Positions 1-64,000 of a stretch of DNA of 64,000 bases are shown here, piece after piece; position 1 is the stretch's first letter; each line of letters begins with the position of its first letter. A program made the position numbers and the translations under genes. The notes below the pieces were generated by a model that saw nothing but the letters and a program-made list of their open reading frames with translations, was not told where the DNA came from and did no database searches. Origin of the DNA: a virus. Location: IMG/VR virus record IMGVR_UViG_3300017963_000229, positions 1 to 64,000 of that record; one strand, written 5' to 3'.

Positions 1-66
1 CCCTCTTCTTCTCCCTCTTCTTCTCCCTCTTCTTCTCCCTCTTCTTCTCCCTCTTCTTCTCCCTCT
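1..66 (-). repeat. 12-bp tandem repeat coding for EEGE units
   Basis: Five full copies and one partial copy of a 12-bp unit (plus strand ccctcttcttct) lie at the very edge of the window, inside the reading frame of the partial gene. Read on the minus strand they give an acidic Glu/Glu/Gly/Glu repeat. The array continues beyond base 1, so its length is unknown. Copy-number changes would stay in frame. Confidence 0.9.
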
Positions 67-1007
67 TCTCTTTTTAATTCTTCCGCAATACTCCACGCGC
101 CGTGTTCTGTAATTTCAACTTCATCACCATAAAAATATTTCCTATCCTTACTATCAATATAATCATCGTTAAAGATAACAATATCTCCAGGAATGGGTAC
201 ACCTTTTTTTCTTAACTGCTCATATTCACCAATATTGTCTAATATATGTTTTCTAATCTCCCTAGCACGGATCCTTTCAGGAGTATCTTCATTTTTAAAC
301 ACGTCAATCATATTAATATGTTGCTTACTTAAAAACAACGCCTGAGTAGGTTCATAATGATGGATAGTGCTTGTTCCGTAATCAATAATTCCACCAATAC
401 CTAAAGATGTTAATATCGATGACCAAATTTTCGGATTATCATCAGCAAGATATCTAGTAAAAGCATACATCCTTCTTGTAGTATTATTAATCGACGCAAT
501 ACTAAGTCCTAATTTTTTCGAAATTTTATCAATTCTTTTTTGAAATCTTTCTTCTTGATCACTCTTAAAATATTCCCTAAATTTATTATAATTACCTGTT
601 TTATATTTATTAAATTTGTTATCGGTAAATAATTTATCAATAAATCTACCATACTCTTTTTCGGTCAATGAAGACATGTCTCTAGACATCTCTAATATTT
701 TTCTTCCAGGTTGCTGACTGAAAAGAAAAACATATTTATAATCACTTGCATAAGGTATTTTACCCTCCTTAAAATCAGAATATAACTGTTTTAAAGGATA
801 AGCATAAATAGCCGCAGGTGTTGCATGTTTAGTACGAGGATTAATACCAAGCTTATTAATTCGACTAAAATGAATAAAATAACCAGGCTTATCAGCATAA
901 TACCCAAGCTTGTCAATTACCCTTGGAACAATTATTCCTCGCTTTTTCGCTACAGTTATTTCGCTAAGATACTTTCTTAATTTGATATTTGTATTATAAA
1001 TATTCAT
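1..1007 (-). CDS. Unrecognised candidate packaged protein, C-terminus beyond window
   Basis: This open frame runs from an ATG at 1007 off the left edge without a stop, giving at least 335 residues; the C-terminus is outside the window. Residues 1-23 form a leader with YLSE at residues 13-16, almost identical to the leader of the next gene upstream (994-1467). Residues about 40-75 contain FIHFSRINKLGINP followed by TPAAIYAYPL, a pattern I have the impression of having seen in other phage proteins but cannot tie to a function. The visible end, from about residue 312, is a (Glu-Glu-Gly-Glu)n run. The start overlaps the end of the upstream gene by 14 bases. I infer a virion-packaged protein because of the leader; the function is unknown. 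Confidence 0.72.
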   Translation of the reverse strand, partial: MNIYNTNIKLRKYLSEITVAKKRGIIVPRVIDKLGYYADKPGYFIHFSRINKLGINPRTKHATPAAIYAYPLKQLYSDFKEGKIPYASDYKYVFLFSQQPGRKILEMSRDMSSLTEKEYGRFIDKLFTDNKFNKYKTGNYNKFREYFKSDQEERFQKRIDKISKKLGLSIASINNTTRRMYAFTRYLADDNPKIWSSILTSLGIGGIIDYGTSTIHHYEPTQALFLSKQHINMIDVFKNEDTPERIRAREIRKHILDNIGEYEQLRKKGVPIPGDIVIFNDDYIDSKDRKYFYGDEVEITEHGAWSIAEELKREEGEEEGEEEGEEEGEEEGEEE

Positions 1008-1011
1008 TTTT
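951..1011 (-). repeat. Leader duplication, copy 1 (N-terminal targeting sequence)
   Basis: This 61-bp block covers the start codon and first roughly 20 codons of the partial gene. It matches 1411-1471 with about five mismatches, a period of 460 bp. Outside the block the two proteins are unrelated, so the leader has been duplicated or exchanged on its own. Confidence 0.85.
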
Positions 1012-1467
1012 TACATCTCTTTCTATAATGGAAACAGGAATTAATATTTTAGGATTTAAAATCTGATTTCCAACAGTACTTTGAATACCTTTCCCAACTA
1101 AAACACCATCAAAATCTTTATCTTTAGCAGTTTTTAGCCACCTATTAACAGCATTTTCAAGATTTTCTCCTTGTCGAACACTTGAAGGAAAAGACCTCTT
1201 TAAAAATTTAGCCCCTTTAATAATTTTTACCTTTATTACAGTATCCCCATACGGCTCTGCATATTGAAATTCATCAGCCAAAGATATTGTTTTTATTTTA
1301 TAATTATGAGTTCTTATATCTTTTGAATCTCTAGCCAACTTAAAACCTTCCTTTAATATTTTTTCAGCACGATCACGACTAGTCGCATGAAATTGAAATT
1401 TAAACTTTGCTGCAGTTATTTCACTAAGATATTTTTTTAATTTGATATTTGTATTATAAATGTTCAT
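994..1467 (-). CDS. ADP-ribosyltransferase-like candidate packaged effector
   Basis: This 157-residue protein has the leader with YLSE at residues 13-16. From residue 25 it reads FQFHATSRDRAEKILKEGF, then ISLADEFQYAEPYG at 61-74, then DFDGVLVGKG and NQILNPKILIPV near the end. That order (H-x-T/S start, helix, ser-rich strand with YG, DFDGV, NP-K-x-I-x-P) is what I associate with ADP-ribosyltransferase-like folds of the RNA 2'-phosphotransferase or toxin type. The usual acidic catalytic residue before the last NP strand reads as Gln, so activity is not assured. It overlaps its upstream neighbour by an ATGA junction. I infer delivery with the DNA and modification of a host target; the family assignment is by pattern only. 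Confidence 0.55.
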   Translation of the reverse strand: MNIYNTNIKLKKYLSEITAAKFKFQFHATSRDRAEKILKEGFKLARDSKDIRTHNYKIKTISLADEFQYAEPYGDTVIKVKIIKGAKFLKRSFPSSVRQGENLENAVNRWLKTAKDKDFDGVLVGKGIQSTVGNQILNPKILIPVSIIERDVKNEYL

Positions 1468-1471
1468 TTTT
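1411..1471 (-). repeat. Leader duplication, copy 2
   Basis: Second copy of the 61-bp leader block at 951-1011. It covers the start of the ART-like gene and includes the codons for the YLSE motif. Confidence 0.85.
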
Positions 1472-1898
1472 GGTTTTCCATGCTTTTAAAATGCGTTACC
1501 TGTCTAATAGTCATCTCTTTTACACCCTCGCTCATTTTGTCAACACTTTTTCTCAACTCAACATGACTGTCGTTCATTTTCATAAGAAGGTTATTCAAAT
1601 TGCCAATCGCCGAACCTAGCTGTTTTAATGACTCATCCATGGACCTTCTGACATACCAAACTGGAACACCGTCCTCATCTCTTACATTATGCAACTCTGA
1701 CAGCTTCTCAGATTCTTTTGATATTTTTTTAATCATATCAGACGTACTATATACTGTATTCTCTATTTTTGTAAGATTTCCATTCTGTTTATTGTTACCA
1801 CCAGGAACAAACCTGTTAATCATAACTTTTAATACTTCAATTAAACCTAAAGCTACAACTATTATACCGCCCATGGCAGTATAATCAACAACTTGCAT
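1464..1898 (-). CDS. N-terminally anchored coiled-coil membrane protein
   Basis: This protein has 144 residues. Residues 9-27 form one hydrophobic segment (GGIIVVALGLIEVLKVMI), and the rest is helical and charged with heptad-like spacing, including GVPVWYVRRSMDESL near residues 77-91. The start at 1898 is set by AAGGAG seven bases upstream. The architecture is like phage XhlA/holin-accessory or inner-membrane spanin proteins, but there is no diagnostic motif. It shares a four-base ATGA overlap with the downstream ART-like gene, so the two are translationally coupled. Lysis or membrane-related function is an inference. Confidence 0.6.
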   Translation of the reverse strand: MQVVDYTAMGGIIVVALGLIEVLKVMINRFVPGGNNKQNGNLTKIENTVYSTSDMIKKISKESEKLSELHNVRDEDGVPVWYVRRSMDESLKQLGSAIGNLNNLLMKMNDSHVELRKSVDKMSEGVKEMTIRQVTHFKSMENQK

Positions 1899-1991
1899 AT
1901 TTTCACTCCTTAACCAACTCCCCTTTTTTAATAATCACAACAGATCACAAATAAAATCACTTATAATTGAATATTCCAACTTTTTTAAAAT

Positions 1992-2840
1992 CTAATTCAC
2001 TGCTTCATATCTTAATTCAGGACTTAATTCTTTTATTTTCTTCTGTATAAATTCATCCACTTCTGTGTAAACCATTTTTAAAATCCTCTTCTTATTTTTA
2101 TCATTTAAATATTTATATATCTCATTCCATATACTGCTAACTTTTTTTAACCCAAACCCATCTGCAGACAATAAACTATCTCTATACAACCTCCAATCAA
2201 GTTCATCATATGGATATTCACTTTTTAATCCGCTTTTTACAAATTTATCAATATCGTCCATAACTTCATCTATTATCATTCTCCCAAATGCCGTTACTTC
2301 CCACTTATCATTATAGTACTTATAAAGATAATCAGGATCGCCTTCTTTATATTTTAACCTATAATACATTGAACTCGGAATTAAAAGCCTATCATAAACA
2401 TGTACAAATTCATGAACTAGATTCCCTTCAAGCTCCTTTCTGAAAAAATCCCCGATATAAAATGAAACATCTTTCTTTCTGTCTAAGGTAACATTTATAA
2501 CAGGAACTATAACGCCTTTACGTAACAGTTTCCACCCAGTAGTCATCTTGTCTTTTGGCTCATATTCACTCTTAATTGTAAAATATACTCTTACTAAATC
2601 GCCAGTCTTAGGATGTTTTATGTTAATAAAATTATCCTTTCTCGCACCCCTTATCCCATACATTGCACGGATATGATTGTAAAAACCATTCTTATCACTA
2701 AACTTTTTTGCAGCATTGGTTAATAGATTGATAATTTTATACGATAATTCTTTTATATATGCACGTTCTATACGCATTGCTCGCGCTTCAATAAGATATA
2801 AATATCCACCAATTTGTTCTGATACTTGTTTTATGTTCAT
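1992..2840 (-). CDS. Zinc metallopeptidase (HEFVH), candidate packaged protein
   Basis: This protein has 282 residues. The zinc-binding motif HEFVH is at residues 143-147 and a likely third ligand, Glu181, sits in KWEVTAFGR, the spacing of a gluzincin. The leader ends in YLYLIE at residues 13-18. The start at 2840 follows AGG and six bases. The N-terminal half has no recognised domain. A function as a peptidase that cuts a host or virion protein follows from the motif; the target is unknown. A stretch of about 90 bases without a gene separates it from the gene upstream in the window (1464-1898), so it is the last gene before a short spacer. Confidence 0.68.
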   Translation of the reverse strand: MNIKQVSEQIGGYLYLIEARAMRIERAYIKELSYKIINLLTNAAKKFSDKNGFYNHIRAMYGIRGARKDNFINIKHPKTGDLVRVYFTIKSEYEPKDKMTTGWKLLRKGVIVPVINVTLDRKKDVSFYIGDFFRKELEGNLVHEFVHVYDRLLIPSSMYYRLKYKEGDPDYLYKYYNDKWEVTAFGRMIIDEVMDDIDKFVKSGLKSEYPYDELDWRLYRDSLLSADGFGLKKVSSIWNEIYKYLNDKNKKRILKMVYTEVDEFIQKKIKELSPELRYEAVN

Positions 2841-2864
2841 TTTTAACCTAAAAATAAAATATTG

Positions 2865-3395
2865 CTAAGCTTCGTCGATTATTTTTACAAAAATCTTATT
2901 ATCTCTCATCAGATCTAATAAATCCCACGGCGCAAACGCCTCAGGACTAATATTTCTAAACATATCCAAATCTAAATAACGTAAATACCACGCTATAGTT
3001 TCAGAACACATCATTGCATTAACCGTACACCCTTCACGTCTCTCCATCCTTATTCCAAACCATTTACGAAACAACGTATACCATCCCGCAATAAACATCC
3101 CTCCATAATCATATCCAGAGTCAAGATGCCTCCCTAATTGTCTTGCCGCAGATAGCGCTCTTGAATGAGAAACAATATATTCAGCCAATATAATATTTTT
3201 CTTCAAAAAACTTTTTTTTGTCTGTCGATGCACACCCCAATGATTGGAATGAAATATTGTAGGAATATTTATTTTCTCGTCTTGATAACTTAAAAATGCA
3301 TGACTAACTTTCGATCTTCCAGCAAATTCTATAAGTTTTGATACCGGATGTGAACTAGTAGATAATCCAATTGTTATTTTGTCATTCTTGCTCAT
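2865..3395 (-). CDS. Permuted papain-like (NlpC/P60-type) cysteine protein
   Basis: This protein has 176 residues. It begins with a strand, IGLSTSSH, then KVSHAFL with His32, and later SGYDYGGMFIAGW and MMCSETIAWYL with Cys130. A histidine early and a cysteine late, in SH and CSE contexts, is the order seen in permuted papain-like proteins of the YiiX/NlpC-P60 group. Members act as amidases or hydrolases; in phages they are found as cell-wall or unassigned enzymes. No leader with L-x-E and no signal peptide is present. It overlaps the membrane protein gene upstream by 14 bases, so the pair is probably co-translated. A role as a muralytic or lysis enzyme is possible but not shown. Confidence 0.55.
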   Translation of the reverse strand: MSKNDKITIGLSTSSHPVSKLIEFAGRSKVSHAFLSYQDEKINIPTIFHSNHWGVHRQTKKSFLKKNIILAEYIVSHSRALSAARQLGRHLDSGYDYGGMFIAGWYTLFRKWFGIRMERREGCTVNAMMCSETIAWYLRYLDLDMFRNISPEAFAPWDLLDLMRDNKIFVKIIDEA

Positions 3396-3702
3396 TTTCT
3401 TTCTTCGCCTTTAAACCAATTATAAAACCTATAATCCCACCAATAAAATTAGATACCAAATCACCCACCCACGAATTCATAAAAACCTCATTAGTCGCGC
3501 CATTAATATACGGCCTAGCAATAAAATGTTCAAACAATTCCCACATAACACCGCAAGCCGTTATAACAAGTATTAAATATCTCCATTTTGTAGTAATAAA
3601 TACTAATGACGCCCCCAAAAATAAATAAAACGCAAAATGGACTATACTCCACAAATCAAATAAACTTTCCATGAAAATTATAAATTCGAAATAGCTAATC
3701 AT
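3382..3702 (-). CDS. Small integral membrane protein, three predicted segments
   Basis: This protein has 106 residues. Hydrophobic segments lie at about 18-37, 42-60 and 82-98, with WELFEHF between the second and third, and a charged C-terminus KAKKENEQE. The start at 3702 is set by GGAG six bases upstream and sits just after the previous stop. It is co-oriented and overlapping with the cysteine-protein gene, a pairing that would suit a holin with an endolysin. VanZ/DUF2238-like proteins share the short polytopic layout. Neither assignment has a diagnostic motif. Confidence 0.55.
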   Translation of the reverse strand: MISYFEFIIFMESLFDLWSIVHFAFYLFLGASLVFITTKWRYLILVITACGVMWELFEHFIARPYINGATNEVFMNSWVGDLVSNFIGGIIGFIIGLKAKKENEQE

Positions 3703-3703
3703 C

Positions 3704-4057
3704 CTAATCTCCAGCCAAATCAGCTATCTTAGAGTCAATTTCAGATATTTTATCTAATAAGTCATTTTTTTCTTTGTTCAATTTTGTTATTTTAGAAGAT
3801 TTATCAATTTTTTTAATGGCCAACTCTCTAATTTCACCATAATTATCACCATTAACAAAACCCTTAACATCGTCAACCGCATTTTCTACAACATCTTCAT
3901 ATGTGCCCTCAGCAGCACAAAGAAAAACAGGTGGTTTATACCCAGCCGACATTACGCTTCGTTTTGTCGGAGCTGAGTAAATTCCCCAGATACTATATTT
4001 ATTTAATGTATATTTTTTGCTACTTATTATTTTATCAGCTATTTCAATATTTTTCAT
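3704..4057 (-). CDS. Unrecognised 117-residue protein with C-terminal coiled coil
   Basis: I place the start at 4057 because GAGGAA lies nine bases upstream; a longer frame to 4108 would overlap the gene before it and lacks such a site. The N-terminal half contains YSIWGIYSAPTKRSVMSAGY and PPVFLCAAEGTYEDVVENAV; the C-terminal third is a heptad-like helix rich in Lys, Ile and Asp. I do not recognise the family. It sits between virion surface proteins and membrane proteins and may be either. Confidence 0.5.
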   Translation of the reverse strand: MKNIEIADKIISSKKYTLNKYSIWGIYSAPTKRSVMSAGYKPPVFLCAAEGTYEDVVENAVDDVKGFVNGDNYGEIRELAIKKIDKSSKITKLNKEKNDLLDKISEIDSKIADLAGD

Positions 4058-4079
4058 TGTTAAAAATTCCTCATTGTTG

Positions 4080-5024
4080 TTAGCTAGAATAATATCTTGC
4101 GCTAACAATCATCCAGCTAATTTCAACTGTATGCGAGCCGCTAGTATATAATTCTACTTTACCTTTCCATTGAGGTAACAGTTTTTTAGGCAAAACTCCC
4201 GCAAACGTATCAGACATATGTCCACTGCCTATCATATGCCCAATATTTAAATATACCGTACTATACGCAATATCTGATAAATGAATGTTCCCGTCACCAC
4301 CAACAGCAGCTGTTATATTACCTTCACCAGAATTAGGCCAATCCCAGTTCCAGTACCCAGTACTATCCGATGATATAATTGGTATTCCATCAGCTAAAGT
4401 TAAATCATGTGTTCCATCGCCAGCAGCAGGTACAATTATGTTGCTAACAATGTTTACATTGCCCTCGTTGGAGCCATTTTCTGTTACTGGGGTTGCCGGA
4501 ATAGATACATACATAGTAATATGATCTTCTTTTTTCATACCACTATACCAGATTTCACCACCACCTAATTGTACCCAATCTCTAAAGAAAAATTCCACTG
4601 TAGTAGTGCCAGTTGATGTTCTACTTGTATAAAATTGTGTCCCATCTCCAATATTCGACGCGGTATCTCCACGACCAGCGACATAGAGATTTAAATTCTC
4701 TTCATAAGCGTTAAGCGTTTGAATTATTTTTCCATCATGTGCTCTTGGAACAGGTTTTAACGAGCAACATCCAGCCACTCTTAATATAGCATCATCATAA
4801 AAAGACACTGAGGTTGAATCAGACTGAAAATTAGTATTCCAATCACTATAATCACTACTGTTAATATTGTTATTAACCATAGAGATCAATACAGCAGAAC
4901 TAGATCCAGAAAAAATAATTATATTTCCATTATCCTCACTCAAATGATATACAGCAAAACCATATGCATTAACAGCCTGCTTCCATAATTCATAGGATAA
5001 CGTCATATGTCGTGTTGGTAACAT
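4080..5024 (-). CDS. Virion surface or tail-fibre protein, unrecognised
   Basis: This protein has 314 residues, rich in Ser, Thr, Gly, Asn and aromatic residues, with alternating short strands typical of beta-structured phage fibre or decoration proteins. It has one Cys-Cys pair (AGCCSLKP) and a glycine-rich middle. There is no signal peptide or membrane segment. The start at 5024 follows AAGG seven bases upstream. It is the last of a run of co-directional structural genes (4080-10942). No named family is recognised. Confidence 0.55.
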   Translation of the reverse strand: MLPTRHMTLSYELWKQAVNAYGFAVYHLSEDNGNIIIFSGSSSAVLISMVNNNINSSDYSDWNTNFQSDSTSVSFYDDAILRVAGCCSLKPVPRAHDGKIIQTLNAYEENLNLYVAGRGDTASNIGDGTQFYTSRTSTGTTTVEFFFRDWVQLGGGEIWYSGMKKEDHITMYVSIPATPVTENGSNEGNVNIVSNIIVPAAGDGTHDLTLADGIPIISSDSTGYWNWDWPNSGEGNITAAVGGDGNIHLSDIAYSTVYLNIGHMIGSGHMSDTFAGVLPKKLLPQWKGKVELYTSGSHTVEISWMIVSARYYSS

Positions 5025-5033
5025 CTTTAAACC

Positions 5034-5477
5034 TTACGATGGAATATCTTCCAAATATGCCTGAATTTCTACATCAACTTCATGGTCAGATCCAGAAGTC
5101 AATTTTGTTCTTCTTACAACTATTTTATCACTGCCATCACCATGTAAATCCGTACCGTTTCGTGATTTACTAATATCTGCAAAAAATCTTGAATACGGAT
5201 TCCCACTGTTAACGTGTACCCTTGCAATTACATATTCTGTTCCATTATCATAAATTACTTCAACTCTAGATCCTTTTCCTGATGAATCTCTAGATGAACT
5301 AATAAAAATGGCTTGAATCCTTAAAACTTTTCCATTAGGAATTACATAATCAGTATTATGTGGCGAATTGTTATTGTTAATAATCAACGGATCATCAGCA
5401 TAAATATTAACTGATGTTGTTCCGTTCGGCTGAAATGGAGGATAAGTTGTTACTGGAGGTCCTATCAGTTGTGTCAT
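5034..5477 (-). CDS. Small beta-rich virion protein
   Basis: The start at 5477 is clear: AGGAGG lies seven bases upstream and the ATG overlaps the previous stop as TAATG; the longer frame to 5495 would pass through the ribosome site. The 147 residues read as a beta-sandwich: TTSVNIYADDPLIINN, VLRIQAIFISSSRDS, RVEVIYDNGTEYVIARVHV and DVEIQAYLEDI. Similar small proteins accompany tail-fibre genes in many phages and are taken as decoration or fibre-cap proteins. Function inferred from context only. Confidence 0.55.
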   Translation of the reverse strand: MTQLIGPPVTTYPPFQPNGTTSVNIYADDPLIINNNNSPHNTDYVIPNGKVLRIQAIFISSSRDSSGKGSRVEVIYDNGTEYVIARVHVNSGNPYSRFFADISKSRNGTDLHGDGSDKIVVRRTKLTSGSDHEVDVEIQAYLEDIPS

Positions 5478-7153
5478 TACCGAACCTCCTGCCAAGTTAA
5501 GGAAGCACGCATGTTTGTGGTACCACCAGTGTTTTTTTCGTTTCTACACATAACAGTTAATACATCAACATCAGTAGAAAATGCTTTCATTCGTAGCGCT
5601 CGACTGAACGCATTAAATATTCTAGAAAAATCAAGTTCTACCGCATCGATAGCATTAGGTAACATACCTCTTAATAGAGTTACACCGCCACTTAATGCTG
5701 TTGCTGCCGTATCATATTGGGCAACAGATTCAGCATTAACAGTTCCCCATGATGCAGCTGTTAATGTCCCATTAAGCACGATTCGATAACTTGCTCTTGC
5801 TCCATCTGTAGATACTGTAGCGAATATGGGTATCATTACCATCCTATTATCAATCCCATTAAATGTAGTATTTGGCCTTATTGATAAAATTGGTGTTTCA
5901 GTAATACCAATAATAACATCGTCAGGATTATATGCACCAAAAGTATACTCGGGCAATTCATCTCCACCCTCAATGCTCACTGATGCGCAAATAAATGTAA
6001 AACCACCAGTAGCTGAAGTTCCATCGTTAACAACCTCCCATGATAACGGAAGCACAGCAGTTTTCATATATGGGGCTGTAAAAGTATTAGGATTATCAAG
6101 TCTGTGAACTAAAACACCATCAATATAAAAAGAGACAATGCCAGCCCCTAACCATTGGAGTGTAATTTCCCAAATATTGGCCTTTGTGTAATCAATATTT
6201 ATCCCAGAACCACCATTGCCATCCATAACATCTTTATTCCAAGATGCTTGGGCTATTTTAGTATCTACTGCTGACCCACTAGTAGATGTTCTGCTAACAA
6301 CATAAATTATCCCTCCGCTTTGTTCAAAAAACAATCCATCGTTATCGTCGAATATTCCCCATCTTCTAATTTGATTCGTTTGTCCACTATCAGAGCAATA
6401 ACCACTAATACGTGTTAAAATAGATCTTCCAGCTTGATATCTGAAATAGTTATTAGTTCTTAATCTTGCTTCGTCTCCGTCTGTTCCACCCACTTGCAAT
6501 TTAATTGCACTTTGCAAAGGGAGATGTGTTATTGTTCCTCCTCCAGATATATCCGTATCATACCAATAATCATCTAATTCATATTTATTGACATAGTTAC
6601 CAACCAAATAAGGACTAGCAACTCTTGTTTCACTAAATCCTGTAATATTTGTCTCACTGCCTGCTGTAATTACTTCTCCGCTAGAGGTTGTTTTTACAAA
6701 TTGCGATTTGCCTAACGGGTCTTTACCCGCCATTATTTTTCCATGTGTATTTGTTGGTATATCGGTATTATCTTTTACAGGTAATTGAACAGGACTAGCA
6801 TCATCATCGAATTCTGTAAACCTAGCTGCACCGCCTCCAGAAATGAGAATAATATCTGTCCCATCACTTATATTAACTTTGCCAACTATATTAGTACCAG
6901 CAGGTAACGCATCGGTAATTTTTTTAATTCCATCAGTATCTTTAATAGAATCAAGAACCCCGTCAATTGTTCCTAATTTGGTATCAACATTCGAAAGAGT
7001 ATCTTCAGTAGATGGATTAATCTGTGCACCACTAGCATTAAGAAGTTTACCTATCTGTTGAATCCGGTAAATCGTTCCATCCAATATTACTCCAACAGCA
7101 TTTCCGTCATCATCTGTAATATATGATGCCTGTAATGATTTTGTAGCTCCCAT
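5477..7153 (-). CDS. Tail-fibre or receptor-binding type virion protein
   Basis: This protein has 558 residues. The N-terminal 160 residues hold a thin helical/strand region (TLSNVDTKLGTIDGVLDSIK) followed by a linker. Residues about 200-400 match a domain I know from many phage virion proteins: YFRYQAGR, RRWGIFDDNDGLFFEQ, ASWNKD, then NIWEITLQWLGAGIVSFYI and YMKTAVLPL. The C-terminal 150 residues are another beta domain ending AFSTDVDVLTVM. Start at 7153 has GGAG upstream and a TAATG overlap with the previous gene. It probably forms a virion surface or fibre component; no enzyme signature is seen. Confidence 0.62.
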   Translation of the reverse strand: MGATKSLQASYITDDDGNAVGVILDGTIYRIQQIGKLLNASGAQINPSTEDTLSNVDTKLGTIDGVLDSIKDTDGIKKITDALPAGTNIVGKVNISDGTDIILISGGGAARFTEFDDDASPVQLPVKDNTDIPTNTHGKIMAGKDPLGKSQFVKTTSSGEVITAGSETNITGFSETRVASPYLVGNYVNKYELDDYWYDTDISGGGTITHLPLQSAIKLQVGGTDGDEARLRTNNYFRYQAGRSILTRISGYCSDSGQTNQIRRWGIFDDNDGLFFEQSGGIIYVVSRTSTSGSAVDTKIAQASWNKDVMDGNGGSGINIDYTKANIWEITLQWLGAGIVSFYIDGVLVHRLDNPNTFTAPYMKTAVLPLSWEVVNDGTSATGGFTFICASVSIEGGDELPEYTFGAYNPDDVIIGITETPILSIRPNTTFNGIDNRMVMIPIFATVSTDGARASYRIVLNGTLTAASWGTVNAESVAQYDTAATALSGGVTLLRGMLPNAIDAVELDFSRIFNAFSRALRMKAFSTDVDVLTVMCRNEKNTGGTTNMRASLTWQEVR

Positions 7154-7482
7154 TAGGTAATCTCCGTACCGAAAATCGAAAACGATACCCCAATTGCATC
7201 CGTATAAACTCTCATCACATCAGTAGCTGCAAGGGTAATTCCTATGGTTGCAAAAGTCGAATCGTTTTTTAATACCTTAACATCGTAATAAATATATTGC
7301 TCAAGAGAGTCCGAAGCCCCCCCAATAGCAATTGATACCCTAACTGTTCTAGTCGCCGCAGTGCGATTGCAAATACATAATGTGGATATGACAGCAGTCG
7401 TTGACCCAGGAACAGTATACATATCTGTCAAAGTTGTTGCCGACGGGTTTGACTGTGCTAATACCTTAATCGTTTCAGCCAT
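7153..7482 (-). CDS. Small virion structural protein of a common phage family
   Basis: This protein has 109 residues: IKVLAQSNPSATTLTDMYTV, then STLCICNRTAATRTVRVSIA, then TFATIGITLAATDVMRVYT and a terminal SFSIFGTE. I recall this layout from small structural proteins found beside fibre genes in diverse phages; it is a compact beta-sandwich with no enzyme motif. It is translationally coupled to the downstream fibre gene by TAATG. A role as a fibre-attachment or decoration protein is inferred from neighbours. Confidence 0.6.
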   Translation of the reverse strand: MAETIKVLAQSNPSATTLTDMYTVPGSTTAVISTLCICNRTAATRTVRVSIAIGGASDSLEQYIYYDVKVLKNDSTFATIGITLAATDVMRVYTDAIGVSFSIFGTEIT

Positions 7483-7483
7483 T

Positions 7484-8095
7484 TTATCCCCCCATAGTTA
7501 AAAAATGCCGCCACCATCTCCCAGCCCCTGCATCAATTTTAACCACTAAGACACCGCTACCAGTGTCAACTTTTGTTAATGTTATATTGTCACCTTCTTG
7601 TAATTTATTATACAAATAATCATATGATGCATCAGCAGAGTCAACTTGAACTTTTTTATCATCCGATCCTACCGCTTGTGATAATTGCTCTAATCCTTCT
7701 TGAAGCTCACTTGAAGTTACACCATCAATATTAGTTGGATCAATGCCTACTTTAATTGCCCCGGGAGGATGTTTAAAAACTGCAGTACCCCCTGTAGAAT
7801 CTACTATAGATTCTACAACATCAACTGTCGTTTCATCTATTACGTTATCTATTGTATATGTTCCATCAGCTGCACCACCGCCTGACGTTCCGCTTAAAGT
7901 GATTAAATCATCTGATTCTGCTCTTTCATCTTTGTCGTAAAGAAGATTTATACCAGAAAATACTATTCTTTTAGTTGATGCCGTCGTAGAAACGACTGTC
8001 ACGCCTGTAGAATATGATGTTGTACCATTAGACGCTAATTCTACCGCGTCAATAAAGTCCAAATCTTTAAAATCTTCTTTTAAAAGTCCACCCAT
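7484..8095 (-). CDS. Virion protein, short modular fibre type
   Basis: This protein has 203 residues. It contains GTTSYSTGVTVVSTTASTKRI and LITLSGTSGGGAADGTYTID, a Ser/Thr/Gly beta repeat also seen in the large protein at 8999-10942 (GTYRIEAV, GTFMIQSV). The central DPTNIDGVTSSELQEGLEQLS looks like a short trimeric-fibre helix. It ends with GRWWRHFLTMGG. Probably a structural subunit working with the adjacent fibre proteins; no recognised family name. Confidence 0.5.
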   Translation of the reverse strand: MGGLLKEDFKDLDFIDAVELASNGTTSYSTGVTVVSTTASTKRIVFSGINLLYDKDERAESDDLITLSGTSGGGAADGTYTIDNVIDETTVDVVESIVDSTGGTAVFKHPPGAIKVGIDPTNIDGVTSSELQEGLEQLSQAVGSDDKKVQVDSADASYDYLYNKLQEGDNITLTKVDTGSGVLVVKIDAGAGRWWRHFLTMGG

Positions 8096-8096
8096 T

Positions 8097-8687
8097 TTAC
8101 TTTTTCTTTTTTCTCGTACTGCGTTTCTTTTTTTTCAAAAGAAAATAATTGCTTAAATCATTGCAAACTATGCAATGTTCATTGCCACAATGTTTTCCAT
8201 TATGACAACTACAATCACATTTCTCCATGTCTCCTTCATCTTGACATCCACAATTAGCACAATATTTTTTAAGCATCTCTGCCTTTATTCTCTCTTCTTC
8301 CTTTTTTAACTTGTCAACTTCTTCCTCAACCTTCTCAACTTGTTCTATGTCTTTACTCTTTTTCATCTCTTCCGGACTTATACCACTTAATAGCCCGTCT
8401 CTATTATATCCTTCTAACATTGACAAAATAAGATTCGAAAACATACAACAAGCATTTGCTGTACCTTCATTAAAATTTAACTCAGCCTCAAGTTTCCTTA
8501 TCTGCCTATTACACTCCACTCTTTGATTCTCAAATGCCTTTAATAATCGCCCCAACATATGATGCAATCCCCTTGGTGAAACCCCACTTTTTACTATTTC
8601 GAAAAACTCTGACTGTAAACGAACCAAATTATCATTATATGTTCCACCTCGCATTTGCGTCTGATATTGCTTATCAATTACTGCCAT
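8097..8687 (-). CDS. Coiled-coil protein with C-terminal cysteine cluster
   Basis: I start this at the ATG at 8687, with GGAG five bases upstream; a GTG two codons earlier is less likely. The 196 residues have a long helical core (about 20-140) including KVEEEVDKLKKEEERIKAEM, then CANCGCQDEGDMEKCDCSC, HNGKHCGNEHCIVC and a lysine-rich tail. Nine or more Cys and three His near residues 140-175 would bind one or two zinc ions. It overlaps the upstream zinc-ribbon gene by 14 bases. The mixture of coil and zinc cluster suggests a scaffold or assembly factor; the function is unknown. Confidence 0.5.
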   Translation of the reverse strand: MAVIDKQYQTQMRGGTYNDNLVRLQSEFFEIVKSGVSPRGLHHMLGRLLKAFENQRVECNRQIRKLEAELNFNEGTANACCMFSNLILSMLEGYNRDGLLSGISPEEMKKSKDIEQVEKVEEEVDKLKKEEERIKAEMLKKYCANCGCQDEGDMEKCDCSCHNGKHCGNEHCIVCNDLSNYFLLKKKKRSTRKKKK

Positions 8688-8988
8688 AAACACTCCGATT
8701 TTTTATCTTGTTAGCTATTTTATAAGCAACTCTAATACAATCTTCACAATAAATACCCCAAAACTCCCTTTTTAACTTCCTTCCACTCACCTTAAAAAAT
8801 CTCTTACACTTTGTGTAATGACCAGATTTACACATTCCGTCATGTGGATATTTGGAATTTTTTATTACCCCTTTACCATCACATTTTTGACAATTAGAAT
8901 TCTTCCTACCATAACAATCACATGTTGTAGTAGGAAGAATTTCACTTGATGTAAAACCAGTCTCTTCAATTAGTTCCTTACGTTTCAA
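8674..8988 (-). CDS. Zinc-ribbon / DnaJ-type cysteine protein
   Basis: This protein has 104 residues. The pattern CDCYGRKNSNCQKCDGKG at residues 23-40 is a DnaJ-like CxC...CxxCxGxG zinc repeat. Further cysteines follow (CKSGHYTKCKRFF, IYCEDCIRVA). The start is a TTG at 8988 preceded by AAGGTG. It overlaps the next cysteine-rich gene. A role in binding zinc and possibly folding or assembling virion proteins is inferred from the motif. Confidence 0.5.
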   Translation of the reverse strand: MKRKELIEETGFTSSEILPTTTCDCYGRKNSNCQKCDGKGVIKNSKYPHDGMCKSGHYTKCKRFFKVSGRKLKREFWGIYCEDCIRVAYKIANKIKNRSVYGSN

Positions 8989-8998
8989 TCAACACCTT

Positions 8999-10942
8999 TT
9001 ACTGAAGAACAAAATAATCTATTGGAGAATATGCATTTATGTTTTCATACGGCGTAATTTGAGTTGTTGATGTTTCTTCATATCTATCAGTTCTTAAATC
9101 ATCTCCAGGATGCCATAAAACCCCACGAACAAATAACCATAAGTTAGCCCCGTTGTCAGTGCCATCAAGAGTATATGTGCCGCTTGGTAAAGAATGAGCT
9201 ACATCTTTAGATACCGCCGATGCTGGCCTTTCAATCGTCCGTGTTACAGAAGACGCCGATATAGCATTAGCAAGATTTTGTAACGAGGTAGCAATTGTCT
9301 CTCCATCATTTAAAACCGTACCAGAATAACTCCTATCACCAATTTCAGCATTAAAAGTATTGACTATTTCTTCCAAAGTAGTATCAGCCGCATTCGAAAG
9401 ATCACTAAATATATATTCGCCACCAGTATTAGTTAATGTCGGCGTGGTGTCCCCGTCTGCAGCACCAACAAATTCTCTCAACTGAGAAATATCTTCAGTT
9501 AATTTAGCATCTGCTTGAATACCGCCAATCAATGTTGTTCTAAATGCTGCGTCTGGTAATTCGTCAAAACGATAACGATCTGCATTATAAAAGTCCCACG
9601 TCCCAGGATGTCTTGACACTTGCCATTTTATCGATCCGCTATTTCCATCTGTAGCAAAATTAGAACCATCTACCGTTACCGCCGTAGCAGAAGTTACAGC
9701 AGTAATTTGAGCATGTCGTTGATTACCATCTACCGCACAGCCATAAATTGTTAGATACCGTCCTATATCTTGCTCTGTCATTCCAGAAAGACCAGTAACG
9801 TTTGTAGAGGAATCTGTAACGCTGGCCGCCGATCCGCTTCGTCCAGAGATGGGTTCTAATTCCTCTTCTGTCGCCGATCCATTATTTGTTCCATAAATCA
9901 ATTGAGCAAAAAACCGGGCCCCCTCATTGGTAGCAGTTTTATTGGGATCTTTTTCATCGCCATACGATCTAGCATAAAGTTCATTCCCAGCCTCATCCAC
10001 GGGACGTCCACCCGTAGTTGTATCGATAACTTCAACAAATGTTGAATTATAATTTGTAACATCTTCACCACCTGAATCAGCAATAGGAATACCTCTTCTA
10101 TCAACCGTATCAGCATATCCTCTTGTTGATAAAATACCTTTTAAATCAGATTCCAACTTCCAAGAAATTGAACCTTCTGCAGTAGCCGAACTAAGACCAT
10201 CCAACTCAAGAGTATTACCATCTGTAACAGCCTCAATCCGATATGTTCCATCTGCATCAGTAGAACCAGAAATAGTAATAAAACTATCTAAATCACCCGA
10301 CACAAAATGCATATCGGTAAATTCAGCAGTTTCATCTCCAATCGCTAACGTTAAATCAGATCCACTAATTGTTGGCCTTAAGCTAACTCCAGATTGCTTT
10401 GCAGAAATATCAATTGTTTTCGCATCAAGAGTTTTACCAGCTAAATTAGTCAAATTAGCGTCAACATCAGTCCCAACAGCTGAAGGACGTTCATAGGTAG
10501 GAATCGCATCGTAATAATTAGTAGTTCCTTTTACTAACCTACGATCCGTCCGGATAAGATTCATCTCAGTTTCTAAACTATATGGATCGTTAATAACATA
10601 ATCGCCACCAAATACCTCATCGACACCAGACGAATTATAATACGTTAACGTTGTCCCTGACGGAACCGACTGAATCATAAAAGTTCCATCATTGCCGCCA
10701 GACGTAGCACTTGAAATAGTAATAAACTTACCCATATAATCGCTAGTCCAGGTCGCCCCTCCAATAGTTAACGTAACTACACCACTATCCTCATTAAAAT
10801 TGTCGGTTGTGCCATTACCAGATCCTGATTCTTGCTGTTCACCCCTTGAATTTGGCTCGTCAGCAAGAGTCTTAGTCTGATCATAATTGATACTACCTTG
10901 AATATCATTTAATTGTTCTAATTTACCAGTTGCAACAGGCAT
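8999..10942 (-). CDS. Large modular virion surface protein
   Basis: This protein has 647 residues. The start at 10942 has GGAGG eight bases upstream. It contains at least three copies of an Ig-like or beta-roll unit reading GTxxI.AV/SV..GTTL (for example FMIQSVPSGTTLTYYN). The block GNGTTDNFNEDSGVVTLTIG to FGGDYVINDP near residues 42-118 is paralogous to part of the protein at 45745-48315, so the two structural proteins share a domain. The C-terminus (LFVRGVLWHPGDDLRTDRYE) is a beta-rich tail. Likely a tail or baseplate surface protein; no enzyme motif. Confidence 0.6.
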   Translation of the reverse strand: MPVATGKLEQLNDIQGSINYDQTKTLADEPNSRGEQQESGSGNGTTDNFNEDSGVVTLTIGGATWTSDYMGKFITISSATSGGNDGTFMIQSVPSGTTLTYYNSSGVDEVFGGDYVINDPYSLETEMNLIRTDRRLVKGTTNYYDAIPTYERPSAVGTDVDANLTNLAGKTLDAKTIDISAKQSGVSLRPTISGSDLTLAIGDETAEFTDMHFVSGDLDSFITISGSTDADGTYRIEAVTDGNTLELDGLSSATAEGSISWKLESDLKGILSTRGYADTVDRRGIPIADSGGEDVTNYNSTFVEVIDTTTGGRPVDEAGNELYARSYGDEKDPNKTATNEGARFFAQLIYGTNNGSATEEELEPISGRSGSAASVTDSSTNVTGLSGMTEQDIGRYLTIYGCAVDGNQRHAQITAVTSATAVTVDGSNFATDGNSGSIKWQVSRHPGTWDFYNADRYRFDELPDAAFRTTLIGGIQADAKLTEDISQLREFVGAADGDTTPTLTNTGGEYIFSDLSNAADTTLEEIVNTFNAEIGDRSYSGTVLNDGETIATSLQNLANAISASSVTRTIERPASAVSKDVAHSLPSGTYTLDGTDNGANLWLFVRGVLWHPGDDLRTDRYEETSTTQITPYENINAYSPIDYFVLQ

Positions 10943-10971
10943 ATATTTTACCTCCGTTTATAAATAAAATA

Positions 10972-11268
10972 TTAAAATCTAATAAAATCTGCCACCAAAA
11001 CAGCCGTGCTTTGAGGGGCAAATGCTATAATTGTTATCAAATCATAGCCATCACCTGGAACACTCTCATAGGCTTGAAATTCACTCTGATGCATTCTCCT
11101 ACCATTATGATAAAGCTTTAGAATAGTCTTTGGAGGATCAATAACCGCTGGCTCCGGTAAAGTAAAAGCACGATTCACTCCATTATATGTGCCAGAAAGT
11201 GGAATCCCCTCTCTATTTTTACTAGAATATCCCTTTTTATTAATAACAAGCGGGGAAGTAGTGCGCAT
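10972..11268 (-). CDS. Small virion protein, tail-fibre tip type
   Basis: This protein has 98 residues: GIPLSGTYNGVNRAFTLPEP followed by KTILKLYHNGRRMHQSEFQA, then DLITIIAFAPQSTAVLVADF. The layout resembles the small repeat modules within the fibre protein at 28750-31620 (VDGVRMKYK, LNGLEARHVAG), which encode a strand, a name-like NG(L/R) turn and a closing strand. It is therefore probably a free-standing fibre or baseplate module. The ribosome site is weak. Confidence 0.5.
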   Translation of the reverse strand: MRTTSPLVINKKGYSSKNREGIPLSGTYNGVNRAFTLPEPAVIDPPKTILKLYHNGRRMHQSEFQAYESVPGDGYDLITIIAFAPQSTAVLVADFIRF

Positions 11269-11277
11269 ATCATTCTA

Positions 11278-11583
11278 TCACTTATTAAATTCATTGGTCA
11301 AAAAAGCGGCTAATTTTTTAAGTCTTTCCGAATTATCATCAACTTTTTTTATATCTTCAAGCTCGTTAATTTTTTCATTAGTATCAGCTCTTATCTTGCT
11401 TACTTCTATATCAAAATTTACTTGTTCTCTTGATATCTTTTCCGAAATATTATTTATTGCTTCATTTTTTTTCTTATTTAAAAAAATGACTACAACGGCA
11501 AAAATAATTCCTCCAAAAACCAACCACGCATATTTCTTAACAAGATAAAATACCGCTTTAAATGAAAATAAAAACTTTTTCAT
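11278..11583 (-). CDS. Single-pass membrane protein with coiled coil, i-spanin-like
   Basis: This protein has 101 residues. A hydrophobic segment spans about 18-35 (YAWLVFGGIIFAVVVIFL) and the remainder is a charged coiled coil to the end. This is the architecture of inner-membrane spanins and of phage holin accessory proteins. Its start overlaps the stop of the upstream signal-peptide protein as ATGA, so the two are coupled. A lysis role is inferred; no outer-membrane lipoprotein partner (lipobox) was found nearby. Confidence 0.5.
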   Translation of the reverse strand: MKKFLFSFKAVFYLVKKYAWLVFGGIIFAVVVIFLNKKKNEAINNISEKISREQVNFDIEVSKIRADTNEKINELEDIKKVDDNSERLKKLAAFLTNEFNK

Positions 11584-12011
11584 TTTTTATCTCTTATAGA
11601 AGGCAATATTTTTGTAATCTCATGAATAGCCATTGACATCGGACCAGATAAAGCTAAAACAAATGAATCCCACCATGAAACCCCTAAAGCCATATTTGAA
11701 ACAAAAAATGTTCCTACCCCTAATAACAGCGTTATGATCTTAATTATATTTTTACCCTTGTTAGATTTAAACCACACAGAACTAAACTTTAGAAAAGATA
11801 TTAAAAACTTAAACACTACAGCAAGTAGAGACATTAACGCAATTAATTTTCCAGAATTAGCACTAACATTCTCATGTCCCTTCACTGTATCTATAACATC
11901 GCCCAGTTCTCCTACAACATCCCCTAAAGTTGTTATTCCTGCATCAAATTCAGCAAATACATTTCCAGAAAAAATTAAACATAACAACATTATTAAAATT
12001 GTAAAACGCAT
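11580..12011 (-). CDS. Exported multi-pass membrane protein, holin-like
   Basis: This protein has 143 residues. Residues 1-20 form a signal peptide (MRFTILIMLLCLIFSGNVFA) with a likely cut before Glu21. Further hydrophobic segments lie at about 56-76, 89-110 and 113-131. The start at 12011 has AAAGGAGG seven bases upstream, one of the strongest ribosome sites in the window. With the coupled spanin-like gene it forms a plausible lysis pair, in which this would be the pore former. Other membrane functions, such as superinfection exclusion, cannot be excluded. Confidence 0.5.
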   Translation of the reverse strand: MRFTILIMLLCLIFSGNVFAEFDAGITTLGDVVGELGDVIDTVKGHENVSANSGKLIALMSLLAVVFKFLISFLKFSSVWFKSNKGKNIIKIITLLLGVGTFFVSNMALGVSWWDSFVLALSGPMSMAIHEITKILPSIRDKK

Positions 12012-12049
12012 TTTCTAACCTCCTTTAGGGTTAAAGATTTATCTAATTT

Positions 12050-12244
12050 TTAGTCTATTAAAAGTCTGGGCTTGCTAGGCCTAGTCTCCTTGATTGCCTC
12101 TTTTCTTTTTATATGCCCTTCTAAGGCATCTGCTACAACTTGTACAACCGTTTTATTCTCATTATTAGCTATTTTCCTTAATACATCATAAAATGAATCA
12201 GGAATTATCACGTTATTCAAAAAGCCGATTTTTTCTTCACTCAT
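12050..12244 (-). CDS. Small DNA-binding-like protein, ribbon-helix-helix type
   Basis: This protein has 64 residues: NNVIIPDSFYDVLRKIANNE then KTVVQVVADALEGHIKRKEA. A short strand followed by two helices of about 12 residues fits a CopG/Arc-like ribbon-helix-helix. The C-terminal tail is basic (KPRLLID). The start follows AGGAAG. If it binds DNA it could regulate the late genes, but its place inside a structural operon also allows another role. Confidence 0.45.
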   Translation of the reverse strand: MSEEKIGFLNNVIIPDSFYDVLRKIANNENKTVVQVVADALEGHIKRKEAIKETRPSKPRLLID

Positions 12245-12266
12245 TTTTTTTACTTCCTATTTTTTT

Positions 12267-13013
12267 TTACAATAAACCTTTTTGCTTTTGTATCGGAGCA
12301 ACAGTGTAGCTTTCAGCTATCGTTCTCCAATGTCCTCGCCCATAAAACTTTACCCCTTTTTCAGGAACTTGAGCAACCTCGTTAAAAGCCAAATCCACAC
12401 TTGCCAATCTTGGAGTACCAGAAGGGAAAAAAGCCATCCAATTTATACTTACTTGAACCAATATACAATAAATAATTTCCTTATCAGCCGCAGATAGTTT
12501 AACATTGGGAACATATAATTTTAATACTCGTGGCGGATAGTATACATTATTTTTATAAGCAGGATACAACAAAGACCTTAACCATGCTATCGCTGCATTT
12601 ATATCTACATTATGTTTATCTTGTTGTATACCACCACCACCTAAAAAACTTTTCGCCGCAGATTTTACCTTCTCCCAATTGCTAACACCCCCACCTCCGC
12701 CTTTGCCTGTTATCTCTCCATCCTCATCTCTACTAAAATAAACTGTAAATGAAATCGGCCTCTCACCTAATGAGATAAATTGATATAATGGCAATGAAGC
12801 CCCAGGGATTTCATTCGCCGCCCAATTAGCTGATTGAGATTCATTAATACCATCGGGCCAATATTGAAATGCGCGTGGTTTTTCTGCCTTAAGCCGAGGA
12901 TCGTCATCACCAGCATTCTTATTAGGAATTGGCTCAATATACATATTGGCCAGCTTCTGATTAAAAACCTCTTTAGCAAGCTCAGATGATAATTTTCCAG
13001 GAGAAGCCGGCAT
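12267..13013 (-). CDS. Contractile injection system tube-like / baseplate adaptor protein
   Basis: This protein has 248 residues. It reads RAFQYWPDGINESQSANWAA then LPLYQFISLGERPISFTVYF, later YYPPRVLKLYVPNVKL and INWMAFFPSGTPRLASVDLA. The pattern F..P..I..S..ANW, L.F.L.F/Y..D, PP...L, I.W..F...G.P..A.V.L.F is typical of the CIS_tube / Afp7-PVC7-type tail-tube initiator or LysM-adaptor proteins that join tube to hub. It stands well away from the main hub genes (60-63 kb), between small coiled-coil proteins and beta-helix fibres. The start at 13013 follows GAGG. Confidence 0.55.
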   Translation of the reverse strand: MPASPGKLSSELAKEVFNQKLANMYIEPIPNKNAGDDDPRLKAEKPRAFQYWPDGINESQSANWAANEIPGASLPLYQFISLGERPISFTVYFSRDEDGEITGKGGGGGVSNWEKVKSAAKSFLGGGGIQQDKHNVDINAAIAWLRSLLYPAYKNNVYYPPRVLKLYVPNVKLSAADKEIIYCILVQVSINWMAFFPSGTPRLASVDLAFNEVAQVPEKGVKFYGRGHWRTIAESYTVAPIQKQKGLL

Positions 13014-13016
13014 TGA

Positions 13017-13400
13017 TTAAACCCTCGCATTATTTAAAGTAATATTAATACCTAATATCATAACTTGATCTTTATCATCTTTCATTAAACGCTTTATCAT
13101 TCCAGACACATCTGGATCTCGATCATTTTTTAATTGCATCAATTTACCCTGAGATAAACTAAATTTCTTAGATAAAGCCTTCTTTCTCTTTTCTGCAATT
13201 GATACCGCATCCTTGATAATTTTTATACTTAATTTACCCTCATCGATTGATCCAGTTTCAGCATTAATATAAACATTTCGTACTATAACCCCATCCGTAG
13301 CCCCAAATTCACAAACAGTATTACCATTAATAATAACCTGACCATTTGCTTTTATACTTGTATCAGCTTTAACAATATCAATATGAACTGTTTTAGTCAT
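13017..13400 (-). CDS. Unrecognised protein with Lys-rich C-terminal half
   Basis: This protein has 127 residues. The N-terminal 55 residues are beta-rich (KANGQVIINGNTVCEFGATD), the rest helical and basic (RKKALSKKFSLSQGKLMQLK). Its ATG overlaps the upstream stop by four bases, and three bases separate it from the tube-like gene, so the three genes 12267-13792 look like one functional block. No family recognised; a baseplate or tube assembly partner of the tube-like protein is possible. Confidence 0.45.
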   Translation of the reverse strand: MTKTVHIDIVKADTSIKANGQVIINGNTVCEFGATDGVIVRNVYINAETGSIDEGKLSIKIIKDAVSIAEKRKKALSKKFSLSQGKLMQLKNDRDPDVSGMIKRLMKDDKDQVMILGINITLNNARV

Positions 13401-13792
13401 TTAAAAAATCCTTTATAAGATGATGATAATAATGATGTATTAAAAGGACCAGCATGTCCAATAGATGACCCGTGTTGCTCTGTTATGGATCGGAATTGTT
13501 TCATCCTCTCATTGTCAGCTTTTTTGCAGCCTTCCCTTATTTTATTAATAATATCACATTCCTTCGAGTTCTCTATTGCCATTACTTCTAATTCATCAAG
13601 TGCTCCATCCGCCTTGTTCAACTCAACAAATAAAGCACTCCATTCTCCAAAACACTTATTAATCCTATCAACAATAACATTCCTCTCTTTTAATTTTAGC
13701 TTTATTTTATCTATAATTTTACCTAAATCGCCATCTAAATTACTTTTTATTAATTCCTCAATTCCTGGCAATATCCTTCTTTTTATTTCCAT
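13397..13792 (-). CDS. Helical protein, possibly tail assembly chaperone-like
   Basis: This protein has 131 residues, predicted almost entirely helical, with heptad-like stretches (GKIIDKIKLKLKERNVIVDR, ELNKADGALDELEVM) and a C-terminus HGSSIGHAGPFNTSLLSS. It ends in ATGA overlap with the gene that follows it. I do not recognise a family. Its place next to a tube-like protein would suit an assembly protein. Function unproven. Confidence 0.4.
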   Translation of the reverse strand: MEIKRRILPGIEELIKSNLDGDLGKIIDKIKLKLKERNVIVDRINKCFGEWSALFVELNKADGALDELEVMAIENSKECDIINKIREGCKKADNERMKQFRSITEQHGSSIGHAGPFNTSLLSSSYKGFFK

Positions 13793-13806
13793 TATATCTC
13801 CTAAAA

Positions 13807-16800
13807 TTAAACATCAATATTGTCAGCAACAACTTTATTCGCCCCCGCCACGGCATCTGTACTCACCCCGCCAAAATTATTCCCCAGCACTACAAAAGCC
13901 GTAGAAGCACCAACCTTTATTCCCAGCGTACTACCCGTTGTTTGATTTCCTATAATAATTGATCTATTACCGGACACTTCCATCCCGGCTCCTGTACCAC
14001 TATACCCTGTCACATTATTTCCATTAACAACCGCCTCAGCACCAGCAACATAAATTGCCGAATTAGCGGCGCCAGCCTTAGATGTATCTCTAACAAAATT
14101 ACTATTCACAATAGGATTTAATCCCGAATTAAAAATACCTTCACTTTGACTTCCTTCCACATCGTTAGCTGAAATATTCCAACCCATCGCAGACTCAACA
14201 TATATGCATTGATCTCCACCTTGAACAATATTGCCTGATATTGTTCCATAATGAGAAGATGGAGAAGCCGGAACATAAATCCCCTTCGATCCACTAGGAA
14301 TCGTTATTCTGTTACAACAAATTTCCGTCCTTCCATGCTTGGCAATGATACCATTAAATCCACCTATCCCAACAACTGACAAAGTGTTTCCATATACTGA
14401 ACTGTTTGCCCCACTCTCAACACTGTTACCATCTGATATAACATAATTGCCGTTTATCATCGCTCTATACCGCTCTGCGGCAATGCCAGTTATAAATCCA
14501 TTGATTTTATTACCTATAATTATCGCATTAGACGAAGTTCCACTATCAGTCAATAACTGCAATCCAGTTGCACTGGCCGCTCCCGATCTATAAATTTGAT
14601 TATTAACAATTATTAAAAATGCCGGACACGTTGCCGATACTCCAAAACCATCAGAAGTTAAAGCAGGATCCACTATAATAATATTTTCTGAAAAAGTTAC
14701 CACTGGCGTACCTGAAGTACTGGAATTGTAGTACGCCTCTAACCCAGGCTCATGTATTTCATTTTTAGCAAAAACAGGATAATGACATCCTTCATCAATA
14801 ATTCCATACCCGGAAGAACCATCAATATAATTTTCAGTAACTGTCGCATATTCAACAAAGCTTACTGGCGCATCCTCCACCCTAATTCCATTAACTCCGC
14901 CATAAACCGCATTCTGAGTAACAATACATGCATTAGCACTTATGTGAATACCATTTACGCCTGAGTTAAAAACCGAATTACCAATCACCTTACATCTTAA
15001 ATCACTAAGAGCGATTCCATCTGTGGTTGCCCCGGTTAGATAACAAGAACATACTACCGAATCAACCCCGTCAAGCTCAACTAAAGTATCTCCCCCATTA
15101 CACCAACATTTAGATACGTAACAACGATCTCCAATAATAATTGCATGCGTTCCAGAATCTTCTACTCGAACATTTTCAATAACTCCATTGCTTCCTAGTT
15201 GAATCCCTTTACCATTGGCCGCATGATCAAAGCCAGACACATAACAATTATTCACATATCCGTATGTCCCAGAAAGATAAATTGCCGTATATCCTTCTGA
15301 TGCCGTATTATTGATAAAATAACCTTTCTCGACAGTACATCTTGTTCCGCTTAACTCTACTCCATTGAGTTGATTTATAAATCGACAATCACGAACTATT
15401 ACATCATTTCCAGAACCAAGAATAGAATAACCTAAATTGCCAGCTCCCCCGTTATCAAAAAAACATCCTTCAATTTTAGTGTTATGCCCTGGATCTTTAA
15501 TCGCCGCCTTGGTAGACGCCGCCACCCCGCCATATTCGAACTTTAAATTCTTAAATAATAATCCTTCGGCACTAGTACAGACAATTGCATCGTCGGCAAA
15601 AGTCCAACTAATCTTTGGAACATCTGCAGATCCAACATCTAAAATAAACCCTTCAATACTAACCCTTGCAATGCCTGTATATCCGCTGTCATTTAATAAT
15701 ACCTGTTCAGCTAATATAACATCTCCTAATAATTTAATCCTAACATTTAAAACATCCAATCCAGAATGATTAACTAGAGCACCCGCATAAGCAATAGCCT
15801 GATTTAAACATCCTGAACCAGAAAAATCAGCACTTCCGCTGTCAGATACTGTTATTTCCAAGTTCTTAATTCTATTTTTAACTACCCTTACTAAATCCCA
15901 CCCCGCATCAAATTGACTTGTTCCTGAATTATAATAAAAGAAAGCTAAAATATATTGATTCTCTGTCAGGGTAGTTGTAGCCGCAACGTTGGAAATAATT
16001 CCTGTTGTTCCATCTAAAACTAAAAATGCGTTAGCATTAACAATAGTAACAGAAAATGCTCCAGCCCCAATTTCTAAATATCTTCCATCCGCCAATGATA
16101 CCTTTATAGATGAAGCCCATTCAATCTCTTGTCCAGGATCATCAAAAGTAAAACCACCATGTTCTATTATTTGAACACCTAAAACACTCCCTACTGTAGT
16201 CCCTATTCCAGTAATTTTTGATAATGCCACTGAATCTTTTGATGGTTGATTACTAACAAACGCCCCCGCGCCAACTCCTGTATAATAACTCTTCTCGCCA
16301 AACCAAACCTGAACATCTCCAGTGTATGACGTATCGCTAGTCTCTGAAAAATCTAAATAAATCCATGAATCATCATGGAATCCATCCGTATCTGTATCAG
16401 ACGATGGATCCAACTCAGTATCGTCGGCGGACCTTTTAATCATGTCTATATATATAGGGCCACCGTCCGTCCCAGTTAAAATATCAATCCCATCGCTATC
16501 CAACAATCTAAAATGCTTTTCTTTTACTAGTTGAGTATCTGTTCCTGTCTTGCCAAAATAAGCCTCTCGATCTAACTGCAATTTAATTGCACCAGCTAGG
16601 GTTTTAGTAACCCGCTTCGGCTCTGCAATGTATTTAGGTGGCAAAATTCCTCTGTGTAGTCCGGTAGCCACAGGAGCTGGAAGAGCCGGAGCCGCGCCCT
16701 TGACAAATGCTCCCGGATCAAAGGCCATATAATAGCTACTCTTCGCATACCAGATTTTTAAATTACCAGTAAAACTGACATCGGTGGTTTCTGAAAAGTC

Positions 16801-17589
16801 TAAATAAATCCATGGATTACTATAAAAACCATCCGAATCTGCATCAGATGAAGGGTTAACCTCTGCTGAATCACCAGAGTTATGTATTTTGCTTATAAAA
16901 ATCGGACCATCACTGCCATATAATGATGTCTCCCCATTTGTATCTAACAACGCAAAATATTTATCTTTAATATCTTGAGAATCAGCACCAACAGTCCCTA
17001 TATATACCGTTCTACTTAGTTGAAACTTAATACTGGGAGCACCAACAGTAATTAATTCAATTTGTGGTTCAGCTATGTACTGAGCAGGCATAAGCCCATC
17101 TTTTACACCAGTGGCATAAGGTCTTGTAGTTTCTACTTCGTCTTGGCATACTGTTATGCCTGAAAAATCTACCGCACCAGGAGGAATATCCACTTTAGCA
17201 ATAACAGTATCACTAGCGATAATGTCACCCTCATCAATAAGCTTCATATCTGCAGATGTTATTGTATCAATATCATAGGTAACCCTAATAACAATAGCTA
17301 CAGTAATTCCCGTCCCCGTAGTACTCCCATCAAGAGTAATTTTAGACGATTCTCTAATAGTCTGCTGATACCCATCTTTTTCATAAACAGCTACTGAATC
17401 ATTTGATGTTGGATCTACATCAACATCCAGATCTTTAGCTCCGGCACCCTTAGTAACTATAAAACCACGATATCGGCCAGTTGGAATCACTCCGTTGACT
17501 TTTCTATTACCACTGGCAGACAAATATGGTTCGTACCACCGATGGTCGACTTTTTCATTATTTATTGTTGAAGTGTCATATGTAGCCAT
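13807..17589 (-). CDS. Large tail fibre with right-handed beta-helix
   Basis: This protein has 1260 residues. Residues about 165-300 and 310-435 are two copies of one unit (AQYIAEP...IKFQLSRTVYIG / PKYIAEP...IKLQLDREAYFG, both with DSDGF..., WIYLDFSET), so an internal duplication precedes the shaft. From about 610 to the end it is a right-handed parallel beta-helix of many short repeats with N-rich ladders and turns, seen in phage pectate-lyase-like receptor binders and capsule depolymerases. No catalytic residues are obvious. It is a fibre that probably contacts host surface sugars. Start at 17589 chosen as the first ATG after the spacer. Confidence 0.68.
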   Translation of the reverse strand: MATYDTSTINNEKVDHRWYEPYLSASGNRKVNGVIPTGRYRGFIVTKGAGAKDLDVDVDPTSNDSVAVYEKDGYQQTIRESSKITLDGSTTGTGITVAIVIRVTYDIDTITSADMKLIDEGDIIASDTVIAKVDIPPGAVDFSGITVCQDEVETTRPYATGVKDGLMPAQYIAEPQIELITVGAPSIKFQLSRTVYIGTVGADSQDIKDKYFALLDTNGETSLYGSDGPIFISKIHNSGDSAEVNPSSDADSDGFYSNPWIYLDFSETTDVSFTGNLKIWYAKSSYYMAFDPGAFVKGAAPALPAPVATGLHRGILPPKYIAEPKRVTKTLAGAIKLQLDREAYFGKTGTDTQLVKEKHFRLLDSDGIDILTGTDGGPIYIDMIKRSADDTELDPSSDTDTDGFHDDSWIYLDFSETSDTSYTGDVQVWFGEKSYYTGVGAGAFVSNQPSKDSVALSKITGIGTTVGSVLGVQIIEHGGFTFDDPGQEIEWASSIKVSLADGRYLEIGAGAFSVTIVNANAFLVLDGTTGIISNVAATTTLTENQYILAFFYYNSGTSQFDAGWDLVRVVKNRIKNLEITVSDSGSADFSGSGCLNQAIAYAGALVNHSGLDVLNVRIKLLGDVILAEQVLLNDSGYTGIARVSIEGFILDVGSADVPKISWTFADDAIVCTSAEGLLFKNLKFEYGGVAASTKAAIKDPGHNTKIEGCFFDNGGAGNLGYSILGSGNDVIVRDCRFINQLNGVELSGTRCTVEKGYFINNTASEGYTAIYLSGTYGYVNNCYVSGFDHAANGKGIQLGSNGVIENVRVEDSGTHAIIIGDRCYVSKCWCNGGDTLVELDGVDSVVCSCYLTGATTDGIALSDLRCKVIGNSVFNSGVNGIHISANACIVTQNAVYGGVNGIRVEDAPVSFVEYATVTENYIDGSSGYGIIDEGCHYPVFAKNEIHEPGLEAYYNSSTSGTPVVTFSENIIIVDPALTSDGFGVSATCPAFLIIVNNQIYRSGAASATGLQLLTDSGTSSNAIIIGNKINGFITGIAAERYRAMINGNYVISDGNSVESGANSSVYGNTLSVVGIGGFNGIIAKHGRTEICCNRITIPSGSKGIYVPASPSSHYGTISGNIVQGGDQCIYVESAMGWNISANDVEGSQSEGIFNSGLNPIVNSNFVRDTSKAGAANSAIYVAGAEAVVNGNNVTGYSGTGAGMEVSGNRSIIIGNQTTGSTLGIKVGASTAFVVLGNNFGGVSTDAVAGANKVVADNIDV

Positions 17590-17614
17590 TGTTATATTTT
17601 CCTTTACATATTAT

Positions 17615-18562
17615 TTAATTCCACTCATAAATTACGGCATCTTCCTGATTCTCATTTTTTCTCTGAATCTCAGGCATTAAAATCTCATAGCACATCGCAT
17701 AAAACTTCATCATCTTTCCATCTTCGTCGATAAAATCCATTTTTGATTTCTTTTTTAGTCTTAATTCAGGTTTAGCTTTTCTTTTTTCTTCATAATTCTT
17801 ACAACGAACATGAAGATTGGTTTTTTCTCGCCTATTATGTTCTCTATACATCCGGTCATAAATATACTTATAGTCAGCCGCAAAAATAAAAGCATATGTT
17901 TTAATAATTTGATTTGCTTGTGTACGAATTGTTTTAGGGGTAGCATCTTCGTCCGGTTTAAATATTTGTCTAATAGCATCTCGAACTTTCTCTTTTTCAA
18001 ATTCGATCTTATTTAACCGTTCAGCATGCTTCTCTAGTTCTTTAGCTTGTCTTTTTTGTTCTTCAGCCTGCCTAACTTGTTCTTCACGAACAACAATCAA
18101 AGCCCGCAACTGTTGAACTATCGGATCGTCCGATTGCTGTTTAAGCGGATCCACATATTGGCCCATCCTTCGAATAGATGGTAAAACCTCCTTAGCCAAC
18201 CACTTTCTTAGTTTTTTACCAACTGGCTTTTTACTAAGAATTACCGCTTGATACACACCTTGCTCAGAAAGAAGGAGTAAACTATTTATTCTAGTAAAAT
18301 CAACATCTTGACGAGTTGTCTGATAGTCGCTTCGTCGAAAATCTTTAAACAGTTTAAGTTTTTCACCTTCCATTTTGCAAAGCATATCCTCATCAAATTC
18401 GTCTTTCCATTTGCCAGAAACTAATTCTATAAGTCCTTTACCATAGTAATGGTATTCTAGAATTCGACCTATCTCCCTAGCGATAAACCAAGGTTGACCA
18501 TCAATCTCAATCACGGTCAAATCATTGTTTTCAAATGTAAAATGCTTAATCAAATCTTTCAA
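17615..18562 (-). CDS. BRO-N domain protein (antirepressor-like)
   Basis: This protein has 315 residues. Residues 1-130 are a BRO family N-terminal domain (FENNDLTVIEIDGQPWFIAR, EIGRILEY, LLLSEQGVYQAVILSKKP, KKLRKWLAKEVLPSIRRMG). The rest is a long basic coiled helix and a terminal helix. BRO-N/KilA-N proteins bind DNA and occur as phage antirepressors. The start is a TTG (18562) where the paralogue at 48335-48676 has an ATG, with GGAAG upstream. Lying between fibre genes, it is likely a moron rather than a classical regulator of the lysogeny switch. Confidence 0.72.
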   Translation of the reverse strand: MKDLIKHFTFENNDLTVIEIDGQPWFIAREIGRILEYHYYGKGLIELVSGKWKDEFDEDMLCKMEGEKLKLFKDFRRSDYQTTRQDVDFTRINSLLLLSEQGVYQAVILSKKPVGKKLRKWLAKEVLPSIRRMGQYVDPLKQQSDDPIVQQLRALIVVREEQVRQAEEQKRQAKELEKHAERLNKIEFEKEKVRDAIRQIFKPDEDATPKTIRTQANQIIKTYAFIFAADYKYIYDRMYREHNRREKTNLHVRCKNYEEKRKAKPELRLKKKSKMDFIDEDGKMMKFYAMCYEILMPEIQRKNENQEDAVIYEWN

Positions 18563-18587
18563 ACTTTGCTTCCTTTTTTATCAAAAG

Positions 18588-18650
18588 GATCAACATCTTG
18601 ACGAGTGCTGAAATTCGTTACTCGTCGAACATTTGAATTTTTCACCCTCA
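18588..18650 (-). pseudogene. Remnant of a third BRO-N gene
   Basis: The spacer between the BRO-N gene and the next gene encodes, in broken frame, EGEKFK and RVTNFSTRQDVD. The aligned segments in the two intact or partial BRO-N genes are EGEKLK...RVPNSGTRQDTD and EGEKLK...TTRQDVD. The DNA matches BRO-N sequence at both 18340-18390 and 48410-48470. It has no start and lacks all flanking parts of the domain, so it is a relic left by duplication, deletion or recombination. Confidence 0.7.
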
Positions 18651-19355
18651 ATTTATCAGATCTACCTTCTTTAAAATAGTACCCGCACCCGTTTTTTCTT
18701 CTAAATCAAACGTACCATAAGCCATTAACACATCATTGCCGTCAAAAATGCCAATCTCTGACCAATAGGGAATCGGGCCATGCGGCGATGCCCTGCCATT
18801 ATCATTGCCTTCCGACAACGCCATAAAACAATAACATCGACAAGTACCTAATCCATCACCCACAAATTCCAACTTTGTCGAACTATCTACTCCAAAACTT
18901 TTTTGAAATATGGCCAAAGTACTATCATTGTCGGCTTCTAAATCTGTTCTAGACGGATCTGGTTCCTTTGGAGTCTTTCTATATTGATAATCTCCATAAA
19001 CGGTATCACCAACTCCAATTACTGTTGTAAAGGTAATATCATATTCGCCAGTATTATAATTTATTGTTCCAGTTCCATCGCCAGTAAAAGATCCATTACC
19101 ATCATCAGTTAATGTTTGAGCAGTTACTGATTCGTCTATAGTTATACTTCCAGGTATAGTTGGTATATTTGACAATGTACCGGTAAAATTTGCTGTCCCG
19201 CCTGGGGCCACAGCTATTACCTCATTAGTAACACTTTCAGGATCCCATCCACCCTCACCAAATTTGAAATAACTAGCCGAAAAAGTAACAGTTCCAACTT
19301 GACCTTTGGCAGCCTGATCTCTGGCTGCATTAGTAGCTACTATTCTAAATGCCAT
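18648..19355 (-). CDS. Tail-collar-like fibre protein
   Basis: This protein has 235 residues. The first 45 residues read VTFSASYFKFGEGGW, the middle (about 62-128) is a beta repeat ending DDGNGSFTGDGTGTINYNTG, and the C-terminal part reads GPIPYWSEIGIFDGNDVLMA then YGTFDLEEKTG. The C-terminal pattern E-I-G-I-F-D...L-x-A-Y-G is typical of phage tail-collar proteins. The DGNGSFTGDGTG repeat also occurs twice in the next gene upstream (19446-20753), so the pair are related. Likely a baseplate-attached fibre. Confidence 0.55.
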   Translation of the reverse strand: MAFRIVATNAARDQAAKGQVGTVTFSASYFKFGEGGWDPESVTNEVIAVAPGGTANFTGTLSNIPTIPGSITIDESVTAQTLTDDGNGSFTGDGTGTINYNTGEYDITFTTVIGVGDTVYGDYQYRKTPKEPDPSRTDLEADNDSTLAIFQKSFGVDSSTKLEFVGDGLGTCRCYCFMALSEGNDNGRASPHGPIPYWSEIGIFDGNDVLMAYGTFDLEEKTGAGTILKKVDLIN

Positions 19356-19445
19356 GTTTTAAATTCCTGCTCAAAAACTAAAATTACAATTTTTTAAAAA
19401 TTTCCCGGATAATTTCCAATTCCGTGTAAAAGTTGTTTTTTGACA

Positions 19446-20753
19446 CTATGGCACTGCCCGAGCTTTGAACCCATTATCTGTTGCTGGATATCTGTATTCC
19501 AGATAAATTCTCTCTCCATTATTTACAGCCGTATCAAATGTAACATCAATTGCACCCGTTTCATAATCAACAGTATTAGTTCCTCCCCCGTCAACATCCC
19601 CTATTAAATTGCCACTACCATCATCAGTAACCGTCATTGTGGACAAATCAGTAGCAATTGCTGTAATAATTAATGAGCTTGGCTTAACTGCCTGAAAAAA
19701 TGTATTTCCAGTAAAATTCTTTAATATTCCATCACCAATACCAAATGACTCTTGCCTTCTCCAGAACCAAGTATCCGCCTCTATTGCATCCATCCTGTAA
19801 CCAAAGTGAGCTTTTGCACTATCTACACTTTCGATGGGCACCCAAACAACATTGGCCGGAATTATCTTATTCAATTTTTCAATTAACTTCTCAAATGCCG
19901 CCGATTGTTCTAACTGAGAAAAATTCTGAATTCCCCAAGGTAATGCGCCTGGAATAAATCTAAACCTAACCGCATTCGTTTTGCAATGTCCGCAATACCC
20001 TTCTGTGCAAACATGATCTTCATATAATTTCGTACCAGGAGGAGGTGTAGAAGAAAAACTAACTGCAAATCTTCCTGAAGTATAGTCAATTAAACCGCTC
20101 CCATCTCCTACTAAAGTCCCATCTTTCGTGCTGCTATCTGTCAATTCTTGCGGAGTAACTTCATCTGTTCTTATCGTAAATGTTCCCGGCTTAACTGGAT
20201 AACAACTCACTGTGCCCGTTTTTTGAGAACTCCAAGACCATGTAATAGTAGACCATGTCCCTGGACCCGCATTCTCCTCTTCAAAATCTACTACTATGTT
20301 ATCAAAATCCACTCCACCTGTTTCACTAGCAGCGTTTTCTACCTCAACCCCGATTTCTAGAGAATCTAAATCTGCATCTTCCCATTCTTCGGCCGTATAA
20401 GGATTATCATCCCACGACCATGTTAGATCAGTAAATCCAGATGTTGGGATTTCTTGTGTTGGATGAAAATAGTCAAACCCGGCCGTCCTTATAAAAGCTC
20501 GAACCTTATATCCAACACCGACAGATTGCCGACAACTAGCTCTCACCGTAACACTATTAGGACGTTGATTCCCATAAACCAAATTATAATCTGTCAATGT
20601 TACAGAATACTTCGCCGTCGCCAACGCCGCGGGATCCATATTAATCCATTCGACTGTATCAGCTGGATCTTCGTCAATTTTAGTATAAAATGGAGCAACC
20701 CCAACAACTTCTGTATAAAAACCGTCACCATCGGGAACTATTGTTCTTGTCAT
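19446..20753 (-). CDS. Fibre or baseplate protein with repeated beta units
   Basis: This protein has 435 residues. It contains two copies of a beta unit of about 65 residues (KPGTFTIRTDEV...DGSGLIDYTSGRFAVSFSST and KPSSLIITAIATD...VDYETGAIDVTFDTAV), a unit also found in the neighbour at 18648-19355 and more distantly in the baseplate-J protein. A cysteine motif CTEGYCGHCKTN at about residue 250 could bind a metal. Between the repeats is a helical part (LEQSAAFEKLIEKLNKIIPA). Start at 20753. Structural; no enzyme motif. Confidence 0.5.
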   Translation of the reverse strand: MTRTIVPDGDGFYTEVVGVAPFYTKIDEDPADTVEWINMDPAALATAKYSVTLTDYNLVYGNQRPNSVTVRASCRQSVGVGYKVRAFIRTAGFDYFHPTQEIPTSGFTDLTWSWDDNPYTAEEWEDADLDSLEIGVEVENAASETGGVDFDNIVVDFEEENAGPGTWSTITWSWSSQKTGTVSCYPVKPGTFTIRTDEVTPQELTDSSTKDGTLVGDGSGLIDYTSGRFAVSFSSTPPPGTKLYEDHVCTEGYCGHCKTNAVRFRFIPGALPWGIQNFSQLEQSAAFEKLIEKLNKIIPANVVWVPIESVDSAKAHFGYRMDAIEADTWFWRRQESFGIGDGILKNFTGNTFFQAVKPSSLIITAIATDLSTMTVTDDGSGNLIGDVDGGGTNTVDYETGAIDVTFDTAVNNGERIYLEYRYPATDNGFKARAVP

Positions 20754-20768
20754 TGACTACATCCTAAA

Positions 20769-21800
20769 TTAAAAATTGGAAGCAATATGAGCTTGCACTG
20801 TTATGGTCGCTCCCATCTGATAATTATCTTCTTTGTCTATTGTAATTTTATATCCTCTTGATAAAGGCTGAACCTCACTCTCGGCGCCATTATATCCACT
20901 CAAAAAAGTACCACCATCAAACACTAGATAAAATATATCATCATTTGAAGGTCTTACCCATACTTTTGAGACAGAAAGATTAATTCCATACTTATGTTCC
21001 GCCGAAATTTCTATATTCGCACTAATATCGCCAAATTCGTCTGGCTCAGGCAACTGCAAAGCAATTGTCGGCTCAACCGACATCGCCTGAAAAGTATAAA
21101 ATCGATCACTGGAAGTCGGCGTTGGATATGAATCCTCTGAGATTACTCTTACTGAAACAATTTCTTCATTTTGAAAAAGTTCATCGGGAACAATTTTAAA
21201 ACGAAAACCGTCAACTATTACTGTTCTTGTTACCGTAAATCCTATTTTTTGCTCATTATCCTTCCATGCTTCCACACCTTTTACATAAATCTCTATAGAA
21301 TCTCCATTTACACCATTAGTATCTGTAAGATCTAACCAGATCGGCCTATTAAGCTCCACATAATTTTCATTTGCCCTAGGATCTAAATTAGACAATATGG
21401 GGCCAACCTCGTCAGCAATATAAAAAAGATAACTTTCATCAAGAGATGCTCCCCCAACCGTTTCAGCATAAACATTAATTGTAACCGTTCCTAAATTAGG
21501 CAATAAATCATCTGGATCTATCTCATACCTAAACCCATCTGTTATAGATGTTTTTGTTCCTGAATATCCTACTTGCGCGGCGTCATTACTCCAAGCTGTA
21601 TCTCCGTCGATTTTTATTATTACCGACGCGGCCTCGATGCCTGTTAATTCGTCAATCAGCTCAAGTATTATGTTTACACTGCGAGAAACACCCGTCTCGT
21701 TAGGAGCAGGATCCTGATTTTGAAGAATTGGCGGAGTCCCTAAAACTTCAAATGAATAGTCTGAAACTCCATATTGAGCACCATAACCAAATAGAGACAT
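20769..21800 (-). CDS. Ig-like repeat fibre protein
   Basis: This protein has 343 residues. Two Ig-like units of about 100 residues (QNQDPAPNETGVSRSVNIIL..., LSNLDPRANENYVELNRPIW...) are followed by a C-terminal domain. Each unit carries the phrase I.V.G..AW.N. The paralogue at 32800-33930 has the same C-terminal part (VWVRPSNDDIFYLVF here; IWVKPGDDERYELAF there), so the genes are duplicates placed about 11 kb apart. The start at 21800 lies 38 bases from a conserved promoter-like motif. Confidence 0.55.
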   Translation of the reverse strand: MSLFGYGAQYGVSDYSFEVLGTPPILQNQDPAPNETGVSRSVNIILELIDELTGIEAASVIIKIDGDTAWSNDAAQVGYSGTKTSITDGFRYEIDPDDLLPNLGTVTINVYAETVGGASLDESYLFYIADEVGPILSNLDPRANENYVELNRPIWLDLTDTNGVNGDSIEIYVKGVEAWKDNEQKIGFTVTRTVIVDGFRFKIVPDELFQNEEIVSVRVISEDSYPTPTSSDRFYTFQAMSVEPTIALQLPEPDEFGDISANIEISAEHKYGINLSVSKVWVRPSNDDIFYLVFDGGTFLSGYNGAESEVQPLSRGYKITIDKEDNYQMGATITVQAHIASNF

Positions 21801-21837
21801 TTTCTATCACTTGATTTTTTTAACTTACAAAAATAAA

Positions 21838-21869
21838 ATAACATAAAACAATAAGAAAATCAATTAGAT
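21838..21869 (-). promoter_or_regulatory. Conserved intergenic motif copy A (candidate phage promoter)
   Basis: On the minus strand this reads TTGATTTTCTTAT, two variable bases, TTTTATG, one variable base, TAT. The 3' edge is 38 bp from the start of the Ig-like gene. The same motif appears at 23581-23610, 52831-52862 and 53508-53539, each 26-49 bp upstream of a minus-strand start. The TATGNTAT block could act as a -10, but the TTGATT block is only about 12 bp away from it, so it is not a standard sigma-70 promoter. Confidence 0.55.
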
Positions 21870-21882
21870 ATTTTCATTCTTA

Positions 21883-21909
21883 TTGAACAGATATCACATA
21901 TGTGATAAT
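21883..21909 (+). promoter_or_regulatory. Plus-strand promoter, extended -10 type
   Basis: TTGAAC at 21883-21888 and TGTGATAAT at 21901-21909 give a -35 and an extended -10 with a 15-bp spacer. The start codon at 21934 follows about 24 bases later with AAAAAGGAAC between. The -10 overlaps the 16-bp palindrome, so the promoter is likely under negative control. Confidence 0.45.
21892..21907. promoter_or_regulatory. Perfect 16-bp palindrome, candidate operator
   Basis: TATCACATATGTGATA is a perfect palindrome. It covers the -10 of the plus-strand promoter and lies about 90 bp upstream of the minus-strand Ig-like gene start. Its size and symmetry suit a dimeric repressor. Nothing in the window proves which protein binds; the 64-residue ribbon-helix-helix-like protein (12050-12244) and the divergent gene itself are candidates. 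Confidence 0.5.
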
Positions 21910-21933
21910 AAAACAAAAAAAGGAACTATTTTC

Positions 21934-22167
21934 ATGAAAACTAATAATAATGAAAAAATTGATTTTGATAAATTGTTAAAAGATGAAAAAATAAGACAGT
22001 CATCAAAACCTAAAAAAATTAATGAAAACGATATTCACAATCTTCTTTTAACAAAAGGATTCAAAGAAGAAGACCTAAAATCAACGCCTGAATCCAAAGA
22101 ATTACTCAAAAGGATGATTTCTGAATTCCTAAACCATATAAGAACAAATAAACCAATCAGTCGTTAA
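21934..22167 (+). CDS. Small helical protein, the only plus-strand gene
   Basis: This protein has 77 residues. I choose ATG 21934 because AAAAAAGGAACT lies 5-16 bases upstream; a longer frame to 21883 would run through the promoter and palindrome. The sequence is charged and helical (IDFDKLLKDEKIRQ, DIHNLLLTKGFKEEDL, ESKELLKRMISEFLNHI). No helix-turn-helix motif is clear. Its divergent position over an operator suggests an autoregulated or early gene. It converges with the tiny basic gene. Confidence 0.6.
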   Translation: MKTNNNEKIDFDKLLKDEKIRQSSKPKKINENDIHNLLLTKGFKEEDLKSTPESKELLKRMISEFLNHIRTNKPISR

Positions 22168-22173
22168 TTGGAT

Positions 22174-22266
22174 TCACTTCTTCCCTCTACGCCTCATGTT
22201 TCGCCTTTTTTCAGATCCGACCTTACGACGACCTTTCAGTCTACATTTCTTTCCCACTTTTGCCAT
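22174..22266 (-). CDS. 30-residue very basic peptide
   Basis: The frame encodes 30 residues with 16 Lys/Arg (MAKVGKKCRLKGRRKVG and RRNMRRRGKK). It resembles the small basic peptides that bind nucleic acid or coat DNA in phage heads. It lies between the fibre gene and the convergent plus-strand gene. No strong Shine-Dalgarno site stands out upstream. The ORF is short but has codon use matching its neighbours. Function unproven. Confidence 0.45.
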   Translation of the reverse strand: MAKVGKKCRLKGRRKVGSEKRRNMRRRGKK

Positions 22267-22323
22267 ATTTTACCTAAAAGGTAACCCAAATATTCAATTT
22301 GAGCCACCAAATTCAATTAAAAA

Positions 22324-23535
22324 TTAGTAAGGATAGTGTGCTTCATATAAAGTGTCTGATTCACCACTCGCAGCAAATGAAACCGTAGTACCCGATATCG
22401 TATATTGCTCACCGGTTGGTGATGAATCAACCTTCTCCATCTTGATACCATTTTTAAATATAAGTGCTAATGCCGCACTTAATGGAGTATTTGACAACGT
22501 CATCCCTGTATCATCTCCAGCCGCATCGTTCACCTTGTCATAACCACCCCTTAACTGGTGAACATGATCAGATCGTACTGTCGAAGTAGCTGAACCCTCA
22601 TCATTGCTTGAACCAATATTAGTAGGAGCTGCCACTGATAAATTGTGAGCATGATCTGAACGAGCAAACGAGGAAGCCGAACCTTCATCATTGCTTTGAA
22701 CAGCAACACTCCCTGTCGGTGTTCCTGTCGACGCAGAGTGAACGTGGTCCTCTCTAGCTGCTTTTGAAGCCGTTCCAACTGCTGCACTACCAATTTCACA
22801 ATCGTTAGGAGCAGCCGAAGCTAAAAGCAATTGAGAATAAACTTCCCAACTAGTTCCATTATATCTCCACCCACGACCTGAGCTATAGCCTGATTCAATA
22901 AACGTATGCCATCCGCTATTAGCGGTTTGCATACTCCAAGTAACTGACCCGCCCGATCCAATTGTAATTGCTGTTATGGTAGCTATTTTTTTAGCATGAC
23001 CATTTAAACCACCGCCAGCCCCAGGACTCGCATCTACAATAGCCCTATCATCTACTGCCGCCGCGCCTAAATCTTGCCAAGCAGTACCATTATAATACGT
23101 CCAATGACCATCCCAACCGGCCCAGGCGCCTGTTGCCGCTGTGTCAGTATCAGGATCAATTAAATATGTATCACCCTCGTCAGGCGAGCCTGGTGGAGTC
23201 CCAATTACATCATCAATAACATTTAATACCGTTACCGACTCTTGTGGATCAAGTCCTTTTAATCGTGTTTCAACCCAAGATTTTGTTGTTAGATCTGCAT
23301 CGGCCGATGGATCTACACCAGCAACCGCACCAGTAAAAGCTCTTGTTCCATCAGCTAATGAATATATTGTATGGTCATCATCGTCCCTCCCCGTCAAATC
23401 ACCATGATCTTTCGTAGCTAAATCAGCTAACGAAGAACCAGTCATATCGATTTTCGACCAAGCTATATCAGCCGAAGAACCAAGATGGGTGTTAGTAATT
23501 GCCGAAGATCTAATCTGTGAACCAGCAATTGCCAT
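22324..23535 (-). CDS. Tail fibre with DUF2793-like module and H-x-H repeats
   Basis: This protein has 403 residues. Residues about 115-165 read PGSPDEGDTYLIDPDTDTAA and GAWAGWDGHWTYYNGTAWQ, resembling a DUF2793 fibre module. Residues about 260-340 contain three repeats ending in DHVHS, DHAHN and DHVHQ, which in T4-type fibre tips are H-x-H metal-binding steps. The N-terminus (MAIAGSQIRSSAITNTHLGS) is a common fibre start. A strong AGGAGG is upstream and the conserved promoter-like motif ends 46 bp before. Receptor recognition is the likely role. Confidence 0.65.
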   Translation of the reverse strand: MAIAGSQIRSSAITNTHLGSSADIAWSKIDMTGSSLADLATKDHGDLTGRDDDDHTIYSLADGTRAFTGAVAGVDPSADADLTTKSWVETRLKGLDPQESVTVLNVIDDVIGTPPGSPDEGDTYLIDPDTDTAATGAWAGWDGHWTYYNGTAWQDLGAAAVDDRAIVDASPGAGGGLNGHAKKIATITAITIGSGGSVTWSMQTANSGWHTFIESGYSSGRGWRYNGTSWEVYSQLLLASAAPNDCEIGSAAVGTASKAAREDHVHSASTGTPTGSVAVQSNDEGSASSFARSDHAHNLSVAAPTNIGSSNDEGSATSTVRSDHVHQLRGGYDKVNDAAGDDTGMTLSNTPLSAALALIFKNGIKMEKVDSSPTGEQYTISGTTVSFAASGESDTLYEAHYPY

Positions 23536-23580
23536 TTTTTAACCTCCTAAGCTAATTAAAAAAATAAATTATATTCATAT

Positions 23581-23610
23581 ATTATCATAAAAATAAAAGA
23601 AAATCAATAA
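23581..23610 (-). promoter_or_regulatory. Conserved intergenic motif copy B
   Basis: TTGATTTTCTTTT, two bases, TTTTATG, one base, TAA on the minus strand, one mismatch from copies A, C and D within the core. It lies 46 bp upstream of the fibre start at 23535. Confidence 0.5.
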
Positions 23611-23822
23611 TTTTAATACGTTAATATAAGACTACACATAAGACTGTCATTAAATCATTCAATATTACAAGATAGAAAATATTTAGATTAAAAAAGGAAA
23701 CTATTTATTAAATTGATTTTAATATGTTAATAAAAATCACAACCAGCCATCAATCGTCGCCAAATCATTCGACACTAATACGATGTAAAAATATTTAGGT
23801 TGAAAAAAGGAGACTATCCATT
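23596..23822. repeat. Imperfect tandem repeat with 113-bp period
   Basis: Matching landmarks are ggaaactatttatta (about 23697) and ggagactatccatta (about 23810), together with taaatcattc/caaatcattc blocks and atattta pieces, so the period is about 113 bp. Only the copy nearer the gene ends in the full promoter-like motif. The other is degenerate. Confidence 0.55.
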
Positions 23823-23838
23823 AAGTTAACAACTATAA

Positions 23839-26800
23839 TCAAAAAACTTTTAACCTGAATTTTCTAACAGTATATTGAAAACTTGGATTTGCATCTTGAC
23901 TGTCAGCAGCAATAATTAATTTTTCATAATAAGTCGGATAATCAAAAGTTCCACTCTTAGGAACTACATACCAATTATACGTAGCACTATCAAATTCACG
24001 CCATTGACCATCCTCATCCACACTGACTGTATGAGCACCTGGATAATAATCAACTCTAACTGAGTCTCCAAATTTGCGAATTCTTACCCAACATGCTGTC
24101 GTTGAAATTGATATTTGATCACCTCCTCCACCAGAATCGTAAAGATGTAAATACTTGGCTGTTGTATACCTAAATGTCGCTTGCATTATTTTAGCGCTAA
24201 CACCACCTCCTTTTCCGCTAATTCTCAATGAAAGTCCATGTCTATTCCCAGATGTAATATTCATCGTAATATTGCAATAAGCAACCCAATTTCTACAATG
24301 CATATTTGCAGGTAAATCCATCGCAATCTGACCATCATGATCACCACTAGGTGCACTAATTACAATACCATCACTTCCCTCAACTACAGTACAAGATCCA
24401 TTTTCAGTTACAGTCCACCTATCATGAATAGAACTATCATTAAAATCATCTTCAACAAAATAATAATTACTAATATCAATTATCCCACCAAATTCACTTA
24501 CAGTGCTACCAATAAAATTAAATGCTGCTGGTTTATCTGAAACTAATGTCCCCTCTTGTTTAACAGGAACAAGACCACCTCGATACTGTACAACTGATAG
24601 TACAGTGCTGTCATGCCATCCAAACCGCAGTGTTATAGCAGCGTGAGTTTTGTAATATTGTGCCTTGAATGTGTAAGTACCAGCTGATAAGCCTGACAAA
24701 TACCTCTCAATATGGATAGGCATCTCAGATCCGACATCTAAATCACCTATTTCCGCTCCAATATTACGAAAAATCACTGTTGAATCTTCTTCAACGTTGT
24801 AAATCCTGAAGGCATAATATTGATTAGAACTGCCTGCTATAAGTTTTGTGTTAGCATCAAAACTACAGTATGCGCGTTCATTTTCACTAATAGTGACTTG
24901 TACTTGAATTGGGTTACCACTATCTTCGTCGAGGACGTCATGCCATGTCCCCGCCGACCCTGATTCATTATAGGCAGCAATCCCTGTGTCTTCAGTTACT
25001 ATTACTCCACCCGCTCCTGAACCCGTTATTGCTTGTAACTGCAAAACAGGACCTTGTGGGGCGTTAGCAGAACTCGGTCCTGCAATAAAAGCAGATGTCC
25101 CATAAGCTTCTTTTGCATAAGCTTTTATTGTATGATTCCCTGCTGTAAGGTTAATATTTCCTTGAAATAAAGGATAACTATATTGATTACCGACATTTCT
25201 TACTGTCCAATCATCATCATACCCAATAACCTGTTCATTAGATTCCCCTTCATCAAAAACTAACTTTATTTGAGTAGTTGTTGAGTCTGTACACCCTATC
25301 GCAACAGTAAAACCAATTCTATATTCACCGTTTACTAAAGTAGTAAAAGATAAACTACCTGACTCAGGCCAAATTAATGTGTCGGTAGCATTTATATCAA
25401 GGCTTGCCGATCTAGTTCCTTCTGAAACGGTTATCAGATCACCTGGAGCATTTGTACCTAAAGTTATATCAGCTATACCATTATTATTTTCTACTTTAGC
25501 TCCAATAAAATTAAATGCTGCTGGTTTATCTGAAACTAATGTCCCCTCTTGTTTAACAGGAACAAGACCACCGCGATACTGAATAACAGACAACGTTGTT
25601 TCACTATGCCAAGTAAATCTTAAAGATATAGAACTATGCAATTTATAATACTGAGCCTTAATAGTATAGGTTCCAGCAGACAATCCAGAAAAGTATTTTT
25701 CCAATTCTATTTGAAATGCTCCGCCAATATCCACCCCTACAGTTTCAGTTCCAATAGACCGCCTAATCACTTCTAAAGTTTCTTCCACAACATAAATTCG
25801 AAACTTAAAATTCTGACCCGAATCTCCAGTCACACATCTGAAATTTCCACTAAATTTATAATTAACAATTTCATTTTCACTAACTGTTACTTGTACTTGA
25901 ATCGGGTTACCACCAGTATCATCCAGGATATCATGCCAGGAAAGCGCCGACTCTGACTCCGTATAAGAAGTAATCCCCACATCTTCAGTTACTATTACTC
26001 CACCAGCACCTGAACCCGTTATTGCTTGTAACTGCAAAACAGGACCTTGAATAGGTGTCGTGCTAGAGCCGGTTATTACAGCTCCTGTACCGACAGTTTC
26101 TTTTGCATATGCTTTTATAGTGTGAGCCCCAGCAGATAATGTAACAGATCCTTGAAAAAATGGATAATCATAACCATCAACTACTTTGATCTGCCAATCA
26201 TCATCATATCCAATTGTTTGTTCGTTGGATTCACCTTCATCAAATACAAGTTTTACCTGTACCGTTGTAGAACTGTTAAAATACATTCCTACAGTAAAAT
26301 TGATCTTGTATAAACCATCGATTAAAGCGGTAAACGGTAATGTCCCGGTTTGTGGCCAAATTTGAGTGTCGATAGCATTAACATTAAGATCGGAAGATCT
26401 TTGACCTTCTGAAACTGTTATTAAATCGCCATTCGCATGACTATACGATCCAACTTTTTGATATGATGTCGTTAACCAACCATCAATCCAGCTTAAAACT
26501 CCATAATTAATCCAGACTAAATCTAAAGAACCTTGTTCTCTTGCTCTTTTTCTCCATATGCTTTTACTAGAGGATACTGGCATATACCAAGTATTTGAAT
26601 CTCTTGCCGATACAGAAATGTCGCCAGCTGCAAAAAGAATATAAAATAGATTTGTGCCATCAACTGACCAGTTAATACGCCATTTGGCTTGTGGATTTTC
26701 AGGATCTATACTAATATAAAGAGACATTTGAACATATGTACATGTGTCAGGTACTTGATTAGCCAATGACACTTCAGCATAAGACGTTTCGTGTTCAATA

Positions 26801-27894
26801 TCTCCAGGACTGCCACTGGATAGAATTGATCCTCCTCCAGTAATGTAGAAAAACTCGTTCCCTTCTTGTCGAAATTGTTTTATATCGCTACTACCATCAT
26901 TCCTAACAGCTCCTAAATACTTCCAAGCTGAATAATCAGCTGGACCTGTATCAGGATCATTTACCGAAGCTATAACATCCAAAAATTCACTTGTCTCAGG
27001 TACAGCATAAATATAATACCATGTATCAGCTGCCTCCGGATCACTTGAAGCCTCTCGGCCTCCTAATCCTGTTGTAGCCATATCAACTGTTAGGGGTGAT
27101 GTTGCGCTATATACAAATCCATTATTTAAAATCATTCTTAGTGTAGTACTAGCCCCTGATAGAGCTTTTACATTCACAACACTAGCACTGCTATACTCAA
27201 GAAACGGAACATTTTCTGAATTTGCCGTTGTTGCCTCTCCAGATGGAGTATCAATCAAAGTTAAACCACCAGAACCATCTGTTTGAATTAATTTGTTAGC
27301 CGCAGCTACACCAGAACCTAAATTTTGGATTGTTATCTCATCTAATCCTCCATCTTCATGAGTTGATGCATGTGTACCACCTCCACCACCTACAATATTA
27401 ACCCAAACAGCTGCGCCATCTGTATTATCAACACAAATAAAAGGCTCGTCCGAAGCAGTATTAATCCATAAAGATCCTATAACATACCCTTCATCGATAT
27501 CGTTATCTGCATCAGGATCTACTGACGCTGAATAATTTCCTTTAGCTGCACTTCGCACCCAGACAGCCGCTCCGTCAGTGTTTTCTAAACATTCAAAAAC
27601 TTCTTTGTTGTTAATGTTTAGCCATTTTGATCCGGCTGTATAACCTTCGTCAACATCATTATCAACAGTAGGATTTGTTGAAGCAGTAAAATTATGCTTT
27701 AACCAATTTCCATCACCCCTAAACAGCTTGTCGGCTTCATTTGGTAGTTTAGGAAATAAACCATGTCTAGATATGGACGTATCTAGGTTAGTATTGTCGG
27801 TCGGCTCGCCTAATTCATCCAACTTAACAACATCTTTATTGTCTGTTGTTACAAATTCAGAAGTAACTTGATCAGCTTTGATATCTCGTGACAT
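23839..27894 (-). CDS. Giant modular tail fibre, 1351 residues
   Basis: N-terminal module VTSEFVTTDNKDVVKLDELG is shared with 27906-28739. Residues about 90-175 are DEGY...W..dNTDGAAVW repeats of fibre type. Residues about 488-817 and 818-1135 are two tandem copies of a 330-residue unit (each starts GDLITVSEG and ends SDKPAAFNFIG). The C-terminal 200 residues (YFVEDDFNDSSIHDRWTVTE to the end) are a concanavalin-like domain shared with the next two upstream genes (27906 and 28750). Probably the fibre's receptor-binding end; the tandem copy makes the shaft longer. Confidence 0.68.
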   Translation of the reverse strand: MSRDIKADQVTSEFVTTDNKDVVKLDELGEPTDNTNLDTSISRHGLFPKLPNEADKLFRGDGNWLKHNFTASTNPTVDNDVDEGYTAGSKWLNINNKEVFECLENTDGAAVWVRSAAKGNYSASVDPDADNDIDEGYVIGSLWINTASDEPFICVDNTDGAAVWVNIVGGGGGTHASTHEDGGLDEITIQNLGSGVAAANKLIQTDGSGGLTLIDTPSGEATTANSENVPFLEYSSASVVNVKALSGASTTLRMILNNGFVYSATSPLTVDMATTGLGGREASSDPEAADTWYYIYAVPETSEFLDVIASVNDPDTGPADYSAWKYLGAVRNDGSSDIKQFRQEGNEFFYITGGGSILSSGSPGDIEHETSYAEVSLANQVPDTCTYVQMSLYISIDPENPQAKWRINWSVDGTNLFYILFAAGDISVSARDSNTWYMPVSSSKSIWRKRAREQGSLDLVWINYGVLSWIDGWLTTSYQKVGSYSHANGDLITVSEGQRSSDLNVNAIDTQIWPQTGTLPFTALIDGLYKINFTVGMYFNSSTTVQVKLVFDEGESNEQTIGYDDDWQIKVVDGYDYPFFQGSVTLSAGAHTIKAYAKETVGTGAVITGSSTTPIQGPVLQLQAITGSGAGGVIVTEDVGITSYTESESALSWHDILDDTGGNPIQVQVTVSENEIVNYKFSGNFRCVTGDSGQNFKFRIYVVEETLEVIRRSIGTETVGVDIGGAFQIELEKYFSGLSAGTYTIKAQYYKLHSSISLRFTWHSETTLSVIQYRGGLVPVKQEGTLVSDKPAAFNFIGAKVENNNGIADITLGTNAPGDLITVSEGTRSASLDINATDTLIWPESGSLSFTTLVNGEYRIGFTVAIGCTDSTTTQIKLVFDEGESNEQVIGYDDDWTVRNVGNQYSYPLFQGNINLTAGNHTIKAYAKEAYGTSAFIAGPSSANAPQGPVLQLQAITGSGAGGVIVTEDTGIAAYNESGSAGTWHDVLDEDSGNPIQVQVTISENERAYCSFDANTKLIAGSSNQYYAFRIYNVEEDSTVIFRNIGAEIGDLDVGSEMPIHIERYLSGLSAGTYTFKAQYYKTHAAITLRFGWHDSTVLSVVQYRGGLVPVKQEGTLVSDKPAAFNFIGSTVSEFGGIIDISNYYFVEDDFNDSSIHDRWTVTENGSCTVVEGSDGIVISAPSGDHDGQIAMDLPANMHCRNWVAYCNITMNITSGNRHGLSLRISGKGGGVSAKIMQATFRYTTAKYLHLYDSGGGGDQISISTTACWVRIRKFGDSVRVDYYPGAHTVSVDEDGQWREFDSATYNWYVVPKSGTFDYPTYYEKLIIAADSQDANPSFQYTVRKFRLKVF

Positions 27895-27905
27895 TGTTTA
27901 TCTCC

Positions 27906-28739
27906 CTAAAATATCATTAATTTAAATTTTCTAAAAGTACATTGAAATCCAGGATATGCACTCCATTGAAAACCGCGCAATCTTAATGTAAGATATTCTG
28001 TCGGATAATTAAATGTTCCGCTCCTGGGAGTTACATACCATTGTCTTGAATGATCCCATTCTCTAAAATAGCTTTCAATATTAATTGTTGAAGCACCATT
28101 ATAATAATCCGTTCGAATTTCATCCCCGAACCTGCGAATTCTAATCCAAACCGGATCAAATCCCATTCCAGAAGAGGCAAAGCCCCCACTATCAGCTGCT
28201 AACAAATCATAACTTGTAGTATGTTGATTTCTGAATTCCATAAATTTTCCAACATTCTCTCCTAAGCCACTAATATATATTCCTCCTGCACAACCATTAC
28301 TTGCTGTATCGTAGGATAAAGTAACATGAACATGGACAATCCAATTTCTATAAGCCATATTTTCAGGCAATGTCATTTCAACAGATCCAGTATTATTCCC
28401 CCCGCTAGCTCCTGTTATAACAATACCATCTGATCCTTCAACGACAGTGCCCGAACCAGTTTCAGTTACAGTCCACCTATCATGAACATCACTATCATTG
28501 AAATCATCCTCAACCAAATATACAGGATCCGTGCCTCCTGAAACACTTCCCCAGCTTCCATCACCCCTAAACGCTTCATCCGCATTCCCCGACAATTTAG
28601 GCATTAAACCATGAGCCGAATCTGTTGCATCCAAATCAGTGTTATCAGTCGGAGCGCCCAATTCGTCCAACTTAACAACATCTTTGTTTTCTGTTGTTAC
28701 GAATTCAGATGATACTAAATGTGATTTTATTTTACCCAT
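27906..28739 (-). CDS. Short modular tail fibre
   Basis: This 277-residue protein is the minimal member of the fibre family: the N-terminal module SSEFVTTENKDVVKLDELGA, a short linker, and the C-terminal domain starting DDFNDSDVHDRWTVTETGSG. It lacks the 330-residue repeats of its neighbour. It is co-transcribed between the 956- and 1351-residue fibres. Likely a variant receptor-binding protein or a side fibre; no enzyme motif. Confidence 0.65.
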   Translation of the reverse strand: MGKIKSHLVSSEFVTTENKDVVKLDELGAPTDNTDLDATDSAHGLMPKLSGNADEAFRGDGSWGSVSGGTDPVYLVEDDFNDSDVHDRWTVTETGSGTVVEGSDGIVITGASGGNNTGSVEMTLPENMAYRNWIVHVHVTLSYDTASNGCAGGIYISGLGENVGKFMEFRNQHTTSYDLLAADSGGFASSGMGFDPVWIRIRRFGDEIRTDYYNGASTINIESYFREWDHSRQWYVTPRSGTFNYPTEYLTLRLRGFQWSAYPGFQCTFRKFKLMIF

Positions 28740-28749
28740 GATTATTCCT

Positions 28750-31620
28750 TTAAAATATTTCTAATTTAAACTTTCTAAAAGTTGCTTGAACACCAGGGTA
28801 GTTAGACCAATTGGAAGCATATAATGATAACTGTTCAAGTTTTACTGGATAATTAAATGTTCCACTTTTTGGAAGAACATACCAAGTCTTTGAACTATCC
28901 CATTCTTGCCAATATGCATTACCATCAACATCTACTGTTGCCGCCCCATTATAAAAGTCAGTTCGGACTTCATCTCCAAATTTTCTTAATCTAATCCATA
29001 CCGCAGTCACTCCTGATTGACTGACAAATCCTGCATTGTCATCAATTTTAAGTTGATATACTGGCCCACTTTGACCTTGAATAAACATTCGCATGTATTT
29101 ATCTGCACCACCACCTTTTCCCGTTAATCTCAAAAAAGCGGCAGCTGCATCATCTGAAGATCCTGTAAATGCAAACGTAACATGTACTTGTGCAACCCAA
29201 TTTGCTTTGTTCATTTCATTAGGAAGTAACAAATCGATAGATGCTCCATGACCTGCGCTGCCAGGTAAAGTCATTACAATACCGTCTGATCCTTCCACAA
29301 CAGTACCCGAACCAGTTTCAGTTACTGTCCACCTTGGATGAATGCTATTATCATCGAAATCATCTTCGAATTTGTATTTGACCAAGTCTCCACTATAATC
29401 AATTGATGCAGTTCCAAAATCAAAAACATAATCATCAATATTTCCAGATGCGTAAACATCTACTTCATTGTTTGCCGAATCATAATAAAATTCATTAGTG
29501 GCTGTCGGAGCAGGTGATTTGTATTTCATTCTAACGCCATCAACAAACCCTTTTAAGTCATATCCGCTAGGCGTGTCGGCAACTCCTCCACCATTTGGAA
29601 CCTCAGGAAGTGCAAAAGACACTATATCGCCTGGGGTTTCCCCTCCGGTAGTTACGTACTCTTTAACATGAGGAGACACCGCAAAAGTATCAATAAACAC
29701 AATATCATAGTCATCCGCCGTTCCACCTGCGTAAATATCAATCTCGTTACTAACCGGATCATAGTAATACTCAAATACGCTTGTTGGCGGATTATTGTAA
29801 CCTAACCTGGTCGAATTCCTAAAAACACCAGAAATATTATATCCGCTTGGCGTACTAGCGGCACCATTACCACTAGGGGTCCCTGTTAACGCAAATGAAA
29901 CTATATCGCCTGGGGTTTCCCCCCCGGTTGTACTAAACGATTCCTCAACCAGGTTAGGAACACCTGAAGACAGATAAGTAACATCATTTCCACTAGATGT
30001 TACATTATATCTAAATTTATAATAACTTCCCGTGTCAGATATGAAGGTCACCGTTCTTGTTGAATTCTCATAATGAAACGTATCCATTACAGTAGGAGTA
30101 CCAGCAACATGTCTCGCCTCAAGACCGTTCATAAGAACCTGTAAACTATACCCACACGGCGTATCCGCAACCAACGGTTGATACGTCAGAACAAACGATG
30201 TTTCTCCAGTAGACAAAAACGTCTCAACATGCATTACAGGAAGCGGATCGTCACTAACAATATTTGATCCATCTCGTTTCAAATATTCGCCATCAGCAAT
30301 ATCCCCAATTGTTAACTCTGTAGGGCCACTAGTCTCTCTAATTCCCCGTACATCTGGATCTGGATACATTCCTCCTAATTGACCTCCAGCACTCCCAGAA
30401 GGAGGCCTGCTGGCTGTACTAAAATCCAGATCCCCACCGGAAATCTTTGCATTTAAATTAGCTAAACTATCTATCGTATGCTGAGATCCACCCAAAGCAT
30501 GGGCAATATCTGCTCCTATTTCCTGCCAAACTGCCGATCCAACAGTGGCGTCATTGCAAATAAAAGCCGTATCCGTATCAGTGTTTATCCAAAACGACCT
30601 TACAGAATAGCCATCATCGCTGTCATCACCAGTTGTCGGATTAGTAGTTGCAGTTAAATTATCCTTAATATTCGGCGTCCAATTCCCTTGGCCATCCAAC
30701 CTATCAAGTACGTTGCCTGATAATTTTTTTAATAATCCATGAGCCGAAATCGTAGCATTTAGATCAGTATTATCATCAGGCGCACCAAGATCGTCTAATT
30801 TTATTTCATCAACTCCCCCACTACCATGATCTGATGCATGACTTTGTGGAATCTGGGCATCTGTTAATACCCCCGCTAAACCTTCCACGTTTATTTCATC
30901 ACCGCCGCCGTCTTGATGGCTTGCTTTATGACTAAGTGGCGTCTGCGGATCAGCCAATAACCCCGATAAATCAGTTACATCTAACTCATCTCCACCGCCG
31001 TCTTGATGGCTTGCTTTATGACTTAATGGTGTTTGTGGATCAGCTAATAGTCCAGACAGGTCAGTTACATCTAACTCATCACCGCCGCCGTCTTGATGGC
31101 TTGCTTTATGACTAAGTGGTGTTTGTGAATCAGCTAATAACCCCGATAAACCATCCACACTAATCTCATCATCACCACCATTTTCATGTGTAGTACTATG
31201 AACTTCTTCTAAATTCCTAAGAGTTTTATCTAAATATTCACCACCATATCCATATTGACTATCGCCAGGAAAATAATTCTGTTTTCGTTGACTTCTAACA
31301 ACAATACACTGTTGGCCATTTCCTTTATCTTTAAACGGATTAGACGATTCAGGAATAGCATTGGTCGCAACACATTGGACAACATATGTTCCGTCAATGG
31401 CTCCATCGATTTCCAGTTGTGGATTTTGAATCACAGCAATACCGTCAGTAAAATCCCCTTTTACACCAACATTTGCCGTGCTTCCAGCTGGAACATCTAA
31501 AATTGTCCATTCCCAACTAGTTGGTGATTCTGTAGCTGTTGCACCTAATAATATTAATCTAGACGAAACATTATAAAGAACAATTTCATCTGCATTACAT
31601 GTTACTTCAGGCTTGGCCAT
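28750..31620 (-). CDS. Modular tail fibre with HxxxHxDGG repeats
   Basis: This protein has 956 residues. An Ig-like start (about 1-110) is followed by tandem 30-residue repeats (HKASHQDGGGDELDVTDLSG) at about residues 140-260, then DLGAPDDNTDLNATISAHGL, then three fibre modules each with G..(L/V)(D/R)G.R..Y/H.. and a closing DDYD.F.D strand, and the shared C-terminal domain (DDFDDNSIHPRWTVTETGSG). All parts are typical of receptor-binding fibres. The 90-bp DNA repeats could promote length variation. Confidence 0.68.
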   Translation of the reverse strand: MAKPEVTCNADEIVLYNVSSRLILLGATATESPTSWEWTILDVPAGSTANVGVKGDFTDGIAVIQNPQLEIDGAIDGTYVVQCVATNAIPESSNPFKDKGNGQQCIVVRSQRKQNYFPGDSQYGYGGEYLDKTLRNLEEVHSTTHENGGDDEISVDGLSGLLADSQTPLSHKASHQDGGGDELDVTDLSGLLADPQTPLSHKASHQDGGGDELDVTDLSGLLADPQTPLSHKASHQDGGGDEINVEGLAGVLTDAQIPQSHASDHGSGGVDEIKLDDLGAPDDNTDLNATISAHGLLKKLSGNVLDRLDGQGNWTPNIKDNLTATTNPTTGDDSDDGYSVRSFWINTDTDTAFICNDATVGSAVWQEIGADIAHALGGSQHTIDSLANLNAKISGGDLDFSTASRPPSGSAGGQLGGMYPDPDVRGIRETSGPTELTIGDIADGEYLKRDGSNIVSDDPLPVMHVETFLSTGETSFVLTYQPLVADTPCGYSLQVLMNGLEARHVAGTPTVMDTFHYENSTRTVTFISDTGSYYKFRYNVTSSGNDVTYLSSGVPNLVEESFSTTGGETPGDIVSFALTGTPSGNGAASTPSGYNISGVFRNSTRLGYNNPPTSVFEYYYDPVSNEIDIYAGGTADDYDIVFIDTFAVSPHVKEYVTTGGETPGDIVSFALPEVPNGGGVADTPSGYDLKGFVDGVRMKYKSPAPTATNEFYYDSANNEVDVYASGNIDDYVFDFGTASIDYSGDLVKYKFEDDFDDNSIHPRWTVTETGSGTVVEGSDGIVMTLPGSAGHGASIDLLLPNEMNKANWVAQVHVTFAFTGSSDDAAAAFLRLTGKGGGADKYMRMFIQGQSGPVYQLKIDDNAGFVSQSGVTAVWIRLRKFGDEVRTDFYNGAATVDVDGNAYWQEWDSSKTWYVLPKSGTFNYPVKLEQLSLYASNWSNYPGVQATFRKFKLEIF
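30880..31196 (-). repeat. 90-bp tandem repeat in the fibre gene
   Basis: tcttgatggcttgctttatg recurs at 30911, 31001 and 31091, an exact 90-bp period, with flanking diverged units on both sides. The repeat encodes 30-residue steps HKASHQDGGGDELDVTDLSG plus a ten-residue linker. It is coding, in frame and not a CRISPR array. Confidence 0.85.
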
Positions 31621-31628
31621 TAACGCAC

Positions 31629-32726
31629 CTATTCCATATTATATAAATAACCGTCTATCATTCTTCTTAAATCACTTATAAGATTTTTTTCTTCTCTTAT
31701 ATGTTTAAAGTATGATTTAAGTCTTTCTAGTTGATCTCTTGTCAAATTTCTATTTAACACATACCATGCAAACACTTCTGCAAAATCTTCAATATCATGT
31801 CGTTTGCCATAATTACTAACAGGAACAGCTACTTGTCTAATAAACTCATCACGAAATCTGTTACGATCTGTATTGCTCATATATTTACTATAATATCTAT
31901 GACCTAACTCATGTATTATTGTCCACACAGTATCATCGCCAGGATCTTCAAAAACCATCACAGCATCTTTTTTAAAAAAATATTTAGCCTTAAGTTTACG
32001 TTCTTTTCTAGAGCCTATAAACATATTCCCATACCATAAAAAACCAAACCCCTTCTGATCTAAAAGCGCCTTAGCTTTTTTTATATATTTAATATATCCT
32101 CTTAAGTCTGGCCCTCTAAGGATCTCTCTGACACCGTAATCACGATAAAATTCCGGGTTTTTATATGTAGAAATTATTTTACCTTTTATGGTATGCAAAT
32201 CTCTACCTATACTTGGCCACCATGTTATTTTCATTTTTCCTATTGAAAAATCAGATATACCTGTTTTATACCTTTTTTGAATTTCAGAAATATTCTTCTT
32301 AAGAATATTAAATATGTCAAAAGATCTCAAGCCGGGACTTCCCATATATGGACCTATTTTTCGTACAACCTGTTCTAGTACTACTTCTTTCCAATCAACA
32401 TCATTTGTTCTTGGCGTATAATAAACATATTTTTGACCATTATTAACTATATCTTTAGCTTGTTTTAGCCGTTTTTGAACAATTGTTTCCTCTTTTTTTA
32501 TATCTGCTGTCCAAAATCCAAAATTTATCAAAACATCTTCCGTCAATCTATCTATATATGCTTCCATATTGTTAAGATATAATACAGCGTCATTATAACT
32601 TCTAATTGATTTATACTGAAATAATAGTTTTTCCCATCCTTTACGCATTTTGTCAATATGCTCTTCGTCTGGCATCTGATATTTACCGTCTGATTCGCTA
32701 ATTTTTTTCAAATCACTTATAAGCAT
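31629..32726 (-). CDS. Zinc metallopeptidase (HELGH), candidate packaged protein
   Basis: This protein has 365 residues. HELGH is at residues 272-276 and EDFAEVFAWY at 313-322 supplies a third glutamate ligand, the layout of gluzincins such as the anthrax lethal factor-like (ATLF) group. The N-terminal 260 residues are helical and without a recognised domain. The leader is short with KISE at 8-11, a weaker version of the packaging leader seen in other genes. The start at 32726 follows GGAA. I infer a peptidase acting on a host protein after delivery; target unknown. Confidence 0.68.
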   Translation of the reverse strand: MLISDLKKISESDGKYQMPDEEHIDKMRKGWEKLLFQYKSIRSYNDAVLYLNNMEAYIDRLTEDVLINFGFWTADIKKEETIVQKRLKQAKDIVNNGQKYVYYTPRTNDVDWKEVVLEQVVRKIGPYMGSPGLRSFDIFNILKKNISEIQKRYKTGISDFSIGKMKITWWPSIGRDLHTIKGKIISTYKNPEFYRDYGVREILRGPDLRGYIKYIKKAKALLDQKGFGFLWYGNMFIGSRKERKLKAKYFFKKDAVMVFEDPGDDTVWTIIHELGHRYYSKYMSNTDRNRFRDEFIRQVAVPVSNYGKRHDIEDFAEVFAWYVLNRNLTRDQLERLKSYFKHIREEKNLISDLRRMIDGYLYNME

Positions 32727-32799
32727 TTTATAAATTCCACATATAAATTATACAGTTTTAAAATAAAAAAGACTTTATTATTTAAAATCCTAATATTCA

Positions 32800-33930
32800 T
32801 TAAGCTGTCTCTGCCGCATGTATAATTATATCAATATCTTCACCTACTTTGTACTCTTCCGTTCGATCAAGAATAACTTTTATTCCCTTTTCAATCGGCT
32901 CCCATATGCTTTCAACACCGTTATATAAAGTCGTAAATTTAGGATCCGCATCAAATTCAAACGCTAATTCATATCTTTCATCATCTCCAGGTTTGACCCA
33001 AATTTTCACTGATTCCTTTCTTAACGTTGAATCAGCAATCACTTTTACCGTAATTAAAGAATTGGAAGTCCCCGTCCCGTCCGGCGACGGATATTGATAG
33101 ATGGCATATGGCCCCCTTGCGCCAGTATTAAATGACCACTGAGTATCAGAAGAATTAGGAATAGGCCACAGATCCGACGCCTGAATTCTTACTGGTATTG
33201 CCGAATAAGATGGAAATGGCTCATTGCTATCTATGTCGAAATGATAACCATCAATTATTGTCGTTTTTGTTACTGTAAAACCATCCTGCTCTGTGTTGTT
33301 TTGCCAAGCAACATTATCGTTTATCCTAACCACAATACTGTCAGCATTTACACCGTTTTCATCTGTAATGTCAAACGAAACTCTATGTATTATATGAACC
33401 GTATCACCAGAATCGGGATCTTTATTGGATACAATCGGCCCTTCCGCATCAGGAGCAATTCCAGGAATATCAACCAGTTGTATCCCTGTCTGTAATCCAA
33501 AAAATCCATATAAATTATTAATCTCTGGAAAAGTTGGTACCAATCCTGTAAATGTCGCCGTATTATTACTACCTATTTTAACACCATAAATATCTTCTAT
33601 GTCTGATGATACTTCAGCAGTATACTGAAGATTTAATAAATTCTCACAAATAGCTTCAACTTCTGTATCACTTCTTTTATAAACACGAACTATATTAACA
33701 TTATTAGATGTTAACTGTTCTTTAACTATAAAATAGGCAGGATTTAAAATATCAACCAGATCTCCACCAATAAACCCACCAAAATTCATCTCTCTATTAA
33801 ATGTAAATCTTATTCTATCATAGTTAACAGCTTGAACTTGTTGTAAAAAAGGTGAAACTATCCCATCACCACTAGAAAGTGTCTTTTTCTCAATTCCTAT
33901 TTTAGATCCACTATAAAAAAATAAACTCAT
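32800..33930 (-). CDS. Ig-like repeat fibre protein, paralogue of 20769-21800
   Basis: I choose ATG 33930, giving MSLFFYSG, because its paralogue starts MSLFGYG; the longer frame needs a TTG at 33945. The 376 residues contain fibronectin- or Ig-like units (YIVRFTFNREMNF-type first unit, then SNKDPDSGDTVHIIHRVSFD with VAWQNN) and the shared C-terminal domain with SVKIWVKPGDDERYELAF. It is probably a baseplate-attached fibre with host-surface binding. The ribosome site is weak. Confidence 0.52.
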   Translation of the reverse strand: MSLFFYSGSKIGIEKKTLSSGDGIVSPFLQQVQAVNYDRIRFTFNREMNFGGFIGGDLVDILNPAYFIVKEQLTSNNVNIVRVYKRSDTEVEAICENLLNLQYTAEVSSDIEDIYGVKIGSNNTATFTGLVPTFPEINNLYGFFGLQTGIQLVDIPGIAPDAEGPIVSNKDPDSGDTVHIIHRVSFDITDENGVNADSIVVRINDNVAWQNNTEQDGFTVTKTTIIDGYHFDIDSNEPFPSYSAIPVRIQASDLWPIPNSSDTQWSFNTGARGPYAIYQYPSPDGTGTSNSLITVKVIADSTLRKESVKIWVKPGDDERYELAFEFDADPKFTTLYNGVESIWEPIEKGIKVILDRTEEYKVGEDIDIIIHAAETA

Positions 33931-33956
33931 AATAAATAATTTCAACTCATTCGTTA

Positions 33957-35159
33957 TTATTTTCTCGAGTTTCTTCCCCTAAAAGTATTTATCAATTCTT
34001 CAAAATCATCTGTGTCAAATATTACTCTAATATCACTAAGATTTAACTCTGACGATTCTTCATCTAGATCATCCTCTATTTCAGATATAATATCTTCAAA
34101 TTTTTCTATAACTTCTTCATTGTATTCTTTTGAATCATAAGTCCAAAACCGATCAACATCAAAGTTCCAATAAATAATAATTTTCTGATTTAGATCCTCA
34201 TCCAGATCAGTAATCATTGGAGATGTAACAACTCCTGAAATTCTAAAATAAAATTGTTCCAACAAATCTTGTATTTCCGAATCACCATTAGCCCATTCAA
34301 TAGCTTTATCTTTAATTATCTCGCCGTCCATAGATACTATATCACCATACCATATCTCATCTTCATAATATTTTTTAAGTTTTGGCTCCAACATAGACAT
34401 GTATGATTCTATTTTGCTTAAGATTCTACTAAAATTTTTATAATATTTACCAACTTCAGACTTAGAAACAATCTCATCTTCACTGTCCCAGTAATTCTCA
34501 ACTTTTCCCAAAACAAGATCATACTGAACAGCAATCTTTGCTAACTTATTTTTTCTAGAATTCCCATTTTTATCAATAATAAATGCAAAACCATATCCAT
34601 GATGATTAACATATTTATCCCACCATTCCCCATCATCTTCTGTTATACACCAATGCGTATTTCTTCCAAGAATAGTTGCAGCCTTATGATTTTTAATGCC
34701 ATAAACAAAAACATTATCGTCTTCATATAAACGAATAGATCCGCTAATTTTAACTTCCTTACGTGATTTTAAATCATATGAATCCATATTATTAATAAAT
34801 ATTTCAAATTCAGACATATTTTTCCTATGCCAATATTGAATATCTGTTTGCGCTTGATTAATTAAATTCATCTCAACAGCTTTTTTAAGCTTGCCCGATT
34901 TTGCAAAAACATCAAACCTTTTTGCATACTCTACCAGATTTAATGCAATGCTATCATAAGGTTTAAATCTCCAATGATTTTTTTTATTTTTTACTTGAAA
35001 AACAGCCCACTGTAAATATTTATTATCCAATCCTAATCTAATTAACTTATCAATAAAGATTTCTAATTCTGGATTTTGCTTTTTTAACTGTCTAACACTA
35101 ACTTCAGTTAAAATAAAATAAAGTTCTTTTAATTGCGTATTATAATTAATGATTTTCAT
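33957..35159 (-). CDS. Candidate packaged protein with W-C motif, copy B
   Basis: This protein has 400 residues. The leader ends LTE at residues 17-19 (VSVRQLKKQNPE follows). Residues 165-175 read GRNTHWCITED and 190-200 FAFIIDKNG; the second half is acidic (DLDEESSELNLSDIRVIFD). The paralogue at 38350-39567 has the same leader position and RWCVAVPD. The W-C-I/V signature is widespread in large phages but I know of no established function. The gene forms a pair with the adhesin at 35190-38318. The start follows AAGG. Confidence 0.6.
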   Translation of the reverse strand: MKIINYNTQLKELYFILTEVSVRQLKKQNPELEIFIDKLIRLGLDNKYLQWAVFQVKNKKNHWRFKPYDSIALNLVEYAKRFDVFAKSGKLKKAVEMNLINQAQTDIQYWHRKNMSEFEIFINNMDSYDLKSRKEVKISGSIRLYEDDNVFVYGIKNHKAATILGRNTHWCITEDDGEWWDKYVNHHGYGFAFIIDKNGNSRKNKLAKIAVQYDLVLGKVENYWDSEDEIVSKSEVGKYYKNFSRILSKIESYMSMLEPKLKKYYEDEIWYGDIVSMDGEIIKDKAIEWANGDSEIQDLLEQFYFRISGVVTSPMITDLDEDLNQKIIIYWNFDVDRFWTYDSKEYNEEVIEKFEDIISEIEDDLDEESSELNLSDIRVIFDTDDFEELINTFRGRNSRK

Positions 35160-35189
35160 TAAAATTACCTTAATATGTTATTAATAGAT

Positions 35190-38100
35190 TCATCCCGATA
35201 CCATTACAACTGGTCTACCATATTCAATTGGACTTTTAGCAAATAATTCATTTGTTATTAAATTAACCGCCATTAGAACTCCAGAAGTTTGTTTTCTGTC
35301 CCCATGCTCAACACCTACTGCCAAATATGGAGTCACCCCATCCATCAACTTGTTTACTATTAACACTTTAGCGTATTCAGAATTTAAAATATCATGAGTT
35401 GCTACTGATCCTGGCTGACCATAGAATAAAACCATTCCACCATGAGGACCTCCGCTTGGCCATGATATTTTATATACACCATCATTGGAAGGAACATAAA
35501 ATGCCTCTGAATAATATACAGCATGCTTTTGTTGTTTATAATTTCTCGTTCCTAAAATCGTATAAGATTCATCATATGGAAAAGTTCCTCCACTATCAGA
35601 AATAGCGCCCTCCCATGTTGTTTTTGAAACATAATAAAAAGTATCTGTCCCAGCATTAGTAGCAATAAAAAATAAATCACCACTTAAATCGTCAAACCAA
35701 CACCAGGTCACATCATGACTCATATTCCAATGGCCATAATGAATACTAGTTATATTTTCAGCATTTACAGAATCCCCAAACAAATACCATCTCTTCCATT
35801 TTTGAACAGTCAATCCATCCTTTGTAGCTATTGCTTTATAAATATATCCACTACTCTCGTAAAATACAGCGTCTCTTCCCCTATACCCTTTAATCTGCCA
35901 ATTATTCCTATCACTATAATATCCTCCACCCTCATTTCTGGCCGCTATTAAACCATTAGATACCGTCGTCCCCAACGCCCCCGTGGCCGCCCAATACACG
36001 TCGCTCCAACCCCTCAAAGATCCTCCCGTAATCGCACTAGCCGTATCACGACATATCCGTATATCATCTATTGAAAAATCTACTACAATTAGTCCACCTT
36101 CCGTGCTTGCAGAATCATCAACGGCATAACTAATTAAAAGCATTCCATTTTTTATAAATGCCCTTCTCGGTTTGGGCAAATATCCACTAAAATTATGCAA
36201 TGCATTTGCATCGCTTGTCGATGTTCCTCCCCTAACAAATCTCATCCATAATAAATCATTATCCACATCAATAATTTCTACCGTTGACTCAGTGCATACC
36301 ACTAATGAATGAAGAGGAAACTCTGCATTTAAACCTCTATTAGTATTAAACCCTTCTCTCCACCATCCCGCTTTATTAGTATATATTCCACTATTAATTG
36401 TAAATCCAAACACATCAACAGTATAACTTGTCGGATCTTTTAATCCTGCATTGATCCAAGCAAATACCTCATTCGCTAAAACATCGTTAGAATAGCTTCT
36501 TAAAAACACCCAGCCTCCACCTGTATCATAATACGCACTTAAAGTGTTTCCAGATCTGGTTATCCTAAACTTTCCAGATGTAGCGCTAGATCCATGTTGA
36601 ACATAACTAACCCATGAATTATTTATGCGTACATTACTATCGATCCTACCCCCGCCTCCCGGAGTCCTTCTTATGTAAAAATAATTATTAGAATCAATTA
36701 TCACTCTAAACGAAATACCGCCATCACTTACACTAGCTGAAAAATTCTCCCAAGAAAATTCAACATCAAAATCGTCAGATAAACACCACCTACCATAAGA
36801 TACTATTTGTTTACTTTTCCAACCAGCAAAAGGAGAACTTAAAGAAATCCTTATCTTATCATCTGCAATTAATGACAAATTAATATCAGGATTATTACCC
36901 GACGACAACGGCTCTATGCCGTCAAAAGCCCACGCCGTATTGTTCAACCCGCTAGCTAATGTCCCAAATCCGCCAGGGCTACAATCATAACCATCATAAA
37001 CAAATGTCCCATCCCTTTTGGCCCCATAATATCCAGTACCTGTTAGTCCGCTATTCCATATATCATTAGAAGCATCATAATAAAAAAGATGCAAAATATT
37101 CCTTCCGCTTAAAAACTCGTTTCCATGGATATCATCTTTACCTTGCACATAATCAATATCTGATATTTCAAAAAAAGCTCTATCCTCCCATGCGCCACAC
37201 TCTCTGTTATTTGTTATGTCAGGATTATAAGTGGTAACCTGTCCAGGAATAAATGTTCCAGCTGGCTTTACAGTATTATAATGAATTGATCCATTGGTAA
37301 TATCCTCAAAGAAACCACTTCCAGAATCTTCAAATACAGCAGCTTCCTGCTTTGTCTCTCCTGGAAGCAATGGAGCATTCTTTTCATCTTGTCCTACATT
37401 TATATATTTTCTCTTATCTCCTGCAGGTAAAAATTGATAATCATCTTCTATTGCAGAAGTAATTCTTTCCCTTTGTCCATATGTAGAATTTTTATGTCCG
37501 GGAATAATTAACCCTTCCCGCTCCCCAATTGGACTCTTGTGTTTTGCCTTCCCCCCTATCGGCATAATGGTAAAATAATCTTCAAAAGCTACTGCATCTC
37601 TTTTGTATCTCTGTTGCTCATTACTTGCATTATAGCCGATAAAATAATCAAACTTTGCACTTACTGCAGGATATGGGGACCAATTTCTTGTATATAATCC
37701 AACGCTTAACTTATCAGTTGAAAATTGAAAAGTATAGGTACATCCGATATTCGTCCAAGAAAAACCATCATCATCGCTATAATAAAAAACAACAGTATTA
37801 GCATTTATTAAATCCCCAAAACCATCATAAGATACTGGATAGGAACTAGAATTCCACGCAATTCTGTATCTGTGCGCAGTAACTAAAGGACTAGTTACTG
37901 TTGTTGCACTGCTACAAATAGTAGAAAAAGAATCATTATAACCTTTTTGAGCATGAATTTTATCATCATCTTTAGAATAGCCAAGAAAAATCGCATTCTG
38001 ATTATCATTAAACAACACAAGTCCTGCCATGCATTCACTACTTGAGCTGGCAACATCCACTACCCTCGTCTCAATTATGTTAATTCTTCCAGAAATCCTA

Positions 38101-38318
38101 TTATTATCTTCATCGCCACCATATAGCGGCGCTACATCCCTAACAATTGCATGAGGAGCCTTTGCTGAACCACTCCACCACGAACAATCAATTCCATCCG
38201 AAATAGATATTAACAAATTACCATCACCAGACTGAGTAAGCCTACCATAATATGGTAAACTTTTCTCAATCTCTACAATGGTACCGGTAAAGTTATATTC
38301 AAATCGTTTAATTAACAT
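35190..38318 (-). CDS. Large adhesin, paralogue of 39610-42075
   Basis: This protein has 1042 residues. It contains lectin/concanavalin-like beta blocks (YNFTGTIVEIEKSLPYYGRL near the start; FSWENFSASVSDGGISFRVI at about 510), a middle of acidic short repeats (AAVFEDSGSGFFEDITNG, AWEDRAFFEISDID), and a C-terminal propeller-like part (ECTESTVEIID-type phrases such as SLVVCTESTVEIIDVDNDLL). The paralogue shares the AWED/AFED repeats and the C-terminal phrase SLIIVANKELIIFDLDSYD. No enzyme motif is seen. Probably a virion adhesin. Confidence 0.6.
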   Translation of the reverse strand: MLIKRFEYNFTGTIVEIEKSLPYYGRLTQSGDGNLLISISDGIDCSWWSGSAKAPHAIVRDVAPLYGGDEDNNRISGRINIIETRVVDVASSSSECMAGLVLFNDNQNAIFLGYSKDDDKIHAQKGYNDSFSTICSSATTVTSPLVTAHRYRIAWNSSSYPVSYDGFGDLINANTVVFYYSDDDGFSWTNIGCTYTFQFSTDKLSVGLYTRNWSPYPAVSAKFDYFIGYNASNEQQRYKRDAVAFEDYFTIMPIGGKAKHKSPIGEREGLIIPGHKNSTYGQRERITSAIEDDYQFLPAGDKRKYINVGQDEKNAPLLPGETKQEAAVFEDSGSGFFEDITNGSIHYNTVKPAGTFIPGQVTTYNPDITNNRECGAWEDRAFFEISDIDYVQGKDDIHGNEFLSGRNILHLFYYDASNDIWNSGLTGTGYYGAKRDGTFVYDGYDCSPGGFGTLASGLNNTAWAFDGIEPLSSGNNPDINLSLIADDKIRISLSSPFAGWKSKQIVSYGRWCLSDDFDVEFSWENFSASVSDGGISFRVIIDSNNYFYIRRTPGGGGRIDSNVRINNSWVSYVQHGSSATSGKFRITRSGNTLSAYYDTGGGWVFLRSYSNDVLANEVFAWINAGLKDPTSYTVDVFGFTINSGIYTNKAGWWREGFNTNRGLNAEFPLHSLVVCTESTVEIIDVDNDLLWMRFVRGGTSTSDANALHNFSGYLPKPRRAFIKNGMLLISYAVDDSASTEGGLIVVDFSIDDIRICRDTASAITGGSLRGWSDVYWAATGALGTTVSNGLIAARNEGGGYYSDRNNWQIKGYRGRDAVFYESSGYIYKAIATKDGLTVQKWKRWYLFGDSVNAENITSIHYGHWNMSHDVTWCWFDDLSGDLFFIATNAGTDTFYYVSKTTWEGAISDSGGTFPYDESYTILGTRNYKQQKHAVYYSEAFYVPSNDGVYKISWPSGGPHGGMVLFYGQPGSVATHDILNSEYAKVLIVNKLMDGVTPYLAVGVEHGDRKQTSGVLMAVNLITNELFAKSPIEYGRPVVMVSG

Positions 38319-38349
38319 TTACAACAATTCGCATTATATTAATTATACC

Positions 38350-39567
38350 TCAAAATTGAAAACCAATAGCATTATTAGGATCATTTTTTCTTGTTATAGA
38401 TAGATTTTTAGCCTCGATATCTTCTGTAACAAATTCACCATCAATGATATATTTTAAAGGCTCATCCAATATCATATGATACAAGTCAGTAACCTCTTTG
38501 TATTCTTTACTGTCTTTATTTAATCCATTAACTAAATTATTATAATAATCATCAAAATCAAGTTTTACTTTATTATCAGCTATCCAGGTTACTTCAATAT
38601 CATCTGAAAAAGATGCAACTAGCGGATCTGTAACCTCTCCTGATAATTTAGAAATAAATTCATGCATAAAATCTTTATATACAGACCAATCGTAATAAGT
38701 AAAATTGTAGCCCACAAAATAATCATCAATAAATTTTTGAGGATCGCCATCATATAACACCTCATCCCCATACCATATTTCATCTTCCTCTCTATCAATA
38801 CGTATGTCAGCAGTTATTCCATATCCGTTTATCTTACTGATTATCTTTTTCCATAATTGAGGCCCATAATACTTTAAATATTCCTTATCATCTCTAAGAT
38901 CGTTATCATAATCCCATAATTCATTAATTTTATCAATTTCTTTGCTAAATATAACAACAGAAAAAGCAAGAGAATTGTTATTTGGATTTATAAATTTATC
39001 AATAACATAAAAGAAAATCTCACCTTCAATAGATCTATCTCTATAATCACTTCTGTCCGGAACAGCTACGCACCATCTTGATTGGCCTATTTTACATGAC
39101 GAATCAAATTCTAATGGCCGCCATATAATAACTCGTTCATCTTCATACACTAAGTCAGCATCATTATAAACCCTACGTTCAAACTTCTTCGTTCTTAAAG
39201 AATTAAAATCAACATTATATGAATCTAATCTGTCAAGAAATTCCTTAAAATCTTTTACAGTCTTTTTGTTCCAATAGTCAATATTAACTTCTTTTTTATC
39301 AATTAGCCCAACTATTGAGGCTTTCATTAAGCCATCAGTACCATATTTTTCAAATCTAAATATTAACTCAACTACTTCTTTAATATCAATATTTTCTTTT
39401 TTCTTCTTAATTAATGCCCATTGAAAATACTTATTAGGTATAGCTATTGACCACTTTTGTAAATTATCTAAAAAATCCACATATTCCGGATTATTTATTT
39501 TTAATTGTTTTACGTTAACTTCAATAAGATAAGATTTAAATAATCTATTTGCCTGTAATATATTCAT
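38350..39567 (-). CDS. Candidate packaged protein with W-C motif, copy A
   Basis: This protein has 405 residues. Leader YLIE at residues 13-16, followed by VNVKQLKINNPEYVDFL, aligns with VSVRQLKKQNPELEIFI in copy B. Residues 160-170 read IGQSRWCVAVP, matching the W-C core. The remaining sequence is acidic and helical, with no recognised enzyme domain. It pairs with the adhesin at 39610-42075. The ribosome site is weak. Function unknown; the leader suggests packaging with the DNA. Confidence 0.6.
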   Translation of the reverse strand: MNILQANRLFKSYLIEVNVKQLKINNPEYVDFLDNLQKWSIAIPNKYFQWALIKKKKENIDIKEVVELIFRFEKYGTDGLMKASIVGLIDKKEVNIDYWNKKTVKDFKEFLDRLDSYNVDFNSLRTKKFERRVYNDADLVYEDERVIIWRPLEFDSSCKIGQSRWCVAVPDRSDYRDRSIEGEIFFYVIDKFINPNNNSLAFSVVIFSKEIDKINELWDYDNDLRDDKEYLKYYGPQLWKKIISKINGYGITADIRIDREEDEIWYGDEVLYDGDPQKFIDDYFVGYNFTYYDWSVYKDFMHEFISKLSGEVTDPLVASFSDDIEVTWIADNKVKLDFDDYYNNLVNGLNKDSKEYKEVTDLYHMILDEPLKYIIDGEFVTEDIEAKNLSITRKNDPNNAIGFQF

Positions 39568-39609
39568 TCTTTTGCGCCTAATTTCTAAACAAAATTAATT
39601 AACCAACCA

Positions 39610-42075
39610 TCAATAAGGTAACCCCACAATCCAAAAACATCCATCCTCATCTAAGTTAGGATAAGTATAAGAATTAACCAAATTATCATCTAACATCCTT
39701 ACAATGTTAACATTTCCTCCATAACTTTCATATAACCATGAAGCGATAAAAAGATAATCAGTTACCGATGTTGATAACACCATTACATCTCTAAAGGATA
39801 AAGACTGTCCAATTAATATTTCTCCATCTGGAGGAGTATTATCATTGCCACCACCCCCTAAATCCGTCAACGAATAAGCCAACCAATAATCCATTGTTCC
39901 CCTGTTCAACATATAAACCCCACCCTCAGTAACTACAAAAATATAATCTCTCCCAGAAAAAAATCCCCTTACATTATAAGGAAATACAATCATCTTATCA
40001 ATGCTTTTACTCGATGAATTTTGTGTTAATCTACCATATTTATAATCAAAAACATTCCGCCAGATCTTATTTTCTCTAGAAAACCATAACCAGCCACTCT
40101 GATCAAAATGTAAATTCCTATATCCATCAGTCATAACATTGTGCTCGCCAACATCGTCACCAACTACCGAATTAGAAGTCTGACCAATATTATCTACATA
40201 CATAACCACCCCAGGACTAATATCTTCACCAACAAGCACAACCCACATTTGAGTAATATCCGTCTCGTCAAAAATAGCATCAACGGTTTTTACATATTCT
40301 GGACCTATTCTCAACGAAGGACTAACACCCGTTTGTGTATAAACCCCACCTGTATCATTTCTATTGGCTATTGTTTTTCCAGATATCGCTTGCCAATGAC
40401 CGTCACTTCTAACTAAACTAAAAACATTTTGACCTGTAGCTTTAAAATCAATCGTTATTACTCCACCATTTGCAATGACAGTTTCTGTTCCTACCACCAA
40501 CACCCCATTAACCATTTTTACAGATCTAACACTGGCCTCCCCGCGCCCAAGGGCTTTAAAATTACTATCATCATCGAACATAAATCTCATCCACATAGTT
40601 AGATTAGCAGCCGTCCCATCATAACTATCCAAATCAAAAATAATCAATTCTTTATTGGCAACAATAATAAGTGATTTACTCGGAAATTCCGAATCTGGAC
40701 CCCTATAATCCGAAGCCCCCTCCGTTCTCCATGGTGCCTCTACTGGCCCCGCGTCTTGAACACCACTTGTATATTTATATCCTTCAATTGAATAACCAGA
40801 AAAATTATTTTCAGTCGGCTTAGTCCACGGTTCATTAGTAGTATCATATATATACGCTGCAATTGGCCTATACGAAGAAAGAAAATGTGCATAACCATGA
40901 ATATCGTTAGTCGTTCTATTAATATCTGTAACATTACTAATAAGAGCAGTGCCTACGTCCTCAAATGCAGCACTATCCTTTCTCACATTATTATAAGTAC
41001 TACTAAATAAGGCCCCGCTTGTCTCGCGTGGATAATTATATCTTCTATTGCCTCCTGAATTTAAAAAATCTACTCTATCCTCTATCCCCCCTTTTAATTC
41101 CTGCCGATCTCCTTGTCTAGATTTTGTTCTTATACCACCAGGGATAATCTCCCCAGCCGCCCAATCAGAATGATGATAATGTTTTCTTATTCCACCCCCG
41201 CCTTTTTCAACCCTATCCTCCCAAGCCCCTTTTTTAACTTCCTGAGTAACTCCAATTCCAACACCTGGATAAGAAAATCCTTGATATTTAGGTTCCCCTC
41301 CGCTGCTAATAAACTCTTCATAATCCTCCCAAGCCGCATTATCACTCTTTTGTAATACTATCGACCCTTCCCCTAATAAATCTTCATAAGCATCATAAAT
41401 AGCACTATCACCAAAAGTTTCAGCAGTTAACCGTGCCGAAAAAAGCACAGTATCTGTCGTGTCAAACCTAAGCCTTTGAGTATTTCCACTTGTGGCTTTC
41501 TCTGCTTCCTGAGTTGTTATTGTATCAATCAAACTACCATTTAAATAAAGCCTCCTCGTCTGACCATCCGAACTAACCGTCATAGCTAGATAAATCATTT
41601 CATCAAATATCACATCAGAAGTAAACGTAATATCCGTATCTAGACCAGCCCCATATTCACTTTGTGTAAAATAACTACTACCAGAATGTTGACCTAATCC
41701 ATATAACACATTAGTCTCAAGAGATTCTCCAGAACTATAACACCTAATTATCGGTAAAGTATCATGTTTTATAAAAACTAATTCGACAGTTAACGATGCA
41801 TCACCTCCTCCACCACTATCTTTCGCAATGCGTAATGCCTCTTCACTAGGTGCAATTAAATTGCACCCGCTTAAATCAATCCCTACAAGCCCACTATATA
41901 TTTCCGTCTCATAACTCGCCGATCCAGATTCTACAGTTAAATCTCTCCCTTGTCCCGTTCTATCCAACAACGAAAACGCTGTACTATCAAACCAATAAAC
42001 AAATAATGGATTACTTGTTACCGTTGGAGGATTAGAGGTCGATAAATAATCGACTATAATTCTATCGTAACTCAT
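39610..42075 (-). CDS. Large adhesin with LamG/concanavalin-like N-terminus
   Basis: This protein has 821 residues. Residues 20-230 read like a concanavalin-A/LamG domain (YLAMTVSSDGQTRRLYLNGS). The middle has acidic AWED/AAFED repeats, and the C-terminal 400 residues are propeller-like (SLIIVANKELIIFDLDSYDG). The paralogue at 35190-38318 has the same middle and C-terminus but a different N-terminus. Likely a virion adhesin; no enzyme motif. Confidence 0.6.
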   Translation of the reverse strand: MSYDRIIVDYLSTSNPPTVTSNPLFVYWFDSTAFSLLDRTGQGRDLTVESGSASYETEIYSGLVGIDLSGCNLIAPSEEALRIAKDSGGGGDASLTVELVFIKHDTLPIIRCYSSGESLETNVLYGLGQHSGSSYFTQSEYGAGLDTDITFTSDVIFDEMIYLAMTVSSDGQTRRLYLNGSLIDTITTQEAEKATSGNTQRLRFDTTDTVLFSARLTAETFGDSAIYDAYEDLLGEGSIVLQKSDNAAWEDYEEFISSGGEPKYQGFSYPGVGIGVTQEVKKGAWEDRVEKGGGGIRKHYHHSDWAAGEIIPGGIRTKSRQGDRQELKGGIEDRVDFLNSGGNRRYNYPRETSGALFSSTYNNVRKDSAAFEDVGTALISNVTDINRTTNDIHGYAHFLSSYRPIAAYIYDTTNEPWTKPTENNFSGYSIEGYKYTSGVQDAGPVEAPWRTEGASDYRGPDSEFPSKSLIIVANKELIIFDLDSYDGTAANLTMWMRFMFDDDSNFKALGRGEASVRSVKMVNGVLVVGTETVIANGGVITIDFKATGQNVFSLVRSDGHWQAISGKTIANRNDTGGVYTQTGVSPSLRIGPEYVKTVDAIFDETDITQMWVVLVGEDISPGVVMYVDNIGQTSNSVVGDDVGEHNVMTDGYRNLHFDQSGWLWFSRENKIWRNVFDYKYGRLTQNSSSKSIDKMIVFPYNVRGFFSGRDYIFVVTEGGVYMLNRGTMDYWLAYSLTDLGGGGNDNTPPDGEILIGQSLSFRDVMVLSTSVTDYLFIASWLYESYGGNVNIVRMLDDNLVNSYTYPNLDEDGCFWIVGLPY

Positions 42076-42077
42076 AC

Positions 42078-42974
42078 TTAAACTAAATCAAATAATGTTT
42101 CTTCTTTATGATTATTATTTATCAATATAGTCTCAGTCCTTGACTGATTTTTTAACAGAACACCCTTTCCTAATAGACCTGTCTGCTTTGTTCTAGCTAC
42201 TACATAACAAGCTGTTTTTATATCATGTCTTACCCATTTATTATCTACTAACGGTTTATAAATATTACTATAATAACAGCTTAAAATAACTTTACCCTCT
42301 ACTTGTAATAACATGTCTATCAAATCTTTATGATCTTGATTGTCTAACTCATGCTTATAAGTTACAGCCTGTCTAGTATCTGCAACATAAGGAGGATCAC
42401 AATAAAATAGAGTATTCTCCGTGTCGTACTGCTTTATAACTTCTCTAAAATCTTTATGTTCAATTTGCACTACCCTCAACCTCTTATGTATTTCTGGTAA
42501 CATCTCTATACATGATAACCATGTTGAAACTGTGTCAGCCATATTTCTACATGAACTAGTTATTGCATTACCCCAACCCTTTTTATGAGTTTTACCATTT
42601 TCTAATATTCTTTGTACAACACCACCACCAAATGACTGTCTAGCCACCACAAACCACTTAACAGCTCTGCCAACTTCATCTTCGTCATCCTCCCACACAT
42701 CTCTGCAATAATTAAATTCCTCCCTAGAATAGGGTATCAGTTGAACTTGCCTATAAAACTCTTTAAATTTATCCCTGTCTCTTAAAACTCTAAAAAAATT
42801 AATTAACCCGCTATCTATATCATTGTAAACTTCTACCCTTGAAGGCGTTTTCGCAAGTAATAAACTTGCTCCACCTCCAAAAGGCTCTACATATGTTACA
42901 TGTTCTGTAAAAAATGGTAATATCTGCTTCTTTATGTTACCTTTGCCACCAAGCCATCTTATCGGTGAATTCAT
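42078..42974 (-). CDS. D12-class N6-adenine DNA methyltransferase (Dam-like)
   Basis: The start is ATG 42974 (MNSPIRWLGGKGNIKK); the longer frame adds a non-conserved leader. Residues 31-35 PFGGG form the SAM-binding loop and residues 193-196 DPPY the catalytic motif IV. The 298-residue length suits the Dam group, which methylates adenine in short palindromes, often GATC. It sits between fibre genes and a paralogue array, an unusual place for a DNA modification enzyme, and is probably a moron that protects phage DNA from host restriction. Target specificity cannot be read here. Confidence 0.9.
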   Translation of the reverse strand: MNSPIRWLGGKGNIKKQILPFFTEHVTYVEPFGGGASLLLAKTPSRVEVYNDIDSGLINFFRVLRDRDKFKEFYRQVQLIPYSREEFNYCRDVWEDDEDEVGRAVKWFVVARQSFGGGVVQRILENGKTHKKGWGNAITSSCRNMADTVSTWLSCIEMLPEIHKRLRVVQIEHKDFREVIKQYDTENTLFYCDPPYVADTRQAVTYKHELDNQDHKDLIDMLLQVEGKVILSCYYSNIYKPLVDNKWVRHDIKTACYVVARTKQTGLLGKGVLLKNQSRTETILINNNHKEETLFDLV

Positions 42975-42981
42975 AGATATC

Positions 42982-43671
42982 TCACATATTAACAATTTTC
43001 AATTCATACTGAACAAACAACATTTGATTATTAGTTTTATCAAATGTTATCGGTGACCCATTCTCCTTCAATCTTACCCTAGCACTCCTTTCCACATCCA
43101 TATAGTTAGGCCAAGGAGAAAATAAGGCATCTGCATCTGTAGCATTGCCAAAAACTCCAATACTCCTAATGTTACTTCCATTACATTGATCAGTTGTATA
43201 CATAAAAGCATTTCTAAATGAAATTTCTTCACGAATGTCTGACGATATAACTTCATAATCAAACATCTGATCTTCTATAAACCTTTTTGCAGCACCATTT
43301 GTATTATTAGTATTTACCGAATTGGCAACATCGTGAATGTATCCAGTATCAAACGGTAAACTCCCTGTCCACTCTACAGTATAACTTGCTGGTTCGGAAT
43401 CAATATTTAACATACAAATAAACCCCAATAACGCCATAGCACTATTACCATAGTGATCGGACCAAGGAAATTTAGATGTAGCTTTTACAAATAATTCCTG
43501 CAACAAGTAGGCCGCCGCCCCATCAAATATTCTATTTTGAATAGAAATCTCTTTTTCTATTTCAAAACTATCAATTAACTTTTTTAAATTTCCTTGCTTT
43601 TCAACTACAAGAAAATCCTCATCCGTTAAATTGCCAACATTTAATAATTTTATAATAAAAAAACCACTCAT
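42982..43671 (-). CDS. Paralogue array member 4, virion protein
   Basis: This protein has 229 residues and is one of four related proteins at 42982-45674. Shared landmarks are an N-terminal K(L/Y)...(D/E), QNRIFDGAAAYLLQELF, LGFICMLNID, AKRFIEDQMFDYEVISSD, REEISFRNAFMYTTD and a C-terminal LFVQYELKIV. It is beta-rich with no enzyme motif. Its ATG overlaps the previous stop by one base. Confidence 0.55.
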   Translation of the reverse strand: MSGFFIIKLLNVGNLTDEDFLVVEKQGNLKKLIDSFEIEKEISIQNRIFDGAAAYLLQELFVKATSKFPWSDHYGNSAMALLGFICMLNIDSEPASYTVEWTGSLPFDTGYIHDVANSVNTNNTNGAAKRFIEDQMFDYEVISSDIREEISFRNAFMYTTDQCNGSNIRSIGVFGNATDADALFSPWPNYMDVERSARVRLKENGSPITFDKTNNQMLFVQYELKIVNM

Positions 43672-44183
43672 TAGAATGTTACCAAGCTAAAAACGTAATC
43701 AACCAAAACCACTTGACCACTTATTTTTTCACTCGTTATAGGAATTCCACCGCCATCTTTGTTTTTTACTCTTCCTATTCGAGCTATATCATGTCCTCCT
43801 GTTGTAGCATCAGCATTAGCGCTAAAAAAAATACCAATACTCTCTATAGAACTAGAGATACACTCTTCTGAAGAATATAAAAACGAATCTTTAAAACTTA
43901 TTTCTTCCCTATCCCCATCAAACCAAATGTCATAATTTCCTAAGCTATCCTCTATAAACCTTTTAGCACCATAAGTATTATCCACCGAATCACTAACACT
44001 GTGAATGTTTGGACTAGCCGTCCCTGTCCAATTTTCCGTATAAAAAGACTCATCAACAGTACTTAATAAACAAATAAAACCTAACGCCGCAACTCCCCCT
44101 CCTGTATCATTATAAGGACTATCACATGCAGACAATCCAAATAAATTATCAAATATATATCCGGCCATATTGTCAAAAATCAT
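43671..44183 (-). CDS. Paralogue array member 3, N-terminally truncated
   Basis: I use ATG 44183; a TTG start at 44192 is also possible. The 170 residues begin at MIFDNMAGYIFDNLFG, matching residue ~45 of its siblings, so the first 45 residues are missing. No such sequence is found in the upstream overlap because the preceding gene ends there. No ribosome site is clear, so it may be expressed by coupling to the upstream gene. It keeps REEISFKDSFLYSSEECIS and the C-terminal LVDYVFSLVTF. Confidence 0.5.
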   Translation of the reverse strand: MIFDNMAGYIFDNLFGLSACDSPYNDTGGGVAALGFICLLSTVDESFYTENWTGTASPNIHSVSDSVDNTYGAKRFIEDSLGNYDIWFDGDREEISFKDSFLYSSEECISSSIESIGIFFSANADATTGGHDIARIGRVKNKDGGGIPITSEKISGQVVLVDYVFSLVTF

Positions 44184-44188
44184 AATTT

Positions 44189-44863
44189 TCAAAAACTAAC
44201 TAATGTAAAAATATAGTCAAAAGTTATTATTTCTTCTGAATTCTTAGTTAAGGTTACATTATTACCATCATCGTCCTTAAATCTTACCCTGCCAATCCTG
44301 CCACGCTTATTATATGATGAAGCAGTATGATTATAAGAGTCAGTATCATTATGAAATAAAATACAAAATCCATTTATATTATCAGATATGCATTCTCTTG
44401 ATAAATATACAAAACTACTCCTAAAAATAATAGATTCCCTGCGAACATCTGACTTTATTGAAGTATTATATGCACCATCAGTCGCTTCTCTAATAAAAAA
44501 TTTAGAAGCAGAACTAGTACTAGCAGAACCTGCAACACCATTGTTGGTTGTATTCCAGTCTGAATACCAATCTTCAGTATAAGTCGTTGTATCAGTATCT
44601 AAAGTGGAAAGATTAATATAAGTCAACATCGAATGCGAAGAAGGAGCATCATAATATGGATATGCGCAATTGCCTAACCCAAACAAAAAATCCAACAAAT
44701 ACCCGGCAACATTATCAAAAATTCGATTTTTACAAACTATTTCCTGTTTAAGTTCAAGCCCTTTAAGCAACTGTCCAAATGTTCCATCCTTAATGGTTTT
44801 CTCGAAATGCTCATCAGAAAAACCACCGCTATCATATTTCTTAACTTCCACAACCCCGTTCAT
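44189..44863 (-). CDS. Paralogue array member 2, virion protein
   Basis: This protein has 224 residues, with CKNRIFDNVAGYLLDFLFGL, SSFVYLSRECISDNINGF and DYIFTLVSF marking its kinship to the array. The start ATG at 44863 overlaps the stop of the 48-residue mini-gene, so the two are coupled. Four related proteins in one place suggest that each fits a different site on the virion or a different receptor; no sequence shows which. Confidence 0.55.
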   Translation of the reverse strand: MNGVVEVKKYDSGGFSDEHFEKTIKDGTFGQLLKGLELKQEIVCKNRIFDNVAGYLLDFLFGLGNCAYPYYDAPSSHSMLTYINLSTLDTDTTTYTEDWYSDWNTTNNGVAGSASTSSASKFFIREATDGAYNTSIKSDVRRESIIFRSSFVYLSRECISDNINGFCILFHNDTDSYNHTASSYNKRGRIGRVRFKDDDGNNVTLTKNSEEIITFDYIFTLVSF

Positions 44864-45009
44864 TAATCTTCCCTCTCGTTCAAATCATCCAAAAAATTAT
44901 CCAATATTTTATTTATTTCACCAATTTTTTTAACAACTATCCTATTAACATCCTGCAATTGATAATATTCATCGATAAAATCATCAAAATATTTTTTAAA
45001 TTCTTCCAT
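44863..45009 (-). CDS. 48-residue helical mini-gene between array members
   Basis: Begins MEEFKKYFDDFIDEYYQLQ; contains IVVKKIGEINKILDNF and ends LDDLNERED; a stop-start overlap couples it to array member 2. It has no similarity to the array proteins and no recognised family. The acidic coil would suit a small chaperone or an assembly partner of the array protein that follows, but this is inference. It is too short for most gene callers. Confidence 0.45.
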   Translation of the reverse strand: MEEFKKYFDDFIDEYYQLQDVNRIVVKKIGEINKILDNFLDDLNERED

Positions 45010-45011
45010 TT

Positions 45012-45674
45012 TTAAATACTTACTAATGTAAAAGTATACTCGAATAATAGGGCTTCCCCATCATTCTTTACAATTTGAGTCAAATTACCATCTTCATCCT
45101 TTATTCTGGCCCTCCCAATTCTTTTATTCCATGTCCACCCCAATGTGGCGTATACTCCACGAAAGTAGATACTAATATTTCTAATACTTCCTGAATTGCT
45201 CTGCGAAGGCACATATAAAAACTTATCCTTAAAAACTATCCTATCTGAATCAATATCCGCATACAGTCTATAATCTTCGATCACATTTGACATAAAATAC
45301 TTGCTACCATTACTAGTATTTACACTACTTTCTACCGAATGAATACTTGTGTTTTTAGCCTGATGATAAGTTTCAGTATAAGATGTTGTATCAGAAGTAT
45401 GAGAGCTTAAATTAATAAAACACATTCCAGCAACATGAGAACTGTGCTCAGTAATTTGTTGATCCCAATTATTCCCTAAATCACCTAAACCAAACATATG
45501 TTTTAATAATAAAGCAGGAACCATATGAAAAATCCGATTCCTACATGCATAATATTGTTTTAATTTAAAATTTTTACATAAAGCATCTGCGCCAAATTTA
45601 CTAACATAGTTAACAACTTCAACATCGCTCATACCGTTTACATCGATAAGTTTTATATCAAAAAAACCATTCAT
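45012..45674 (-). CDS. Paralogue array member 1, virion protein
   Basis: This protein has 220 residues. Landmarks CRNRIFHMVPALLLKHMFGL, GMCFINLSSHT, SDRIVFKDKFLYVPSQSN and LLFEYTFTLVSI place it in the array. It is the first member in transcription order, following the large baseplate-side protein at 45745-48315. A tiny 20-residue frame lies just upstream. Confidence 0.55.
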   Translation of the reverse strand: MNGFFDIKLIDVNGMSDVEVVNYVSKFGADALCKNFKLKQYYACRNRIFHMVPALLLKHMFGLGDLGNNWDQQITEHSSHVAGMCFINLSSHTSDTTSYTETYHQAKNTSIHSVESSVNTSNGSKYFMSNVIEDYRLYADIDSDRIVFKDKFLYVPSQSNSGSIRNISIYFRGVYATLGWTWNKRIGRARIKDEDGNLTQIVKNDGEALLFEYTFTLVSI

Positions 45675-45680
45675 TAATAT

Positions 45681-45743
45681 CTATACCCAAATCAATATTG
45701 CCAATAATATAATAAACAAAAATCCTAAAAAATAAGCCAACAT
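45681..45743 (-). CDS. Tiny 20-residue hydrophobic frame, possible membrane peptide
   Basis: The frame MLAYFLGFLFIILLAILIWV is one continuous hydrophobic segment. It starts three bases after the stop of the preceding gene (GG(W)V-TAA-T-ATG) and ends before the next start. The ribosome site is weak (GGTGGATGGG). It may be a real small membrane peptide or a spacer that happens to be open. Confidence 0.3.
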   Translation of the reverse strand: MLAYFLGFLFIILLAILIWV

Positions 45744-45744
45744 A

Positions 45745-48315
45745 TTAAACCCATCCACCTGGAACGTTGCCAGTTAAATCTATTCTATATATTATTACTA
45801 ACGCTTCATGAGGTGACTTCCTTATTTCTTGTGTTACTCCCCTTTTTGAGTCGTTGGTTAGCCCAAGTTTTGTATTAATCCCCGCACCATTATCAAGATC
45901 TATAAAACTTCTTTTGCCGGCCACCGTAGCCCTAAACCATAAATACCCCATAGTTGATCTGTAGGCTTCTACTCCGTACGCCCTTACTGCCTGATTAATT
46001 GCATCAACAATATCATTCACATCAGTAGTAGCAACCATATTGGGTAAATCATAGTCATAATAAGTTGGGACACCATCAGTAGCAAACCTTAAAGTATCAC
46101 CAGAAAAAGAAACACTACTCATTTGTTCAAAAGCCATCAATGCCGAAACTTTTATCCCCCTGGAAGGATCATTAGCTGTCACTGCCGACAGCCTCACTCC
46201 ATAACAAGCAATTTGTGAAAACGTATATTCGTACCCGTATGCCCCACCATTGTAAATATTGCTAGATTGAGACGATGCACTGTAATCCGCTACTTCTGTC
46301 CAATCGCTATCATCGCCCGGTTTCGTCCCTGTCAAAACATCAATCTTAAACAGATCCGGACAGAAAATTTTATTTTGACCCGACGGAAAAACTACCCTAA
46401 TTCCCGTTAAATTCTTTTGAGCACTCCAAACCCTGCCACACATATGAGGACCCGCCCCATCTGTTGAAGCAAAATATTCACCCAACACAACATCCCCAGG
46501 CTCGTCTGCATCGTTAATATTGTATCCTCCACCATAAAGCTCTGACACTGCATAATTATTTCGATATTGTAAAGTAGTACCACTTGGTACTGCCTCTATT
46601 AAAAATGTCCCATTATTCCCAGATGATATAGTCCCATCATCATTATCATCTTTAGTAAATCCAGTTATTGTAATAAAACTTCCTATTATGCTGGAGGTCC
46701 AACTGGCGCCCCCAATCGTTAATGTAACTAAATTGCCAGCTACCGAAAAATTATCCGTTGTTCCATTACCAAATCCGGCGTCCACCCCTTTTGTCCTTCC
46801 CTCATTTTCTACCCTCCCATCAAACATTTTCGAAGCATTATATACTGTATAAACTCCATCCCCAGCAGCCATAAAATTTTCAGTTACTGTGGAATTAGGG
46901 GTTTCAAAAACCTTTACCATCCACTCGCTCAAGATTGCTTCAATTGTATAATCTCTATTATTGTTTGGATCAGTTGAATTACTAATCCTTAAAGTTTTTC
47001 TAAGATGGGCATCTTTGTTAAAACCATAAGTAGTTGTTAATGCCGCTATAACGTTACTACGCTTAAATGTAATTATTCTAGTTGTAGCATTAATATTGTC
47101 ATTGGCATCGCCAGAAATATCTGAATCAACCTGTACCTCTGCTAATTTACTATTCGAAACATATCCATCATTAGTAATAGTTGTAACCAAATCAGGATAC
47201 GTATATTCATCTAAATCAACCCCTTGAGCCTGAGCCTCATGTTGATAAACTCTATCCGAAATTCCTTGAAAAGTTCCTGCCAACCCAACAATAGACCGAA
47301 CACCTGTCTGATTGTCCGCCTCCCCATTCCCGCAATTTACGCCATAAGCTAATCCAACACCAGTAATAGGAAAATTATCTATATATTTATTATTTCCTGC
47401 CTCGTTTGCCACCCCAGCACTCATTCCACTAACTGTAAAACCAACGTTAGCAACATTCTCAGTTATAGTCCTTTGATGAACTGTGCCTGGTATATCATGC
47501 GTAAGGTTTACTACCCCTACCCCGCCATCAGACGCAGTTATATATAACTCGCTTCCATTGATTTCAGCTATTATAGAATCCTTAACATCATCAACCGTGT
47601 CAGCCCCAGTGTAAGATACTGGCCTTTTACGTTCAGTCCATGATCCATCACTGTCAAATTCAAAATCTAATGAATTATGAAAACCATCATCAATTGTAAA
47701 ATAATCCGTATCTAATAATGATGCCCCATCTACAACATTAATGGTTCCTGTAGACGATGCATAAGTAGTTGTTGGCTGAGCATAAAATATGAACTCGGCC
47801 TCTCCATATGGATTAGTACTACGATACTCTTTTGAAATAGTTTTTAACTCACCAGTTGCGTCGCTTAATAGTACCGCCCGCCTCCCCTCACCTGGAGTCG
47901 TATTATCCGATGAGATTCGATCGTTATATTGATTGTCACTTTCATTAAAAAGGACCTTTTTATCACCAAGCTTTCCATCCGTTGTAGGACTATCCGCCGC
48001 AACAAAAAATGCTTGAAAAGGATTCCTCGTTTGTCCATAAGTAATATCAGAAGGCACATAAGGACCGCCTGGATGACCTTTTAATAACTCATGAAGCATT
48101 CTGGATAATCCACGCTTCGTGAATTTATTCTTAAACCTTTTATCCGCTACAACCCGATTCGAATCTTTAGGAATATAATTTCCCCTCTTATCCTTCTCCA
48201 TCAAATCATGCAATTCAATTGCACCATTTTTCCCAGTTCCCTTTATCCCTCGAGCATCCAAGTTGACAACTCTAAAAGCTCCTGAAACTCCTAAAATACC
48301 TTTGCCTTTATACAT
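45745..48315 (-). CDS. Large baseplate or tail protein
   Basis: This protein has 856 residues. The N-terminal 120 residues are basic and contain ADKRFKNKFTKRGLSRMLHE. Residues about 205-300 read DGFHNSLDFEFDSDGSWTER, a repeated phage structural unit. Residues about 505-590 (GNGTTDNFSVAGNLVTLTIG to ELYGGGYNI) are paralogous to the protein at 8999-10942. It has no enzyme motif. Its place just after the tail protein I/baseplate-J block suggests a baseplate periphery or collar component. Confidence 0.55.
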   Translation of the reverse strand: MYKGKGILGVSGAFRVVNLDARGIKGTGKNGAIELHDLMEKDKRGNYIPKDSNRVVADKRFKNKFTKRGLSRMLHELLKGHPGGPYVPSDITYGQTRNPFQAFFVAADSPTTDGKLGDKKVLFNESDNQYNDRISSDNTTPGEGRRAVLLSDATGELKTISKEYRSTNPYGEAEFIFYAQPTTTYASSTGTINVVDGASLLDTDYFTIDDGFHNSLDFEFDSDGSWTERKRPVSYTGADTVDDVKDSIIAEINGSELYITASDGGVGVVNLTHDIPGTVHQRTITENVANVGFTVSGMSAGVANEAGNNKYIDNFPITGVGLAYGVNCGNGEADNQTGVRSIVGLAGTFQGISDRVYQHEAQAQGVDLDEYTYPDLVTTITNDGYVSNSKLAEVQVDSDISGDANDNINATTRIITFKRSNVIAALTTTYGFNKDAHLRKTLRISNSTDPNNNRDYTIEAILSEWMVKVFETPNSTVTENFMAAGDGVYTVYNASKMFDGRVENEGRTKGVDAGFGNGTTDNFSVAGNLVTLTIGGASWTSSIIGSFITITGFTKDDNDDGTISSGNNGTFLIEAVPSGTTLQYRNNYAVSELYGGGYNINDADEPGDVVLGEYFASTDGAGPHMCGRVWSAQKNLTGIRVVFPSGQNKIFCPDLFKIDVLTGTKPGDDSDWTEVADYSASSQSSNIYNGGAYGYEYTFSQIACYGVRLSAVTANDPSRGIKVSALMAFEQMSSVSFSGDTLRFATDGVPTYYDYDLPNMVATTDVNDIVDAINQAVRAYGVEAYRSTMGYLWFRATVAGKRSFIDLDNGAGINTKLGLTNDSKRGVTQEIRKSPHEALVIIYRIDLTGNVPGGWV

Positions 48316-48334
48316 ACTGTTCCCTGTCCTTACC

Positions 48335-48676
48335 TTAACTCTTTTTCATTCCATAATACTCAAAATCTTCGCCTTGCTCTGAAAGGAGAAGCAAACTATT
48401 TACTCTAGTAAAATCAGTATCTTGACGAGTGCCGGAATTCGGTACTCGTAAAAATTCTTTAAATTGCTTTAGTTTTTCACCTTCAAGTTTACAAATCATA
48501 TCATCATCGAATTCATCCTTCCACTCGTCAAAAATATTTTTCAAGAGCCTTTTCCCATCCTCTGAATATTCCAGAATTCGACCTATCTCGCGAGCTATAA
48601 ACCAGGGTTGTCCATCAATCTCAATCACAGTTAAACTATTGTTTTCAAAATTAAAATGCTTAATCAAATCTTTCAT
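48335..48676 (-). CDS. Truncated BRO-N domain protein
   Basis: This protein has 113 residues. It matches the first ~100 residues of the BRO-N gene at 17615-18562 (MKDLIKHFNFENNSLTVIEI, EIGRILEYSE), keeps LLLLSEQG, then ends EDFEYYGMKKS instead of continuing through the second half of the domain and the C-terminal helix. It has an ATG where its paralogue has TTG. It is probably a decayed or shortened copy, with uncertain activity. Confidence 0.62.
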   Translation of the reverse strand: MKDLIKHFNFENNSLTVIEIDGQPWFIAREIGRILEYSEDGKRLLKNIFDEWKDEFDDDMICKLEGEKLKQFKEFLRVPNSGTRQDTDFTRVNSLLLLSEQGEDFEYYGMKKS

Positions 48677-48725
48677 TTTTCATCCTCCGCCAACACGATA
48701 CTATGAAAAAAACTGACTAATCAAC

Positions 48726-49211
48726 TTACCCAATAGTTCCGACATATTCATTTAGAATCCACGGTTCTTCTGACGTGTAATCTGTCCCATCCCACCAAAG
48801 TTCTGTCACTTCAACATCGAATCCATAAATTGCCGCTAATGTTTCAAACGATTTAACTGTTCCTTTGATAATATTAAATCTTGTTGCTATTTTTATAGCC
48901 ATCCTTTGATAATCATCAGGATTATAATCATCTATCTCCACCCCAAAATTATCAGCTAAGTGCTTTATTAAATCAGTCCTGATCTCATCAGGATTAGATA
49001 ATGTTGTATATCTTTGAATTAACGCTTGCATCTCATTAAAGGACTGAGATATGGCTGTGATAAACTTCTGATACAAGTAATCATTGTTAGCATCTTCCTC
49101 TATATAATGCTCAGGAAGAGACTCATACAACACCATATAAGCCCAATCATCGTGACCAAAAGGACGATCACCAAATGGTTGGTGTCCAAATCCATGCGAT
49201 GTTAAAGTCAT
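48726..49211 (-). CDS. Phage tail protein I (P2 gpI-like)
   Basis: This protein has 161 residues. YESLPEHYIEEDANNDYLYQ, FITAISQSFNEMQALIQRYT and IIKGTVKSFETLAAIYGFDV are the landmarks of the tail protein I family, which is a baseplate wedge component in contractile-tailed phages. It follows the baseplate-J gene, as in P2 (gpJ then gpI). No surplus motif. Confidence 0.75.
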   Translation of the reverse strand: MTLTSHGFGHQPFGDRPFGHDDWAYMVLYESLPEHYIEEDANNDYLYQKFITAISQSFNEMQALIQRYTTLSNPDEIRTDLIKHLADNFGVEIDDYNPDDYQRMAIKIATRFNIIKGTVKSFETLAAIYGFDVEVTELWWDGTDYTSEEPWILNEYVGTIG

Positions 49212-49212
49212 G

Positions 49213-49641
49213 TTATGTACCAGTTATTTTTGTACCATCTTTAAGATATAAGTCATCGTTTACCCGAACACCTAAAAACAGCTTATCATGATCTGTTCCT
49301 ACTCCAGACGCTGCTTGCAATGTTAATGTCCCCGTCCCTGTTATCGGCCTACTAATAACGGCATAAACAGATTGTCCTTCCGTTACTACTAAACTGTCAG
49401 TCGTAATCGTTCTACTTGCTCCATTTAATGAACTAACAACAATTAAATCAGCACTCCAAGAAAACGTATTAGTAGCAAGCGTTAAAGCTAATGTCCCACC
49501 ACCCAACAATGTAATATGTGCATCTTCCCTTAACGCGTAAACAGAAGAATCAATCGAATTCATTAATCCTGTAAAAATATCATTATACGGCTCTTGATGC
49601 TCCGAAGGATATTGAAAACTCATTTTGCTTGTAAAAGGCAT
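49213..49641 (-). CDS. Small beta-rich baseplate-side protein
   Basis: This protein has 142 residues. GMNSIDSSVYALREDAHIT-type helix is followed by a beta barrel-like part (GGGTLALTLATNTFSWSADL, GTGTLTLQAASGVGTDHDKL). It sits between baseplate-J and tail protein I, a position used by small wedge-attached or fibre-attachment proteins. No named family is recognised. Confidence 0.55.
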   Translation of the reverse strand: MPFTSKMSFQYPSEHQEPYNDIFTGLMNSIDSSVYALREDAHITLLGGGTLALTLATNTFSWSADLIVVSSLNGASRTITTDSLVVTEGQSVYAVISRPITGTGTLTLQAASGVGTDHDKLFLGVRVNDDLYLKDGTKITGT

Positions 49642-49659
49642 ATTTTATTTTTCCCCTTT

Positions 49660-52407
49660 TTAATCTACAACTAAGGTTACCGAAGTTCCAGACCCTTTTG
49701 TAACTATTTGTTCTTCTAATATCTCCAAATCTCCATCACTATTAACACTTGGCGGTGTATCTGTCACATATGAATCTGCAAATTCAACATTGGCAATGCT
49801 AACATTTACATATTCATATTTAGTCTCTCCAGCCAACGTAACAACATTGTCTCTTATTGCTTGATTAAATTCGTCCAACCTAAGTGCATCTCCAAAATCT
49901 CTACCCTTTAAAACATTATCTACCTGAGTACTCACCTCGTTTAAAACAGTCGCTGCTGTAAAAGCTTCCTTTACTTTTACCTTGACAGCAACGTCAACAT
50001 TAAGTAAACTGCTTATTCCGCTTACCACTGAAACCGTAACTGTCGCTGTTGCTCTTGTATCTAAATGATCCTTTAATGCAGATATTAATCCGTTTGAAGG
50101 TGCAGTATAAAAACCTGAAACATCGACAGCCAAAATAAGAATTTTTATTATGTTAACTTTGCATTGATCACTAATAACTTCATCTAAGTAATCTTCCAGG
50201 CTAGTTACTGCTGTTGCAACATTGGTCGGAATAACTAAAGCATAAGTAACATAAGTATCACTCGTATTACTAGCTGTTGTTATTCCTGTACAGTTAGTAT
50301 CTATATCATCCATATTTATATCTATATTGTCCAACTCAGTACTAATACTCCCACTGTCAGTTACAACCTGATCCGCGTCTGTTTCAGCTTCATCTAAATC
50401 CAACTCTGCATCTGCCATTGCAGTAATTATTGACTGATTTATATATTGATAATTAATATAAATATTCTCCCCATAGGCAGAGCTGATTCCTTCCGGAGCT
50501 ATATTAAAAGTAATTGCCAACGCCGCCGTTGTATAATTAATCGATCCCGTACTTACTCCTGGACCAGTTATAGCCCCCGCCCCATTGTCAGCTCCATAAA
50601 CCGCGTCACCGTATATCTCAATAATTAAATCATCTCCAAAAATACGAGTTCCTGAATATCTAATTGTATTTTCGTCAATATATTCTACTATCTTACGCTT
50701 TACTCCACCAATTTTTACAGCATTGCTCACATGGCCAGATGTAAAAAATCCAGCTGTAGCCACTATTAAATAACCTGCCGACGTGTCGCAATCGCCAATA
50801 TTGGATGTTTTTATCACAGACGGATTAACCGTAATAAAAAGTGATTTAGCAACCGGAGCAAAGGTTAACGTTTTTGAAAATGCTACTGTCGTCCCATCCC
50901 CCTGGCCTAATATCTCCTGAAACGGAATTGCATTAGCTACAATCTCAGCCTCATCAAGATCTAATTTAGCATCTGCTAAATGATTTTTAATATTTGTAAC
51001 ATCTGCAGAGATGGTAGTTAAAAGAGTCCTTATTGCAGCAGTTTTAATCTTTGAATCAGCCGTTTCGGTATTAATAGCACTCGAATAACTTCTTATATTT
51101 GTATTTTGGGTATTAATAATGCTTAAAAAATTGCTTAAATTCGCCGTCGCCTGATTAATTGCTGCTAACCCCGACTGAATGCCTGCCTCGTTTTCAACCC
51201 CTAAAAGCCTCGTTGCGTTGGCCTTCTCAATCGCACCATAAACTCCATGGCTATATTTTTCTGATAACGTAATATAATCGCTTCTTGATACCGCCCTGTC
51301 CGCTGTTGCGAAATATTTAGGAGCATTAGCCTTAATCGATGCCAACGATTCTTCCGCCGATGCCCCCGATGAGGCTAAAGGATTATTGGTCGTTAAACCA
51401 ATCGTCTGAAGATTAACTGTTATCGAATTCTTAAACGATGTTATTGTCTCCGCTGCAACACTTCCGTTAATTCCACTCCCAGCAATATAGGTTACCTTTA
51501 TTTCAGCACCGTCCGACGGTATATTACCTATGGCCCCATTTCCAAAAACAATAGTTTGAGGATCCGCGGCATAATCCACCATATATTGATCTGTTTGATC
51601 AAATTCTAAAAAATCATTTTCCGTCCACTCCGCACCGTCAACCGTTACCGTTACAGACTCCATCGCTATATATTTGTCGTCCGGCACTGTCGTTAATTTA
51701 AATATCTGGTTGGCTGTTCCATCAGAAGTAAAAAACTCTGTCTTTGTCTCGCCCTCGTACGCCGATATATTTTGACCCAATAAAAAAGTTGTTTTTGTAT
51801 ACGGATAAGAAGCCCCAGCCTGCTCTGCCGCAGTAAATGTTACATCTTGATTTAATTCGTAAATTAACCCATTAGGTGCATTTAATTTTTCACCGGCCGG
51901 AATGGTAATATCAAAACCATAATTCTTGTCTAAAATAATTTCCAAATCAACCGACGCATTAACCATCGGTCCAGGCTTGTATCCTAACAATTTTGCAAAT
52001 CGATTTACGCTAGATCTTAGACGGGCCGTCGTAATAAAATTTTCTTCAACTTGCTTATCTAAATACCAAGACAGTGTGTCCAACCCAAATGACACATACT
52101 GCACTATCATAATTGCCAATTGAGAAATGGCAAAATCATTAAAACTATCCCCATACTGCTCTTTGATAAAAGCTAAAATCTCATCTTGAAATGTTCCATA
52201 ATCTCTTCCAGCATACTTAACACGAGCCAATGTATGCCCAATACGCGTTGCCTCCCTTATTGATGCCCCCGTGTCAATTTCCTCCCACGTTGCAGGATCA
52301 ACGGCATTAGTTCGTATGTAAATTTTATCATCTGAAGTGTTGTAATAAATATAATACTGATCAACACTGGATGGATGAGCGGTTAATTCAGGAATGCCTA
52401 AAATCAT
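49660..52407 (-). CDS. Baseplate J-like wedge protein, enlarged
   Basis: This protein has 915 residues, far longer than P2 gpJ. The J-like body includes VSRSDYITLSEKYSHGVYGA near residue 370 and C-terminal domain phrases. Two insertions of helical type (LDEAEIVANAIPFQEILG, DADLDLDEAETDADQVV-like) and a beta unit ending in STGSINYTTAALAITFNI lie between. The start at 52407 is next to gp25. It is the wedge protein that joins the hub to the fibres, so its extra domains may carry fibre-attachment sites. Confidence 0.75.
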   Translation of the reverse strand: MILGIPELTAHPSSVDQYYIYYNTSDDKIYIRTNAVDPATWEEIDTGASIREATRIGHTLARVKYAGRDYGTFQDEILAFIKEQYGDSFNDFAISQLAIMIVQYVSFGLDTLSWYLDKQVEENFITTARLRSSVNRFAKLLGYKPGPMVNASVDLEIILDKNYGFDITIPAGEKLNAPNGLIYELNQDVTFTAAEQAGASYPYTKTTFLLGQNISAYEGETKTEFFTSDGTANQIFKLTTVPDDKYIAMESVTVTVDGAEWTENDFLEFDQTDQYMVDYAADPQTIVFGNGAIGNIPSDGAEIKVTYIAGSGINGSVAAETITSFKNSITVNLQTIGLTTNNPLASSGASAEESLASIKANAPKYFATADRAVSRSDYITLSEKYSHGVYGAIEKANATRLLGVENEAGIQSGLAAINQATANLSNFLSIINTQNTNIRSYSSAINTETADSKIKTAAIRTLLTTISADVTNIKNHLADAKLDLDEAEIVANAIPFQEILGQGDGTTVAFSKTLTFAPVAKSLFITVNPSVIKTSNIGDCDTSAGYLIVATAGFFTSGHVSNAVKIGGVKRKIVEYIDENTIRYSGTRIFGDDLIIEIYGDAVYGADNGAGAITGPGVSTGSINYTTAALAITFNIAPEGISSAYGENIYINYQYINQSIITAMADAELDLDEAETDADQVVTDSGSISTELDNIDINMDDIDTNCTGITTASNTSDTYVTYALVIPTNVATAVTSLEDYLDEVISDQCKVNIIKILILAVDVSGFYTAPSNGLISALKDHLDTRATATVTVSVVSGISSLLNVDVAVKVKVKEAFTAATVLNEVSTQVDNVLKGRDFGDALRLDEFNQAIRDNVVTLAGETKYEYVNVSIANVEFADSYVTDTPPSVNSDGDLEILEEQIVTKGSGTSVTLVVD

Positions 52408-52416
52408 CTTATTTCC

Positions 52417-52782
52417 CTAAACAACAATTTTATCTATCTCAATTTTTACGTCATCAGCTTCGTTTAAATACTCATAAAACACATCAATAGTAATAGTTGA
52501 TTCGTCAATGACAACATCTATCTTTAAAATATCCACCCTCTTTTCCCATGCACTAATAGCCCTGTACACTTCCTCTTTTATTTTTACTATTGTCAGCTCG
52601 TTATTATTATCAAATAATAGTCTATAAATCAAACTTCCGTAAGTTGGCTCCCTTATCCTCTCGCCCATCCTAGTCTTGATTATCTGAATTATAGAACCTT
52701 TGACTACGTTTCGATCATAATCTGCCGAGGGTATACCATCATCCCCTTTGCGCCATGGAAAAGAAATCCCATATAAACCCAT
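52417..52782 (-). CDS. Baseplate wedge protein, gp25/GpW family
   Basis: This protein has 121 residues. MGERIREPTYGSLIYRLLFD at about 38-57 and AISAWEKRVDILKIDVVID at about 75-92 are the gp25-family landmarks. In contractile tails this protein joins sheath, wedge and hub. It is coupled with the J-like protein and preceded by the conserved promoter-like motif. Full length for the family. Confidence 0.82.
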   Translation of the reverse strand: MGLYGISFPWRKGDDGIPSADYDRNVVKGSIIQIIKTRMGERIREPTYGSLIYRLLFDNNNELTIVKIKEEVYRAISAWEKRVDILKIDVVIDESTITIDVFYEYLNEADDVKIEIDKIVV

Positions 52783-52830
52783 TGAGAAACCCTTAAAATA
52801 TTTAGATTTTTACACACATTCTAATAGACG

Positions 52831-52862
52831 ATAGCATAAAATGATAAGAAAATCAACTAGAT
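52831..52862 (-). promoter_or_regulatory. Conserved intergenic motif copy C
   Basis: Minus-strand core TTGATTTTCTTAT, CA, TTTTATG, C, TAT. It lies 49 bp upstream of the gp25 start. Its upstream flank ATATCCAAGCAATCTAG is shared exactly with copy D at 53508-53539, so C and D are duplicates of a longer block. Confidence 0.55.
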
Positions 52863-52894
52863 TGCTTGGATATTTGTTTTTAGAAAAAAAAGAT

Positions 52895-53482
52895 CTATCT
52901 TAATGATTTTATTTTAATATTAATTCCCAAATCATCTAACCAGCTCTTAACCATATCAATTTTTGTCCTATCAGGCACCAGAATAACGTAAATATCATCA
53001 TAATCAAAGCTAACCGGCTGCATCTCTTGCCTTGTTATCCATTCCTTTTCGCTACTCTTATCTAAAAAAGCCTGCATCTCAGCCTGTGCATAAACTTCAT
53101 TTTCTACATCTGAATCAACTTCCCCTGTCTCAATATCAATATCATCTGAATCAATCCAATCATCTATATCAAATTGGGCTAACCAACCTTCACCAGCAAT
53201 ATAAGCCGCTTGATCTGTATATTGTTCATACCATTTCTTTGTATATTCAACTTTGATTAATTGATTTCTTAATTTATTTCGATTAAACACCAAAACTATA
53301 TCATTACCACTTATATCACCCAGATATGGAACTTCAGAAAAAGATATAAACGAATTATTAATATTTCTAGATTTAAGCTTTTTATCTTTTAATATACCCA
53401 ATAAACCCTCAAATGAAGTAGTATGAAATAATTCACTACTTTTTACTTCACAAATCTGTCTCAAATCAGATATAAAACTCAT
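52895..53482 (-). CDS. ADP-ribosyltransferase-like protein, weak packaging leader
   Basis: This protein has 195 residues. The order ELFHTTSFEGLLGILKDKKL (residues 17-36), NSFISFSEVPYLGDISG, IVLVFNRNKL and later EKEWITRQEMQPVSFD fits an ART-like or DUF4433-type fold with an H-T-T-S start. The Glu in EKEWIT could be the catalytic residue. The leader contains QICE at residues 9-12, weaker than in other candidates. The start follows GGGAG. I infer an enzyme that modifies a host protein or nucleotide; the assignment is by pattern only. Confidence 0.5.
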   Translation of the reverse strand: MSFISDLRQICEVKSSELFHTTSFEGLLGILKDKKLKSRNINNSFISFSEVPYLGDISGNDIVLVFNRNKLRNQLIKVEYTKKWYEQYTDQAAYIAGEGWLAQFDIDDWIDSDDIDIETGEVDSDVENEVYAQAEMQAFLDKSSEKEWITRQEMQPVSFDYDDIYVILVPDRTKIDMVKSWLDDLGINIKIKSLR

Positions 53483-53507
53483 TTTTTCTCCCTCTTCTTA
53501 ATAAGGA

Positions 53508-53539
53508 ATAACATAAAATAATAAGAAAATCAACTAGAT
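53508..53539 (-). promoter_or_regulatory. Conserved intergenic motif copy D
   Basis: Core TTGATTTTCTTAT, TA, TTTTATG, T, TAT on the minus strand. It lies 26 bp from the start at 53482, the closest spacing of the four copies. Confidence 0.55.
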
Positions 53540-53592
53540 TGCTTGGATATTTGTTTTTTAGAGAAAGAAAAAACTAAAGAAATGACAATTTG

Positions 53593-53770
53593 TTATTCAT
53601 CCCCAATAGACCCGTCGGGATAAATTATTTTATATGATGTTTTTATTTTTTTCGCATATCGAATTGTTGACCATGTACCCGATCTTAACTCTTCTTCATA
53701 ACCACCAGGAACAGCAATTATAATATTAGAGCAATCTTAATAAAGTTTGCGGACTAATCATTGCTGTCAT
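53593..53770 (-). pseudogene. Frameshifted remnant of a SLOG/DprA-like protein
   Basis: From an ATG at 53770 (AAGGAG three bases upstream) the frame gives MTAMISPQTLLR and hits a stop. In the next frame the sequence continues DCSNIIIAVPGGYEEELRSG then TWSTIRYAKK and IIYPDGSIGDE to a stop at 53593. The joined sequence reads like the C-terminal half of a SLOG/DprA-type Rossmann protein, in which the loop before SGTW binds a nucleotide. The break and missing N-terminal half mark it as inactive; a ribosomal frameshift is possible but unsupported. Confidence 0.55.
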
Positions 53771-53805
53771 AAACTCCTTAATTTGACAATATATTTTCAA
53801 AAAAA

Positions 53806-54309
53806 TTAAACAATTGGCATAGGCGGTGGAGGCGGAGGTATAGGCGGTGGAGGAAAAAACGTAACAATTACCGTTTTAGTCGCTACGTCAATCAATGTTG
53901 CCATCTGTTGAGCAGCTGATTCAATAGTGTTCATCGGATTAGACAATACCGACGTTAAAGAAGCACCTAGCGTAAGTACCCCCGGCGCCACAGTTACCAT
54001 TCCAGGATGAGTGCCAATAAAATTTACAGGAGGCGCAAGCCAATAACTCAATATTGCATTCTGTAATGCCATCGCAAAGGTGGCCGCCGCACCCATCGGA
54101 GTTAAAACCGCCGCCAACGTCCCCGTCATAATTGCCTCCTCAGCCCCCGTAAAAATTGGAGTTGCAACCCCAGCCATCGCCGTTGACGCATAACTATTAT
54201 ATGCCCCGGCCAATCCTTTGGCTGCATCTAAGGATGTCTTCTGATTTTGAGAAACATCCTCAAAAACAGACTTAATTGAGTTAAACAGATCAACAACTAC
54301 TAACGGCAT
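53806..54309 (-). CDS. Ala/Gly-rich structural protein with polyproline tail
   Basis: This protein has 167 residues: FNSIKSVFEDVSQNQKTSLD, AKGLAGAYNSYAST, then a small-residue-rich hydrophobic region (GTLAAVLTPMGAAATFAMAL), then FFPPPPIPPPPPPMPIV. I recall phage baseplate- or tail-associated proteins with this order and terminal polyproline, but not a firm name. Not a classic membrane protein: the hydrophobic part is Ala-rich rather than Leu/Ile-rich. It precedes the wedge block. Confidence 0.5.
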   Translation of the reverse strand: MPLVVVDLFNSIKSVFEDVSQNQKTSLDAAKGLAGAYNSYASTAMAGVATPIFTGAEEAIMTGTLAAVLTPMGAAATFAMALQNAILSYWLAPPVNFIGTHPGMVTVAPGVLTLGASLTSVLSNPMNTIESAAQQMATLIDVATKTVIVTFFPPPPIPPPPPPMPIV

Positions 54310-54382
54310 TTTGACAGTTCCATCTTTTTAATTTACATTAATTAATAGTTTTTATCATCCTACACCATATGGAAGATTAGAT

Positions 54383-54433
54383 TTATTCTAAAAAAAATCC
54401 ATAAAATAATATAGCATCAGTACTTACACTCAT
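54383..54433 (-). pseudogene. 16-residue truncated gene (MSVSTDAILFYG)
   Basis: An ATG overlaps the upstream stop (AAATGA), with AGGAGG five bases upstream, and reads MSVSTDAILFYGFFLE then stops. I recognise the opening as that of a small phage protein family beginning S-x-D-A-I-L-F-Y-G. The ribosome site is intact but the rest of the gene is gone, so it is a remnant. Confidence 0.5.
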
Positions 54434-54822
54434 TTTTGCCTCCTGTCTCCCCCATAATTAATTCCTATCTCTTCCACACTTCTTGGCGAAATGGAAACCC
54501 AACCCTCCCCTCCTTCAAATTCCGACAAATCCAACTTGGAATGCACCCTAAACTTTTTTACAAATCCATGTTCTTTTAAAAAAGACCATAATTTATCCAC
54601 GCTCTGAACCGAAATCCACGCAAACCGCCTACGAATCACCCTTCCATTATTATCACTTCCATACAAATTTAAATTACCACTAGTTCCGTCAGGCTCAACA
54701 AATACTTCACCATTTCGATTAATATTACTCAAAATATCATCATAAATAAATATCCCTTTATTATGCTCTCGTTGCTCCACGATTCTATTGTATAAATCTT
54801 TAATAACCTTTGTTTGACTCAT
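54430..54822 (-). CDS. Unrecognised 130-residue protein
   Basis: The protein opens with an amphipathic helix (KVIKDLYNRIVEQREHNKG), then IFIYDDILSNINRNGEVFV, RRRFAWISVQSVDKLWSFLK and SISPRSVEEIGINYGGDRR. It is not related to the paralogues that precede it. Its stop overlaps the remnant gene's ATG. An I-V-E triplet at 14-16 resembles the packaging leader by chance; I do not count it. Function unknown. Confidence 0.45.
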   Translation of the reverse strand: MSQTKVIKDLYNRIVEQREHNKGIFIYDDILSNINRNGEVFVEPDGTSGNLNLYGSDNNGRVIRRRFAWISVQSVDKLWSFLKEHGFVKKFRVHSKLDLSEFEGGEGWVSISPRSVEEIGINYGGDRRQK

Positions 54823-54840
54823 TTTTTAGTTCCCGTTAAG

Positions 54841-55239
54841 TTAAGAATTATTAATTTTTACTACAGGTTGCATGGGAATAAAATAACACAATTTTCCAAC
54901 ATTTTCAATGCCTTTAACCCTTACCGCATTGAATTCTTCATCATTGCTATTACTATGTTTATCAATCTTAACAAATATTGAATGTTCACTATACCCCAAA
55001 CTATCTGGTGCTAACTTAAACTGACTACCTGTCTTCAAATTGTAAAATACATTTCCAACTTCAAGTAAATCTATTTGAACATTCTCTATAAGATCACCAT
55101 GAACCCTAATGCCTCCTCCAGATATTTCTCCCTTAATTATTCTAACCACTTCATCGTTATTGTTTACATAATTATCAGGCACATCCAATACACTCTTTAT
55201 TTTTAAAACACATCTACATTCAAGAAAAACTTTTTTCAT
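54841..55239 (-). CDS. Small paralogue family member (SPF-4)
   Basis: This protein has 132 residues and is one of four (54841-56958) that share an N-terminal strand (KVFLECRCVLKI; FFKGKGRVIINME; FFKAECVVNIET) and a C-terminal domain (VFYNLKTGSQFKLAP, SIFVKIDK, VGKLCYF). The C-terminal domain F.(N/D)LK.GE.FK.LPD...S.F.K resembles small phage domains of unknown role. The ATG follows the previous stop directly. Structural or regulatory role unknown. Confidence 0.5.
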   Translation of the reverse strand: MKKVFLECRCVLKIKSVLDVPDNYVNNNDEVVRIIKGEISGGGIRVHGDLIENVQIDLLEVGNVFYNLKTGSQFKLAPDSLGYSEHSIFVKIDKHSNSNDEEFNAVRVKGIENVGKLCYFIPMQPVVKINNS

Positions 55240-55695
55240 TTATTTCACCTTTTCCACATTCCGATTGAAATCAAAACAATATAAACATCCGACATTTCTT
55301 CCTTCAACTGCCACTGCATTTATTGTTACCCGCCCATACTTATCACATTTCTCTTCAGTCTTGACAAAAACCGATTTTCCATTATCTGGTAAGAGTTTAA
55401 ATCGTTCACCTTGTTTTAAATCATCAAAAATATACATCACCCCTAATGACTCTATTGAGATATCCTCGACAGACTGCTTACCCACGCCAATTTGACTAAT
55501 CGATAATTCTCCTTTACAACTTTGCTCGTTAATCATTTCAGATAACAAGTTATAATTACTTGTGAAAAAATCCTTCAGATGTCCATATTCTGCCAATATC
55601 TCATCAAATTCATCCTTTGACCATTCTAATACAGTTTCTATATTGGCAGCTATTTTACATTTACCTTTAAAAAAAATCTTCCTTACCTCACCCAT
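55240..55695 (-). CDS. Small paralogue family member (SPF-3)
   Basis: This protein has 151 residues. It shares MGEVRKIFFKGKCKIAANIE, IFDDLKQGERFKLLPDNGKS and VEGRNVGCLYCF with its siblings. The start overlaps the stop of the 57-residue mini-gene (ATGGGTGA). The N-terminal helical part (FTSNYNLLSEMINEQSCKGE) differs from the next member, so the variable region lies between two conserved blocks. Confidence 0.5.
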   Translation of the reverse strand: MGEVRKIFFKGKCKIAANIETVLEWSKDEFDEILAEYGHLKDFFTSNYNLLSEMINEQSCKGELSISQIGVGKQSVEDISIESLGVMYIFDDLKQGERFKLLPDNGKSVFVKTEEKCDKYGRVTINAVAVEGRNVGCLYCFDFNRNVEKVK

Positions 55696-55861
55696 TCTCC
55701 CCTTCTCCCTTCTTTTTTATAAAATCAATCACTCTCTCTAAATCGCAAATTTGCTTCTGAAGATCTAACACTGCCTGTTTAAGGCTCTTTCCGTTAAAAT
55801 CCTCATCAGATCTTTCATATTCTCTAAGGTAACCATGATCCCATTTAATATCTCTTGACAT
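55688..55861 (-). CDS. 57-residue helical mini-gene
   Basis: MSRDIKWDHGYLREYERSDE then DFNGKSLKQAVLDLQKQICD and LERVIDFIKKKGEGENG. The start has GGATAAACA upstream; the stop overlaps the next gene's start. The opening MSRDIK resembles the giant fibre's MSRDIKAD but nothing else matches. A coiled-coil helper of the paralogue family is possible. Confidence 0.45.
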   Translation of the reverse strand: MSRDIKWDHGYLREYERSDEDFNGKSLKQAVLDLQKQICDLERVIDFIKKKGEGENG

Positions 55862-55874
55862 TGTTTATCCTCTC

Positions 55875-56315
55875 TTAGTCGATCCTTATTACGAGACAAT
55901 CATCCCCTAAAGAAATAATATTTCCAACACCCTCACCACCCTCAATCTTTACTGCCCTCAATGTTACCTTACCAGTAGTGCCACAATACTCGTTAATGGT
56001 TCTCATAAATATTGATTCATCAATAACACCTAATTGTGAAAATTGCCTAAACCGTTCACCTATTTTTAAATTGATAAATACATCCACCTCCTCTAATAAA
56101 TCTATTGAAACAATTTCCATAACTCTATCGTCTGACGCTAGTTCCCACCTCTTTTCATTAATCAATGAAAGCAATTCATCACGCCTTTCATTGAAATAAT
56201 CCTGTAAACCACCATGTTTAAATGTTGCCCTCTGAAAATCAGGATCGGAGATCTCTAACAAGGTCTCCATATTGATAATTACTCTGCCTTTGCCTTTGAA
56301 AAAAATCTTCTTCAT
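55875..56315 (-). CDS. Small paralogue family member (SPF-2)
   Basis: This protein has 146 residues: MKKIFFKGKGRVIINMETLL, YFNERRDELLSLINEKRW, VFINLKIGERFRQFSQLG and SIFMRTINEYC. The start has AGGAAG upstream. It is closest to SPF-1 in its middle (INEK). Basic strand motif at the N-terminus could contact nucleic acid, but no known fold is recognised. Confidence 0.5.
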   Translation of the reverse strand: MKKIFFKGKGRVIINMETLLEISDPDFQRATFKHGGLQDYFNERRDELLSLINEKRWELASDDRVMEIVSIDLLEEVDVFINLKIGERFRQFSQLGVIDESIFMRTINEYCGTTGKVTLRAVKIEGGEGVGNIISLGDDCLVIRID

Positions 56316-56346
56316 TTTTCTTCCTTTAATCTTAGTCTTAAAACGT

Positions 56347-56481
56347 CTACCGCCCTGTTCCGAACATCTCGATTTGCATCATTACTGGACCATCATGTTT
56401 ATATCGTTCTCCTACCTTAAACTGAAAATCACCGTACTTTGCTTTGTAATCTTTTAAAAAAAACTTATATCCTTCTATCAT
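56347..56481 (-). CDS. 44-residue mini-protein, possible DUF7666-like fragment
   Basis: MIEGYKFFLKDYKAKYGDFQ then FKVGERYKHDGPVMMQIEM. The order G-Y-K-F...DFQF-x-VG-x-x-Y is what I recall from the start of the DUF7666-type phage proteins, and the FKVGERY core also resembles the LKIGERF core of the flanking paralogues. It is short and may be a remnant. GGAAG precedes the ATG. Confidence 0.4.
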   Translation of the reverse strand: MIEGYKFFLKDYKAKYGDFQFKVGERYKHDGPVMMQIEMFGTGR

Positions 56482-56505
56482 TGTTTTTCTTCCTTGATTT
56501 TTTTA

Positions 56506-56958
56506 TTATTCTCTAATCCTTATCACGACTATATTGGGATTAAAATAACGAAATTTTCCAACATCTTCACCTTTAACTACTGTCGTATTTATGTTTCCAC
56601 AAACATCAATTTTCATAAACACTGAATTGTGATCTGCAATATAATCATATCCTGCCTGATCTGGCAACAACTTAAACCATTCACCCACTTTTAAGTTTTT
56701 AAACTCATCCTCTGATTCTATTAATTCTATTTTTTGAACTCTGCCAACTTTGTTAAGAGATAGACCCCCATTATGTACTTTTTCATTAATCATTTTAACC
56801 AAATCACTATGGTTACTGTCGTAACTATTCCGAAACATGCTCTCGTAATAATTTTGTAAACAAGCATACTTCATCATTATTCTATTATAATAAGTATCAT
56901 CAAAATCTAATGTAGTCTCTATGTTAACAACACACTCGGCTTTAAAAAAAACTTTCAT
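56506..56958 (-). CDS. Small paralogue family member (SPF-1)
   Basis: This protein has 150 residues: MKVFFKAECVVNIETTLDFD, DLVKMINEKVHNGGLSLNKV, EFKNLKVGEWFKLLPDQAG and NSVFMKIDVCGNI. It is the first family member in transcription order, immediately after the strong terminator, so it probably starts a new transcription unit. Function unknown. Confidence 0.5.
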   Translation of the reverse strand: MKVFFKAECVVNIETTLDFDDTYYNRIMMKYACLQNYYESMFRNSYDSNHSDLVKMINEKVHNGGLSLNKVGRVQKIELIESEDEFKNLKVGEWFKLLPDQAGYDYIADHNSVFMKIDVCGNINTTVVKGEDVGKFRYFNPNIVVIRIRE

Positions 56959-56987
56959 TTAACACAATATCCTTTTCTGATACATGA

Positions 56988-57032
56988 TAAAAACATAAGG
57001 CTAGATAATTACTACCTAGCCTTATGTTTTTA
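56988..57032. terminator. Strong bidirectional-looking hairpin terminator
   Basis: A 15-bp perfect stem (AAAACATAAGGCTAG with CTAGCCTTATGTTTT), extended by two more pairs, encloses an 11-base loop. It follows the HAD-type gene stop by 18 bases and precedes SPF-1. A/T-rich flanks on both sides make it able to work in either direction. It probably ends the hub/spike/adhesin transcript. Confidence 0.85.
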
Positions 57033-57049
57033 AAAAATACTTTTCACTC

Positions 57050-57418
57050 TTACTTATTCCAAGGTTTAAAATTTTGAATAAATTCTACAGAAGGAAAAGA
57101 TGAAGGTCCTTTAAAAAGATAAGCACGATCATCTATTATAAGATGAGCAGGAGGCTTTTGTGTTGGAAACTCTAACTTATTAAGAACTTCAGATGAAAAT
57201 CCATGCTTTATAAACCATTTTTTCATAAAATAAATACCACCTTCAAATTTAGAACGACTAGAATAAATATACACCTTAAAATGTTTTACCATTTCCTCTA
57301 ACCAATCAAAAGCACCTTCAACTGGTCGATCTGGAATATCACCAATATGACTCAACCAAGTCCAACCACTAGTATACAAATTAATAACGCCATCAAAATC
57401 AACACATAAAGTCTTCAC
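57050..57418 (-). CDS. HAD-superfamily phosphatase/hydrolase
   Basis: This protein has 122 residues. CVDFDGVINLY (motif I, D-x-D-G-V) opens it, and IIDDRAYLF near residue 93 supplies the acidic motif IV (DD). IYSSRSKFEGG looks like motif II (S-S-R). The length suits small HAD phosphatases or polynucleotide 3'-phosphatase/5'-nucleotidase-like enzymes. The start is GTG with AGGATGG upstream. Placed among tail genes it is likely a moron that acts on nucleotides. Confidence 0.72.
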   Translation of the reverse strand: MKTLCVDFDGVINLYTSGWTWLSHIGDIPDRPVEGAFDWLEEMVKHFKVYIYSSRSKFEGGIYFMKKWFIKHGFSSEVLNKLEFPTQKPPAHLIIDDRAYLFKGPSSFPSVEFIQNFKPWNK

Positions 57419-57419
57419 A

Positions 57420-59009
57420 TTACCATCCTACCGCCAATGTTGCGTAGGCCAACCCAGGGTCTTCAATCGTTGAAGAACCATATCTGTCAAATTGCGCATC
57501 ATCACCTCCTAAGATAACCTCATAACTACCATGTTGAAATACAGTATGATTTGAACATCCAGTGAAAAATTTATTATTGCTAAGTGTAATTTGACTACAT
57601 CCTGCGTTAACCCAAACCGCCCCATAAGAATAGGCAAACACAGAATTCCTTAGCTCAACACTATTCATCCCGGCTTCCCCCTCGCCCGCTTCATTATACC
57701 CAAATGTTGAATGATAAGAAGGTGGATCGTAAACATTTGGCGCCGATCTGCCATGATAGATACAGACAGAATTATCAATAAATAAATTACCACCTCTAAC
57801 TACTATTTGCCCATCAGCTCCCGTCCTCATTATATGAGAATCAATAATATCCCCCCCATTCCATAGCTTCACACCATTTCGAAGGATATCATGTATATTA
57901 CATTTATAAACTACAACATTAGTACCTTTTAAATCAATTCCATCTGCCGTTGCATTGGCCATTTCATTATTTACCAATAATACATTGTGACAATCTTCCG
58001 TCGCCAACGCATCAGCACCTGACCCCTCCCCTCCACCAATTCCAATAAATCGGCAATTCTCAATTCGCCAATTTACACCTTTTCCAACTCCTGAGTGCAA
58101 TCCAATTTCACCAAAATTTGTTACGCTACAAGCATACATTAACAATCCGGTAACAACCGCCCCACAACCTCGTTCACCCCAAAGAGTTACCCCTTCCCTC
58201 ATATTATCCATTTTCATATTAACCATTTTTAAATTATGAATATCATGGCCCATGATCACGCAAAATTCTTCGTAATTCCTCATATCCAAATTAATTAAAC
58301 TAATATCATTAGCTGTAACTCCTATTCCCCTCCCTTGTCCACTTGGCACTAATACAGCCTCCTCCCCTGGATATCCTATTAGCGTAAGAGGTTTATTAAT
58401 TGATAAATTGCTTATTTGATGCACTCCACCTCTTAAAACTAACTTACTAAACAATGGAGCATTGTTCACAGCCCGTTGAATATCACCACCCGCATCTATA
58501 AATATTGTATTCCCAGACAGATCCGTTGGTGGCATCGTTGGAAAACTTTCAAAATCCAATGATGTTTTTGTTCTAGATTTAATAATTTCATTATTTAACA
58601 ATGAAAACATAGGTTCAATAGGCTCAATTGAAGGTCCAGGTTCAGTAGGTTCGATAGGTTCGGTAGGTTCAGTAGGTTCGGTAGGTTCAGTAGGTTCAGT
58701 AGGTTCGGTAGGTTCAGTAGGTTCGGTAGGTTCAGTAGGTTCAGTAGGTTCAGTAGGTTCGGTAGGTTCAGTAGGTTCAGTAGGTTCAGTAGGTTCAGTA
58801 GGTTCAGTAAACAACTCTTCTGTTACCTTTTTTAATACCATTAACAACATCCCATTGGTTAACTCTTGAACATATACTTGCATTTGTGCTTGCGTCTGTT
58901 GCAATTCATCATTATCACAATGGTTTGCAATAAAATTCTTAATATCTTTTAAACCTTCCAATGATTCCCATGATTTTAATAAAAAATCAGCCATATTATC
59001 TAAACTCAT
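57420..59009 (-). CDS. Beta-helix adhesin with TEP stalk
   Basis: This protein has 529 residues. Residues 1-65 form a helix (LTNGMLLMVLKKVTEELFTE), residues about 67-123 are 19 nine-base-encoded T(I)EP units, then a short linker and from about 160 a right-handed parallel beta-helix of N- and G-rich turns (INKPLTLIGYPGEEAVLV; VVYKCNIHDILRNGVKLW). Beta-helix shafts of this kind are phage receptor-binding or depolymerase spikes; no catalytic triad is visible. The start has AAGGAG six bases upstream. Confidence 0.72.
   Translation of the reverse strand: MSLDNMADFLLKSWESLEGLKDIKNFIANHCDNDELQQTQAQMQVYVQELTNGMLLMVLKKVTEELFTEPTEPTEPTEPTEPTEPTEPTEPTEPTEPTEPTEPTEPTEPTEPTEPTEPIEPTEPGPSIEPIEPMFSLLNNEIIKSRTKTSLDFESFPTMPPTDLSGNTIFIDAGGDIQRAVNNAPLFSKLVLRGGVHQISNLSINKPLTLIGYPGEEAVLVPSGQGRGIGVTANDISLINLDMRNYEEFCVIMGHDIHNLKMVNMKMDNMREGVTLWGERGCGAVVTGLLMYACSVTNFGEIGLHSGVGKGVNWRIENCRFIGIGGGEGSGADALATEDCHNVLLVNNEMANATADGIDLKGTNVVVYKCNIHDILRNGVKLWNGGDIIDSHIMRTGADGQIVVRGGNLFIDNSVCIYHGRSAPNVYDPPSYHSTFGYNEAGEGEAGMNSVELRNSVFAYSYGAVWVNAGCSQITLSNNKFFTGCSNHTVFQHGSYEVILGGDDAQFDRYGSSTIEDPGLAYATLAVGW
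58639..58809 (-). repeat. 9-bp tandem repeat, 19 units, coding T/I-E-P
   Basis: ggttcagta and ggttcggta/ggttcgata units run without interruption from 58639 to 58809 (171 bp = 19 units). They encode TEP, with the second unit from the left IEP. Unit length is a multiple of three, so gain or loss of units changes stalk length but not frame. Confidence 0.9.
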
Positions 59010-59012
59010 ATT

Positions 59013-59501
59013 TTACTCCTTCTTTTTATCAATTTGTCTATTAACCCGTTCCCAAATATCCTGCTTTTCATCAATTTGTTTATTAACCCACTCCCAAATA
59101 TCCTCGCCATATACGGCTTCTAATACAGTCTCATATATTATATGTTCATGATCTCTGTCTTTATCCTCATGGTAATTATCACTAATTATCCACTGAAGAT
59201 AATTCTCACATGTGTCTGTTATTGCCTCCAGATCAACCTGTTCTAATTGTTTTGGAATATCATCTGGCTTATCTAATATTTTAACAACCTTCTCCACTTC
59301 TTTAATATAATCCTTTAACCCCTTCACAATCTTAGTGTAATTCTCTCTCGATATTATATAACCACACCCCGGACATTTAATATCCTCCCCTTTTAAACCA
59401 TCTATATGCCATCCATCTTTGCATTGAGGACAAATAAAATCAGCAGAATTACCCGCCTGGTTAATTACTTGTTCCATCCATTTAATAAGCTCACTAGACA
59501 T
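59013..59501 (-). CDS. Zinc-ribbon protein with duplicated C-terminal unit
   Basis: I choose ATG 59501 (MSSELIKWMEQVI) because AAGGA lies five bases upstream; a frame to 59516 exists. CPQCKDGWHIDGLKGEDIKC then PGCGYI is a four-Cys zinc ribbon. The C-terminus has DIWEWVNKQIDEKQ and DIWERVNRQIDKK, a recent duplication. Helix LKDYIKEVEKVVKILDKPDD lies between. Function unknown; small zinc proteins often assist nucleic-acid or assembly steps. Confidence 0.52.
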   Translation of the reverse strand: MSSELIKWMEQVINQAGNSADFICPQCKDGWHIDGLKGEDIKCPGCGYIISRENYTKIVKGLKDYIKEVEKVVKILDKPDDIPKQLEQVDLEAITDTCENYLQWIISDNYHEDKDRDHEHIIYETVLEAVYGEDIWEWVNKQIDEKQDIWERVNRQIDKKKE

Positions 59502-59518
59502 TCTAATCCTTAACATCC

Positions 59519-59782
59519 CTATTCGTCCCAGTTATCCCCATAATCAAGAAGATCCTCTAATATTTCCTCTGCATCAACCTCTTCCACAGAAAAATCGCCC
59601 GGTTTTGACTCCATAAAGGCTTCTACAAACCTTTTTACCTTGCCCTTTTTTGTTTTTTCAGAAAATTTATGTTTAATCGCCTCCCTAAGTTCATTTAGGC
59701 AATCCCCGCAAATATATCTACCAAATATTGACACATCATACATGATACTATCACAACCATTTCTACCACATCCCATTCCCAT
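59519..59782 (-). CDS. Small zinc-finger-like acidic protein
   Basis: This protein has 87 residues. GCGRNGCDSIM and YICGDCLNELREAI give four Cys, a possible zinc knuckle; the C-terminus is acidic (VDAEEILEDLLDYGDNWDE). The start overlaps the previous stop (TAATG). It forms a cluster with two other small proteins ahead of the adhesin. No family recognised. Confidence 0.5.
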   Translation of the reverse strand: MGMGCGRNGCDSIMYDVSIFGRYICGDCLNELREAIKHKFSEKTKKGKVKRFVEAFMESKPGDFSVEEVDAEEILEDLLDYGDNWDE

Positions 59783-60114
59783 TATTTTTTATCCTCCTCT
59801 TGATCGAATCCGTCAAAACAATCTCCATAAGTTAACAAATCAAAATCAAGATTTCTCAACTGCTTTAATATATCTTTTTCTGTTTCTTCCTCAATAATTG
59901 CTCTTCGTTCACGAACCATTCTTCCAGTTAAGATATTTTTTAACCCCAAATAAGCTAAATCTTTATCTTTTATATCTTTTACTTTCTCTAAATCTTCTTT
60001 AGTAATCTCTATATTTATCACCTTGTCCGATCTCATTAACTTTTCAAATACATCACGATCAGATTTTGACTTAATCTTAATTTTGCCTTTTTTAATTATT
60101 TCACCTTTGTCCAT
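59782..60114 (-). CDS. Unrecognised 110-residue basic-acidic helical protein
   Basis: The ATG at 60114 (MDKGEIIKKGKIKIK) has AGAGGA six bases upstream; the longer frame to 60147 starts at a TTG and overlaps the 36-residue frame. ISKSDRDVFEKLMRSDKVIN-type strand-helix follows, then RERRAIIEEETEKDILKQLR and a Asp-rich C-terminus (YGDCFDGFDQEEDKK). Function unknown. Confidence 0.48.
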   Translation of the reverse strand: MDKGEIIKKGKIKIKSKSDRDVFEKLMRSDKVINIEITKEDLEKVKDIKDKDLAYLGLKNILTGRMVRERRAIIEEETEKDILKQLRNLDFDLLTYGDCFDGFDQEEDKK

Positions 60115-60136
60115 TATCAATCCTCTGATATACTCA

Positions 60137-60247
60137 TCAAATGCCAAAGGTAATCAATCGATGACCCAATCTTTTTAGACTTCTTATATCCCTTTTTCTT
60201 CTTATGATTAGTTTTTCTCTATCACATCTTGGTTTAATCTTATCCAT
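60137..60247 (-). CDS. 36-residue basic mini-gene
   Basis: MDKIKPRCDREKLIIRRKRD then IRSLKRLGHRLITFGI. It has AAGGAAGAGAAGGATA upstream and lies between the spike gene and the acidic helical gene. Highly basic; may bind nucleic acid. It is too short to be certain. Confidence 0.35.
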   Translation of the reverse strand: MDKIKPRCDREKLIIRRKRDIRSLKRLGHRLITFGI

Positions 60248-60264
60248 TATCCTTCTCTTCCTTT

Positions 60265-61263
60265 TTACCCCTTTACAAAAACCCTACTAGAATAAACCGA
60301 CGGCGTTGGAGGCTGTGCTGGCACCAATGGCGGCGTGGTAGGACCTACAGGGCAATTATGAGTATGCACGTTATACCCACTATTAATAAATTGTTGAGAA
60401 AAATATGTGTTCCATGAATCCCCTAAAATCGCCTTTTCTGAAGCCCCTTCTCCTAATTCTATCCTGTCCGCATTTACAGTCGCGTTAGAACATGTCACGT
60501 CAATGTTAGAATTGCAAGTAATATTAATGTTATCATTACTTTCTATTGTAATGTTGCCACCTTCCATTCTAACAGTACTCCCACCAGTGTGAGATATCTC
60601 AATTGAATCACCCTTCATCGTTATTGTGTTTACATTATCCGCATTATTTGTAATGACAATTTCCTTATTTGGAGTATCTAAAAATATCTTATTCTCATTA
60701 TTATCCTTTATCTCTACAGATCCATCTTGATCCATCTTAAGTTCTGACAACTCAGGATGAACCAACCTAATAGATTCCTCCCCAGATTTTTTATTAAATA
60801 AAAGTAAAAACGATTTATCTTTAGCAATATTTAATACTTTTATCCCCCTCACCATAGGAGGGTCGCTTGACCAATCAGTGGCCGGAGGTTCAGTAGCTTT
60901 AAATTCCTCAGGCAACTCCGACGTGTTCTGATCTTGACTCGTAACATCAGAATTAGACCAGAATCCACCAATATACCACGGAAACCTAGGATCTCCGTTT
61001 TCAAACCATACTAAAACGGTCTCACCCTCCTCAGGAGGAAAATATACACCATGATCATTGCCGGCATATATGGCTGTTGGCATAGCTGGGGTACCAATAG
61101 GATCCTTTCCCATCACAGCTGGCACTTGAACTATAATTCTACCTTGACCACCAGGATCAGCCGTCTTAATCACCTTCCCTAAATAAATCCCATAAAATCT
61201 ACCAAAATATTCCAAGCCATAATCTATTAAAATATCTAAAAACCTACTTATTGAGTTAAACAT
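60265..61263 (-). CDS. Baseplate spike (gp5/gpV/VgrG-like) with OB domain
   Basis: This protein has 332 residues. FYGIYLGKVIKTADPGGQGR and VQVPAVMGKDPIGTPAMPTA, then GVYFPPEEGETVLVWFENGD and PRFPWYIGGFW, make the OB domain of the gp5/gpV family. A beta-helical needle of short repeats (EIVITNNADNVNTITMKGDS) runs to about 290. The end, GYNVHTHNCPVGPTTPP, is the metal-binding or PAAR-receiving tip type. It punctures the host envelope. No lysozyme insert. It is the third gene of the hub block. Confidence 0.82.
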   Translation of the reverse strand: MFNSISRFLDILIDYGLEYFGRFYGIYLGKVIKTADPGGQGRIIVQVPAVMGKDPIGTPAMPTAIYAGNDHGVYFPPEEGETVLVWFENGDPRFPWYIGGFWSNSDVTSQDQNTSELPEEFKATEPPATDWSSDPPMVRGIKVLNIAKDKSFLLLFNKKSGEESIRLVHPELSELKMDQDGSVEIKDNNENKIFLDTPNKEIVITNNADNVNTITMKGDSIEISHTGGSTVRMEGGNITIESNDNINITCNSNIDVTCSNATVNADRIELGEGASEKAILGDSWNTYFSQQFINSGYNVHTHNCPVGPTTPPLVPAQPPTPSVYSSRVFVKG

Positions 61264-61266
61264 TTA

Positions 61267-62649
61267 CTAACCTTTGTTGATAGGACTTTTTTGGTTTTTT
61301 GTAGTATCTTTTTTCTCCTCCACCTTAGATTCCACCTGTTTTTTTAAATTATCAGCCAATAAAACAGCTCTTATCCCATACGCCTTTGCTCTTATATGCA
61401 TCTTGTATCCGCTAGAATCTATTCGATGATCGCTACTTATAATTGTATAATTTCCACTTAACCACGTCTTTCCAACTTCAACCTGAATTACCGCCTTTGG
61501 CCTAGCAAGTAAAGGTATTCCAACACTGTCAAATTCTATCATCGTCCCCGAATCTTTCATAAGCTCATTTTGCGCCCTGTCTTTTGCACGATTCGGATCA
61601 GCTCTCGGCGGATTAGGAATATCACCACTTGTTTGTCCCTCCCCGGCCTTTGCCTGTGAATTTTTGTCATAATCATTCGACTCTGCATTAGCCACAACCG
61701 CATCATCTACTGTAAATGTTCTCTTTTCAAGATGAGAATATTCTTCATCTACTGCCTCTTTTAAAAGATTAATCATATGCATTCCCCATGACCCTCTCCG
61801 CGACATAAACATAGCCATATTAGGAGCAGATATGTCACCTAAAATAGGAAATACGTTATCACCATAAACATCAGACCCATAAACAAACTTAGCAACAGGT
61901 ACCTCGCTGACCGACAAAGTCTTTATAACTATATCTCTTGTCTCATTTGGTAAAAATATAACATCAGCCCCGTATTCCCGGCATATCCACTTTAAAAAAT
62001 CTTCATGGTTCATTCCAGCACGTTGATGCAAATCCATCCTTTTGTCCGTCTCCATAGCAGACAATTCGCCAGGAACAGAAGTAGATTGAGTATCAGTAAA
62101 ATATGGACCACTATAATTCTGTTTTCTACAAATCTTTTTAACCGCATCCAACGGAGTAATTGGTTGATGTAATCCACTTTCACTAGCCTCTCCAATATAT
62201 CCAGGATAGTAAGTCCTCCTTGCTAACCATACACTGGGAGATTCGGCAGGAATTGTAATTGAAATAGTTGTCCCAATAGTAATATCAGGTTTTAAAATAA
62301 ATCCGGGCAACCAATCAGACATATGCTCTGAATCTGATAAATACCCAAATCTAACCAATAAAATATTACCATATCTTACATACTTACCTAGATCTTTATA
62401 TTCCTGTATAGCACCCTCGATATTTTCATCTATCCTCGGATCCCCTAACAACGCAAAACCAATCTCTCTAGTATGAGGCTTTAAACTAACCGACATTTTT
62501 ACTTCAGTCTGCGTAGTTATTACCTCAAGACTTTCTGCAATCGGCAAATTAGGCTGTTTACCATTAGGATTTAAAGTTAATACAGATCCGTCTTCTGCTC
62601 TAATCTTTGCTTCAAAAAAAGGCCCCAAAAAATCATAAGGTGTTGCCAT
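61267..62649 (-). CDS. Baseplate hub protein (P2 gpD / T4 gp27 type)
   Basis: This protein has 460 residues. The N-terminal half reads LEVITTQTEVKMSVSLKPHT, VRFGYLSDSEHMSDWLPGFI and a conserved barrel; the C-terminal half holds the second barrel (TMIEFDSVGIPLLARPKAVI, SGNYTIISSDHRIDSSGYKM). This two-barrel layout is that of the late control D/gp27 hub that seats the spike. It is adjacent to both the LysM adaptor and the spike, the usual order. Lysine-rich tail. Confidence 0.8.
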   Translation of the reverse strand: MATPYDFLGPFFEAKIRAEDGSVLTLNPNGKQPNLPIAESLEVITTQTEVKMSVSLKPHTREIGFALLGDPRIDENIEGAIQEYKDLGKYVRYGNILLVRFGYLSDSEHMSDWLPGFILKPDITIGTTISITIPAESPSVWLARRTYYPGYIGEASESGLHQPITPLDAVKKICRKQNYSGPYFTDTQSTSVPGELSAMETDKRMDLHQRAGMNHEDFLKWICREYGADVIFLPNETRDIVIKTLSVSEVPVAKFVYGSDVYGDNVFPILGDISAPNMAMFMSRRGSWGMHMINLLKEAVDEEYSHLEKRTFTVDDAVVANAESNDYDKNSQAKAGEGQTSGDIPNPPRADPNRAKDRAQNELMKDSGTMIEFDSVGIPLLARPKAVIQVEVGKTWLSGNYTIISSDHRIDSSGYKMHIRAKAYGIRAVLLADNLKKQVESKVEEKKDTTKNQKSPINKG

Positions 62650-62670
62650 TTATTTTTTCCATACTTATTA

Positions 62671-62994
62671 TTATATAACAACCGATGTTTTAGCCTCTAA
62701 CGTTTTTCCAACTACCCTATCTCTATGTGGCAATCTGATCTGTTTTCCAACATACACACCGTACGGATAACAGAAAATATCATTAGCCTGTAAAATAACC
62801 CACATAAGCTCAGCATCGCCATAATACTGATATGCTAATAAGTCCAACCTCATACCATCCTCAACAGTAACCAAAATATCATCATCTTGTTCTTCAAAAT
62901 CAGGAGCAATAGCATGTTCAAAAAATTCAGTACTATCTACTATTATTAAATCATAAAAATTTAATCTACTATTTGTTCTAACACTTACTGCCAT
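62671..62994 (-). CDS. LysM-type tail protein (P2 gpX-like)
   Basis: This protein has 107 residues. VEDGMRLDLLAYQYYGDAEL then MWVILQANDIFCYPYGVYVG and KQIRLPHRD match the LysM-type gpX/gp53 group, which joins the hub to the wedges or tube. It lies between the probable tape-measure end and the hub as in contractile phages. Full length. Confidence 0.78.
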   Translation of the reverse strand: MAVSVRTNSRLNFYDLIIVDSTEFFEHAIAPDFEEQDDDILVTVEDGMRLDLLAYQYYGDAELMWVILQANDIFCYPYGVYVGKQIRLPHRDRVVGKTLEAKTSVVI

Positions 62995-62999
62995 TTTTA

Positions 63000-64000
63000 T
63001 TACCCTGCCCCAATTCTATGATCACCGGAAGCGTCCGACAATCTCCCAAGTACTTTTTTAACTTCCAACCCCATTGTTCTTGCATTTCCAGTAACAACAA
63101 CCTTAGGAGGACCTTGTTGCACTAGCTTCTCCACCTTGTCAGTCAATTGAGAAACTTTACTAGCTAATACCAGGGTAGCATTGGTCGCCTCTTGCTGTTT
63201 AACTATCATACCTTCTTTTATTTGTCGATCTTTTTCTGCCCGTTCACCAATGTTAGCAGTTGCAACCTGTTTTTCACCAAGAATATCACCAATACTCTTT
63301 ACTCCTTTAGGTAAAGGTCCCATCTCAGGGCCCGCTTTTATGCCTGATACCATTCTATTGAATTCTTCTATCCCTTGTTGTCTTTTTAAAATATCTTCCG
63401 CCTTCCACCGTTCAGTAATCCCTTCATCTAAACGCCCTCCAGCCTTCATAAGATCATCATATCTCTTGCGAGTTAATTCAGGACCAAGGCCCAATTCCAT
63501 TCGTTCCCTTAAAAACTCATATTCAGATTGCTTTTTCTGTGCCCGTCCAGCCGCCGTTTCGCCTTTTACCTGTCTCATAAGTTCCTTATGTCTCTCTTCT
63601 GCAATCTTATATTCTTGCTTTTTTCTCTCTGACTCTGAACGTGCTCCACCTCCACCAACTCCTCTCCTCTTCTTTTTCTTGGTCTCCATCCCCATTTTCT
63701 TTCTGAGAGCATTAGTCTTTTTGTCTATTTTTTCCTCTTCCTTTCTGGCTTCCTGTTCAAGTCTTGCTAACTTCCTTTCCTCTTTTTTAACCTGCTTTGC
63801 ACTAACTGCATTAAGTACCGCTTGTTTTTGCGCTCTTATCCTCTCTTGCCACTTTTCTTTTTGTCGTTCAACATCTGCTCTAATAACATTATCAATGTTA
63901 GCTCCAACTTTAGCCGCTAACTCACCTGAATGCTTTCGCCATAGTTTAATCCGCGGAGCTATCTTGCTTAATAATTGTCTACCTTTTTCAACAGTTATTT
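63000..64000 (-). CDS. C-terminal end of a long charged protein, possibly tape measure
   Basis: The frame is open to the right edge of the window, so the true start is outside. At least 333 residues, mostly Lys/Glu/Arg-rich helix (LAKVGANIDNVIRADVERQK-like region; QKKQSEYEFLRERMELGLGP), then a linker with GPPKVVVTGNARTMGLEVKK. An ATG at 63695 is internal and should not be taken as the start. Position directly before the LysM adaptor and hub is where the tape measure lies in contractile phages; the helical charge fits, but the body is not visible. Confidence 0.65.
   Translation of the reverse strand, partial: ITVEKGRQLLSKIAPRIKLWRKHSGELAAKVGANIDNVIRADVERQKEKWQERIRAQKQAVLNAVSAKQVKKEERKLARLEQEARKEEEKIDKKTNALRKKMGMETKKKKRRGVGGGGARSESERKKQEYKIAEERHKELMRQVKGETAAGRAQKKQSEYEFLRERMELGLGPELTRKRYDDLMKAGGRLDEGITERWKAEDILKRQQGIEEFNRMVSGIKAGPEMGPLPKGVKSIGDILGEKQVATANIGERAEKDRQIKEGMIVKQQEATNATLVLASKVSQLTDKVEKLVQQGPPKVVVTGNARTMGLEVKKVLGRLSDASGDHRIGAG

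Follow-up and report, generated by a model that had tools for sequence, protein, structure and literature searches.

The window analysed here is a stretch of 64,000 nt at positions 1-64000 of a virus record (IMGVR_UViG_3300017963_000229) that is 88.6 kb long and itself partial. Nearly all the genes of the window lie on the minus strand, and a contractile-tail and baseplate gene set could be recognised among them by eye. Two adhesins and two proteins carrying a W-C motif are encoded consecutively in this run, in the order adhesin, W-C, adhesin, W-C, with gaps of 30-42 bp, and all four open reading frames lie exactly where the first-pass annotation had placed them (Table 1). Scans for promoters and terminators gave results at chance level only. 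We also observed that the gene adjoining the upper adhesin (42078-42995, minus strand) resembles, by eye, a D12-class adenine methyltransferase with a DPPY motif, and that the three fibre-like proteins encoded within 23839-31620 (minus strand) have a C-terminal domain of ~210 aa in common (43-49%). The zincin gene is the third leader-bearing gene of the stretch; it sits between fibre-like genes and has only sub-threshold Pfam matches.

Table 1. Positions of the adhesin and W-C genes, their leaders and motifs, and adjoining genes in the window
Feature	Position	Strand	Remarks
Adhesin / tail-fibre-like protein, upper, 821 aa	39610..42075	-	LamG-like N-terminus, AWED repeats, beta-rich centre
W-C protein 2, 405 aa	38350..39567	-	Leader MNILQANRLFKSYLIE|VNV; 43% to L006, 30% to W-C protein 1
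Putative capsid-targeting leader of W-C protein 2	39520..39567	-	Residues 1-16, ends YLIE (13-16); predicted cleavage
W-C motif of W-C protein 2, IGQSRWCVAVPDRS	39049..39090	-	Residues 160-173
Adhesin / tail-fibre-like protein, lower, 1042 aa	35190..38318	-	Extra concanavalin-like segment, AWED repeats
W-C protein 1, 400 aa	33957..35159	-	Leader MKIINYNTQLKELYFILTE|VSV; confident predicted fold directly after leader
Putative capsid-targeting leader of W-C protein 1	35103..35159	-	Residues 1-19, ends ILTE (16-19); predicted cleavage
W-C motif of W-C protein 1, GRNTHWCITEDD	34632..34667	-	Residues 165-176
Ig-like fibre-type protein, flanked by W-C protein 1 and zincin	32800..33945	-	Paralogue of 20769-21800
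Zincin-type HELGH metallopeptidase	31629..32726	-	Leader MLISDLKKISE; sub-threshold Peptidase_Mx, E 0.00091
Fibre-like protein after zincin	28750..31620	-	C-terminus common with 27906-28739 and 23839-27894

We compared the four genes pairwise. The two W-C proteins align at 30% identity over 345 aa (E = 1e-34), with the leader, the W-C motif and the body all included as had been claimed, and neither has any other match within the 88.6 kb record. The corresponding claim for the adhesins held in part. They align over a central domain of ~290 aa (26%, E = 9e-9) and, in the AWED region, over ~92 aa (30%, E = 9e-7), and they alone among 84 ORFs carry at least two AWED-type motifs. Their N-terminal domains are unlike, one being GH43_C2-like (0.0086) and the other Laminin_G_3-like (0.0066), with neither match reaching its Pfam cut-off. 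The common C-terminus was also borne out only partly, the last ~240 residues giving no BLAST alignment between the two, and when one adhesin was used to query the record, the other was not among the matches at E ≤ 10. An AlphaFold2 model of the upper adhesin, made from a two-sequence alignment, was unusable (pLDDT 26). Judged by these alignments, the paralogy of the W-C proteins is clear and that of the adhesins is modest.

Other paralogues were observed in the same record. Four tandem paralogues, 26-40% identical, occupy 42982-45674, and four small ones, 28-38% identical, occupy 54841-56958 (both minus strand). The products of 17615-18562 and 48335-48676 (minus strand) are 75% alike over their first 102 residues and differ in length. 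L004:10995-12263 and L005:11012-12103 (plus strand), in two places of the record, are near-duplicates with internal repeats (61% over 341 aa).

Next, we looked for relatives elsewhere. A pattern search of viral contigs found none for the adhesins, and tblastn in phages with the adhesins found none besides gp248 of Tunturi_5, the only outside relative, which matches the upper adhesin at 35% over 126 aa and is located in a tail-fibre region. Tunturi_5 has no W-C match. The W-C set comprised 40 members, from viral contigs, SCTP-2 and the window; homologues in PA5oct, Paride and relatives were added by tblastn. Their conserved core is approximately [AS]xCxYGKNT[RK]WC[IT], after which come NxFxxY and a GxxF strand. 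The Gly, Thr, Trp and Cys residues of this core are nearly invariant and may be catalytic or structural. SCTP-2 has seven W-C copies in one genome. No relative was confirmed in cellular genomes in one scan with a single 8-residue pattern, which is a weak probe. PHROGs 17056 and 28193, both of unknown function, are each matched by 29 of the 40 W-C domains, and W-C protein 1 matches phrog_17056 at 3e-4; these entries are unannotated, and the leader and the effector context described below lie outside their description. We found no description of W-C proteins in the literature searched or in the paper on polyvalent proteins (PMC5512222). They form a widespread, uncharacterised family present in many giant phages.

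Variants of the W-C arrangement were also seen. A single protein of 1434 aa (L011:6102-10406, plus strand) has two W-C domains. Seven W-C genes lie in two tandem runs on one 32.8 kb contig (L047 and L049) with a different leader (MVKLRRVFESDLYLESK), which lacks L/I-x-E; this cluster adjoins tail-sheath and tail-tube genes. The record behind L044 has a second W-C match at 18809-19297 that is interrupted by one in-frame TAA and may be a decayed copy.

The AlphaFold2 model of W-C protein 1 (overall pLDDT 69.8) is confident only from about residue 21, the pLDDT being 57-59 for residues 1-20 and 90 for residues 21-30. Its N-terminal part is helical, and the W-C motif lies in the five-stranded part that comes next. 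No solved structure resembling the W-C domain was found by sequence or by fold. Among the BFVD models, Foldseek matched the fold to other W-C proteins, to the PA5oct structural protein described below and to PcfJ-like proteins, the last with E-values of 4e-4 to 2e-2, probabilities of 0.72-0.99 and low whole-chain TM-scores. In both the PcfJ-like family (PF14284) and the W-C proteins, a Gly loop is followed, in matching register, by a conserved Cys, and PcfJ has HC or IC where the W-C proteins have WC. An hhalign comparison aligned the expected Gly-to-Cys register and was not significant (probability below 1%). Sub-threshold PcfJ matches were obtained for two of the 40 members (best E = 0.0045), and in the scans made no member exceeded the curated cut-off of 25 bits. 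The W-C domain is possibly PcfJ-like in its predicted fold and not a member of PcfJ itself.

The first-pass annotation had called the W-C proteins packaged-type, and this description is supported by their leaders, by the proteases of the large phages that carry them, and by a mass-spectrometry note. In T4, a ten-residue capsid-targeting sequence (CTS) is enough to get a protein packaged, and the gp21 cleavage site follows L/I-X-E (PMC9026906). In 29/40 W-C N-termini, residues 4-40 included an (L/I)xE-type leader, compared with 18% of internal 37-mers and 27.5% of the N-termini of other ORFs of the W-C loci; the nominal binomial p-value against the internal segments, 1e-13, is approximate as the rows are related. 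In the 88.6 kb record, the leader is modular and attached to unrelated bodies. The adjacent genes 1-1007 and 994-1467 (minus strand) have near-identical leaders (MNIYNTNIKL[RK]KYLSEIT) on unrelated bodies, with 90% identity confined to residues 1-21. Three adjacent genes of L026 also have a leader in common. Between W-C genes and their neighbours, N-terminal likeness with a score of at least 40 was found in 2/161 same-locus and 1/4853 other-locus pairs, so that the alignments give few clear cases.

Leader-like N-termini were also noticed at 1992-2840 and 52895-53482 of the window and at L005:2799-3455 and 8076-8480 (minus strand). By eye, the products of 994-1467 and 52895-53482 resemble ADP-ribosyltransferases (ART); for the latter, no match was obtained in Pfam, NCBIfam or PDB.

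A T4 gp21-type (S77) prohead protease was present in 9/10 W-C records of at least 140 kb, namely in all eight of 145-440 kb and in Paride. The tenth large record, CcrBL9, is without S77, and its W-C protein begins MKSPKAVEVILAKHGARIAEVV with no LxE leader. ME3 and Tunturi_5, giant phages with no W-C match, lack S77. The protease was absent from seven W-C fragments of up to 110 kb, and none was found in the 88.6 kb record, which is partial. The numbers are small, and the co-occurrence may simply track T4-like phages.

In PA5oct, the W-C homologue is EST35_0205 (39% to the L012 W-C protein over 211 aa), which starts MKLFEVFTLYE, is annotated as 'structural protein, ESI-MS/MS' and is encoded directly after a terminase-like gene. 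The PA5oct mass-spectrometry list includes cytoplasmic enzymes, and therefore detection is a weaker proof of packaging. A bare leader regex was not enriched among the PA5oct mass-spectrometry proteins (10/79 versus 19/157, p = 1.0), which makes the motif by itself a poor predictor. This negative result, the leaderless W-C protein of CcrBL9 and the fact that PcfJ-like proteins, the nearest fold relatives, are not known as packaged would suit W-C proteins that act in the producing cell and are not virion cargo, their N-terminal likeness being just a conserved helix. We consider this very unlikely, given the mass-spectrometry note, the occurrence of the leader on unrelated bodies, and the model, in which the first 20 residues are of low confidence and stand apart from the fold.

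We then examined what accompanies the W-C domain. In L027, the W-C gene adjoins a leader-bearing gene starting MLSFKKFLHIQEA, the N-terminal part of which matches ADPrib_exo_Tox with 27.5 bits (cut-off 23.4), and the two genes have a C-terminal repeat array in common (65-67% over 286-332 aa). In L007, two leader-bearing ART-like genes lie beside the W-C gene, one with a sub-threshold Pfam ART match (0.014), and in both SCTP-2 and L026 leader-bearing HExxH genes lie beside W-C genes. From the ART and zincin neighbours bearing leaders and from the L027 repeat array, it follows that the W-C domain occupies the place of known effector domains. The swap of W-C and ART on one repeat scaffold points to a predicted injected activity. 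The same observations bear on whether the W-C proteins might instead be structural proteins of the head or neck, with the leader serving as a maturation propeptide as in gp23 or gp24. The PA5oct homologue is noted as structural, and in both PA5oct and Paride W-C genes adjoin the terminase, as in L006 they lie near head genes; a variable copy number (as many as the seven of SCTP-2), variable C-terminal repeats, a repeat array common to W-C and ART proteins, and leader-bearing zincin and ART neighbours fit effectors better. We therefore regard a structural role as unlikely.

The first-pass annotation had further proposed that the adhesin and W-C genes were duplicated as a unit of ~4 kb, hinting at a functional tie between the two; in such a module, the adhesin would pick the host in which the cargo acts. 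The alternating order with its short gaps, the homology of both halves, and a C-terminal segment that W-C proteins 1 and 2 have in common and that is missing from the W-C protein of L006 are in favour of this. W-C protein 2, however, is closer to the L006 protein (43% over 254 aa) than to W-C protein 1 (30%), and it forms a 100/99 clade with L006 in a tree that includes several long-branched rows and does not place W-C protein 1 firmly. In L006, pentapeptide repeats stand instead of the common C-terminal segment; because of this replacement some exchange must have occurred, and L006, not the window, could be the rearranged one. The genes upstream of the L006 W-C gene include one for a capsid-like protein, and no adhesin was seen beside it on this contig, which ends inside the W-C gene.

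Conservation of the pair as neighbours in related phages had been set as a test beforehand. Over 28 loci, we observed that the neighbours of W-C genes are mostly not adhesins: they are chiefly nucleotide-metabolism, homing-endonuclease, terminase, methyltransferase, ART, zincin and further W-C genes, head genes also being among the usual ones. No tail-fibre family was among the first 25 families listed in the PHROG and Pfam tables for these neighbours, except for an RNA ligase/tail-fibre attachment entry, which is the name of an RNA ligase. The sole adhesin relative found lies in Tunturi_5, a phage with no W-C match, and the GC contents of the two gene classes differ sharply: each W-C gene has 28%, the adhesins 37-38%. 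Low GC was common to the nine leader-bearing genes of the record (27-32%, average 29%), as compared with sixty other genes on the minus strand, which have a mean of 36% (p = 1e-5). Since the leader-bearing zincin also lies between fibre-like genes, the alternation is not specific to the adhesin/W-C pair. The closeness to L006, the neighbours, Tunturi_5, the GC contents and the zincin alternation together favour separate insertion of cargo among late tail genes. The idea of a co-duplicated functional unit is probably wrong, and we hold a duplicated two-gene module to be quite unlikely; the neighbouring adhesins look incidental and not part of a fixed two-gene unit.

The explanation that we favour, and consider fairly probable as a whole, is that the W-C proteins are head-packaged effectors with a leader, encoded in the minus-strand run of late structural genes and inserted among the tail genes, with the adhesins being ordinary tail-fibre-like proteins and not co-evolving partners, and the W-C domain being, from its predicted model, a compact alpha/beta domain. 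It builds on the homology, the leader enrichment, the S77 co-occurrence, the mass-spectrometry note on one homologue and the ART domain swap. The short N-terminal leaders would direct the W-C proteins of this phage to the prohead core, where an S77 protease of the T4 gp21 type would cut them after L/I-x-E; the mature proteins would then be ejected together with the DNA to act on the newly infected host. Giant phages may use W-C, ADP-ribosyltransferase and zincin bodies interchangeably, placing each after a leader of this type and before variable C-terminal repeat arrays. The alternating gene order would be the outcome of AT-rich cargo genes having entered the spaces between late tail genes or been swapped among them.

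T4 offers a known parallel, as its internal head proteins IPI-III and Alt also have a short N-terminal L/I-x-E leader (the CTS, cut by gp21) that is common to unrelated bodies. The presence of an S77 protease in large W-C phages and of ART bodies in W-C loci adds to the likeness. In contrast to the T4 proteins, the W-C proteins have unrelated bodies, their genes lie here among tail genes, and their packaging, cleavage and ejection are predicted. Polyvalent proteins resemble the W-C loci in their phage-delivered zincin and ART domains and modular architecture, and the paper describing them makes no mention of PcfJ (PMC5512222).

We give about even chances to the broader proposal that the W-C proteins constitute an unrecognised superfamily of head-packaged and injected giant-phage effectors, which would combine one kind of leader with a swappable effector domain (W-C, ADP-ribosyltransferase or zincin) and a variable, target-selecting repeat array and would have expanded into paralogues scattered among late genes. 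One of the carriers, Paride, replicates on dormant Pseudomonas aeruginosa (PMC10761892). Its W-C homologue makes the family testable in culture. Giant phages pack dozens of uncharacterised proteins into their heads, and a leader that can be read from the sequence and is tied to the presence of S77 would help to predict head cargo from metagenomic contigs.
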